IMG/VR virus record: IMGVR_UViG_3300033183_000060
Coordinates: 1-34,706 of that record
Length of the DNA stretch: 34,706 nucleotides
Source of the DNA: a virus
Reading direction: 5' to 3' (one strand)
Numbering within the stretch: the stretch's first letter is position 1; every line of letters begins with the position of its first letter. A program made the translations under genes and the position numbers. Positions 1 to 34,706 of the stretch are shown here, in pieces. Below the pieces are notes generated by a model. That model saw nothing but the letters and a program-made list of their open reading frames with translations. It ran no database searches and was not told the origin of the DNA.

Positions 1-94
1 ATAAGATTATTTTTAACATGGTTTCTATTTCCATAAATGATAATGTAAATGCTGATCCGTTTAAGGTATATAGTTTTATATCTTGTAATTCCAC
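1..94 (-). CDS. Partial small membrane protein, possibly holin-like (3' end outside window)
   Basis: An open frame starts 12 bases after the stop of the giant ejection-protein gene and runs off the left edge. The only plausible first codon in this frame is GTG at 94-92; the next in-frame ATG lies about 20 codons in (MEIETMLKII). The visible 31 residues start VELQDIKLYTLNG and become increasingly hydrophobic (FTLSF, then MLKIIL). That fits the start of a very short one-membrane-helix protein of the kind often found after ejection genes in Bacteroidota phages, sometimes annotated as a holin or hypothetical membrane protein. The identity is inference from a fragment. The unusual start and truncated end make it uncertain; position and spacing fit a real co-transcribed gene. 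Confidence 0.45.
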   Translation of the reverse strand, partial: MELQDIKLYTLNGSAFTLSFMEIETMLKIIL

Positions 95-106
95 TTTTAA
101 TTTATT

Positions 107-3100
107 TTATCGTTTACCTCTTCTTGATTTATTAGATTTTCTTAAATCTTTATTCCGCTGCTTTATTTCAGCTTTAATTTTATTTAACTCTTTATCTTGT
201 AAATTTAAATCCCACGTGTGCCAACCTGCAATAAGTGCTAATCTTGTCATAACCTCTAAGTCTTCGTCAAAAGCAGCAGATATATCTCTCATTGTAGTTA
301 CTGTAGATAATGCAGGTATGTTAAATAATGCGTCAAGCGCTGCAGACCCGATATCAATAGCAGGGTTATTTAAATCCCAACCAGCAGCACCAATATATCT
401 AGCGTTATATTCGTAATTTTTTAGCGCTCCATAGAAGTTTCTAGCTTTAATACCTACTGGAGGAGAAACATTAAGAACTTCTAAAACAACATAAGCGTAA
501 TCAGGTCTTTTACCTTCTTCTTTTCTTTGTTCTTGCTCTATAAATTTAATTATAGCGTTTTTAGTTGTTGCAACAGCTACACCGTACATACCTGTACCTT
601 TTAAGAACGAATCAACAACTCCGTTGATAACTCGTTTTTTCTTTTTAGCTCTTAATTCTTCTTCGTCGTCTCCCTCGTCATCACCAAACACACTAAACAT
701 GTCTCCGATTAGAGCTGTCTGCAACATAGAGAATATAATAGATTGAATTGCACCATAATAGAGCATTTTAAATACATTCTCTTTAGCATCACCTCTACCA
801 GCTAATAAATCTTTACCAGCTCTTACAGCTAACCTAGTCATCTGCATTGGTGTGTTTTGGAACGATAAAAATGTTCTACCAATAATATTGGTTTGTTGCT
901 GTGACAATCTATCAGGTCTTGCTGACTGCTGGGTTTCTTCAGATATTTCTTGGAAATCTATAAACGCTTTTCTTTCGGCCTCTTCTTTAGAAAGTCCTTG
1001 TTTTAAATAAGTATTTATTCTATTTCTATAAAAAGTAGAACCACCAGTAGCGATAGCCAAACTATCACCGAACTGAGTTAAAAGAAAACCAGCTTGAAGC
1101 ATCTTGCTTAATACGCCTTTGTAACCGTGTTTTTTAGCGGCTTCAGCGAGCTCAGCAGCGTTAATATCTGTTTTTAGACCTCCACGTCTTTCTTTTAAAT
1201 AATCAGAGTTTAGTATATAAACAAAATCTGTCCAGTATTGTTTTTGATTAGCAAAAGCTTTAGCTGCAGCAATAGGATTATTGTCACCCCAGTTTAAATA
1301 GTTAACGTTTGATATTTGCTGTAACACTGCGGATCTTCTATTAAAGAACATTGTTGTAGCAACAGAACCTCTAACCCAGTTCATAAACACGTTCATCTGT
1401 TTATTCATACCTTCAGGTCTTGAACTACCAGTTTCCATGCGGTAAAGCATGTCTTTTAACGCGTCCATGTATTCCTCGCCAAACGCAGCGGTAAGCTTAT
1501 TCATGTTATTCTTAGAGAATATCTCATCAATATTAGCCTTCCATTCTCCTAAGAACTGTTTTCTAGCTACTTTTTCAATAGCATTAATAACGTCAGTTCT
1601 AATACTATCAATCTGCCAAGTTTCAGGATCTGGATCTACCCAAAACTCTTTCATTGGTAAAATACCAGAAAGCTCATACCCTAACTCTTCAATGTCTGGA
1701 TTATTTTTTACAATTGTAACTAAGGCTTTTTGCGTATCTTCATCAACACCAGAAGGTGTTTTATCTATTTTAGAAAACATCCAAACTCTTAAAGCTTGTT
1801 CAAATGTAAAACCTCCAAAACCAGAGTCTTTTTTAAGCTTTTTAAATAACTGTTTGTTTTCTTTCTCTATTTTCTTTAAACTTCTAGCTACCCGCTGTCT
1901 TGTGTTATTTAGTCTATATGTAGCTTGTCCGTAAGGTTCGAAAAGATTTTTTTGCATCCATTCATACTGCTCTTCTCCTAATTTACCTTTAGCAAGCAAT
2001 GGATACATGAGACCTTCAAAATCATTTGCTGCAGGATTAATAACATCAAATCTTTTCTTTCTTTTAGCCGCTAAGTTTTTAGCTGTAGATAAATCTAGTT
2101 TTTGACTTGGAGTTATTCTAGGATCTTTTATAGATATCATACCCGCAAACTTAGTTTCTAAAGAACCTAAAGAATATAAACCATTAATTCTCCAGTCTTG
2201 TCTTTCTTCTTGAGTAAGTTTACTATCTTTTAAAACAATTTCTGGATTGTAAATAGTATGAGATGTACTTCTTGAGTCAATACCTGAGCCATCAACATAA
2301 ACGCTGTGGGTATACCAACCGATTTCTTTAGCAAAAAATCTAGACATTTTATGATAAAGCTGACCTCTGCTTTCTTCAGCCGCAGTAAAGTTTACAGCAT
2401 CTACGTTTGTTTGCTTTACAAGATCTTTAGCCGCATTAATTACGCTAGCTAAAACAGTGAATTGACTAACTTTTCCTTTAGCAGCGTCACCTGTTATTTC
2501 GTAAGTATACTCAAAGTCATCTGAATCTTCGTCTTTAATTTCGCTTTGTTTAGCAAAAGACAACGATGCTATTCTTAGATTATTTACAGTTCCTTTTGGA
2601 ATTTTTAGTTTTTCCTCAAGACCATCATATTTACCCTCATATCCCATCCAGAAGTCTTCTCCTAGATTTACAGTAAAATTCATGCGATAATTAATATCAG
2701 AAACTTTAAACTCGCCTATAAAATTATTATCGTCTATTTGTTCTACATCAACTTTTACAGCAGTATTTAAACTATAAGTCATTTGCTGATCAAAAGCTTG
2801 CTGATCAATTTGATCTAGTATGTCAGCGAAGTTTTCTTCTTTTGTTTTTTCTGCAAATAATGTTCCCGGCTTATTATAACGTATAATTCTACCTTGATTT
2901 CTTTTTAATGCTCTTCTATTTGCTAAGAAATTATCTACTGCCGATACGTCATTCGCATTTTTAAGTCCAGCAGTTTTACTGTCTTTAGCTTTAGAATCAA
3001 TTTCAGGAATTATGTATACAGTAGGTATAACTAAGGATATTCTTCTTTTAAACAAGTTGTCAATCATTATATCAGCCATAGAATCTACATTAGTAGGAAC

Positions 3101-6100
3101 ATGCTCACCGATTAACGCATTAGCTCTTTTGTTTTTTTCAGAATAGCTGTACATGTAACTTTTATCAACATCAACTAAGCTAAGTTTTCTAAATCCATTA
3201 GAGTCATTAGTTGTGCCTTGGTATATATTAATAGCATATCCTAACCATTGATCAAATTTTTCTTGAGTAGAATTTTTATTTATAGCTGGATCGAAATGGT
3301 TTGTTATATCTATAATTATACTTTGAAGTATTCTATTAGTGAGCGTAATTCCTTTTTTCCATTTAGCAGAATCAAACTTATCCATTTGAGACTGCCAATT
3401 TTTAGAATTTATCCCAGACACGTTATAAGGAGCTATACCTTTTACATCAGCGTCAAACTGTTTTACAAGTTCCCTAGTCTTAGGTGATATGATTTTACTT
3501 TTAGCAAAATCTACACCGATCAACATGTTTAACTCACCGTTGCTTATTAACGATTTAGCTATATCAGATAAATTATCAGTAGTGTCATTTGAGTTTGAAT
3601 TATACTTAAATGCTTTATGTTTTTTTGCTTCTTTCCATTCTACATCTATCAATCTATTTCCTTTTGCGTCTAGGTAAGCAGCTCCAGCGGCATTAGCTCT
3701 TATCGTATGTTGAAAAGCTGCTTTAGCTATTGAAATATTTCTGCGAAAACCAAAAATATTATCAGGAACTAATCTCATTGCTAAACCGACAAATTCGTTA
3801 TGTGGTTTTAAAACATCTAAAAAGAAATTCTGTAAACCAGAAGGCCCATCAGAAGTTCTCATAGCATTTGATAGATCTTTTACTCTTTGTGCTTGATCAC
3901 CTAAACCATAATCGTTAAGTTTTGAAACAGCGGCGTCGGTAAATTTAGCAAAATCTTTGGCTGCTTGTTTATATGGAACGTTAAGTGAATAAACACCGTC
4001 AACGGTACCTGATCTAATGTCAAGCTGAGTGTTCATAGACATACCCATTTCACCGCCAACAACTCTAACAGCTGTATTTGTGATTATCCTGTCTAATAAA
4101 TTAAGAAGACCTTTTGTGGTTTGAGATTCTTTAGATCTACCTGTAACACCTGGTTTTACACTACCATCTGGATTTAAGCCAATAGCATCTAAGAATTGAT
4201 CTCTGGTTAGATCTTTTATTTTTTCGAAAACAAATAAACCAGAGGGATCTTTAAATCTTTCTTCGTTTTTATTGTACGCGAAGTTTAAAACGTTCTTAGG
4301 CACGCCCGTAGACGTTCCTTTTAACGCTTCTGATGCGGCTTCTTGTGTGATAGCACCCTCAGGCAATATCTTGATATAAGTGTCGGCTATAGATGCTAAA
4401 AAGTTAGCAGCCGCAGAATATTCTCCACTCGAAAGGTTTTTCTTAGGATCTACAATTTTAGCTTCAGGTACTCCAGCTTTTTCAGCTACGTATTTAGTGG
4501 CTAATCTAGGTAAAGTTTTATAATTTTTACCATCTAACACTAAATCAGCATACATGTCTGTTATTTCATCGATAAGCTCTTGGTTTGTTTCTTTCCCAAG
4601 TACCTCAACTCCAGGTATGATTAGACCTTTTGTCTCATCAATAACTTCCTCTTGAATATCAATAGCTTCGTCAAAAGCTTGATCTTCTGCTTCTAATTCT
4701 CTTAACGAACCAACTTCTCCAGCTTCAATATCTATAGAAGTTGTACCAAACTCACCAAACTCTTTCTTATACTGATTAGATACGTCGCCTTTTCTAAATG
4801 CCAACTGCTTATTTATAAAACCTATTAAGCTATTATTTTGAGAAGGATCAAATCTCATTAATGTACCTGTTAAACCATCTTTAACGTCTTCTATAAAACG
4901 TTCAATAGGTTTACCATATATAACATCACCTTCGATACCTCTTCTGATTAGAGGATCAATTAGGTTGCCGTTTATTATTTTATCGTATACATTTATAAAC
5001 TCTTCAGAACCTTGAAACTCTTCTTTAGAAGCCCATTGGTAGTTACCGTTTTCATCTTTTTTACCAACAAGATTATCTATACGATCGTTAAGTTCTTTTT
5101 GACCTAAAGAAAAAGCATCAGACTTAACTTTTTGCTCTAATTCGTATTCCTCAGGTGCAGAAGCTCTTAGTCTATTCTTTTTAACTTTTTCGTCAAATGC
5201 ATCTATAAATCTAGCAATGTCCTCAGCTGTATTAAGATTTGAGTACATGTGCATTGCAGGACTTATAGAGTTTAGTACATCTCTAAATAAGTTCTTTAAG
5301 TTTAAACTTCTTTCAATAGTGTTGTTATCTAAAAAGCCCTGTCTTTTAAGGTCAGCATACGCCATTATTAACTCTTCAGCTAATGTTTCTTTGGTTAGGC
5401 CTACTTTTTTTGCAAATTGCTTGTACTGCTTAACTCTACCAATAAATTTTTCTAAAGAGACTTTATCGACGTTTGGAGTTGAATTTATTTTTTCCACAAG
5501 CTCATCAGCCGCTGCGATAAGTTTTTTACGGTTTATTTTACCGTTATCCATAGCCCAATGAGTAAGCTCATGCATGTAAGCAGCTTTAGCATAAGGCTCA
5601 TTAGCTATAACACCTTGCAATATAGCGTTTTCGTTGTAAATTAAACCTAAACCTTTTTCATACTTACCAAACTTGTTACCAGTGCTAAGATCATTAAAAA
5701 CATCTTTTAGTCTTTTCTTTTTAGTTTCAGATATTTCTAAATTATCTATTTCTTCTAAGGTACTTAAACCAAAAAACGCTTTACTTCCAACAACACCTTG
5801 TATTATTCTTCCTTCAAAGTTTTTTCTACCAAGATCGTAGTTAACTCTAGCTATTTGATCTTCTTGCATGCGAACATCATCAGTACGCTCGTTGAAATCT
5901 TTACCTAAGTATTTTTTAAGAAAAACGTCTTTAAGTAAAACTTCTTTTTGTTTTTGAAGATCATTTATTTTATCAGATATGATCTTGGTTTTGTCAGCAT
6001 AAGCTTGTTCTGTATCTTCAATGCCAGCTTCACCTATTTCCGCATATTTTTTACGTAAAGACTCAATTTCACCTTGTAATTCAAAAACTTTTTTTAACTC

Positions 6101-8344
6101 ACCCTCTGTTAAGTTTTGCAGCTTAACAAAGTTTATAGCTTTGTTTCTACCAAGCTCTGTTATTATTTCTCTAAGCTCCGTGTTGTTTTTAAATCTTTTA
6201 CCGTCAGCTTTAGCTTGTGCTTTTTCATTTAAAAGCTCGATAGCTCTAGTTGACAGTTTATTAAATTCTTTTCTATCAGCCTCTGTTAAACCTTGTTGTG
6301 TTATGATATCTACCACTGTCGTAGAAACAGATGGTGCTTGTAATACTAAAGTTGTTAAAGCTGTAGATGTAAATAAGTCAGCATCTATACCATCTAAAAA
6401 ACCTACTCTTTCATCTCCGGCTACATATTTACTAGTTATATTTTGAGCAAGAGCTGTAACTGTTTCTTCAGCTTGCTCTATAGCACTCCCTTTTACTAAT
6501 TGTTTTAATACTTTTTTAGACTGAGATCTCCAACCAACAGTGCCAGCTAAACTTCTACCCATATTAGACCATTGATCTAGAACTCTGATAGAACCTAGTC
6601 TTTCAGCTACAGTTTCTGTAACACCATAAAGTATAGCTGTAGATAATTTTTGTAGCTCTGTTAAGTTTACACTTTGTTCTAAATCAAAAATACGTTCATC
6701 TAAAAGTGTTTTTTCTACGGGATCAATTGTTTTTTCTCTTTTATCGTATAATCCCTCTACCCCAGGTGCTCCGTACAAAGCTATGTTTGCTTGTTCCTGA
6801 GCTATGTCCATTTGAGCATGCTGAGTTGAACCTGAGTAAGTACCCATTAATCCAGCAGTAGCTGTTTGTACCGTTCTAATAGCACCGAGAGCTGATCCAC
6901 CAGCCTTTAATATGTTACCAATTATACCGCCCGCCCAAACTGTAGCTATATTAGATGCTTGATCCGCAAAAACGTTGCCTGCTAAGTTGCCAAAATCGGA
7001 TATGCTTTTTACGTCTTTTAATTTAGGAGAAGGAACAAATTCCGCAACGTGTTTTTGAAATTGTTCATTAGCAAATTTAGAAGAAGCATCCGCCATTTTT
7101 CTAAATGCTTCGGCATTACCTTTATCCTTGCGTATTTCAGCTAAGTAAGCTAAACCTTCTAAACCTAAAGCTCCTAGCTTACCACCAGCCACAAATAAAG
7201 AAGTTTTTAATTGATCTACGCCTTTTTGGTATAAGTCATAATTATAAGCGGCAGCAGTAGAGGCAGCTGATATATCACCAAAGTTATCAAATATGATCTT
7301 GTTGTTTTTAAACTGCTCTTCTAATTGATCTGATTTTCTAAGTAGATCTAATCTATCTTGCTCGTAAGAATACTCGTTGCCAAACTCATCTGTTTTAACT
7401 TTGTTTAAGTCTTCGTAAGCTTGCTTATAACGTTTAAATATAGAGTTTCTTTGATTAAGCATGTCATTTCTGGTCTGCTCAAACTCATCTGCTTTTTCTT
7501 GATTACCAGCAAAAATATTAGCACCAACCATGTGAGATACTCTTTCTAGTTTAGCTAGATTTTCATTATCCCAGTCTTGTATTTCTTTTTCTAAAAAACT
7601 TAAGTTGTCAAGATTTTCTTTGTGTCTTTTATCATACAACTCAGTTTGTTTGTTTATTTCGTCTACAGTTTTACTGTAATCAGAAGCTATTTGTTCTGAT
7701 TTTTTAGCATAAGCTTTAAAGGCTATCCTTTCTGATTCTGGTAAATCTGTAAAGAACTTAGTTGCTAAACTTTCTTTTTGTTGCTGTATATATTTAGATC
7801 TTACGTTAGCAGGTAGATTTTTAAAAAAACCTACTGGATCTTGTAAATAATCTTGGTATTGATTGTATTTTTGTTTACCTAAGTAGCCTTCTACATCTAT
7901 TTGCTGAACCACGCCTGGAGCACCTGTTCCAGCGGAAATGGTTATTCTAGGCATCTCATCTAACTTAAAGTAAGACTCACCAAAATATTCAGCTTGTTGT
8001 TCTTCTGTTGTAAATAAAGCTTGTTTTATTTTTTCAGTAGCTTCACCATAAGTTATTTCAGCAGGTTTAGTTTCAAATTGTGTACCTACTGCTCCTATAC
8101 CAGGGCTAATTGTTAGTGATTTTTTTGGCTCAGCTTCTATTTTTTGTAATGCCAATGAAGTATCTTCCGGCTTGGATACCGTATCGGGTGCTGTAGTTTC
8201 TTCCACAGGCGCACCCGTAACCTGCGGTTGTTTCTTTCCCGCTTCAGCAGATGTTTTGTTATATTCTTTTATAACAGAAGCAATATTAGCCTCTGATTCT
8301 CCAGCATCAATCATGCGCTGAACAATAGCTTCTAATTCATTCAT
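107..8344 (-). CDS. Giant internal virion / ejection protein (2745 aa) with HEXXH metallopeptidase-like motif
   Basis: The largest gene of the window and the third of three consecutive putative ejection proteins, the place held by the long core protein gp16 in T7-like phages. The N-terminal ~350 residues are charged and helical. Hydrophobic alanine/glycine-rich stretches occur around residues 375-400, 460-520 and 655-690, suggesting membrane-active segments. HELTHW at 925-930, followed by a glutamate pair at 990-991 (LAEELIMAYAD), resembles a gluzincin-type zinc peptidase site (HEXXH plus a downstream Glu). A segment near 1955-2010 looks faintly like an acetyltransferase fold. Residues about 2320-2560, rich in aromatics, Gln and Arg with a hydrophobic segment near 2525-2545, resemble the C-terminal associated domains of phage polyvalent proteins. 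The end is strongly basic (KSRRGKR). No lysozyme or RNA polymerase motif was recognised. Such proteins travel in the capsid and enter the host with the DNA; all domain assignments are by eye. Confidence 0.75.
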   Translation of the reverse strand: MNELEAIVQRMIDAGESEANIASVIKEYNKTSAEAGKKQPQVTGAPVEETTAPDTVSKPEDTSLALQKIEAEPKKSLTISPGIGAVGTQFETKPAEITYGEATEKIKQALFTTEEQQAEYFGESYFKLDEMPRITISAGTGAPGVVQQIDVEGYLGKQKYNQYQDYLQDPVGFFKNLPANVRSKYIQQQKESLATKFFTDLPESERIAFKAYAKKSEQIASDYSKTVDEINKQTELYDKRHKENLDNLSFLEKEIQDWDNENLAKLERVSHMVGANIFAGNQEKADEFEQTRNDMLNQRNSIFKRYKQAYEDLNKVKTDEFGNEYSYEQDRLDLLRKSDQLEEQFKNNKIIFDNFGDISAASTAAAYNYDLYQKGVDQLKTSLFVAGGKLGALGLEGLAYLAEIRKDKGNAEAFRKMADASSKFANEQFQKHVAEFVPSPKLKDVKSISDFGNLAGNVFADQASNIATVWAGGIIGNILKAGGSALGAIRTVQTATAGLMGTYSGSTQHAQMDIAQEQANIALYGAPGVEGLYDKREKTIDPVEKTLLDERIFDLEQSVNLTELQKLSTAILYGVTETVAERLGSIRVLDQWSNMGRSLAGTVGWRSQSKKVLKQLVKGSAIEQAEETVTALAQNITSKYVAGDERVGFLDGIDADLFTSTALTTLVLQAPSVSTTVVDIITQQGLTEADRKEFNKLSTRAIELLNEKAQAKADGKRFKNNTELREIITELGRNKAINFVKLQNLTEGELKKVFELQGEIESLRKKYAEIGEAGIEDTEQAYADKTKIISDKINDLQKQKEVLLKDVFLKKYLGKDFNERTDDVRMQEDQIARVNYDLGRKNFEGRIIQGVVGSKAFFGLSTLEEIDNLEISETKKKRLKDVFNDLSTGNKFGKYEKGLGLIYNENAILQGVIANEPYAKAAYMHELTHWAMDNGKINRKKLIAAADELVEKINSTPNVDKVSLEKFIGRVKQYKQFAKKVGLTKETLAEELIMAYADLKRQGFLDNNTIERSLNLKNLFRDVLNSISPAMHMYSNLNTAEDIARFIDAFDEKVKKNRLRASAPEEYELEQKVKSDAFSLGQKELNDRIDNLVGKKDENGNYQWASKEEFQGSEEFINVYDKIINGNLIDPLIRRGIEGDVIYGKPIERFIEDVKDGLTGTLMRFDPSQNNSLIGFINKQLAFRKGDVSNQYKKEFGEFGTTSIDIEAGEVGSLRELEAEDQAFDEAIDIQEEVIDETKGLIIPGVEVLGKETNQELIDEITDMYADLVLDGKNYKTLPRLATKYVAEKAGVPEAKIVDPKKNLSSGEYSAAANFLASIADTYIKILPEGAITQEAASEALKGTSTGVPKNVLNFAYNKNEERFKDPSGLFVFEKIKDLTRDQFLDAIGLNPDGSVKPGVTGRSKESQTTKGLLNLLDRIITNTAVRVVGGEMGMSMNTQLDIRSGTVDGVYSLNVPYKQAAKDFAKFTDAAVSKLNDYGLGDQAQRVKDLSNAMRTSDGPSGLQNFFLDVLKPHNEFVGLAMRLVPDNIFGFRRNISIAKAAFQHTIRANAAGAAYLDAKGNRLIDVEWKEAKKHKAFKYNSNSNDTTDNLSDIAKSLISNGELNMLIGVDFAKSKIISPKTRELVKQFDADVKGIAPYNVSGINSKNWQSQMDKFDSAKWKKGITLTNRILQSIIIDITNHFDPAINKNSTQEKFDQWLGYAINIYQGTTNDSNGFRKLSLVDVDKSYMYSYSEKNKRANALIGEHVPTNVDSMADIMIDNLFKRRISLVIPTVYIIPEIDSKAKDSKTAGLKNANDVSAVDNFLANRRALKRNQGRIIRYNKPGTLFAEKTKEENFADILDQIDQQAFDQQMTYSLNTAVKVDVEQIDDNNFIGEFKVSDINYRMNFTVNLGEDFWMGYEGKYDGLEEKLKIPKGTVNNLRIASLSFAKQSEIKDEDSDDFEYTYEITGDAAKGKVSQFTVLASVINAAKDLVKQTNVDAVNFTAAEESRGQLYHKMSRFFAKEIGWYTHSVYVDGSGIDSRSTSHTIYNPEIVLKDSKLTQEERQDWRINGLYSLGSLETKFAGMISIKDPRITPSQKLDLSTAKNLAAKRKKRFDVINPAANDFEGLMYPLLAKGKLGEEQYEWMQKNLFEPYGQATYRLNNTRQRVARSLKKIEKENKQLFKKLKKDSGFGGFTFEQALRVWMFSKIDKTPSGVDEDTQKALVTIVKNNPDIEELGYELSGILPMKEFWVDPDPETWQIDSIRTDVINAIEKVARKQFLGEWKANIDEIFSKNNMNKLTAAFGEEYMDALKDMLYRMETGSSRPEGMNKQMNVFMNWVRGSVATTMFFNRRSAVLQQISNVNYLNWGDNNPIAAAKAFANQKQYWTDFVYILNSDYLKERRGGLKTDINAAELAEAAKKHGYKGVLSKMLQAGFLLTQFGDSLAIATGGSTFYRNRINTYLKQGLSKEEAERKAFIDFQEISEETQQSARPDRLSQQQTNIIGRTFLSFQNTPMQMTRLAVRAGKDLLAGRGDAKENVFKMLYYGAIQSIIFSMLQTALIGDMFSVFGDDEGDDEEELRAKKKKRVINGVVDSFLKGTGMYGVAVATTKNAIIKFIEQEQRKEEGKRPDYAYVVLEVLNVSPPVGIKARNFYGALKNYEYNARYIGAAGWDLNNPAIDIGSAALDALFNIPALSTVTTMRDISAAFDEDLEVMTRLALIAGWHTWDLNLQDKELNKIKAEIKQRNKDLRKSNKSRRGKR

Positions 8345-8350
8345 AGTATA

Positions 8351-9649
8351 TTAATCTTGGCTATATTTATTTATAAGTTCTTGTGCAGAAAGCGTAGTAT
8401 TATTATCACTTATATTCTTAGCATTTTTAAGCTTTTGCATGACTTGTTCAGCTGTGTCTGTTTTGAATAATTGTACAACAACACCTGTTTTATTATCTTT
8501 AACTCTATAACCTATTTCACCTTCAATAGAACCAGGAATAGGTGGCATCATTTGAAAATCATATTGCTGAATTAAATTAGAAACAGCTGTATATTTAGGA
8601 TCTTCAATACTAACACCTGTAGCGGAACCATCAAATCTTTTTTCAGGTCTTGCACTTATAACTTGATCCCACATATTTTTTGTTATAGGATTTTGTAGAA
8701 GTTTGTTTTGTTGTTTCTGAAGCTCCATCAAATCAACTTCCCATTTAGCTGGTTTGTCAACTTTAGGTTCTTCAGGTTCTGGAGCTAGTATATTTTGTAG
8801 CTCTCTTTCACCTTCAACCATAGCATTAAAACCCTGAACCTTATGTTCTATAACAGCTTGTTTTTGCTCTGGCGTGCCAGTATATTTTTCTGAAGCAGCA
8901 CCCCCAAGCTCATTGTGGTAGATATAAGCATACTCATCATTTTGAAGAGAGTTTGCTAATTGAGCTCTATATCTTTGTTCTGCATAGTTTTTAGCGTTAT
9001 CAAACTTGTTGTTTTTAGCTCCTTCTTTCAATATCTTTCTAGCTTCTTCAAACTCATCGTTATCAAAACTATTTAAACTATTTTGAATTTCTGTTTTGTC
9101 TATAACTCTAATAGAGTTCAACTGTCTTACAGACATTTCTTTTGAATTACCATCGGTATCAGTATACAATATTTTCATGTCTGTTCCGGAACCTTTAAAT
9201 TTTACAGATTCTGGATTTTCAGTGACAGCAGTTTTTAATTGTAAAAGCTCTGTGTTTCTAGCATCTAACTGATCGCCAGGCATAGATAAAATTTGCTTAA
9301 ATTTATCAAAACCCTGTTTGTAATCCCTTACTTCAAATAAATACTTTTCTTTTTCAGTTGGCGATAAACTAGAAAACTCATCAAAGTCTATAGCTTCTCT
9401 AATACCAGCTTGAAACTCATCATATATTCTATTATCTAAATCAGCATAACCACCAAGATCTGTTTTACTTAATAGCTCAGCTTCTGCTTTTTCGTTTTCA
9501 GCTTTAATACGCTGTCTTTCTTTTGCTTCTGCAGACAATCTTTCTGTCTGTCTAGCATAACCTTGCATCATAGTTCCGAAGCCTTGAGAAAAACCTCTTG
9601 AAAAAGCTGTTGGATCTGGAGCGTATATTTTTGGATTTCTGTAACTCAT
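8351..9649 (-). CDS. Putative internal virion protein (gp15-like position), 432 aa
   Basis: A soluble, highly charged, mostly helical protein with no recognised enzymatic motif. The N-terminus (residues 1-25) is Gly/Phe/Ser-rich (RGFSQGFGTMMQGYARQ) and is followed by a helical, possibly coiled-coil stretch rich in Glu, Lys and Ala (about 30-65). A Pro/Glu linker lies near 290-300 (LAPEPEEPKVDKP). It sits between a gp14-like small ejection protein and the giant protein, separated by 1 and 6 bp, so the three are almost certainly co-translated. By position it corresponds to the middle core protein of podoviruses (T7 gp15-like), which helps form the conduit for DNA ejection. Sequence similarity to T7 gp15 is not evident; the role is inferred from synteny only. 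Confidence 0.6.
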   Translation of the reverse strand: MSYRNPKIYAPDPTAFSRGFSQGFGTMMQGYARQTERLSAEAKERQRIKAENEKAEAELLSKTDLGGYADLDNRIYDEFQAGIREAIDFDEFSSLSPTEKEKYLFEVRDYKQGFDKFKQILSMPGDQLDARNTELLQLKTAVTENPESVKFKGSGTDMKILYTDTDGNSKEMSVRQLNSIRVIDKTEIQNSLNSFDNDEFEEARKILKEGAKNNKFDNAKNYAEQRYRAQLANSLQNDEYAYIYHNELGGAASEKYTGTPEQKQAVIEHKVQGFNAMVEGERELQNILAPEPEEPKVDKPAKWEVDLMELQKQQNKLLQNPITKNMWDQVISARPEKRFDGSATGVSIEDPKYTAVSNLIQQYDFQMMPPIPGSIEGEIGYRVKDNKTGVVVQLFKTDTAEQVMQKLKNAKNISDNNTTLSAQELINKYSQD

Positions 9650-9650
9650 A

Positions 9651-10415
9651 TTAAATACCTTTTAAACCAGCAGCTTTCCAAGCTCCTCTGTTCATTGTTC
9701 CACCGTGAGATTTATATTCCATAAAAGAACCAGACGTTGGATTTCCACTAAATGGATTAACGCCTCCTAAATAAGAAACACCAAAACCTGCTGCAACACC
9801 AATAGCTTGTCCTAAACCTGCACTAGCAGCTTGTCTTTGCCCCATTTCAATTGCTCTATATTGCTCAGCCATTGCCGATGCTCTATCTAATTGTCTTAAC
9901 TCTCTTTGTTCTCTTTGACCAAACACAAAAGCTTTACCTTGAGCTTGAGCACCTTGTACTCTAGCAGCTTCTGACATTTGTGCTTTTTGTAGTTCTAACT
10001 CACCTTTAGCTCTTAGTCTAGCGTTTTCAGCTTCTTGTTTTTCAATGGTTGCTGATATTTGTTGTTTTCCTTTAGCAGCAGCTTGAGCTAATGCAGTGGC
10101 ACCACCTGCACCAGCGCCGGTAGCTCTTAACGTATCTAGTGTTTGAGCTAAAGACAAATCTTGCTGCTCAGCTTGAAATTCAGCGGCTTGAGTAGCGACT
10201 TGTAAATTAGCAAAAGGGTTTTGTAGCATCGAAGAAAGATCTTTGATACCAGCGTAAGGGTCTATAATCTCTTGTCTGTTAGCTTCTAATGCTTTAATTC
10301 TAGCCTCTGCTCTTGCTGCATCTCTAGCAGCTCTCTTAGCTTTTGAACCAGCACTTATGCTCTGAACAAGACCTGAAATACCTTGGCCTATGGCCATAAG
10401 CGTCATTGGATCCAT
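9651..10415 (-). CDS. Putative internal virion protein, T7 gp14-like, 254 aa
   Basis: The N-terminus (MDPMTLMAIGQGISGLVQS) is a short amphipathic or hydrophobic helix. It is followed by a long Ala/Arg/Glu/Gln-rich helical region (about 20-195), including AKRAARDAARAEARIKALEA, and then a Gly/Ala-rich hydrophobic segment at about 200-218 (GLGQAIGVAAGFGVSYLGG). This layout is typical of small ejection proteins annotated 'virion core protein, T7 gp14 family' in podoviruses and crAss-like phages, which insert in the outer membrane during infection. It begins immediately after the stop of the 406-aa nozzle part and its own stop is 1 bp from the next start, consistent with one translationally coupled ejection operon. 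Family assignment rests on composition, size and gene order. Confidence 0.65.
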   Translation of the reverse strand: MDPMTLMAIGQGISGLVQSISAGSKAKRAARDAARAEARIKALEANRQEIIDPYAGIKDLSSMLQNPFANLQVATQAAEFQAEQQDLSLAQTLDTLRATGAGAGGATALAQAAAKGKQQISATIEKQEAENARLRAKGELELQKAQMSEAARVQGAQAQGKAFVFGQREQRELRQLDRASAMAEQYRAIEMGQRQAASAGLGQAIGVAAGFGVSYLGGVNPFSGNPTSGSFMEYKSHGGTMNRGAWKAAGLKGI

Positions 10416-11636
10416 TTAGTAACTATTTATATTAAAATTAGTAGAAACTGCAAAAAGTTCGTTATAGTTAGTATCACTTGTTTTCACAGTTAGTTTAGTG
10501 TAAAAGCCTTTTATTCCTGATATATCTTGTTGAAAAACAACTTCATTGGCATTTATAGGTGAGTTGTTGAATATATTAGAAAAATATCTATTATCCATTT
10601 TTTGGAAAGCAGAAATAATAAGATCTTGATTTGTGTTGCTATACACACCGATGTTGTTGGCTGTATCTGAATCTGTCTCTATATTAACAACCTCCCAATT
10701 TGGAGTTCCTTCATAATTTAAAGTTAAGAAGTTTTTGTTTACAGAGGCATTTTGATTAAATATTAATTTTACCTCAGACGTATAATCTGTTCCGTAAAAA
10801 TTATTATAATTAACACCCGTGTAATGTTCATATAATTCACATGCTGAGTTAAATGTATAAAACTTAGCATCTAGACTACCACCTAGTTGAGGTATATAAC
10901 TATATCTAGACACCCAACCATTAGTTGTTTCATCAAATGCTAAAGTTGTATCAGTGATATTAGTTCCTTGTGCAGATAAAATAAAATCTTTATTATACAT
11001 ATCCCACATACCAACTATCCTGTCTGCATTAGTTATAAGATCTCTAAAATAACCTCGCATACCATAGTTAGATATTTCTGTAATACCGTCACGAGAGAGT
11101 CTTAAAACAGCTCCTTTTGGCTTGTCTACAAAGTATTTTCTACCCGCAAACGTTGCAAAGCTTTCAGGGTTTTTACCTATACCATAATTTGTCCCGTAAG
11201 GAATAATTTGACCGATAACAATATTACCTGCTGCAGTAATTTTACCACCTTCAGCAGTATAAATAGCATCTTTGTCAATTAAAGCTCTAGATACTTTTTC
11301 TTCTTGAAATATATTAAGATTTGTATCCTCGGCATATAACTTTTGAATACTACCGTTTTGTATGTCTACAGCTTTGGTAATATTTTCTCCAATTGAAAAA
11401 TCGTTTGTATTGTTTACTCCGGTTTTATTGTTAAATATACCAGAGTAAATCATAGCATTAGGTCTTATTTCACGGCCGTATGTATCATCTGTAATATGTG
11501 CGCGTACGCCATAATCAACAAAAGGTTCATTATAACCACCTTTTATTCTTGATTCTTCAACATGATAATCATCATTACCACTAGTACCTTTTAAAATAAA
11601 GCAATTAAAATATTCTACTTCTTTTATATATGCCAT
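10416..11636 (-). CDS. Tail nozzle protein, C-terminal half (split gene), 406 aa
   Basis: Contains stretches typical of the second half of phage tail nozzle/stabilisation proteins: EESRIKGGYNEPFVDYGVRA (about 27-46), a glycine- and tyrosine-rich beta region, NGSIQKLYAEDTNLNIFQEE (about 93-112), KVSRALIDKDAIYTAEGGKI (next), NPESFATFAGRKYFVDK and LRLSRDGITEISNYGMRGYF. In relatives these blocks continue in the same polypeptide as the N-terminal part encoded just upstream. Here they begin with a separate ATG 10 bp after the upstream stop, and the intervening in-frame triplets include a TAA, so the two ORFs are not one reading frame. The product should assemble with the 974-aa protein to form the beta-propeller nozzle through which DNA exits. 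Assignment to the nozzle family is recognition by eye; the split is directly visible. Confidence 0.65.
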   Translation of the reverse strand: MAYIKEVEYFNCFILKGTSGNDDYHVEESRIKGGYNEPFVDYGVRAHITDDTYGREIRPNAMIYSGIFNNKTGVNNTNDFSIGENITKAVDIQNGSIQKLYAEDTNLNIFQEEKVSRALIDKDAIYTAEGGKITAAGNIVIGQIIPYGTNYGIGKNPESFATFAGRKYFVDKPKGAVLRLSRDGITEISNYGMRGYFRDLITNADRIVGMWDMYNKDFILSAQGTNITDTTLAFDETTNGWVSRYSYIPQLGGSLDAKFYTFNSACELYEHYTGVNYNNFYGTDYTSEVKLIFNQNASVNKNFLTLNYEGTPNWEVVNIETDSDTANNIGVYSNTNQDLIISAFQKMDNRYFSNIFNNSPINANEVVFQQDISGIKGFYTKLTVKTSDTNYNELFAVSTNFNINSY

Positions 11637-11646
11637 TTTAGTTTAT

Positions 11647-14571
11647 TTATTGTGTACATGATGTTGGACTAACCACCCATGCCCCAGTATTATTACCTTG
11701 TAGCCATTTACCTACAGAACCTGCTGTTGATTTATACCAACCTGAAGGAGCCAATGTGGTGAGCTGCGCATTTGTATATAGAGTTCCTGGAGTTGTTAAA
11801 TCCATAGGTTCGTTAGTTCCACTATAGTATATTGTAATTTCTTCCCATGTTGAGGTATCTGTACTTGACGCGCACGCTTGTGTTGCATTGTCAAAAGCAC
11901 TCCACGCAGCTTTGTAATATTGAATAGTAGCACCTGAATCACCGCTACCAATTATATTACCACTAGTTAAATTTATACGTATAGTATCCGTGCCTGTGGA
12001 ACTTCCATCTGACACTTGAAGTTCTACAACAATATAATCACCAGTAACATAATGTTGACTTAAATGATGATTATCATCTAAATATATATAACCGCTAGAT
12101 TGTTGTGCTGTATAAGAAACACCGAAAAAAGATCCATTAGCTTGCTGTACTGTGTTATCTTCGTTGTAATGAACTTCACTGTTTATAGTCACCCCTGTTA
12201 CCCCATTATAACCAATAGATGACCCATCTGTAACATTAAAATCAGCTATTGAAACACTAGTGCTTTCACCTTGATTTGTTGACATCGTGATAACGTCATT
12301 AACAAATTGTATGGTAGGATTTGCGTTTGTTATATTTAAAGTAACTTGACTTGTAACACTGCCTCCACCAAAAGATCCAGTAACCCAAAATTGTTTTTCA
12401 TTATTTGAAGTAGTTGTGCTGTCGTAAACAAAATTAGACTTTGTTTTAACTTTATATTTATTATCAGAAGGATCTAATACAATTTCAAAATCAGCATTTG
12501 GAGGATCTAAAGTACCACCTTGATTATCTGTAATTTCAAATGTAACACCTGAATTTAACAATGTTTTTGTTGCTGGCGTTGTTGAAGTATCATCATAAAA
12601 ACCATGCAAAGTAGCAACATAATTACCTAATAATACAGATTCTGAAAAATTTTCTTCTAAATCAGTATCATCAGTACTATTTAAGCTTATTGCTGTTAAT
12701 GTTATACTATTAATATTAGTATTTAATTCTGATACCAGCCCACACGTGGGTGTTTCATAATAAATATCTAACGTAGATTTCACTGGTTCTGTTTCAAACA
12801 CAGTTAGCTTGTTAAAGAAATTATTAGCTGTTACCCCTAAATCTGTTGTAGATAATCTAGCCATAAGCGGATTATCAGAGGCATTGTACATTGAAGTAAT
12901 TGCACTAGTTGTATCTGTTTTTAACCCCAAATCAGTTGGTAAACCTATTGCTGTTATATCAATTAAACCACTATTTGAAATTACAGATTTAGCATAATCA
13001 CCTCCTGCGCTGGGGTTATTATAAATATTAACAACCTTAGGATACAATTTCACTTCTGAAGAAGCTAATTTGTCATTTTCTAAGTTATAATTAGAGCTAT
13101 CACGTGGAACTTTATTAACGTTGCTATTTATAAGCTCAATATAGTCTTTGCTATAGTTAAGTACTCCACTTGTATATACATTGTAATATTCTTGTTCTGC
13201 TTGTTTTACTACAATTTTATATGAGTACCAACCTAAAGGGTTGTCTGTAGCATGCCAAGCATTTTTTACAGCAATATTAGTTGCCACAGGTTTAAATACA
13301 ACTTTTAAAGCATCCCCTAAGAAAGTTGAGTTATCAAACGTGTCATCCTTGGGCTCAACATATATAGTGCTGTTTTCAGAAAGTATTACTGGTGATGTTC
13401 TACCATACCTATCGCTAAATACAATACCTACTTCGTAAGCACGTCTTTGTTTTATAGAATGCCTAGAAAGTACTGTAGATTCCTTAGGACCGTATATGAC
13501 ATCATAGTCACATATTTGATCATCTAAATCGTGTCCTAATTGTATATTGCCGTAAACTAATCTATTAGCTATAACTTCTTGTGCTAAAGCTTTTACTGGT
13601 ACATTATCAAATACTCTCGTAAGTTGTCTTTCCGGTAATGTTGATTTTGGAAGTGTAGATTTGTAAGAATATGTTAATGATCCACCCGAAGCTTCTGTGG
13701 CTTTTTTAGTTTCAATTATTCTTATAGCAGCAGAGTCAGACTCTTTGTATAAAATATCAATATGAGTAATATTTAAGCCATTAGGCACACTTATTGATAA
13801 ATCAACTTGATTAATACCGTTAACCATACCTTTATACTCAGAAGTTCCAAATATATTATTTTCATCATCAAGCGATACATTATTACTATTAGTAATATCG
13901 CCATCTTTAGGTACAAATGCTACAGGTGAAAAAGGTGATATTAAAGAGTATGTATTGTCTTCAAATTTATATCTATACGCAAATCGAACAAACTTTTCCT
14001 CTATTTCTCTTGACAAAATAGTTGATTTATTTGACATGCCTGTGATTGTAGGTGGCGCGTATGGAGCATATTTAGCTACAGATACTTTATCTTCTGAGTC
14101 GTAATAGCTGTTATCAGCTAAATCTATATTTATACGTCTAGGTTGATTTCTATTATCTGTCCAGAATAAATAATTTTCTAAAACATTAACGCCTATGATA
14201 GGGTTATCTTCGTGGAACTTTAGCCATGAACCACTAACTATAATTACTGGATCGCTACCAGGAACACACTTGTAAATTCTATGACTACCAGAAGTAGTTT
14301 GAACACTATTTGTTACAAAGTAATATATAGTATTGTTTTTATCATCGAAAAAAGCCCCTATAACTTTATAAGAGCTTGATAAACCCAATGCGTTTGTATA
14401 AGCAAGTTTATTACTTTTAACATTATGTAGCGCACCCATATCAGATCCGCTACCTTCATTTTTAGTTATTTGTACATTTAACGCATCTCGATACTCACCC
14501 TCAGGTAGTAATCGGTCATCAAGGCTTTTATTCATCTTCCCTTTTAGGAAGGTGTTTTTGATTTCCGGCAT
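11647..14571 (-). CDS. Tail nozzle / stabilisation protein, N-terminal part with Ig-like insert, 974 aa
   Basis: The start MPEIKNTFLKGKMNKSLDDR, followed by LLPEGEYRDALNVQ, is characteristic of phage nozzle or tail-stabilisation proteins (functional equivalents of T7 gp12 / P22 gp10). The first ~600 residues contain repeated beta-strand motifs (IIGVNVLENYLFWTDNRNQP; RRINIDLADNSY), expected of a propeller. From about residue 615 to 880 the sequence changes to Thr/Ser/Asn-rich Ig- or cadherin-like beta modules (for example VTLNITNANPTIQFVNDVIT, then VVELQVSDGSSTGTDTIRIN). The last ~90 residues (YYKAAWSAFDNATQAC to the end) form a small Cys-containing module common at the ends of Bacteroidota surface and fibre proteins. 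The usual C-terminal half is encoded separately downstream. Start ATG follows the 357-aa gene's stop by 4 bp. Confidence 0.7.
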   Translation of the reverse strand: MPEIKNTFLKGKMNKSLDDRLLPEGEYRDALNVQITKNEGSGSDMGALHNVKSNKLAYTNALGLSSSYKVIGAFFDDKNNTIYYFVTNSVQTTSGSHRIYKCVPGSDPVIIVSGSWLKFHEDNPIIGVNVLENYLFWTDNRNQPRRINIDLADNSYYDSEDKVSVAKYAPYAPPTITGMSNKSTILSREIEEKFVRFAYRYKFEDNTYSLISPFSPVAFVPKDGDITNSNNVSLDDENNIFGTSEYKGMVNGINQVDLSISVPNGLNITHIDILYKESDSAAIRIIETKKATEASGGSLTYSYKSTLPKSTLPERQLTRVFDNVPVKALAQEVIANRLVYGNIQLGHDLDDQICDYDVIYGPKESTVLSRHSIKQRRAYEVGIVFSDRYGRTSPVILSENSTIYVEPKDDTFDNSTFLGDALKVVFKPVATNIAVKNAWHATDNPLGWYSYKIVVKQAEQEYYNVYTSGVLNYSKDYIELINSNVNKVPRDSSNYNLENDKLASSEVKLYPKVVNIYNNPSAGGDYAKSVISNSGLIDITAIGLPTDLGLKTDTTSAITSMYNASDNPLMARLSTTDLGVTANNFFNKLTVFETEPVKSTLDIYYETPTCGLVSELNTNINSITLTAISLNSTDDTDLEENFSESVLLGNYVATLHGFYDDTSTTPATKTLLNSGVTFEITDNQGGTLDPPNADFEIVLDPSDNKYKVKTKSNFVYDSTTTSNNEKQFWVTGSFGGGSVTSQVTLNITNANPTIQFVNDVITMSTNQGESTSVSIADFNVTDGSSIGYNGVTGVTINSEVHYNEDNTVQQANGSFFGVSYTAQQSSGYIYLDDNHHLSQHYVTGDYIVVELQVSDGSSTGTDTIRINLTSGNIIGSGDSGATIQYYKAAWSAFDNATQACASSTDTSTWEEITIYYSGTNEPMDLTTPGTLYTNAQLTTLAPSGWYKSTAGSVGKWLQGNNTGAWVVSPTSCTQ

Positions 14572-14575
14572 TTAA

Positions 14576-15649
14576 TTAGTGTTTAATTTGTTTAGACTTA
14601 CCTCTCATTACATTAGTCATTTCTGACATCTTAAGATTGTAAAGTCTCAACTTAGCGTTTCTTGTAGCTGCTCTTCTTTCTCTTCTAAATCTATTAACGA
14701 TGTATTCTGGAATATTCATCATTGTAGAAAGCATATTAAAAGCCATTGTTTTGTAAACAGCTTCTTCTGCTAACTTATGTACTTTCATTTCCGAATCAGT
14801 TCCTAGACCGTCAGATACATATTTTATAGTTATAATTCTACCTGATAATAAACTAGAAAAATTAAATGTACCATTATACTCATCAATAATAAACATACCG
14901 TTTCTATTCATAAGTTCAGTATCACCACCATATCTACTATCTAACTCTGGCAACATTTCATTTAAATAATCTTCATTACCAAGATCTACATAGTCATTTT
15001 TATTTTTATCAAATCTTTGATCAGTAATAGGACTAGTAGTTAAAAGATCGTTGTTATCATATTGATAGTTAGCATCATCATCTTGTGCAATAGCCTCTGA
15101 AGGTTTAGATGTTATTCTTCCTAATGGTATAGGATGTTCAACACCAAAGTCATCAACGTAAGATATCGAAACGTAGTTTACGTAGTCTTTTGGCATTGGT
15201 ATCATTAACGATGGACCAAGCTCTACTTCTTGTATTTTTTCTACACGTGAAATATCATAGCTAAACTCTTGTATTGCTCTTTTAGCATGGAATAACACGT
15301 CTCTTCTATTACCTCTATTAATGATTTTACCATCACCAATATATGAAAGCATAAAATTACTTACAATATCTTTTAATGACGTATATCTATAACCTCCATA
15401 AATATGATCTTTTAATACCACTAATACTTGATCTCCTAGCGCGGCGGCTTCATCTAGTACTATATTAGGTGAGGACCATGAATATTGTGTGGATTCTAAT
15501 AAAGATCCGTTTACATACACGTAGACATCACTAACGCTAGATATATCACCTACAAAGTTAACGATAGTAAAAGAACTTTGACCACTTGTAGCATCAAACT
15601 GCTGCGATCCAGCGTAATATTCTCTATCTGTACCAGTTATTAATCCCAT
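14576..15649 (-). CDS. Head-tail connector / neck ring protein, 357 aa
   Basis: Located between the 243-aa connector and the nozzle, the place of the adaptor/ring proteins that join the portal to the tail in podoviruses and crAss-like phages. The N-terminal ~85 residues look like a small beta-sandwich with a fibre-like flavour (QFDATSGQSSFTIVNF; DVYVYVNGSLL). The core (about 95-200) is helical then beta (DVLFHAKRAIQEFSYDISRV; SLMIPMPKDYVNYVSISYVD), a pattern I associate with ring or 'gatekeeper' proteins. The C-terminal helix is strongly basic (RFRRERRAATRNAKLRLYNL). It begins 3 bp from the previous stop. The beta-rich N-terminal region may be an added domain. Function is inferred from order and general resemblance; a plain 'structural protein' label would also be defensible. 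Confidence 0.6.
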   Translation of the reverse strand: MGLITGTDREYYAGSQQFDATSGQSSFTIVNFVGDISSVSDVYVYVNGSLLESTQYSWSSPNIVLDEAAALGDQVLVVLKDHIYGGYRYTSLKDIVSNFMLSYIGDGKIINRGNRRDVLFHAKRAIQEFSYDISRVEKIQEVELGPSLMIPMPKDYVNYVSISYVDDFGVEHPIPLGRITSKPSEAIAQDDDANYQYDNNDLLTTSPITDQRFDKNKNDYVDLGNEDYLNEMLPELDSRYGGDTELMNRNGMFIIDEYNGTFNFSSLLSGRIITIKYVSDGLGTDSEMKVHKLAEEAVYKTMAFNMLSTMMNIPEYIVNRFRRERRAATRNAKLRLYNLKMSEMTNVMRGKSKQIKH

Positions 15650-15652
15650 TTA

Positions 15653-16384
15653 TTAAGAGTTTTCTTTGTTAAATTTATTTACTTCTTCTTGCTGTGCTGC
15701 TTGAATTACTAATGGGTCTTTTACGATTATACCAGCATAAGAAAGTATCTTTATTACTAAAGAAGATTCCTCAGAAGGATGTAGTTCAAAGTCTACGGAA
15801 GCGTTTGAGCCATGTGTTGTACTATTAAACTCATACGAGCCATTAGTGCTATTAACAGTATAGTTCCACTTAGGATCATCTGGTAATTTTATATAATCTA
15901 ATATGACATTAGTTATACTTGTAGGCGTAGGCAATACATGTATTTTACCATCTTCTTGATAGTATTCAGGAAAATCAGTTGTAGGTTTTGTAAGTGGCGA
16001 ACCATTAACGTAAGCTATCTCTGATTTTTTAAGTTCTTCATATATACTTGCTCTATCAGTGCTAGTTACTTGAAGTACTCTATATAAAGAAACAGGCATA
16101 CCAGAAAGCGTATAACCACTAGGCCCAACACCTATAGTCTCCGAATAATTAAGTACATCTAATTTTTCTTTAATGTTTTGGGCTATATCTCCATACTCAC
16201 TGCTTATTCCCTGTATATTTCTACGAGTTAACGCTCTGTTATAATCATAAAAAGACTTTTCAAGCAAGTCAAGTTGAGCTTGCCGTCCAAGTCTATTAAA
16301 TTGATCGGGCGTTAAATAACCTCGTTGTTCTCTGTTCATTATAGCTAGAACAACTCTATATACTTTGTCTACGTTTATAGCCAT
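15653..16384 (-). CDS. Head completion / neck ring protein, 243 aa
   Basis: The N-terminus is helical and matches the pattern of ring proteins in marine and crAss-like podoviruses: VYRVVLAIMNREQRGYLTPD, then QFNRLGRQAQLDLLEKSFYD (about 8-46). It is followed by a beta-rich region (GYTLSGMPVSLYRVLQV; GKIHVLPTPTSITNVILDYI, the latter at about 146-165) and a helical C-terminus ending in a charged tail (QQEEVNKFNKENS). It is the first connector gene after the HNH endonuclease and directly precedes the 357-aa ring protein (3-bp gap). The likely role is to sit under the portal and seal or adapt it to the tail. No enzymatic residues are visible. The neighbours on both sides support a neck function; the exact ring number cannot be decided. 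Confidence 0.6.
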   Translation of the reverse strand: MAINVDKVYRVVLAIMNREQRGYLTPDQFNRLGRQAQLDLLEKSFYDYNRALTRRNIQGISSEYGDIAQNIKEKLDVLNYSETIGVGPSGYTLSGMPVSLYRVLQVTSTDRASIYEELKKSEIAYVNGSPLTKPTTDFPEYYQEDGKIHVLPTPTSITNVILDYIKLPDDPKWNYTVNSTNGSYEFNSTTHGSNASVDFELHPSEESSLVIKILSYAGIIVKDPLVIQAAQQEEVNKFNKENS

Positions 16385-16386
16385 TA

Positions 16387-16653
16387 TTATTTATATGTTA
16401 AATGATCTTTTTCTAAATAAGTTTTTAATCTATGGCAATTAGCACATAGCGTTCTTAAATTAGATGGTTCATTGTTTTTTTTGTTACCATCGATGTGGTC
16501 GACATCTAATTGACACTTGTGTAGCGAAATAAATCCACATTGATCACATTTGTCTTTTTTATATTTTCTCCAAGGCCTTGTGTTTGATCTACAGGCTTTG
16601 CACTTTTTTCTTCCGTTTTCAGCTTTATTACCGCACTCAACACAAAACTTCAT
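16387..16653 (-). CDS. Free-standing HNH homing endonuclease, 88 aa
   Basis: A compact zinc-binding HNH nuclease. Cys pairs at 4/7 and 18/21 form an N-terminal zinc knuckle. Cys36/Cys39 with Cys70/Cys73 frame the HNH beta-beta-alpha core. The catalytic signature is LDVDHIDGNKKNNEPSNLRT (about 49-68), with D52-H53 as metal-binding and general-base residues and N61/N65 downstream, closed by LCANCHRLK. It lies between the terminator after the 246-aa gene and the first ring-protein gene (2-bp gap), in the middle of the structural module. That placement is typical of a selfish homing gene spreading among related phages. Neighbouring genes are intact, so it is not inside an intron or a disrupted gene. 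Nickase or double-strand cutting and the target site cannot be told from sequence. Confidence 0.88.
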   Translation of the reverse strand: MKFCVECGNKAENGRKKCKACRSNTRPWRKYKKDKCDQCGFISLHKCQLDVDHIDGNKKNNEPSNLRTLCANCHRLKTYLEKDHLTYK

Positions 16654-16663
16654 GTCTTATATT

Positions 16664-16702
16664 TAAAAAAACGGGGAGAGAAAAACCCTCCCCTTTTTTT
16701 TT
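16664..16702 (-). terminator. Rho-independent terminator after the 246-aa gene
   Basis: GGGGAG at 16673-16678 pairs with CTCCCC at 16688-16693 around a 9-base loop. On the minus strand the stem is followed by a G and seven U residues, directly after the stop of the 246-aa gene. A run of nine T on the plus-strand side makes the element symmetrical, so it could stop transcription in both directions. It separates the capsid/246-aa block from the HNH, neck and tail genes. Confidence 0.8.
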
Positions 16703-16706
16703 ACTT

Positions 16707-17447
16707 TTATTTTAATCGTTTTTCAATTGTTTGATAAACTTCTACACCTTCATCGGTTTTAAACCATGCAGCTAGTGCAGAATACGGGTTTTCATCAAAT
16801 GGTACAGTCATTAATACTCTACCGTTACTTCCCCATTTAAATGTTCTTTGATCTCCAGATAGTTTAAGAATTCCAGCTTCTACAGCCTTTAATCCTGTGT
16901 TTCTAACCTGAATGTTTTCGTCATTAGCAAGCTCTAAGAAAGTTTTAGGATCTCTTTTAGCAAATACTAATAAATCTCTTTTTATCTCTTTAGATGTCAT
17001 TGTTGATACTTGAGAACCAACATTAACTCTAACAATAGCTTCAGCTTCTTCTATGTCCATGTTATTAGCCATATTTAAAGCTTCAATTTCATACTCTATG
17101 AATTCTAATTCATCTTCTGCTTCTTCTGCAGCATCATACTCAAAGTATAATTTATTTCTTTGTGGATGATACAGTGATAACAGTTTTTGTAATGTTTGTT
17201 TTTCTTTTGGTACGATTAAAGAACCTTCTGTAAAAATAACGTGACCAAGTCTTTCTTGACCTTGGAACTCATCTACAAATGGAGTTTTTTGATTTACAGT
17301 ATATTTTAATTCTCTTTCGTATCCTTTTTCTTCATCAAACCAATAAATATCTTTTGATTTGATAGTGTAGCTCAATGGAGCTAAATTTCCTTTTAATAGA
17401 TATACTCTATCTTTAATTTCCCAATTAGGGGTGTTTTTCTTTGCCAT
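16707..17447 (-). CDS. Unknown capsid-adjacent protein, 246 aa
   Basis: A soluble, acidic protein with no recognised domain. The first ~80 residues look beta-rich (NWEIKDRVYLLKGNLAPLSY; GHVIFTEGSLIVPKE). A very acidic helical stretch follows at about 105-125 (EYDAAEEAEDELEFIEYEIE). The C-terminal half is helical with a short final basic helix (TIEKRLK). I have the impression that similar proteins sit next to the capsid gene in marine Bacteroidota phages, but no function is known to me. It is isolated by hairpin terminators on both sides: one between capsid and this gene, one right after it. That suggests it is expressed mainly by read-through from the capsid transcript, at a lower level. A head-associated or assembly role is only a guess from position. 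Confidence 0.7.
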   Translation of the reverse strand: MAKKNTPNWEIKDRVYLLKGNLAPLSYTIKSKDIYWFDEEKGYERELKYTVNQKTPFVDEFQGQERLGHVIFTEGSLIVPKEKQTLQKLLSLYHPQRNKLYFEYDAAEEAEDELEFIEYEIEALNMANNMDIEEAEAIVRVNVGSQVSTMTSKEIKRDLLVFAKRDPKTFLELANDENIQVRNTGLKAVEAGILKLSGDQRTFKWGSNGRVLMTVPFDENPYSALAAWFKTDEGVEVYQTIEKRLK

Positions 17448-17470
17448 GATATAATAGTATTAAATAAGTA

Positions 17471-17518
17471 AAAAAGGTAAGAAGTTACCCCCGCCATTAA
17501 GACGAGGGTAAATCTTAC
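17471..17518 (-). terminator. Terminator after the major capsid gene
   Basis: A long imperfect hairpin sits in the 82-bp gap between the capsid stop and the next start. GTAAGA (17477-17482) plus TTACCC (17485-17490) pair with GGGTAA (17506-17511) plus TCTTAC (17513-17518), leaving a two-base/one-base internal bulge. In minus-strand RNA the stem is followed by CUUUUUUAC, a short U-tract. This fits a rho-independent, possibly partial, terminator that trims transcripts just after the most abundant structural gene. Confidence 0.75.
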
Positions 17519-17529
17519 TTATGTTTGTA

Positions 17530-18939
17530 TTAGTTGAATAATACGAAGTTGTTTGCAGCTTGTACTACTAAACATCTTTCAGATAAGTAGTGTACTTGCA
17601 TAGCGTCAAGTCCGCTAGTTTGTGCACCACCAACTGATCCAACGATCCAAGACTTCATGCGACGATCATCAGCTTCAGAAGCACGGTAACGTACGTGAAG
17701 GAATGGACGCTTGATGTTTTTACCAAGAATTTGATCGTATACTGAAGAAGTTCCAGCAGGTACAAGTACTCCACGGATATCAAAAGTGCTAGATCCGTCA
17801 GATTCAACAGCTCCACGAGTAGAAGCATCGTTTAGATATTTCCAGTCAGTTTTATAGAAATCATAAGATCCACGACGGAAACCTGAGAAACCTAGATTAA
17901 GTGCCATGTCCTCAGAGTTGTTGAAAACTCCGTAAGAAGTACCACCTGAACCATAAGAGTTCTGAGCAGCAAGCATGTCATCAATAACTAGTGAAAGAGA
18001 ACGATTAGCAAAAATAACGTTTTCTTCAATAGCACCTTGCTTATCTAATTTCTTAAGCATAGCGTCGAAATCAGCAAGCGCGGTGTTAGAAGCGGTTACT
18101 CCAGCATCATAGTGCCCACGATCTTCGATAGCAGCAAATAAACCTTCAGTTCCTTCAGCTTCAGTAAGGTCGTCGTTACCAGAAGCTTTTTCAGCCTCAA
18201 CTAGCGCCATTTCTAAGTAATCTTCGAAACGCTTACGAGTATCTCCTTCAGCTTTTAGGTACCATAGGTATCCTGATTGACCAGCTTCACCAGTTACTTC
18301 AACCCATCCAATTTGAGATGCATCAGATCCAGAGATTTCATAAAAATCTTTAAGGATGATTGGTTTGTTAGTGTAGCTTTGGAATTGTGGAGCTACTGCT
18401 TCGTTCATTCCGTTAACTCCTTTACCAAATTCAGTACCAAATACAAAGATAGTGATACCAGATCCAGCAGTAAGTCCAGCGGTTACTAATCCAGCTTTAC
18501 CGTAAGCTTTAACAGTAATGCTAGTAGCAGAAGTGTCGTGATCGCTAACAAAAGCTTTAGCTGTAGTAGAACCGTCAGAAATAACGATAGTTTGGTTAGC
18601 TCTGATAGCGTGACCAGATGGAAGACCAGAAATAACGTTTGTTCCAGAGTTTGTTCCAGAATCAGCAGCTAGTGTGAGACCGCTGTAAGAAAGGTGTAAT
18701 CTACCTTGTTCTGACCATACAACTTGATCAGAAGTCATTGGCATTTCAGCGCCAACCATTTTAAGGAAACCACCGATAGAGCGATCTCCGTATTTTTCTA
18801 CTTCAGCTTCGTAAAGCTCTGGTAGATATTGTTGTGCCCAACCTGCAGTAGCACTTGATGTGAAATCAATGTAGTTTCCAGGTGCGGCTTGTTTAATTGG
18901 AGCAGGTGTAACTGTTCCACTGCCTAATGTAATAGCCAT
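17530..18939 (-). CDS. Major capsid protein, 469 aa
   Basis: Located after portal and scaffold genes and followed by a terminator, the standard position of the main head protein. Residues 1-75 (GNYIDFTSSATAGWAQQYLP; EAEVEKYGDRSIGGFLKM) resemble the N-arm and E-loop region of HK97-fold capsids of marine and crAss-like podoviruses. A Thr/Ser/Gly/Ala-rich beta segment (about 90-170) looks like an inserted surface domain. Residues about 215-260 (GYLWYLKAEGDTRKRFEDYL) form the predicted spine helix. The C-terminal part (RPFLHVRYRASEADDRRMKS and following) is the expected P/A-domain end. Codon choice appears more G/C-ending than in surrounding genes, consistent with very high expression. The leader between scaffold stop and this ATG is only 20 bp and A/T-rich, without a Shine-Dalgarno motif. 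The HK97 fold is inferred, not computed. Confidence 0.85.
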   Translation of the reverse strand: MAITLGSGTVTPAPIKQAAPGNYIDFTSSATAGWAQQYLPELYEAEVEKYGDRSIGGFLKMVGAEMPMTSDQVVWSEQGRLHLSYSGLTLAADSGTNSGTNVISGLPSGHAIRANQTIVISDGSTTAKAFVSDHDTSATSITVKAYGKAGLVTAGLTAGSGITIFVFGTEFGKGVNGMNEAVAPQFQSYTNKPIILKDFYEISGSDASQIGWVEVTGEAGQSGYLWYLKAEGDTRKRFEDYLEMALVEAEKASGNDDLTEAEGTEGLFAAIEDRGHYDAGVTASNTALADFDAMLKKLDKQGAIEENVIFANRSLSLVIDDMLAAQNSYGSGGTSYGVFNNSEDMALNLGFSGFRRGSYDFYKTDWKYLNDASTRGAVESDGSSTFDIRGVLVPAGTSSVYDQILGKNIKRPFLHVRYRASEADDRRMKSWIVGSVGGAQTSGLDAMQVHYLSERCLVVQAANNFVLFN

Positions 18940-18959
18940 TTTAAATAATTTTTTTTAGT

Positions 18960-20159
18960 TTATCTTTTAATTTTAACTCTAAGTTTTGAGCTATCATCAC
19001 CGCTTACTGCTCTCACTTTCATTCCACCAACATCAACAAATCCGCTATTTGTTTTTCTAGGATCCATGTTAATGTTTTTAGATTCAGCCTCTAAATTTTT
19101 AATTGCATCGGCTTTTCCTTGTTCATAAAAATGATTAGCAATAGAATCGGCGTTTCTAGCAGCAAATAGTGCTTTGTGATAACCCTTAGCATCTCTTAAC
19201 ATATTATCTTCACCTAAGAACGTCTTAAATGATTCTAATATATCACTTTGAGCTTGCTTAGTTTGTTCAACGTCACTAACCTTAAACCTATAAGTATTCT
19301 CACCAACTTTAAAATCAAAACCTTTGAAATCTTGGCTAAAAACTTGCTCTGTTTGCTTGGTAAAGTGTTCAGCGGCTTTTTGCTGAAGAGCAGTTTGCTC
19401 ATTCTGCTCTTTTTTATATTGATTATAAAAATCTATAGCTTCTTTTTGATCTGGAGCAAGACGAGAAGTTAACTTAACCTCATCGTAGTATTTGTTCTTT
19501 AGATCTCCAAGAAAATCTCTAGCTTTTACAATTGCTTCTTTATACGCTAATTTTTTGCGTTTTATATCTCTTTCATCATCGACGTCTTCATCAAAAGAAA
19601 AATTATCATCGATTAAGAAATTAATTTCTTCATTATCAAGATGAGACTTTGTTTGCTTGTAGTACTCTCTTAATAACGCCTTGTCATCAATGTTAGAATA
19701 ATCAGTATTTAATCGCACATAATCTTCTAACGTCCCACCAGTTTCTTGCATAAACTCAACTACCTTCTGGATATTTTCAGGTAGTTCAGCTACTGGTTGC
19801 TCTACTTCTTGTTTTTCTTCTTCGCTTTGGGCTTGCTCTTCTTGTAAGACCCTTTGCTCTTGCACTTGTACGCCATCTGTTTCTTCTTTAATTAATTCTA
19901 AGACTTGTTCTTCTTGTTCGGTAGGTTCTTCGGAACTCCGTACTTCTTCGCCCACTTCTTGGCTAGCTTCGGGTTCGTTTTGAACAGGTACCTCATCTGT
20001 GCTTTGCTCTTGAACGGCATCGCTTGTTTGATTTAAGTTAACTCTGTAAACTCCATCATCTGGTCCTGTACTAACACCAGCATCTTGGAGTACTTTTTCT
20101 TCTCTTTCTGAAGTAGACAGATCTTCTCCATCTACTAGATTTACTTTAATGTCTGACAT
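18960..20159 (-). CDS. Putative scaffolding protein, 399 aa
   Basis: Sits between portal and capsid, where scaffold genes are found. Residues about 40-130 are extremely Glu/Gln-rich and low in complexity (for example VQEQRVLQEEQAQSEEEKQE), likely disordered or coiled. The rest is helical and charged (about 135-300), with coiled-coil character near 225-265. The C-terminus is short, basic and Gly-containing (SGDDSSKLRVKIKR), as expected for the capsid-binding tail of scaffolds. Scaffolding proteins guide capsid subunits into the procapsid and then leave or are degraded. No protease motif is seen in it. Function is inferred from composition and position; the primary sequence of scaffolds is poorly conserved, so this cannot be proved by eye. 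Confidence 0.75.
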   Translation of the reverse strand: MSDIKVNLVDGEDLSTSEREEKVLQDAGVSTGPDDGVYRVNLNQTSDAVQEQSTDEVPVQNEPEASQEVGEEVRSSEEPTEQEEQVLELIKEETDGVQVQEQRVLQEEQAQSEEEKQEVEQPVAELPENIQKVVEFMQETGGTLEDYVRLNTDYSNIDDKALLREYYKQTKSHLDNEEINFLIDDNFSFDEDVDDERDIKRKKLAYKEAIVKARDFLGDLKNKYYDEVKLTSRLAPDQKEAIDFYNQYKKEQNEQTALQQKAAEHFTKQTEQVFSQDFKGFDFKVGENTYRFKVSDVEQTKQAQSDILESFKTFLGEDNMLRDAKGYHKALFAARNADSIANHFYEQGKADAIKNLEAESKNINMDPRKTNSGFVDVGGMKVRAVSGDDSSKLRVKIKR

Positions 20160-20188
20160 AATAAAATATTATAAAAATTTTAAAAAAA

Positions 20189-22606
20189 TTATCTTGGCTC
20201 GAATTGTTCTAATCCAAATCCACCAAGTGTATCAAAACCAGCAGATTCAAAGTTCTTTGGTCCTGTATTGCCTTTTCTCTGTTCAATCAAATCTGATTGC
20301 TGAGTGGCTTGTATTTTTGTTCTTTGGTCTTTTCTATCTTCTTTAAAAGACTCTTTATCTTTAATCACTTGCGATTCAAGTTGTTTAAGTTTCATATTCA
20401 ACTCAAATTCGTGATACATTAATTGTTTTTTGATATCAGCTTCTCTCTCTAATTTTTGTAGGTCAAGTTGAGCTTTTACCTGCTCTAATTGAGCCTTACT
20501 CTCTGTCAATGCTTGCTCTTTTTGCATTTCAGCTTGAGCAGCGGCTTGAGCAGCTTGAGCATTAGACTCGGTTTGTGCTTGAATGTTCTGAAGCTGAATA
20601 GCTCTATCTTCTTCTGACTTCTTTTTTCTTCTTAATTTTAATAGTTGATTAGCGAGCTTAATATTTTTAATTTCTCTTACATCGATAGCATCTTCAAGAT
20701 ATATTTGGTCTCTTTGTAATGCTACTTGAATATTGTTTTCAAGAAGTTGTTTTTCTTCTTCATCAGGAGCTAATTCTAAGAAAATACCAAAATCATGTAA
20801 ATGCAGTTGAGATACTTCTTCGAGTGTACCTACGTTAAATTTACCTATACCCTGTATAAAGGCTTGTTTAGTATTACCGTATTGTAAAACATCAGATATT
20901 CTTAAGCAAATAGCTTCTGCTGTTTTTAAAGTTAAATAAAGTCCTGATTGTAAAACGTGTCTTGTTGCTGTATTTGAGTTTGCAGCGGCTAATTTTTGAA
21001 TACCTACTAATGCTTTTTCATCAGGCATGCTACCATCTCTAGCTTCATTAAGACCAGTAACATCTCTCATCATTTGTAGATAATAGTTGTACGAGTTAAT
21101 CAAACTAGCTATTTTAGCATTACCACCAGAAGATTGTAGCTCTTGTATAGGCATTCTACCGTGGTTAAACTCTCCGTCTTGTGTCATTGATCTACCAATA
21201 ACAGATCCAGTTTGGAAATACATGTTTAATGCTTCCTGTGGATTATAGTTTGTTCCGTTACCTAAATCAATTTCAGCAATACCATCTGCGTCAAGATAAA
21301 CTCCATCAGGTACCATACGTGATAATACTTGTTGAAGTTTTAAGTGTGTTAGCTGAATCATATCAGCAAAAGAAGTCATTCGACTTACTAGTGACTCGAT
21401 TTTACCTTTGTAAATTCTTGGAGCCACAATATTGTAAGACATATTAACCTTAGTCGTATCTGACTTAGGTCTTGTCATATTTTCTGCGAGTTGCCATTTA
21501 AGGATCTTATTGTGCCCAATAATCTTTGCGCCTTCATATAATACCTCAATCGATCTATTGACTTTTTCAAATCTTGATCTAGCATCTTTTGGTGGGTTGA
21601 ATTTGTCACTTTTTTTAATAGCTTTTTCAGCCCCGGTTGCAGTTTGCTTTATTTTATATACTTGGTTTTGAAATGTTTTGTATTCAAAATATAAAACATA
21701 AACGTGATTAGTATCTTCAGAAGCTGATGAGGCAAAGCTTTTATTATAAAGCATTGCATTACTACCAGTACCTTCTATTTCTTTAATATCTTCTTCTGTT
21801 AATCCTGGAAATTGTTTTTTAAGATCAACAATACTTACTCTACGAACTTCACCTACGTAATATAAATCATCAAAGTAAGGTGATTCAGTGTATGAGTAAA
21901 CAATATCAGAAGGATCTACATATTCTAATTTAATACCTTCAGACGTATTAAAGCTATTTTTACAAGCCGCCATACCAATAGTAACCAAATCATAATCTAG
22001 TCTCTTTTTTAGTAAATGATACTTGTTATAGTCTAATACATTATTAATAGCTTCTTCTTCAGCAATTTCAATAGACTGTTTATAGTCTAGCTGCATGTGG
22101 AGCTGTAGTTCTTCAGAAGAGTCAGGTAAGTTATTTTGATCAGTTCTAAACATGTTAATACCGAACTCTTGCTGAACTGTTTCTAATAATTGCCTATTTT
22201 GCATATCAGACATAATACTAGAAACATAATCTGTTTTTTCTTTTATAGCGGCTGGATCCTGCGAGTAAGCCTTGATGTCAAAGGTTCTCTCTCCGATACC
22301 ATTTACAACTATATCAACAAACTTAGGTATAATTGGTACAGGCTTCCAGTCTAAATTAAGATAAGATAAATCACCATTAATAGATAATTCATCTTTGTAT
22401 TTTTGTATAGATTGTTCCCCTCTAGCGTATAATCTTAGCCTATGGAAGTTATCTCTATTAGCGTAATATCTTACAGCTCCTGAGTCTCTTTTAAACCACT
22501 CACCTTCTATAGCTCTAGCAACTTCTAGTCCATAAGAGTGATTTGCTTTTTCTTCATCACTAACCGATTGGCTAGGAAATATACCTGTTGGTAATATTTT
22601 TGACAT
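20189..22606 (-). CDS. Portal protein, 805 aa
   Basis: The gene starts directly after the terminase stop (TAG followed by ATG), as is usual for terminase-portal pairs. Residues ~40-120 (YYANRDNFHRLRLYARGEQS; LDWKPVPIIPKFVDIVVNGI) carry the pattern I recognise from portal proteins of crAss-like and marine podoviruses. The central region (about 200-480) has the mixed alpha/beta stem and wing. It is followed by helices around RDGSMPDEKALVGIQKLAAA (about 530-550). From about 660 to 770 the protein is a long Gln/Ala/Glu/Lys-rich coiled coil (QAQTESNAQAAQAAAQAEMQ), likely part of the crown/barrel projecting into the head. The portal dodecamer is the entry and exit gate for DNA and the docking site for the large terminase. 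Length is at the long end for portals because of the coiled-coil tail. Confidence 0.88.
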   Translation of the reverse strand: MSKILPTGIFPSQSVSDEEKANHSYGLEVARAIEGEWFKRDSGAVRYYANRDNFHRLRLYARGEQSIQKYKDELSINGDLSYLNLDWKPVPIIPKFVDIVVNGIGERTFDIKAYSQDPAAIKEKTDYVSSIMSDMQNRQLLETVQQEFGINMFRTDQNNLPDSSEELQLHMQLDYKQSIEIAEEEAINNVLDYNKYHLLKKRLDYDLVTIGMAACKNSFNTSEGIKLEYVDPSDIVYSYTESPYFDDLYYVGEVRRVSIVDLKKQFPGLTEEDIKEIEGTGSNAMLYNKSFASSASEDTNHVYVLYFEYKTFQNQVYKIKQTATGAEKAIKKSDKFNPPKDARSRFEKVNRSIEVLYEGAKIIGHNKILKWQLAENMTRPKSDTTKVNMSYNIVAPRIYKGKIESLVSRMTSFADMIQLTHLKLQQVLSRMVPDGVYLDADGIAEIDLGNGTNYNPQEALNMYFQTGSVIGRSMTQDGEFNHGRMPIQELQSSGGNAKIASLINSYNYYLQMMRDVTGLNEARDGSMPDEKALVGIQKLAAANSNTATRHVLQSGLYLTLKTAEAICLRISDVLQYGNTKQAFIQGIGKFNVGTLEEVSQLHLHDFGIFLELAPDEEEKQLLENNIQVALQRDQIYLEDAIDVREIKNIKLANQLLKLRRKKKSEEDRAIQLQNIQAQTESNAQAAQAAAQAEMQKEQALTESKAQLEQVKAQLDLQKLEREADIKKQLMYHEFELNMKLKQLESQVIKDKESFKEDRKDQRTKIQATQQSDLIEQRKGNTGPKNFESAGFDTLGGFGLEQFEPR

Positions 22607-24817
22607 CTATTTTATTATTTTTGAAGTATATCCTTTATTATCGTATTTTTTAAATCCAAAGTTTAGAACTCTTGTTGTTCTTTCCTCGTTAGGTGCATAC
22701 AGGTGTCTGTTACAAGCCATAATGGCTAGACCAGAACTTATTGCCGCATCGTGTACTGTTCTTTTATTTATATCAAATTTAGCCCAGTCATTAAGTGTTC
22801 TATTAAAGTACATGTTACCATAATCTCCTTCACCGTTAATTCCCACGTACTTCTGTATATAACTCTCTATTGCAGCAGCGTGCGCTTGTTTAATGTCTTC
22901 GCCTGAATTTGGTATACCACCTATTTCTTTTTCTGTAGCAGATAGCTTGTTATACGTTTTATCAGGTCTATTCATTGAGTAACCTCTATAACCTCTACGT
23001 TTTAAATAGTAGAGTAATCTTGGTTTGTTATTTTCTGCAAGTAACGGCATACCATAAAAAACTAACGCCATTAATATATCCTCAAAAAACATTTCAGCAG
23101 TCTGAGGTCTTGCAACATATTCTAAGAAAAAAGTACTAGGCGGAGCATCCTCCATGCTGTATTTTGTAAGACCATGTAAAGAACCTTTAGATCCCCTACC
23201 ATCTACCGTACCCGATATATCATAAGGGTCACAGCCAAAAGCACCAATATGTTCGTTCCCAGGATAACGTATACCACCTCTTATTTCATATTTGTTTTGT
23301 AAATGTAATGGTGGAACCCAAGAAATTAAAAACCTACCGTTTTTATCAGGATTAAAAGTAACCTTAGTGTCTTTTATACCGTTCTCCCATTGAAAACCAC
23401 CTTGAGTAACTAAACCATTATACTTGGCTTCTTCATTAAAATCTATTTGCTCATAGATTTTCACAAGATTAAATATACTATTTTTAGTTTCGTCTCTAAA
23501 TGCGTGCTCTTCTGTTCTTGGGAATTGTCGGTAAAATTCATTTAAAGCATCTTGATCTTCTTTTAAACCAGCAGCTTCATTTTCCCAATGCTCTATTACT
23601 CCAACTTCAATACTCTCTCCCAACGGTCCTTCAACTGGTTCTGGTGGTGTATCGAATACAGGTAATCCAAAAGAATCAATGAATCCCTCGTAGTTCCACT
23701 CCATAGGAATGAACAGACTATATAGTCCACTGCGAGTTTGTCCATTGCGGTTACGTTTTGTGACGTCTGAATCATTGTAAAGCTTTTTAAAATTTTCTCC
23801 ACCTTTGTCCAGCGCATTGGATGTTGAACCCATCATACATTTACCAATGATACGACTACCTAGTCTAAGACACGTTTTTGTTACGCGCCAGTTATTTAAT
23901 ATATTGTCAGGTCTCTCCCATTTACCACTTTCATCATGTACTAGCAATGCTAGTTTTTCACCATCGTACGAGTTGTCTCCCGTGTTTTTCCAGTCGATCG
24001 TCGTGTCGAGACCCTCCATGATCTCCCTCTCTCTGTTTTGTATAGACTTCTTCGTGAGTTTCGACGCGGGTACTCTATACGCGAGTTCCGATTTTGGACG
24101 ATCCATACCGTCTTGTATAGGCTTAAAAAAGAACGGGTAGTTGATTGATATTGGTACAACTTTGTCCGTAAACATCTTTTTAGCATCGGCTCCAGATTTT
24201 GACAATATACCAAATCTTGCATCTGATGTAATTGTCGCGAGGTTAACGGTCTCTGAGCTTGACATAAATGAAAAGCCAGATCGTCTATTTTTGAGGTAAC
24301 ACATGCCGTAGCATCTACTATCAGCCTTGCATGCTTCCCAGAATATAAAGAATAATCTATTTGCTTCCCTAAAGTCTGGGTGCCCAACATCAATCTTGGT
24401 CCACTGCAAGTACATATAGTGAGTGCCAGTAATATAAGTAGGCTCATCTTTATTAATGAACCAAAAACCGTTTTCACGCCTATCAAATTCTTCTTCAATA
24501 TAGTCTTCCCACTTTTCTTTAAACTCACTAGGTGTATCTCTCCAATCAAATATAGTTTTTACTCTATTTAATTCCTTAGGATAATCAAAAGGTATCCAAC
24601 GTTTTTCTTGATTTACGTAAACATCCTCTTGTTTTGGCAATGCTATACACAAGTTTTGTATCTCGTATATTTCACCAATCTCACCAGTCTTGCTTATAAC
24701 TACCAAATCGTGTTCTTTATTGTAACCGTACTTCCAAGCTTTCTTCTTGTTCATACGATGTATGGTAGTCAGTTTCACTGGTTCTACAACCTTATATAGT
24801 GTTTGCTGATAAGCCAT
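22607..24817 (-). CDS. terL: Terminase large subunit (packaging ATPase/nuclease), 736 aa
   Basis: The motor that cuts and pumps phage DNA into the prohead. The N-terminal ATPase domain contains an atypical Walker A-like loop YLKNRRSGFSF at about residues 173-183 and a Walker B, LALLVHDESGKW, with D295/E296 as Mg-binding and catalytic acids. An adapter-like TSNALDKGGENFKK (about 336-349) fits ATPase motif III. The C-terminal RNase-H-like nuclease has acidic residues in GAFGCDPYD (D530, D533) and VHDAAISSG (D690). The start ATG overlaps the previous stop (TAATG) and is preceded by AAAGGAG, the clearest Shine-Dalgarno sequence noticed in the window. A 160-bp stretch in the middle of the gene (23961-24120) is unusually G+C- and CpG-rich. 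Similarity is strongest to crAss-like and marine Bacteroidota phage terminases, by eye. Confidence 0.92.
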   Translation of the reverse strand: MAYQQTLYKVVEPVKLTTIHRMNKKKAWKYGYNKEHDLVVISKTGEIGEIYEIQNLCIALPKQEDVYVNQEKRWIPFDYPKELNRVKTIFDWRDTPSEFKEKWEDYIEEEFDRRENGFWFINKDEPTYITGTHYMYLQWTKIDVGHPDFREANRLFFIFWEACKADSRCYGMCYLKNRRSGFSFMSSSETVNLATITSDARFGILSKSGADAKKMFTDKVVPISINYPFFFKPIQDGMDRPKSELAYRVPASKLTKKSIQNREREIMEGLDTTIDWKNTGDNSYDGEKLALLVHDESGKWERPDNILNNWRVTKTCLRLGSRIIGKCMMGSTSNALDKGGENFKKLYNDSDVTKRNRNGQTRSGLYSLFIPMEWNYEGFIDSFGLPVFDTPPEPVEGPLGESIEVGVIEHWENEAAGLKEDQDALNEFYRQFPRTEEHAFRDETKNSIFNLVKIYEQIDFNEEAKYNGLVTQGGFQWENGIKDTKVTFNPDKNGRFLISWVPPLHLQNKYEIRGGIRYPGNEHIGAFGCDPYDISGTVDGRGSKGSLHGLTKYSMEDAPPSTFFLEYVARPQTAEMFFEDILMALVFYGMPLLAENNKPRLLYYLKRRGYRGYSMNRPDKTYNKLSATEKEIGGIPNSGEDIKQAHAAAIESYIQKYVGINGEGDYGNMYFNRTLNDWAKFDINKRTVHDAAISSGLAIMACNRHLYAPNEERTTRVLNFGFKKYDNKGYTSKIIK

Positions 24818-25092
24818 TACTTAGATCTCCTTTCAGCAAAACCTTTAAAAGATTTATTTGTTTCTTCTTTAGGTTTATTTTCTAGCATAGCTTTTTCTTC
24901 TTCAACTCTATTGAGTATTTCAAAAGCATCAAATATTGCTAGCTTTTTTGTAGCAGCAGCGTTTTTAAGTCTGTCTGCAGAAACATCTTCTTCTGTGTTT
25001 GTTATAATCTTTTCTTCAGCTACACGTATTAGTTCTTCAACCGCTTTGTAACCAGCTTGGATTATATTCTTTTTCGTTTCCTTGATATTCAT
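24817..25092 (-). CDS. Possible small terminase subunit, 91 aa
   Basis: A small, wholly helical, charged protein immediately upstream of the large terminase, whose start overlaps this stop by one base (TAATG). The pattern is two or three amphipathic helices (IIQAGYKAVEELIRVAEE; DRLKNAAATKKLAIFDAFEI) ending in a basic tail (KSFKGFAERRSK). Small terminase subunits bind the packaging site and are often encoded just before the large subunit; size, helicity and position fit. No helix-turn-helix is obvious, so this is only a proposal. The start ATG lies 56 bases inside the end of the preceding 201-aa gene, in another frame. No other Met is available until residue 69, so the overlap is probably real. 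Confidence 0.5.
   Translation of the reverse strand: MNIKETKKNIIQAGYKAVEELIRVAEEKIITNTEEDVSADRLKNAAATKKLAIFDAFEILNRVEEEKAMLENKPKEETNKSFKGFAERRSK
24827..24833 (-). promoter_or_regulatory. Strong Shine-Dalgarno site for terL
   Basis: On the minus strand AAAGGAG is followed by nine bases (ATCTAAGTA) and then the terL ATG. Most other genes here begin after plain A/T-rich leaders, as is common for Bacteroidota, so this canonical ribosome-binding site stands out and fixes the terL start. Confidence 0.6.
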
Positions 25093-25642
25093 ATTTAATA
25101 CAAATCGAATTTACTGGCACTCTATACAAGCGCTCATTATCGATAATAAACTCATATTCACTATCAGGTGTAAAACCAACTAAATCGTTAAATTTCATAC
25201 CTTTATTTAACAAGCTATTATCTAAGTATTTTAAGACACCAATTAAAGGCTCTTCTGGTTCGTTAGAAAACATTTTTTTATTCTCTATCGGTTTAACAAA
25301 ACAAAAACCATCTAATGGCTTCCATTCACCATTTCTGTTAAACATAAACACCTGATCTGGAAACACAAAATACTTGTCTTCTTCAAAATAACTTCTACTA
25401 TTCACCTCTTGTCCCCTGACATCATTATAGCGTCTAAACACATTGTGATGAACTATAACTTCATCTCCTTTTTTAATGCCAGTTTTTCCTATAATGGGTG
25501 TTTCTAAAACAACGCCTACGCGACTGACAAATTTGTGATCCTGAATCTCGGTGTTTAATATTAATTCAATATCATCAACCTTTTTTGTATTATTGTATCT
25601 TTGGTTTTTTGGTTGTATTATAAAGCAATGTAAGCTTCTCAT
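25037..25642 (-). CDS. Tandem GroES-like protein (putative second co-chaperonin), 201 aa
   Basis: Two consecutive segments follow the GroES beta-barrel pattern. Barrel 1 (about 1-100): LHCFIIQPK matches the first strand (E. coli LHDRVIVKR), IELILNTEI matches the mobile loop with a hydrophobic triplet LIL, FVSRVGVVLETP matches the G-x-V strand, GIKKGDEVIVHHN matches VKVGDIVIFND, and KYFVFPDQVFMF matches the closing strand. Barrel 2 (about 108-190): DGFCFVKPI, EEPLIGVLKYLD, NDLVGFTPDS and ERLYRVPVNSICIKY repeat the order with a shorter loop. If correct, it would be a double-barrel cap for a chaperonin. A true GroES is encoded 1.8 kb upstream and a GroEL next to it. Its ATG overlaps the previous stop by one base. 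The fold is inference by pattern; a specialised virion or assembly protein is the alternative. Confidence 0.6.
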   Translation of the reverse strand: MRSLHCFIIQPKNQRYNNTKKVDDIELILNTEIQDHKFVSRVGVVLETPIIGKTGIKKGDEVIVHHNVFRRYNDVRGQEVNSRSYFEEDKYFVFPDQVFMFNRNGEWKPLDGFCFVKPIENKKMFSNEPEEPLIGVLKYLDNSLLNKGMKFNDLVGFTPDSEYEFIIDNERLYRVPVNSICIKYEYQGNEKEYNPSWLQSG

Positions 25643-25860
25643 TAATATTCTAAATTAAATTCAATACTAATAGCCATATTTTTATTAAAGTCCTTCCAGG
25701 GTAAAACCTCGTTATTTTTAGATATATATATTCTATACTTATCCTCTTCCTCAATTATATTACAAATAGTGTGTCCACCATAGACTTCTTGGCCTACAGC
25801 GTAGTGCATGGCAGAGTCTTTGTAGTCTCTACCTACACTAATTTTTCTAATTAAATTCAT
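25642..25860 (-). CDS. Conserved-looking small unknown protein, 72 aa
   Basis: A short protein predicted to be mostly beta-strand. It has an N-terminal basic start (MNLIRKISVGRDY), a YAVGQEVYGGHTICNIIEEE hairpin-like region (about 20-39) and a final strand region (NMAISIEFNLEY). No motif points to an activity and no signal peptide or membrane helix is present. It is translationally coupled on both sides: its stop shares a base with the start of the tandem GroES-like gene (TAATG), and it begins 3 bp after the holin-like gene. Similar proteins appear, to my recollection, in this position in marine Bacteroidota phages. Partnership with the GroES-like protein is suggested only by the tight linkage. 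Confidence 0.6.
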   Translation of the reverse strand: MNLIRKISVGRDYKDSAMHYAVGQEVYGGHTICNIIEEEDKYRIYISKNNEVLPWKDFNKNMAISIEFNLEY

Positions 25861-25863
25861 ATT

Positions 25864-26325
25864 TTATTTTTTAAATGCGCTTGTCGCTTTTTCGGTAGTA
25901 CGTCCACCAAAATATGCTAAAACAACCGCCATCATTACTTTTTCAAAAGTATCATTCCATGTTGTACCTATATTAAAAGGTATTGACTCGACACTATCTA
26001 AAAGACCTGCGAAACTAAAAACAACAATACACCACACTAAAACTAATGGGCGTACATTTTTAGAAAGCCACGAATCAGACATAGCATCTGCTTGCCATCT
26101 CGATGTTATTGCTTCCATTTCTTTATTTTGTTGTTCAAAAATAAGCTGTTGTAGTCTTATCTTATCTTCTTCACTAACATCAGATTTACCAATAGCAGCG
26201 ATAGCCTCAGCTGGCGTTGTCACTCCTTTTAATACGTTACCTAATGCAGGACTCGCCATTGAAGCTGCGCCGAATAAAAGTTTACCTACAGTGGTTTCTG
26301 CAAATTTCTTTTTTGGCTTACTCAT
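25864..26325 (-). CDS. Holin-like membrane protein (3-TM holin type), 153 aa
   Basis: The N-terminal region (about 10-50) has Gly/Ala-rich amphipathic segments (TVGKLLFGAASMASPALGNV). It is followed by a charged helix, and then SWLSKNVRPLVLVWCIVVFS opens a membrane segment (about 84-107). A second membrane segment lies near 125-140 (VMMAVVLAYFGGRTTEKA). The 'sWLsknvRPlvl' motif and the ending GGRTTEKA are characteristic of the three-TM holin family that includes gene-transfer-agent holins. The protein would permeabilise the inner membrane to allow lysis. I chose the internal ATG at 26325 rather than the upstream in-frame ATG at 26355, because it overlaps the stop of the preceding tiny gene (TAATG) and the extra ten residues lie inside that gene. 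Endolysin and spanins are not evident beside it apart from a small lipoprotein upstream. Confidence 0.75.
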   Translation of the reverse strand: MSKPKKKFAETTVGKLLFGAASMASPALGNVLKGVTTPAEAIAAIGKSDVSEEDKIRLQQLIFEQQNKEMEAITSRWQADAMSDSWLSKNVRPLVLVWCIVVFSFAGLLDSVESIPFNIGTTWNDTFEKVMMAVVLAYFGGRTTEKATSAFKK

Positions 26326-26438
26326 TATTTTTTCTTTTTCTTTTTTGGAACACAATTAGGTACTTTACGTCCTCCTTTTTTCTTTGTCCCGATCATTTCG
26401 TATCCTGACCAACAAGGTGACTTCTTACTTTTTTTCAT
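26325..26438 (-). CDS. Tiny basic Cys-containing protein, 37 aa
   Basis: A very short ORF fills the gap between the holin-like gene and the 87-aa gene. It encodes MKKSKKSPCWSGYEMIG followed by TKKKGGRKVPNCVP and a run of six lysines. The core 'PCW-x-GYE-x-IGTK-x3-G-x-VPNCV' is a motif I have repeatedly seen in phage proteins, either free-standing or at the end of larger head proteins. The two Cys (positions 9 and 29) flank a predicted beta-hairpin. The motif makes coding very likely despite the length. Translation may start at this ATG or at an in-frame ATG three codons upstream (26447). The stop overlaps the holin start by one base, indicating coupling. Function unknown; the strongly basic composition suggests binding nucleic acid or membrane. 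Confidence 0.6.
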   Translation of the reverse strand: MKKSKKSPCWSGYEMIGTKKKGGRKVPNCVPKKKKKK

Positions 26439-26440
26439 AG

Positions 26441-26704
26441 CTACCATTTTACTTTATCAGCCCAGTATGCAGCTGACATTTTACCTTTTTTAATGTTCTT
26501 TTTGTGGCGAGCCTTAAAGCTCTTACGTCGCGCTTTAGACTTTGAATCACTTTTCTTTCCTGCGCCACTAACTCCTTGTTGCCCAAATCTAATAATCTTC
26601 TCTTTTCCATTTGCACACGCTTTTACGATATGTGACTTGGTCTTATGACCAGGTGTTCTTTTAGGCTTGTTGCAAGCCATTTTAGATTTGTCAACTTTTG
26701 CCAT
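26441..26704 (-). CDS. Small basic protein of unknown function, 87 aa
   Basis: A strongly basic protein (MACNKPKRTPGHKTKSHIVK, with Cys11 and Cys30) containing FGQQGVSGAGKK (about 41-52), a Lys/Arg/Ser-rich stretch SKARRKSFKARHKKNIKKGK (about 56-75), and the ending SAAYWADKVKW. The ending 'ARHKKNI-x-KGKMSAAYWADKVKW' is highly distinctive; I recall the same ending in many phage and giant-virus small proteins, where it is annotated only as a domain of unknown function. It looks like a nucleic-acid-binding or virion-packaged basic protein. The gene overlaps the end of the upstream lipoprotein gene by 14 bp. An alternative start at Met9 is possible. Coding confidence is high because of the recognised pattern; the role remains unknown. 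Confidence 0.7.
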   Translation of the reverse strand: MAKVDKSKMACNKPKRTPGHKTKSHIVKACANGKEKIIRFGQQGVSGAGKKSDSKSKARRKSFKARHKKNIKKGKMSAAYWADKVKW

Positions 26705-26963
26705 CGATGTTTTTAGTTGTTTTTTTGTTAATAATCTTTTTACCTCTACGTTGCACTATCTTAACGTAGTCAGTCGTGTATTTTTTTTTAATAACGATCT
26801 CAAGATCATCATTAGCATAAACTTTCTGAATAACGTTGATAATAGGATTATCCTCGCTAGACTCTAACCATTGAGTCCTAGTTGTAATATCTTCAGAAGA
26901 CACGACTCTTGCAGAAGAACAACTAGCCAAAAAGAAAGCTGAAATAATTAATAGTTTTTTCAT
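26691..26963 (-). CDS. Small lipoprotein with signal peptide, 90 aa
   Basis: The N-terminus MKKLLIISAFFLASCSS is a classical lipoprotein signal: two lysines, a hydrophobic core and a lipobox LASC with the lipidated Cys at position 15. The mature part is short, charged and ends very basic (KIVQRRGKKIINKKTTKNI). It would be anchored to a membrane facing the periplasm. In a phage, close to a holin-like gene, a small lipoprotein can be an outer-membrane spanin subunit (lysis) or a superinfection-blocking lipoprotein. The lack of a partner with a matching transmembrane anchor nearby leaves this open. The gene overlaps its neighbours on both sides (4 bp with the winged-helix gene, 14 bp with the 87-aa gene), so it belongs to the same operon. 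Confidence 0.7.
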   Translation of the reverse strand: MKKLLIISAFFLASCSSARVVSSEDITTRTQWLESSEDNPIINVIQKVYANDDLEIVIKKKYTTDYVKIVQRRGKKIINKKTTKNIDGKS

Positions 26964-27400
26964 CTTTCTTTATCTTTAATCATATCATCTATAGCCTTGT
27001 TGTATACCTTGTCGCTATAGCTTTTATTTTTATAAAACACATTAGACTGGGTAACAGGTATATCTTCTTGTCCTAGCAAAATTTTATATATCCTATTTAT
27101 CATGTGTTTAGTTTTGACTGAAACTTTGTAAATAGCGTACTTACTATCTTTTCTGTTTCTTTCTCTCCAAACATCAATCCAGCCATTACTACGAAGTCTT
27201 TCCCAACGATGCTTATCCCAAGTGTAGGTGTAAGCACCGTTGATAAAATCTTCTCTTGTAAATAGACCTTTGCAGTCTAAATATATAAGTAACTCTAAAT
27301 CAGCATCTTTTAAGTCATACTGTCTACAAGCCCAACGCCTAACTATCCTATAGTACTTAAGGATTTTGATGTCCCTTAAATCCTCTGGAGAAAGTCTCAT
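26960..27400 (-). CDS. Putative winged-helix DNA-binding protein, 146 aa
   Basis: A mostly helical, basic protein. Residues about 10-110 follow a MarR-like/winged-helix order: a first helix (ILKYYRIVRRWACRQYDL), a hydrophobic helix LELLIYLDCKG, FTREDFINGAYTYTWDKHRW as helix-turn-helix with a recognition helix, a WIDVWRERN wing-like hairpin rich in basic residues, and KYAIYKVSVKTKHMINRIYK as closing strand and helix. No catalytic motif is visible. It overlaps the GroES stop by 4 bp (ATGA) and the lipoprotein start by 4 bp. A regulator of late transcription or a packaging-site binding protein are both possible; such a protein could even be the real small terminase. The fold is a by-eye proposal. 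Confidence 0.55.
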   Translation of the reverse strand: MRLSPEDLRDIKILKYYRIVRRWACRQYDLKDADLELLIYLDCKGLFTREDFINGAYTYTWDKHRWERLRSNGWIDVWRERNRKDSKYAIYKVSVKTKHMINRIYKILLGQEDIPVTQSNVFYKNKSYSDKVYNKAIDDMIKDKER

Positions 27401-27654
27401 TCCACAAGGACAACGTCTTGTTGTCGGATAACGTGAAATAAAGTATCATCAAGCTCAATGCCGTGCCCAGCGTGACGATCGTAATAGATAATATCACCTT
27501 CATTTAAACCTTCAGTTAATTCACCAATACTGATTATTTTACCTTTTAAGTACCTAATATCTTTTGTATGGTTATCTGTTATAATAAGACCGTTTGATTT
27601 TTTAGGCTCTTGTTTTATCTTGTTTATGATTATGTAGTTATTGACTGCTTTCAT
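27397..27654 (-). CDS. groES: Co-chaperonin GroES, 85 aa
   Basis: The cap of the GroEL chamber. The N-terminal strand MKAVNNYIIINKIKQEPKK matches the GroES barrel start. The mobile loop NGLIITDNHTKDIRY (21-35) contains the hydrophobic triplet LII (23-25), equivalent to IVL in E. coli, which contacts the GroEL apical domain. YLKGKIISIGELTEGLNEGD corresponds to the G-x-V-x-x-V-G and x-x-G-D strand region, and the protein ends with FHVIRQQDVVLVE, the closing strand. At 85 aa it is shorter than bacterial GroES (about 97), mainly by a shortened roof hairpin. Its start lies 17 bases inside the end of groEL, so the two are translated together and in EL-ES order, the reverse of the usual host operon order. 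Retained loop and strand signatures argue it is functional. Confidence 0.88.
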   Translation of the reverse strand: MKAVNNYIIINKIKQEPKKSNGLIITDNHTKDIRYLKGKIISIGELTEGLNEGDIIYYDRHAGHGIELDDTLFHVIRQQDVVLVE

Positions 27655-29212
27655 TTGCTCTCATGTTTGAAATTACACAATCAGCAGATATAATAGTTGA
27701 AACTACACTGGCTGCATTTTTTAAAGCTGTTTTAGTAACTAACACTGGATCAATAATACCAGCTTTAATCATATTCACAGGCTTACCTGTTACAACATTA
27801 ATACCCCAACCTTTTCTATACTTAAAATTTTCAGGTACTTCTATACCAGCATTTTCTAAAATAGTAGAAAAAGGAGCAATTATAGCTTTTCTAAAAACAT
27901 GCTCAGCAGCGTTATTAACTTTCATTTTCTGAGCTGCATTAAGTAGTGCTACACCACCACCGGGAACTATACCTTCTTGTAAAGCTGCTTTAGTTGCGTA
28001 GATAGCGTCTTCAACTCTATCTTTCTTTTCTTTTAGCTCTACTTTGCTGTTTGCTCCCACGTATATAATACCTACAGAACCAGAAAGCATAGCTAGTCTT
28101 TGTTCTAGCTTTTTCTTAATAAAAGGATTTTGTTCTTCTTTTATCTTTTGCTCTACAGTCTCTATTCGCGTTTTAGCGTCATCTGAGACACTTTCTATAG
28201 TCAAGACAGTGTTTCTGTTGTCTGTAACAGATTTAATCGCCTCTCCAAGTACAGATGGATCGATAAGATCTAAGTCATCACCTAATTCTTCGTCGATGAT
28301 TTTAGCACCTGTTAGCGCGGCTAAATCTTCTATAGTATCTCTTTTAGTAGATCCAAAACCAGGAACATCAACTATATTTACTTTGATATTACCTTTTACT
28401 TTGTTTGTTAGCAAAGCAGAATATGGTTGTTGATCTACTGAAGCTACAATTAGTAAACTTCTTTTTTGCTTAATTACATGTTCTAAGACTGCTTGTATTT
28501 TTCTAATACCAGTAATAGGTGAAGCTACAATAAGTACAAAAGGATTTTCAAGCTCAGATTTTTCTTTATCCTCTGTTGTTGCTAAATGCGGCGATTTTAA
28601 AGGTGAATCAAACTGAACACCATCAACTATATCAAAGTAGGTTTCTTCCGACTCAGACTCCTCCATTAAAACAACACCGTGCTTACCAACCTTTTTATAA
28701 GCGTTAGCTATAATATTACCTAAAGCAATATCATTATTTGTAGATATTGTGGCAACATCGGTAAGCATATCGTCTGTAACTTCTAATTTGTTCTTATCAA
28801 GATACTCATTAACAAAATCAACACCTGTCAAAAAAGCTTGTTGTAACTCTCTAGTGTTTGTTGTTGAGTCTAAAGCATCCATAGACTTTTTTAGAAGTGA
28901 GTGAGCAAGGACGGTAGATGTTGTTGTACCGTCACCTGCTTCTTTCACTGTATTTTTGGCAGCTTCCTTGATTAATGTTGCACCCATATTTTCTACAGGG
29001 TCGTAAAGTACGATCGATTCGGCTACAGTAACACCGTCTTTAGTTATGACTGGCTTACCTAGAGCATCTTCGTAAATTACACACTTACCAGAAGCGCCAA
29101 GAGTAGATTTAACTGCATTAGCAAGCTTTTCTACTCCACTAATTATTTTATCACTGGCTTTTAAGCCAAAAGATAGATCTTTAACAATCTCACTTGGTTG
29201 ATTATATTCCAT
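27638..29212 (-). CDS. groEL: Chaperonin GroEL (phage-encoded), 524 aa
   Basis: A full-length group I chaperonin subunit. The equatorial domain shows ITKDGVTVAE (D59, ATP metal site), GDGTTTSTVLAHS (D94) and VEDAIYATKAALQEG, whose D402 corresponds to catalytic D398 of E. coli, followed by VPGGGVALL (418-420 glycines). Hinge and apical domains are of normal length (about 190-375), with NIVDVPGFGSTKRDTIEDLA and LTGAKIIDEELG matching the apical core. Two departures: the phosphate loop is TLGASGK (37-43) instead of TLGPKGR, and the Gly-Gly-Met C-terminal tail is absent (ends MRANESSQ). It forms the folding ring that with GroES would assist folding of phage structural proteins. It is strongly diverged from host GroELs, suggesting long residence in phages. 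Leader is A/T-rich, no Shine-Dalgarno. Confidence 0.95.
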   Translation of the reverse strand: MEYNQPSEIVKDLSFGLKASDKIISGVEKLANAVKSTLGASGKCVIYEDALGKPVITKDGVTVAESIVLYDPVENMGATLIKEAAKNTVKEAGDGTTTSTVLAHSLLKKSMDALDSTTNTRELQQAFLTGVDFVNEYLDKNKLEVTDDMLTDVATISTNNDIALGNIIANAYKKVGKHGVVLMEESESEETYFDIVDGVQFDSPLKSPHLATTEDKEKSELENPFVLIVASPITGIRKIQAVLEHVIKQKRSLLIVASVDQQPYSALLTNKVKGNIKVNIVDVPGFGSTKRDTIEDLAALTGAKIIDEELGDDLDLIDPSVLGEAIKSVTDNRNTVLTIESVSDDAKTRIETVEQKIKEEQNPFIKKKLEQRLAMLSGSVGIIYVGANSKVELKEKKDRVEDAIYATKAALQEGIVPGGGVALLNAAQKMKVNNAAEHVFRKAIIAPFSTILENAGIEVPENFKYRKGWGINVVTGKPVNMIKAGIIDPVLVTKTALKNAASVVSTIISADCVISNMRANESSQ

Positions 29213-29241
29213 TAAATTAAATTTAAGTGTGATTATTTATA

Positions 29242-29499
29242 CTATGCCTCTTCTACTACTGCCTCTTCTACTACTTCTTCGTAAGTACCGTCTTGAATGT
29301 TAATATTGATTTTACCGTACTCATCTTGTAAAGCTACTTGAACTTTTTGTAGTTCTTCTTGTGTAGCTAACAATTGATGTAAAGCCAAATGTTTTTGAGC
29401 TTCTAGCCCACCAATCTGAGACTGTAGGTTTTGAATCATACCAACTTTTTCTTGAAGGTCTTTTAATTGTTCGTCTGTAATTTTTTTAACGTCTGACAT
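29242..29499 (-). CDS. Coiled-coil protein of unknown function, 85 aa
   Basis: A single long amphipathic helix: VKKITDEQLKDLQEKVGMIQ, then NLQSQIGGLEAQKHLALHQL and EELQKVQVALQDEYGKI give a regular hydrophobic spacing expected for a coiled coil (about 5-66). A short beta-like NINIQDGTYEEV follows, then an acidic tail in which VVEEA occurs twice. No membrane or signal segment. It lies 29 bp upstream of groEL and is separated by 78 bp from the fibre-adjacent gene, so it may start its own transcription unit with groEL. It could be a structural or trimerisation protein or a chaperonin-linked factor; I do not recognise a named family. Confidence 0.6.
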   Translation of the reverse strand: MSDVKKITDEQLKDLQEKVGMIQNLQSQIGGLEAQKHLALHQLLATQEELQKVQVALQDEYGKININIQDGTYEEVVEEAVVEEA

Positions 29500-29577
29500 T
29501 TTTTAAAAATTAAATATTAATGATATATACAATATTACATAAATTACACGTTTATTAAAACATAAGTTTTATTTAAG
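29500..29577 (-). promoter_or_regulatory. AT-rich 78-bp gap, candidate regulatory region upstream of the chaperonin block
   Basis: One of the two longest non-coding gaps in the window. It is almost entirely A/T. It contains a small dyad TAAAAC-ATAA-GTTTTA (29556-29571) just after the 112-aa gene, which could act as a weak terminator. On the minus strand it also has TAATTTATG, loosely similar to the Bacteroidota TAnnTTTG promoter element. Neither signal is convincing on its own; the position before the coiled-coil/groEL operon is the main argument. Confidence 0.25.
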
Positions 29578-29916
29578 CTATTGATTACCTTCGCTTGCCA
29601 ATGTTTCAGGAACCTGTAGCGTAACCTTTGTAGGTGCAGCTAGTTCTGCTAGTTGTAAGTCTATGTTAGACTGAAACTCCTCTATTGGTAAGATAGGTTC
29701 AATCCAAGCAATAACATCTGCTTGAGTTAATTGGTCAAACGGAACAAAGCTATCAGCGTCAGGTGCTTCTACAGCAACTACGCCAATCCTGCTAGTTGAA
29801 TTACCGTTGCCATCCTCTCCATTGTAGGAGTAGTGTACATTGTAGATTACGTTGTCAAGACCATTGCTGCTGACGTGCGCATCTACTGCGTTAATGTGAA
29901 AATTGTAAGTGTTCAT
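29578..29916 (-). CDS. Small fibre-adjacent protein (DUF7936-like), 112 aa
   Basis: The sequence alternates beta-strand segments (NTYNFHINAVDAHV; GLDNVIYNVHYSYNGED) with a helical C-terminal half. DADSFVPFDQLTQADVIAWI and IEEFQSNIDLQLAELAAP are typical of small phage proteins encoded next to tail-fibre genes, which I recall as domain DUF7936. In that family the strands are followed by a 'pfd-Lt-eqvi-Wi' helix and an ending rich in Ala/Thr/Pro, as here. No function is established; association with fibres or with late assembly is inferred from position between the 246-aa adhesin-like gene and the chaperonin operon. Start ATG follows the adhesin stop by 24 bp of A/T-rich leader. Confidence 0.65.
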   Translation of the reverse strand: MNTYNFHINAVDAHVSSNGLDNVIYNVHYSYNGEDGNGNSTSRIGVVAVEAPDADSFVPFDQLTQADVIAWIEPILPIEEFQSNIDLQLAELAAPTKVTLQVPETLASEGNQ

Positions 29917-29940
29917 TGTTATATTGATTTTAAAAGTTTA

Positions 29941-30681
29941 CTATTGATTACCGCCTCCTGGAGTTGGGAAGCCTCCGCCACCGCCTCCACCGCCTGAACC
30001 TGCTGCTTGTGTAACAGTTACAGTATGTAAAAGATTATCGCTTGAATAACAGCTACCGCTAATGTAAATATCAAAAGTCAAAGACCTGCTATTTGTAGTG
30101 CTGTTGGTTTCTATGTTTAAGTATCTTATTGTATTACCTTCTGAAGCAGTAAAGCTAATATTAGCACTTCCACTACCACCAGTAGTATCTGAACTAGTGC
30201 TTAATCCTGCCCAAGTGACTGAAGTAATCTCCATATAGATAATAGCCCCTGAACCTTGTGGTGTATATTCAAGGTCAAAATCCCATCTGAAACTTTGTCC
30301 TGCTGCTGCTGCACTAATAGACGTACCTGTAAAACAAGAGGTATTGTAGTTAAGCTTCACACAACCTAATTCTCTATTTCCAATATGCCCCCTAAATTCA
30401 GACATAGCATAAGGTGTGGCTAAATAACCACTACCTTGTTCTAGGTTAGGGTCGTAGGGCGCATCAACAGTAAAACCATTTACAGTCCACTCGTTAGTCA
30501 TAGGTGGACAGAAGTTATAATCACTACCATTAGCGTTACCTCCACGCATAAGGTCGTACATAGATATATTAGTTAGGTTCACAGTAGAACCACTAACGTA
30601 ACCATTGACTCCTACGTCATTGTATCTGCGTTCTTTTGCTACGCCTAGCATTGATATTTGTCCACTACTTGGTACTGCCAT
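29941..30681 (-). CDS. Fibre/adhesin-like structural protein with glycine-rich C-terminus, 246 aa
   Basis: The opening MAVPSSGQISMLGVAKERRY is a conserved start found on many phage fibre and structural proteins (it likely binds the virion). The middle (about 20-110) contains a Tyr/Asn/Gly-rich region with several Cys. Residues about 115-225 form beta-strands ending HTVTVTQAA, reminiscent of the last strand of BACON/Ig-like domains common in Bacteroidota phage fibres. The end is GSGGGGGGGGFPTPGGGNQ, a poly-Gly region like those of phage tip adhesins. It starts 17 bases before the end of the endonuclease gene and precedes the 112-aa gene. The likely role is carbohydrate or surface binding at the tail tip. 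Domain calls are by eye. Confidence 0.65.
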   Translation of the reverse strand: MAVPSSGQISMLGVAKERRYNDVGVNGYVSGSTVNLTNISMYDLMRGGNANGSDYNFCPPMTNEWTVNGFTVDAPYDPNLEQGSGYLATPYAMSEFRGHIGNRELGCVKLNYNTSCFTGTSISAAAAGQSFRWDFDLEYTPQGSGAIIYMEITSVTWAGLSTSSDTTGGSGSANISFTASEGNTIRYLNIETNSTTNSRSLTFDIYISGSCYSSDNLLHTVTVTQAAGSGGGGGGGGFPTPGGGNQ

Positions 30682-31252
30682 CTAATCTAGCTTTTAGTTC
30701 CTCAATCTGTTTATATTCCCATTTGTAACCAAAGGCTTGTTTAAACTTGCCCTTGCAACATCTAATGATATTAGTTGAAGTTCCATTGAAATATCTAGCT
30801 GCATCAATAATACCATCCCATTCCTTAATAAAGTTACCATCTAAATCCATTTGAATGATTGGTGACTTTTTTGCTTTTGACATCTTTCGCTTTGAACTTT
30901 CAGACATCTTCTTGCCTTTATGTGCTTTAGAAAGGTTTTCTTTGTGTTTTTTTGTTGGGGTATATTTTCTACCAACAGTACCCTCGCCACCATCAGTCAG
31001 GTTGGCAAGGCTTCCAGTTTTAATATCTATCCTTCCATATAGCTTAATAAACTCAACCTCCTTTTCTTTGGCTTGTTCCATACTTATATCATCCATAAGT
31101 ATTTCTACTTCGTAGTCAGTCTTGGCTACTATTCGTTGCCATAGGATATTCCTGCAACGCTTGGTTGTAGCCCTATACATATCGTTATCAGATATACCTA
31201 TGTAAAAAGGTTCGTTCTTGTCAAGTCTTATATGTCTGTAAACGTAAGCCAT
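30665..31252 (-). CDS. Free-standing GIY-YIG homing endonuclease, 195 aa
   Basis: The N-terminal GIY-YIG nuclease domain starts at YVYRHIRLDKNEPFYIGIS (3-21), with the two strands VYRH and YIG that name the family. It continues with RCRNILWQRIV and the catalytic-region Glu in MEQAKEKEVEFIKLYG (about 58-73). SLANLTDGGEGTVGRK (about 81-96) closes the domain, as usual in this family. DNA-binding modules follow: KKHKENLSKAHKGKKMSESS (about 101-120, NUMOD3-like repeats) and a C-terminal NUMOD1-like unit QMDLDGNFIKEWDGIIDAAR ending YFNGTSTNIIRCCKGKFKQA. The gene lies exactly between the fibre stop and the next fibre-like gene (ATG directly after the fibre TAG), a typical homing-gene insertion that leaves neighbours intact. 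Confidence 0.9.
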   Translation of the reverse strand: MAYVYRHIRLDKNEPFYIGISDNDMYRATTKRCRNILWQRIVAKTDYEVEILMDDISMEQAKEKEVEFIKLYGRIDIKTGSLANLTDGGEGTVGRKYTPTKKHKENLSKAHKGKKMSESSKRKMSKAKKSPIIQMDLDGNFIKEWDGIIDAARYFNGTSTNIIRCCKGKFKQAFGYKWEYKQIEELKARLDGSTK

Positions 31253-34200
31253 CTATGCTTCTAATTTAGCAATTCTTTGCTTTAAATCTTCTATGATTTC
31301 ATTTTGTTCTTTGATAGCTTCAACTAATACTGGTACTAGCTTCGCATAATCAACCGCCATATAACCATCACCTATTGGCGCTTCGTGTACCGCTTCAGGT
31401 ACTACTTCTTTTACATCTTGTGCTGATAAACCAATTCTGCGTTCTACTTCGTAGCCATAAGATTGTGCTATTTCATTAGGTTCGTAGTAGAATCCACTTA
31501 ACGCTTGTATCTTACCAATAGGGTCTTGGATATCACCGATTTTTGTTTTAAGTCGCATATCTGAATAGAATGCTACTACATCACCTTCAACTCGTAATCC
31601 TGCTGCGGTTTCATTACTAGGTGATAATACTCGTAAACCTCTAGGACTATTTGCCGCTTGAAGATACATTGAAAATACACCCTCCTTATGGAAACCAATA
31701 GAAGGTTCATTTCCTGCACTTGTTGACCTTGCTTCGTAACATAAGTAGTTAGTAATACCAGTTCTGTTGATTGTACCAGTTGTGCCTACTGCGCCTGAAA
31801 TAGTTGTTCCTGAAACGTGGAAGTTTTCTAGTGGGTTGGTGGTATTAACACCTACTTTTGAACTACCAGGTTTTAAAAGTATGTTGCCATTAGCAAATGC
31901 CTCAAAAGCGGTATCACTTTTGGCATAATCATATAGATAAAAGTAGTTTTGCGTTTTTGCGTGTCCCCACTTCCATCTATTAGTATTGTTATCATCTCTA
32001 AAACGAATACCGTGATATGCGCCAGTTTCAAAGTTGATTCTTGCTAAATCTGCCTCGCTAGTAGCTTTAAACGTACCATTAACGGTAAGTGTTTTATCAG
32101 GTGTTTCTGTATTAACACCAACCCTTAAATTAGGGTCTAAAGTTAATAGTATTGCTTCGCTACTACCAGTTGGATTTCCGCCACCACGATAGAAATACAT
32201 TCTATTACTTGCACTTGCAGCCCTAGAAGATATTGACCAATAAACACCAGTCCAAGAAGATTGATTTCCTGCTGCCGTATGCCCAAATAAAATATCTGAA
32301 GGGTAAGAAGTTCCGTTTGAATCTAGTCTAATACCTGCACGATTCGCTAGTGTAAAATCCCTACCCATTCTAACACCGCCTTGAACATCTAAAGGAGCAT
32401 TAGGCGAAGTTGTACCTATTCCTACATTGCCATATAATGAAATATTAGAATAGCTTTCCCCTAGCTGAAGTAAGGAACCGTTATGTGAACCTTCTACTGC
32501 CCTATATCCATTAAATAATATTCGGTTATTGCTTCCTGAAAAATTTAAATGTGCTGAAGCACCGTCAATGTGCAGCTTTTGCGAAGGTGAAGTCGTGCCT
32601 ATTCCTACGTTGCCTGAAGAATCAACGTGCCAACCTAAAAAAGTTCCTGAACCATCAGTTGTTTGAATCCCTCGTGGGTTAGTTGCAGAAATACCCATTG
32701 AACCAACTCCAGTTCTTGTTAGCTTAATAAAATCATCGTATGAAGATGATTCAATATGAAGTTTAGAAGAAGGCGAAGTTGTACCGATTCCTACGTTGCC
32801 GTTTTGCGCAAATCTTGTATTGAATACCTGATTGCCAGTTCTAATATCAATATGTTCCGCATAACCACTATCGTTTACAAAATCAATAGATTGATGATTT
32901 GTACTATCTATTTGCGCTATAATTTTGAACGTAGCATTATTCCAATCACTACCATTAGCAGTTCTTGTATCTTTAAAAACTAAATTTTGCCTACCTGCAC
33001 GAATTACAGCAGCAGTTACAGAATCACCGCTAGTACTACCTAAATTTCCTGCTTCTACATCAAGCTTTGCAGCAGGCGAAGTCGTTCCGATACCTACGTT
33101 GCCACCACTAGTGATACGCATTCTTTCAGTACCGTTATCCGTTGTAAAGGTTAAGAATCCTCCAGTTGTCGAACCGCCTCTATAAAAAGTTACTGCTGCG
33201 TTTTCTTGGCTACTATAATATAAACCGTGCTTGAATGCATACGCTGCAGTTCCTTCGTTTGTTCCGTTGTTATAGGTTCTTAATCTAAACGCTGATTCAG
33301 ATGAATTTATTAAATCCATCCAAACATTGTCTTGGCTAACTTCTATTTGCGTAGCACCAACAACGTGCAACTTTTGTGCAGGCGAAGTGGTTCCGATTCC
33401 TACGTGGTTAGAATCACCTCTAACAACCAAACCTGAACCTTGTCTAGTATTTAAAGAAATACCATAGTAGCCGTATAAACCATATCTTGATTCACTTCCC
33501 CAACTACTAGAATACTGCATATAGCCGTGCGTATAATAACCAGTATCAACAGATATTCTTGAACCACTACCGCAACTTACGCCATCTGAACCAATAATAC
33601 TTGGTGTTCCACCACTAGCACCTAACGCAGCAGTACCAACGTGAAGCTTTGCGCTAGGCGAAGTAGTTCCAATTCCTACGTTGCCGTTTAATAATAATAT
33701 TTTTGACCCGTATAAACTTAAAGGAATATTTGCATTTATAGCATCATTAACGGCTTCCAACGATGCACCGCTATTTTGTAGCCCAAAACCAATATTAACA
33801 TTTGTATCTCTACGAACTTGTAATTTATAACCTGCCCCTATTGATGTCGTTCCTATCCCTACATTACCACTTGAGTCGATACGTATTCTTTCTGTGGAAT
33901 TTGTTTCAATAGCTAAAGAATTTGTACCTCCCGATGCTTGAATCTTTGAGCCTCCACCACCTGCTGCATTAATTTGAAGAATACCTGTATAAGCACCTGC
34001 TGAACCCGAAATAGTAAACTGTGGATTACCCGAAGCAGTCTGAGTGATATTACCACTTGAGTCGATACGCATTCTTTCTGAGAAAGTTCCTGCTGAAGCA
34101 TTAGGTTCTCTATAATCAAAAGTGAAACTCTTATCAGCACCATTACCAAATTTCATTCGCCAAGAATTACGAACGCTTTGACCTACTGATTCAGTTCCAT

Positions 34201-34706
34201 TATCATTCCAATAATTATATCCTATATAACCGAAATCAGGTGAGCCGTATCCGCTTAAAGAAACTCCTCCACTACCAAGAGATGTTTTTATTACTCCATT
34301 GACATCTAAAGAAACATCGGGAGATGAATCATTTATCCCTACATTACCACTTGAGTCGATACGCATACGCTCTGAGCCTGTATAACTATAAAACCCTAAA
34401 GCACCCGAAGCAGGTGTACCTATAAATCCACCAACTGTTCCCGTATTTGATAATCTAATAGTAAACTCGTTTGTTGCATCAAGATAGGTTCTGCCTCCGT
34501 AAACTGCTAATTTAGATAAAGCATCAGGTGTTTGTCCTATCCCCACATTACCACTTGAGTCGATACGCATCTTCTCAGCATTATTAGCTCTGAAAATAAG
34601 TGTGTCTGTTGAATTATCATAACGAATACCTCCATCGGCAAGATTCGTACTATTTCCTAAATTTAATGATGCTAAAGAACTCGCTCCTGCTTCAATACCA
34701 AAAGTA
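31253..34706 (-). CDS. Long tail fibre with NVGIG repeats and C-terminal S74 chaperone (5' end outside window)
   Basis: The frame is open to the right edge of the window. The first ATG in the window (34570) falls inside a repeat and is not the true start; the 45 codons before it (for example LADGGIRYDNSTDTLIF) continue the fibre. About 12 repeats of the type RIDSSGNVGIGTTSP-x-KLHV are visible, separated by beta-rich modules. This is a pattern of Bacteroidota and phage fibres in which each repeat probably ends a trimer-stabilising segment. The last ~103 residues form an intramolecular chaperone of the peptidase S74/endosialidase type: SDMRLKTKIGDIQDPIGKIQ, with the self-cleavage Ser at the start of SDMRLK and a conserved RRIGLSAQDVKEVVPEAV, ending in a coiled coil (NEIIEDLKQRIAKLEA). 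The chaperone trims itself off after trimer assembly. This protein probably determines host range. Confidence 0.9.
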   Translation of the reverse strand, partial: TFGIEAGASSLASLNLGNSTNLADGGIRYDNSTDTLIFRANNAEKMRIDSSGNVGIGQTPDALSKLAVYGGRTYLDATNEFTIRLSNTGTVGGFIGTPASGALGFYSYTGSERMRIDSSGNVGINDSSPDVSLDVNGVIKTSLGSGGVSLSGYGSPDFGYIGYNYWNDNGTESVGQSVRNSWRMKFGNGADKSFTFDYREPNASAGTFSERMRIDSSGNITQTASGNPQFTISGSAGAYTGILQINAAGGGGSKIQASGGTNSLAIETNSTERIRIDSSGNVGIGTTSIGAGYKLQVRRDTNVNIGFGLQNSGASLEAVNDAINANIPLSLYGSKILLLNGNVGIGTTSPSAKLHVGTAALGASGGTPSIIGSDGVSCGSGSRISVDTGYYTHGYMQYSSSWGSESRYGLYGYYGISLNTRQGSGLVVRGDSNHVGIGTTSPAQKLHVVGATQIEVSQDNVWMDLINSSESAFRLRTYNNGTNEGTAAYAFKHGLYYSSQENAAVTFYRGGSTTGGFLTFTTDNGTERMRITSGGNVGIGTTSPAAKLDVEAGNLGSTSGDSVTAAVIRAGRQNLVFKDTRTANGSDWNNATFKIIAQIDSTNHQSIDFVNDSGYAEHIDIRTGNQVFNTRFAQNGNVGIGTTSPSSKLHIESSSYDDFIKLTRTGVGSMGISATNPRGIQTTDGSGTFLGWHVDSSGNVGIGTTSPSQKLHIDGASAHLNFSGSNNRILFNGYRAVEGSHNGSLLQLGESYSNISLYGNVGIGTTSPNAPLDVQGGVRMGRDFTLANRAGIRLDSNGTSYPSDILFGHTAAGNQSSWTGVYWSISSRAASASNRMYFYRGGGNPTGSSEAILLTLDPNLRVGVNTETPDKTLTVNGTFKATSEADLARINFETGAYHGIRFRDDNNTNRWKWGHAKTQNYFYLYDYAKSDTAFEAFANGNILLKPGSSKVGVNTTNPLENFHVSGTTISGAVGTTGTINRTGITNYLCYEARSTSAGNEPSIGFHKEGVFSMYLQAANSPRGLRVLSPSNETAAGLRVEGDVVAFYSDMRLKTKIGDIQDPIGKIQALSGFYYEPNEIAQSYGYEVERRIGLSAQDVKEVVPEAVHEAPIGDGYMAVDYAKLVPVLVEAIKEQNEIIEDLKQRIAKLEA
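33863..34567 (-). repeat. Repeated 18-bp element in the fibre gene
   Basis: The sequence accacttgagtcgatacg occurs identically four times (starting near 33866, 34052, 34346 and 34550), each within a slightly longer conserved block that encodes RIDSSGN. Spacing is irregular. These exact copies in the 5' part of the fibre, while later repeats have diverged, suggest recent duplication or recombination among modules. Confidence 0.7.

Follow-up and report, generated by a model that had tools for sequence, protein, structure and literature searches.

A conserved HEXXH...E site, predicted to belong to a zincin-like metallopeptidase, in a cysteine-free giant protein of a marine podovirus-like phage

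Known giant phage proteins and the locus compared with them

Polyvalent phage proteins with zincin domains and N4-like ejection cassettes are already known. Polyvalent proteins with a zincin-like metallopeptidase (MPTase) are giant multidomain proteins encoded beside virion genes, and their peptidase has a HEXXH helix followed by a later Glu helix, with variable inserts between these last two helices. Self-processing by the zincins of giant phage virion proteins has been proposed from sequence, is expected of such domains at least as much as attack on the host, and is thought to occur in P1 DdrB; the N4 virion RNA polymerase (vRNAP) has such a domain, yet is packaged unprocessed (PMC5512222 for all of these points).

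In N4, gp52, gp51 and gp50 end the structural block in small-medium-giant order, and none of the three has a Cys; gp53 has four. N4-type virion RNA polymerases lack Cys, which has been tied to their injection and passage through the tail (PMC3915230). T7 gp15 and gp16 are also Cys-free, and gp14 has one Cys. T7 gp16, which carries a transglycosylase, is the largest ejection protein, stands last in its cassette and has a basic C-terminal end whose residues are required for infectivity (PMC8954989), while gp71-73 of phage DEV have been proposed as equivalents of T7 gp16-14 (PMC10925440).

We analyzed the window, an entire linear viral record of 34,706 bases from a marine virus with a bacterial host. 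A first-pass annotation had reported one 2745-aa gene filling nearly a quarter of it, and this was borne out as a single ORF on the minus strand with an ATG start (Table 1). Like the polyvalent proteins, it is a giant encoded beside virion genes, the last after terminase, portal and several virion structural proteins, with GroEL and GroES also among its neighbors. The annotation had overlooked that its 2745 residues include no Cys. With the two Cys-free ORFs listed in Table 1 it forms a three-gene putative ejection cassette with the order and sizes of the internal-protein cassettes of N4 and T7, and its C-terminal end is basic, as in T7 gp16.

Table 1. Features of the giant gene and its cassette in the window (residue numbers refer to the giant protein)
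Feature	Position	Strand	Basis or remark
Giant ORF, 2745 aa, no Cys	107..8344	-	last gene of the late/virion module
Putative second cassette gene, 432-aa ORF without Cys	8351..9649	-	position of phi38:1 gp100
254-aa Cys-free ORF, putative first cassette gene	9651..10415	-	homologous to Gundel_1 gp072 (E 2e-6)
Short conserved N-terminal stretch, residues 32-84	8093..8251	-	common to a few relatives
Gly/Ala-rich, mildly hydrophobic, residues 381-404	7133..7204	-	hydropathy
Gly/Ala-rich, mildly hydrophobic, residues 466-492	6869..6949	-	hydropathy
Predicted zincin-like metallopeptidase domain, residues 857-1010	5315..5776	-	AlphaFold2 (mean pLDDT 75.9, pTM 0.71); alignment
HELTH, residues 925-929	5558..5572	-	predicted zinc ligands H925/H929, general base E926
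E991, predicted third zinc ligand	5372..5374	-	alignments and AlphaFold2 model
Moderately conserved region, residues ~1100-1450	3995..5047	-	BLAST-detectable in ~30 relatives
Conserved all-helical C-terminal region, residues 2061-2745	110..2164	-	BLAST coverage, AlphaFold2, fold matches
Basic C-terminal tail, last 20 residues with net charge +8	110..139	-	charge count

Gene by gene, the late block matched that of Cellulophaga phage phi38:1 (Pervagoviridae) and, in part, that of Tenacibaculum phage Gundel_1 (Pachyviridae). Identity to phi38:1 was 36% for the portal, 37% for the terminase, 37% for gp93 and 35% for gp97. The syntenic last genes are phi38:1 gp101 (1691 aa), Gundel_1 gp074 (2482 aa), gp18 of the Flavobacterium phage elemoF (3694 aa) and CDS0069 of the Maribacter phage Panino (1829 aa), the first three of which are structural proteins by annotation. 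All four are Cys-free giants like that of the window, but only Gundel_1 gp074, annotated 'structural protein', could be aligned to it by BLAST (25% over 259 aa, E 6e-10, with a further weak match at residues 439-493, E 0.001), and those of phi38:1 and Panino lack HEXXH.

Three other features of the record concern genes outside the cassette. Two adjacent ORFs of 974 and 406 aa (11647-14571 and 10416-11636, minus strand) together correspond to phi38:1 gp97 (1324 aa), so that this gene is split in the window phage. An 88-aa Cys-rich ORF (9 Cys; 16387-16653, minus strand) in the structural block encodes, by its match to Pfam HNH (E 8e-6), a homing-type HNH enzyme and is probably a selfish insertion. 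A second homing-endonuclease-like gene lies at 30665-31252 on the minus strand (PHROG 314, E 7e-23).

Homology to N4 gp50 was rejected, as no sequence similarity was found. Its HELVH lies at residue 2228 of 3500, whereas the HEXXH of the window giant is in the first third, and no RNA polymerase domain of the T7-like type was recognized in the window giant by Pfam; on the absence of this domain and of similarity to gp50, an N4-type virion RNA polymerase was discarded as a candidate. Comparison with T7 gp16 gave no convincing similarity (E 0.011), and the window giant differs from gp16 in that the latter carries the transglycosylase.

We then compared Cys content across the family. Zero Cys in 2745 residues has a P of 1.6e-7 against the 0.57% of the window's other genes and of about 0.0025 against the 0.22% of its late virion genes, with the caveat that the background of other ORFs of at least 300 aa may include spurious frames. 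In 68 relatives (described below), the sequence up to the last 120 residues (178,603 residues in all) contains 10 Cys, and 62 of the 68 have none in this part; the giant of MW202828 has one. The whole three-gene cassette is Cys-free in the window and in all four of phi38:1, Gundel_1, elemoF and Panino. Among 62 loci (80 fetched, minus 18 in which the two upstream genes were unreadable), the first gene upstream was Cys-free in 57 and the second in 59. Several further virion proteins encoded by the window and by N4 are Cys-free too, so the absence of Cys from a short protein is not very informative. Depletion across 68 giant relatives favors ejection of a partly unfolded chain. Because the gene is the last of a Cys-free triple, is syntenic with genes of cultured podoviruses, of which three are annotated as structural, and has a parallel in N4, the giant is likely an ejected protein; to that extent, and by analogy, the earlier proposal of ejection with the DNA stands. 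Where an entire ejection cassette is depleted of Cys, this may serve to mark ejected proteins from sequence data alone.

Two further claims about composition fared less well. Several membrane-like stretches had been described, but only one 19-residue window of the giant exceeded a Kyte-Doolittle value of 1.5 (2535-2554) and the two Gly/Ala-rich stretches peaked at just 1.2-1.3, so hydropathy does not support a transmembrane protein. The C-terminal domain, described as aromatic-rich, is just slightly so (F/W/Y 9.9% in residues 2061-2745 vs 7.9-8.9% in the rest of the giant).

Conservation and predicted fold of the HEXXH...E site

Searches with the whole giant against Pfam, PHROGs and PDB sequences, by tblastn against phages and against viral contigs returned nothing, as did residues 715-1215 against viral contigs and the peptidase segment alone in the phage tblastn. 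Relatives were instead reached by way of the portal (80 loci) and then the C-terminus, with the giant matched in 18 of 25 long records. In a scan of IMG/VR with a C-terminal profile, 588 of 600 stretches with the pattern were relatives. The best 80 of them were kept, 68 of which contain the giant ORF in full (median 2676 aa, range 2021-4044). A first set of 24 includes one wrong ORF without HEXXH (G004, which contributes none of the 85 segments discussed below) and one entry, G001, from the same contig as L167 of the later scan.

HELTHW at residues 925-930 and EE at 990-991 were both found where they had been reported, and HELTHW is the sole HEXXH of the giant, in which composition predicts 0.008. 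The proposed peptidase site withstood the refuting condition set for it, a lack of HEXXH conservation in homologues: the motif is present in 64 of the 68 complete giants among the best 80 relatives. Three of the remaining four have HDxxH (L166, L175, L190) and L167 has neither. In the first set, with G001 excluded, 9 of 13 further complete IMG/VR relatives have HEXXH (absent from G010, G014, G020 and G025), which brings the count to 74 of 82 complete giants with the window's own included. Three of five named relatives carry it (MW202828 twice, Gundel_1 and elemoF), the exceptions being phi38:1 gp101 and Panino. One of the relatives counted as lacking the motif, L125 (G025), matches the peptidase profile (E 1.3e-8) and reads HExxxH at residues ~1003-1008, perhaps a dead site or a variant.

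Conservation at the site extended to a residue that had played no part in selecting the sequences. Across an alignment of 59 sequences, which are 10-23% identical to the window giant, just four columns were invariant, H925, E926, H929 and E991; the first three were selection criteria and E991 was not. Glu occupies the E991 column in 81 of the 85 segments aligned on their HEXXH, and an E-x-x-x-x-F/Y-S/A-D pattern around it supports the register of the alignment. Conservation of the peptidase is almost confined to these four active-site residues. The peptidase profile, of which the window is itself a part, scored the window at 9e-20. The absence of a family match for the window's own domain might suggest that HELTHW and EE arose by chance, but this has a negligible probability given the expectation from composition, the frequency of HEXXH among relatives, the invariance of the unselected E991 and the profile score, and we regard it as ruled out by conservation. 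Conservation strongly supports the HEXXH...E site of the giant, a predicted zinc-peptidase site.

AlphaFold2, run on the 59-sequence alignment (scores in Table 1), predicted, along the chain, a strand, a helix, two more strands, the HEXXH helix, some inserted helices and the Glu helix with E991 (in model numbering, E18-21, H34-49, E54-57, E61-65, H78-95 with HEXXH and H146-162 with E991). This predicted order is that of the zincin layout (a three-stranded sheet with an N-terminal helix, then the HEXXH helix and the later Glu helix, as in the polyvalent MPTase, where variable inserts also precede the last helix); the assignment is based on the order of these elements. The gluzincin-type site proposed in the first-pass annotation is thus upheld by conservation and by the predicted strand and helix order, with E991 the residue of the EE pair that matters. 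Pfam, PHROG and PDB sequences yielded no peptidase match for the window protein. Foldseek (E of at least 0.6) and VIA listed no zincin for the peptidase model, but unrelated helical proteins, the helical part dominating. The PF18818 cut-off was not reached, with no Pfam match for the window giant and none in the 25 most-hit families (59 domain sequences). In hhalign, the domain aligned to M78 with P 0.0007 and probability 27% (reversed control 0.65) and to PF18818 with P 0.005 and probability 7% (reversed control 0.63); both alignments are weak and dominated by the selected HEXXH. The comparison profiles were built from searches of 4 and 148 genomes for PF18818 and of 60 for M78.

The usual phage wall peptidases are not known to have the HEXXH plus Glu layout of zincins, and the domain gave no match to wall-hydrolase families. 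Both observations make it highly improbable that the domain serves as an endopeptidase of the cell wall, clearing a path through peptidoglycan for the ejection tube in the way that T7 gp16 uses its transglycosylase, even though the giant has the same cassette position as gp16, the bearer of a wall-cutting domain (PMC8954989).

The relatives with HDxxH, and the several without any motif, could instead indicate that packaging or structure is the reason for retaining the zincin fold, with catalysis dispensable or lost in some lineages. The N4 vRNAP offers a precedent, since the corresponding region is required for encapsidation though the protein is packaged uncut (PMC5512222). We consider such a role quite unlikely, however, as retention of H, E, H and E991 at 10-23% identity is typical of catalytic constraint and a structural role would not require exactly these four residues.

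A conserved C-terminus and exchanged upstream regions

The conserved part of the giant is its C-terminal 685 residues, covered by ~96 alignments compared with 10 overlapping the peptidase when 102 sequences were searched. AlphaFold2 predicted this region to be all-helical (pLDDT 76.7), and its fold matched predicted structures of viral polyvalent proteins, among them one named 'PolyVal ADP-ribosyltransferase' (E 2.5e-7) and another named 'Large polyvalent protein associated domain' (E 3.7e-6). A match of the model to the phage ejectosome 8vb2 was dismissed as noise (Z 4.2). A net charge of at least +4 in the last 20 residues was found in 40 of 48 relatives without the C-terminal Cys motif described below. 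Since there are relatives without HEXXH, peptidase activity would not be essential to this C-terminal chassis.

Upstream of the chassis, the giants are mosaic, and the peptidase is among the parts exchanged between relatives with C-termini up to 95% identical. Peptidase identity ranged from 20 to 93% (median 36) among the 26 pairs whose C-termini are 80% identical or more, on a measure that gives ~25 for unrelated sequences. L182 and L188 have C-termini 95% identical, but BLAST aligns nothing ahead of residue 1156 of L182, ~150 residues past its HEXXH. In L161 and L181, the N-terminus, peptidase and C-terminus are common to both and the middle differs.

The predicted peptidase is the one enzymatic domain recognized in the window giant, and relatives add kinase/zeta and HAD-like domains. 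Directly before the conserved C-terminus, relatives but not the window giant have a HAD-phosphatase-like domain (DFDDTL...LTARP...FADDA), at 2447-2724 aa in L141 and 2494-2771 aa in L192, and also in L135, L139, L140 and others. LTAR occurs within 450 aa in 52 of the 68 giants, and 40 of the 68 have both HAD motif I and motif II. In L141 and L192, these two motifs are separated by a P-loop kinase (AAA_33/zeta toxin, with E 1.5e-11 in L141), a combination that suggests a polynucleotide kinase-phosphatase-like module carried by a virion protein. At the C-terminal end itself, 19 of the 68 complete giants have one or two DUF5763-like C-x9-C-x10-C-x2-H motifs (in the last 40-95 aa of L136, L138, L141, L150, L192 and others), which account for nearly all cysteines of the giant family.

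Possible roles of the peptidase and relation to described families

The account that we favor, to which we give a probability of roughly 0.6 as a whole, is that of an ejected internal protein with a zincin-like, self-cutting peptidase on a chassis with swappable parts. The phage would be a podovirus with kinship to the Pervagoviridae and Pachyviridae, which infect marine Flavobacteriia, and the giant would be the last of its three internal (ejection) proteins and the largest. Packed in the capsid, the giant would exit through the portal and tail, partly unfolded, before or with the DNA, and refold in the host envelope or cytoplasm. Residues ~857-1010 would act as the metallopeptidase, in which H925, H929 and E991 hold zinc and E926 activates water. 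The C-terminal 685 residues may be a common chassis for packaging or ejection and the N-terminal and central regions exchangeable cargo; the peptidase would release parts of the giant by cutting the chain to which it belongs, either during ejection or once inside the new host.

For self-processing as the peptidase's job, our confidence falls a little short of even. We favor it on account of an active site that persists as the surrounding cargo changes, and of the parallel with P1 DdrB. The uncut packaging of N4 vRNAP indicates that self-cleavage is not general and argues against cleavage before packaging. The same ejected zincin might instead cut host proteins, such as defense or regulatory factors, early in infection, which we think rather unlikely; host proteins and the cell wall were the two targets put forward in the first-pass annotation. 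Swapping and diversification of the peptidase and N-terminal regions over a constant C-terminus are what host-directed effectors would show, and relatives carry other candidate effector domains in their zeta-toxin/AAA_33 kinase and HAD-like domains. However, self-processing predicts diversification equally, as cut sites would shift with swapped cargo.

The best reading of the giant is as a sequence-divergent, polyvalent-type phage protein (Iyer et al. 2017). It differs from the described polyvalent proteins in that the window giant has no match to PF18818 or any LPD domain, and only one relative hits LPD23, weakly. No Pfam or PHROG model matches the window giant, and no description of the giant family was found in the parts of the literature searched. 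A broader proposal, possible but doubtful, is that the family represents a widespread 'polymorphic ejection' system with a conserved chassis, swapped cargo and an obligatory metallopeptidase site that frees the cargo inside the host, the cargo of relatives including the polynucleotide kinase-phosphatase-like module. If true, this kinase-phosphatase-like cargo would be a pre-made repair or counter-defense kit delivered before phage gene expression.

The family bears on the role of zincin domains in giant phage virion proteins. It offers many natural variants, members without HEXXH and domain-swapped pairs with near-identical chassis, and the cultured relatives with the motif, Gundel_1 and elemoF, make the role of the zincin testable in isolates.

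C-terminal relatives also occurred in 13 contigs of bacterial or archaeal bins (L209-L221). Several of these bins are Bacteroidota; the others include Maricaulis, Aliivibrio and Woesearchaeota, whose contigs are probably misbinned phage contigs.

Follow-up and report, generated by a model that had tools for sequence, protein, structure and literature searches.

The window analysed here is a viral record of 34,706 bases from IMG/VR, with a G+C content of 34.9%, in which the minus strand carries the long reading frames (Table 1). In the order of transcription, a fibre gene carrying an S74 endosialidase chaperone domain is followed by small genes, groEL, groES and a gene for a 146-aa protein. Next come a lipoprotein-like gene, a gene for a basic protein, the holin gene and genes for proteins of 72, 201 and 91 aa, and then the terminase, portal and 399-aa genes, the gene for a 50-kDa virion protein, more structural genes and that of a 2745-aa protein. 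The groEL-groES pair is therefore flanked by the fibre gene on one side and by the holin, terminase, portal and virion-protein genes on the other, all on one strand, in agreement with the structural-operon setting proposed in an initial annotation. That annotation had also placed the EL-ES pair at 27397-29212, which is right, and had left unstated that both genes lie on the minus strand. Family searches gave no convincing match for the 91-aa protein, and a Pfam search with the 2745-aa protein was without a match. A Shine-Dalgarno-like motif precedes just 3 of the 26 window genes; a scarcity of such motifs is usual in Bacteroidota. No near-identical phage DNA was found for positions 1-25000 of the window, and PADLOC returned no match, which leaves a role in defence without support.

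Table 1. Features of the window in order of transcription.
Feature	Coordinates	Strand	Basis and remarks
Putative homing endonuclease gene	30665-31252	-	weak NUMOD1 match; looks inserted among structural genes
groEL, 524 aa, group I chaperonin	27638-29212	-	PF00118, phrog_5725, NF000592
groEL/groES overlap, 17 bases	27638-27654	-	coordinates
groES, 85 aa, single Cpn10 domain	27397-27654	-	PF00166, phrog_3188
146-aa protein, MarR-like winged-helix fold	26960-27400	-	predicted fold; 4-base overlap with groES
Small lipoprotein-like gene	26691-26963	-	lipobox LASC; near holin; position alone makes it an outer spanin candidate
Holin (GTA_holin_3TM, phrog_3427)	25864-26355	-	profile match; between the two chaperone blocks
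Predicted tandem Cpn10 (Cpn20-like) second co-chaperonin, 201 aa	25037-25642	-	phrog_13932, predicted fold; near terminase gene
91-aa protein just before TerL	24817-25092	-	small terminase candidate, position only
Terminase large subunit (TerL)	22607-24817	-	phrog_6681
Portal protein	20189-22606	-	phrog_6547; weak P22-portal match
Virion structural protein, 50 kDa	17530-18939	-	phrog_13704
HNH endonuclease gene	16387-16653	-	
2745-aa virion-operon protein	107-8344	-	weak PHROG matches only

The GroEL matched PF00118 with 194 bits (E 5.5e-57; cut-off 34.3), phrog_5725 (E 2.6e-138) and NF000592 (460.5, above the cut-off of 397), and fell below the TIGR02348 equivalog cut-off of 582.1. The GroES matched PF00166 with 41.4 bits (E 1.5e-10; cut-off 21.1) and phrog_3188 (E 3.7e-14). 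A scan of viral contigs gave at least 589 relatives of the GroEL, and 80 of these were examined for gene order, overlap and residues. In all 80 the order was EL-ES with overlapping genes; together with the E-values, this recurrence excludes a chance origin of the pair. Since the genes overlap, by 1, 4, 14 or 17 bases in the 80 relatives, groEL and groES are probably translationally coupled. In a phage collection 270 records matched the GroEL, none above 60% identity; some of them, such as Salmonella- and Acinetobacter-derived records, are simply bacterial sequence of the ordinary kind. Even with some host-derived entries among them, these numbers contradict the view that phage GroELs are rare. 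The records labelled Acinetobacter phage MD-2021a and the phage-labelled Salmonella contigs carry an ordinary bacterial groES-groEL with chromosomal neighbours.

The residues for nucleotide binding and hydrolysis are intact in the window GroEL, so that the initial reading of a full-length protein with catalytic Asp402 and nucleotide motifs stands. Asp52, Asp87 and Asp398 of E. coli align to Asp59, Asp94 and Asp402 of the window, identical in 80 of 80 relatives. Because these catalytic and nucleotide residues are invariant, with no loss in close relatives, the ATPase appears to be under selection. Other parts of the protein have diverged. The segment at E. coli residues 420-445 counts 19 aa in 80 of 81 sequences, seven shorter than the 26 of E. 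coli, and that at residues 455-480 is shorter by 4-6 residues in nearly all of the phage GroELs. The C-terminal tail has 2-8 residues in the phage clade as against mostly 15-28 in bacteria, and the GGM tail is absent. Glu434, Arg452 and Val464, which are ring-ring contact residues in E. coli GroEL, are not conserved in the phage proteins, and the Arg197-Glu386 bridge is lost. The loss of the inter-ring segments and of the tail suggests that ring pairing is weakened or absent, and that the phage GroEL may work as single rings. Single rings are no more than a suggestion, as the control phages disagree: the segment at 450-482 is also short in the double-ring EL, and the deletion at 415-450 is absent from the single-ring OBP. 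The apical groove also differs from that of bacterial GroEL, with L234Q in 80 of 80 relatives and changes at Tyr199, Tyr203 and Val264, and substrate and lid binding may for this reason be altered.

The mobile-loop triplet LII of the GroES, within GLIIT, aligns to the IVL triplet of E. coli, which bears out the intact triplet described initially. In the clade the roof segment is only 8-9 aa long compared with 12-17 in bacteria, so that most of the roof hairpin is gone, and the mobile-loop segment is longer than the bacterial one by 1-2 residues. In having lost most of the roof this GroES resembles T4 gp31, a phage co-chaperonin without roof loops (PMC6318259). The loop of gp31, however, is 6 residues longer than that of GroES, and gp31 uses the GroEL of the host whereas the window phage has its own. 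We also examined a possible charge-swap co-evolution between the centre of the GroES triplet (Glu in 36 of 87 sequences) and GroEL position 259 (Lys in 36). It was rejected, since Lys pairs with Ile, Val or Leu and not with Glu; the leftover correlations probably follow ancestry.

The initial annotation had spoken of a complete set of chaperonin genes. GroEL and GroES are both present, but the description understates the genome, which encodes a second co-chaperonin. The 201-aa protein is predicted to have a tandem Cpn10 fold. Its residues 1-180 match phrog_13932 (E 2.7e-20), as do all 31 aligned members of the tandem family, and its predicted model has a pLDDT of 77. In Foldseek searches of the PDB the best folds, with alignments of about 205 columns, were those of Chlamydomonas Cpn20 and Cpn23, and many GroES chains came next; Cpn20 ranked first among solved folds (E 1.7e-4). 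Among viral models the protein matches over its full length a "Chaperonin cpn10" of Cellulophaga phage phi18:3. Profiles of the two halves match phage or bacterial GroES with E-values, pairwise only, of 4e-6 and 4e-8. The window protein has no match in Pfam or NCBIfam, Cpn10 included, and the tandem profile gave no convincing direct match to sequences of solved chains; the homologs in phages phi13:2 and phi38:1 match PF00166 in their second half. Domain 2 has a shortened loop and no clear mobile-loop triplet. In several isolates annotators have labelled the protein co-chaperonin GroES. By sequence search, the tandem gene was found in 77 phage-collection records, the same in number and kinds as for the MarR-fold gene. 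A literature search on Cpn20 with bacteriophage found no paper on tandem phage co-chaperonins, a weak result, since the search covered little of the subscription literature.

The 146-aa protein, with a mean column identity of 80% in the clade, is encoded by the next conserved co-directional gene after groES in 79 of 80 relatives; in 44 loci it directly abuts groES with a 4-base overlap, and in the others there is inserted sequence in between. Its top PDB folds belong to the MarR family (E 4e-3, TM 0.41-0.49). It has no Pfam match, and its profile found no convincing direct match among the sequences of solved chains. In the elemo and Manatee genomes the homolog runs convergent to the chaperonin pair, and in phi38:1 it lies far from GroEL. 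The protein may regulate the chaperonin block.

In a tree of 52 rows, in which long branches leave the order among isolates uncertain, the window GroEL falls in a phage-only clade (support 97/93), a placement that the initial annotation had named as support for long residence in phages, and not inside a single host genus. This clade joins the GroELs of elemo, Panino, Manatee Spring, phi38:1 and immuto with support 100/98. The phage group nests on the Bacteroidota side, the nearest cellular rows being Bacteroidota (88/88); the GroELs of Bacteroides phage DAC16 with a huge phage, and those of Vibrio phages, are separate captures. Its origin probably lies in an ancient capture from a host of the Bacteroidota, and the gene is now purely phage-borne. 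We looked for a host or prophage origin among cellular genome contigs and dropped it, as every close relative there lies in a MAG bin and the bins belong to taxa with no relation to one another (Maricaulis, Alphaproteobacteria, Euryarchaeota, Rickettsiales, Sphingobacteriales and others). Six bins were searched: most contain ordinary chaperonins as well, and one contains the phage-type gene alone. Given the unrelated taxa and the ordinary chaperonins in most bins, the most plausible reading of these relatives is that they are viral contigs placed in the wrong bins, and such contigs of the window group form a contamination trap for GroEL surveys.

The EL-ES pair itself is already known as belonging to a published group of GroEL-bearing Flavobacteriaceae phages: GroEL was reported in 36 group-2 environmental genomes and related to the homologs of Cellulophaga phages phi38:1/phi40:1 (Nishimura et al. 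2017, PMC5332604). The window phage is related to phi38:1, the elemoviruses and the Manatee Spring phage (MW202828), with which it shares TerL (37-64% identity), GroEL, GroES, the tandem GroES and the MarR-fold gene. Its GroEL is just 35-40% identical to those of the Flavobacteriaceae phage isolates. Elemo and Manatee have the order EL-ES, whereas phi38:1 has ES, a small gene and then EL; the MarR-fold gene is co-directional in the window. What is new is the double-length, tandem second lid in the same genomes, beside the DNA-packaging genes. Viral GroELs are also known from virioplankton metagenomes, with a subunit gene order tied to GroEL phylogeny and with genomes above 70 kb (Marine et al. 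2017, ISME J, as summarized in PMC9611531), and that summary mentions neither a tandem lid nor ring-interface changes. The giant-phage chaperonins EL, OBP and AR9 work without a co-chaperonin (PMC9598537). The window GroEL shares one shortened equatorial segment with EL and OBP; unlike all three it is a group I chaperonin with its own GroES, and the encoding of this GroES in overlap with groEL argues against membership of their co-chaperonin-free type. A further likeness is to chloroplasts and apicoplasts, whose Cpn20, with two tandem GroES-like domains, is found together with a Cpn10 of one domain (PMC5780408). The sequence similarity of the phage tandem protein to Cpn20 is at the limit and its second domain has a reduced loop; we claim no common origin.

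We consider it likely that the window encodes a dedicated phage folding machine for virion proteins, in a podovirus-like phage of marine Bacteroidota. The phage GroEL and the roof-reduced GroES would be made together from their overlapping genes, and late in the infection cycle virion or packaging proteins would fold inside the phage-controlled chamber, comparable to the action of T4 gp31 on host GroEL. The tandem co-chaperonin would probably act on this chamber too, either in place of the other lid or mixed with it. The position of the genes and the analogy with gp31 point to late proteins as the substrates; from the sequences we infer that folding would be ATP-driven, and we likewise infer the pairing of both lids with the phage GroEL, the clients and the ring number. 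The 50-kDa virion protein, by its position the putative major capsid protein, is only a candidate client. An ordinary GroEL cage would be large enough for this protein and relatives of the phi13:2 type manage without GroEL, two points that speak against a need for a phage barrel. The altered residues of the apical groove and the lack of a clear mobile-loop triplet in domain 2 of the tandem protein also count against the reading.

It is a real possibility, although not the one we lean towards, that the tandem co-chaperonin is instead the core morphogenesis factor, capping host or phage GroEL for a protein of the head or of packaging whose gene lies next to its own, and that GroEL-GroES is a later, broader addition. 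In Cellulophaga phage phi13:2 both lids are present, whereas a profile search of the whole record found no GroEL, and the tandem gene occurs in 17 of the 18 viral records searched. In phi38:1, elemo, Panino, Manatee, phi13:2 and the window clade it lies at TerL or one small gene away, whereas GroEL-GroES moves around the genome between phages. The older part of the system is probably the tandem lid, since its gene keeps its position by the terminase and the GroEL-GroES pair varies in both location and order. On the other hand, outside the window clade and elemo the domain-1 triplet is not well conserved, and Gundel has a terminase but neither lid nor GroEL, which means that the tandem protein is not essential to this packaging type.

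The adjoining terminase gene, an extended segment after the GD motif of domain 1, the degenerate loop of domain 2 and the missing family match of the window protein would also agree with a protein that puts the Cpn10 fold to another use, as an adaptor or structural part of the packaging machine, and is no longer a co-chaperonin. We find this doubtful, given that the domain-1 loop triplet LILNT hardly varies in the window clade and that all checked genomes with the tandem protein also encode a single GroES. It is highly improbable that the GroEL is a host gene acquired recently in an auxiliary role, or that it stems from an artefact of binning. The protein does group near Bacteroidota GroELs and has a few matches in cellular bins, but tree and synteny contradict such an origin: it is at most 40.5% identical to 27 bacterial representatives, its phage-only clade is deep, its relatives lie on hundreds of viral contigs, and the host-like synteny that the initial annotation had named as a sign of cellular origin is absent.

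Single and tandem co-chaperonins could form a mixed lid of seven domains (for example three tandem and one single) on a single-ring phage GroEL. We regard this arrangement as unlikely; if true, a chloroplast-like Cpn10/Cpn20 system would have evolved independently in phage, specialised for virion proteins. Isolated phages cover all parts of the system (phi38:1, elemo, Panino and Manatee, with GroEL and both lids), the lids without the barrel, and none, so that culture experiments can address why a phage should bring a chaperonin of its own. A barrel combined with two dissimilar lids, of which one is tandem and tied to the terminase gene, represents a natural experiment on the choice of clients by co-chaperonins.
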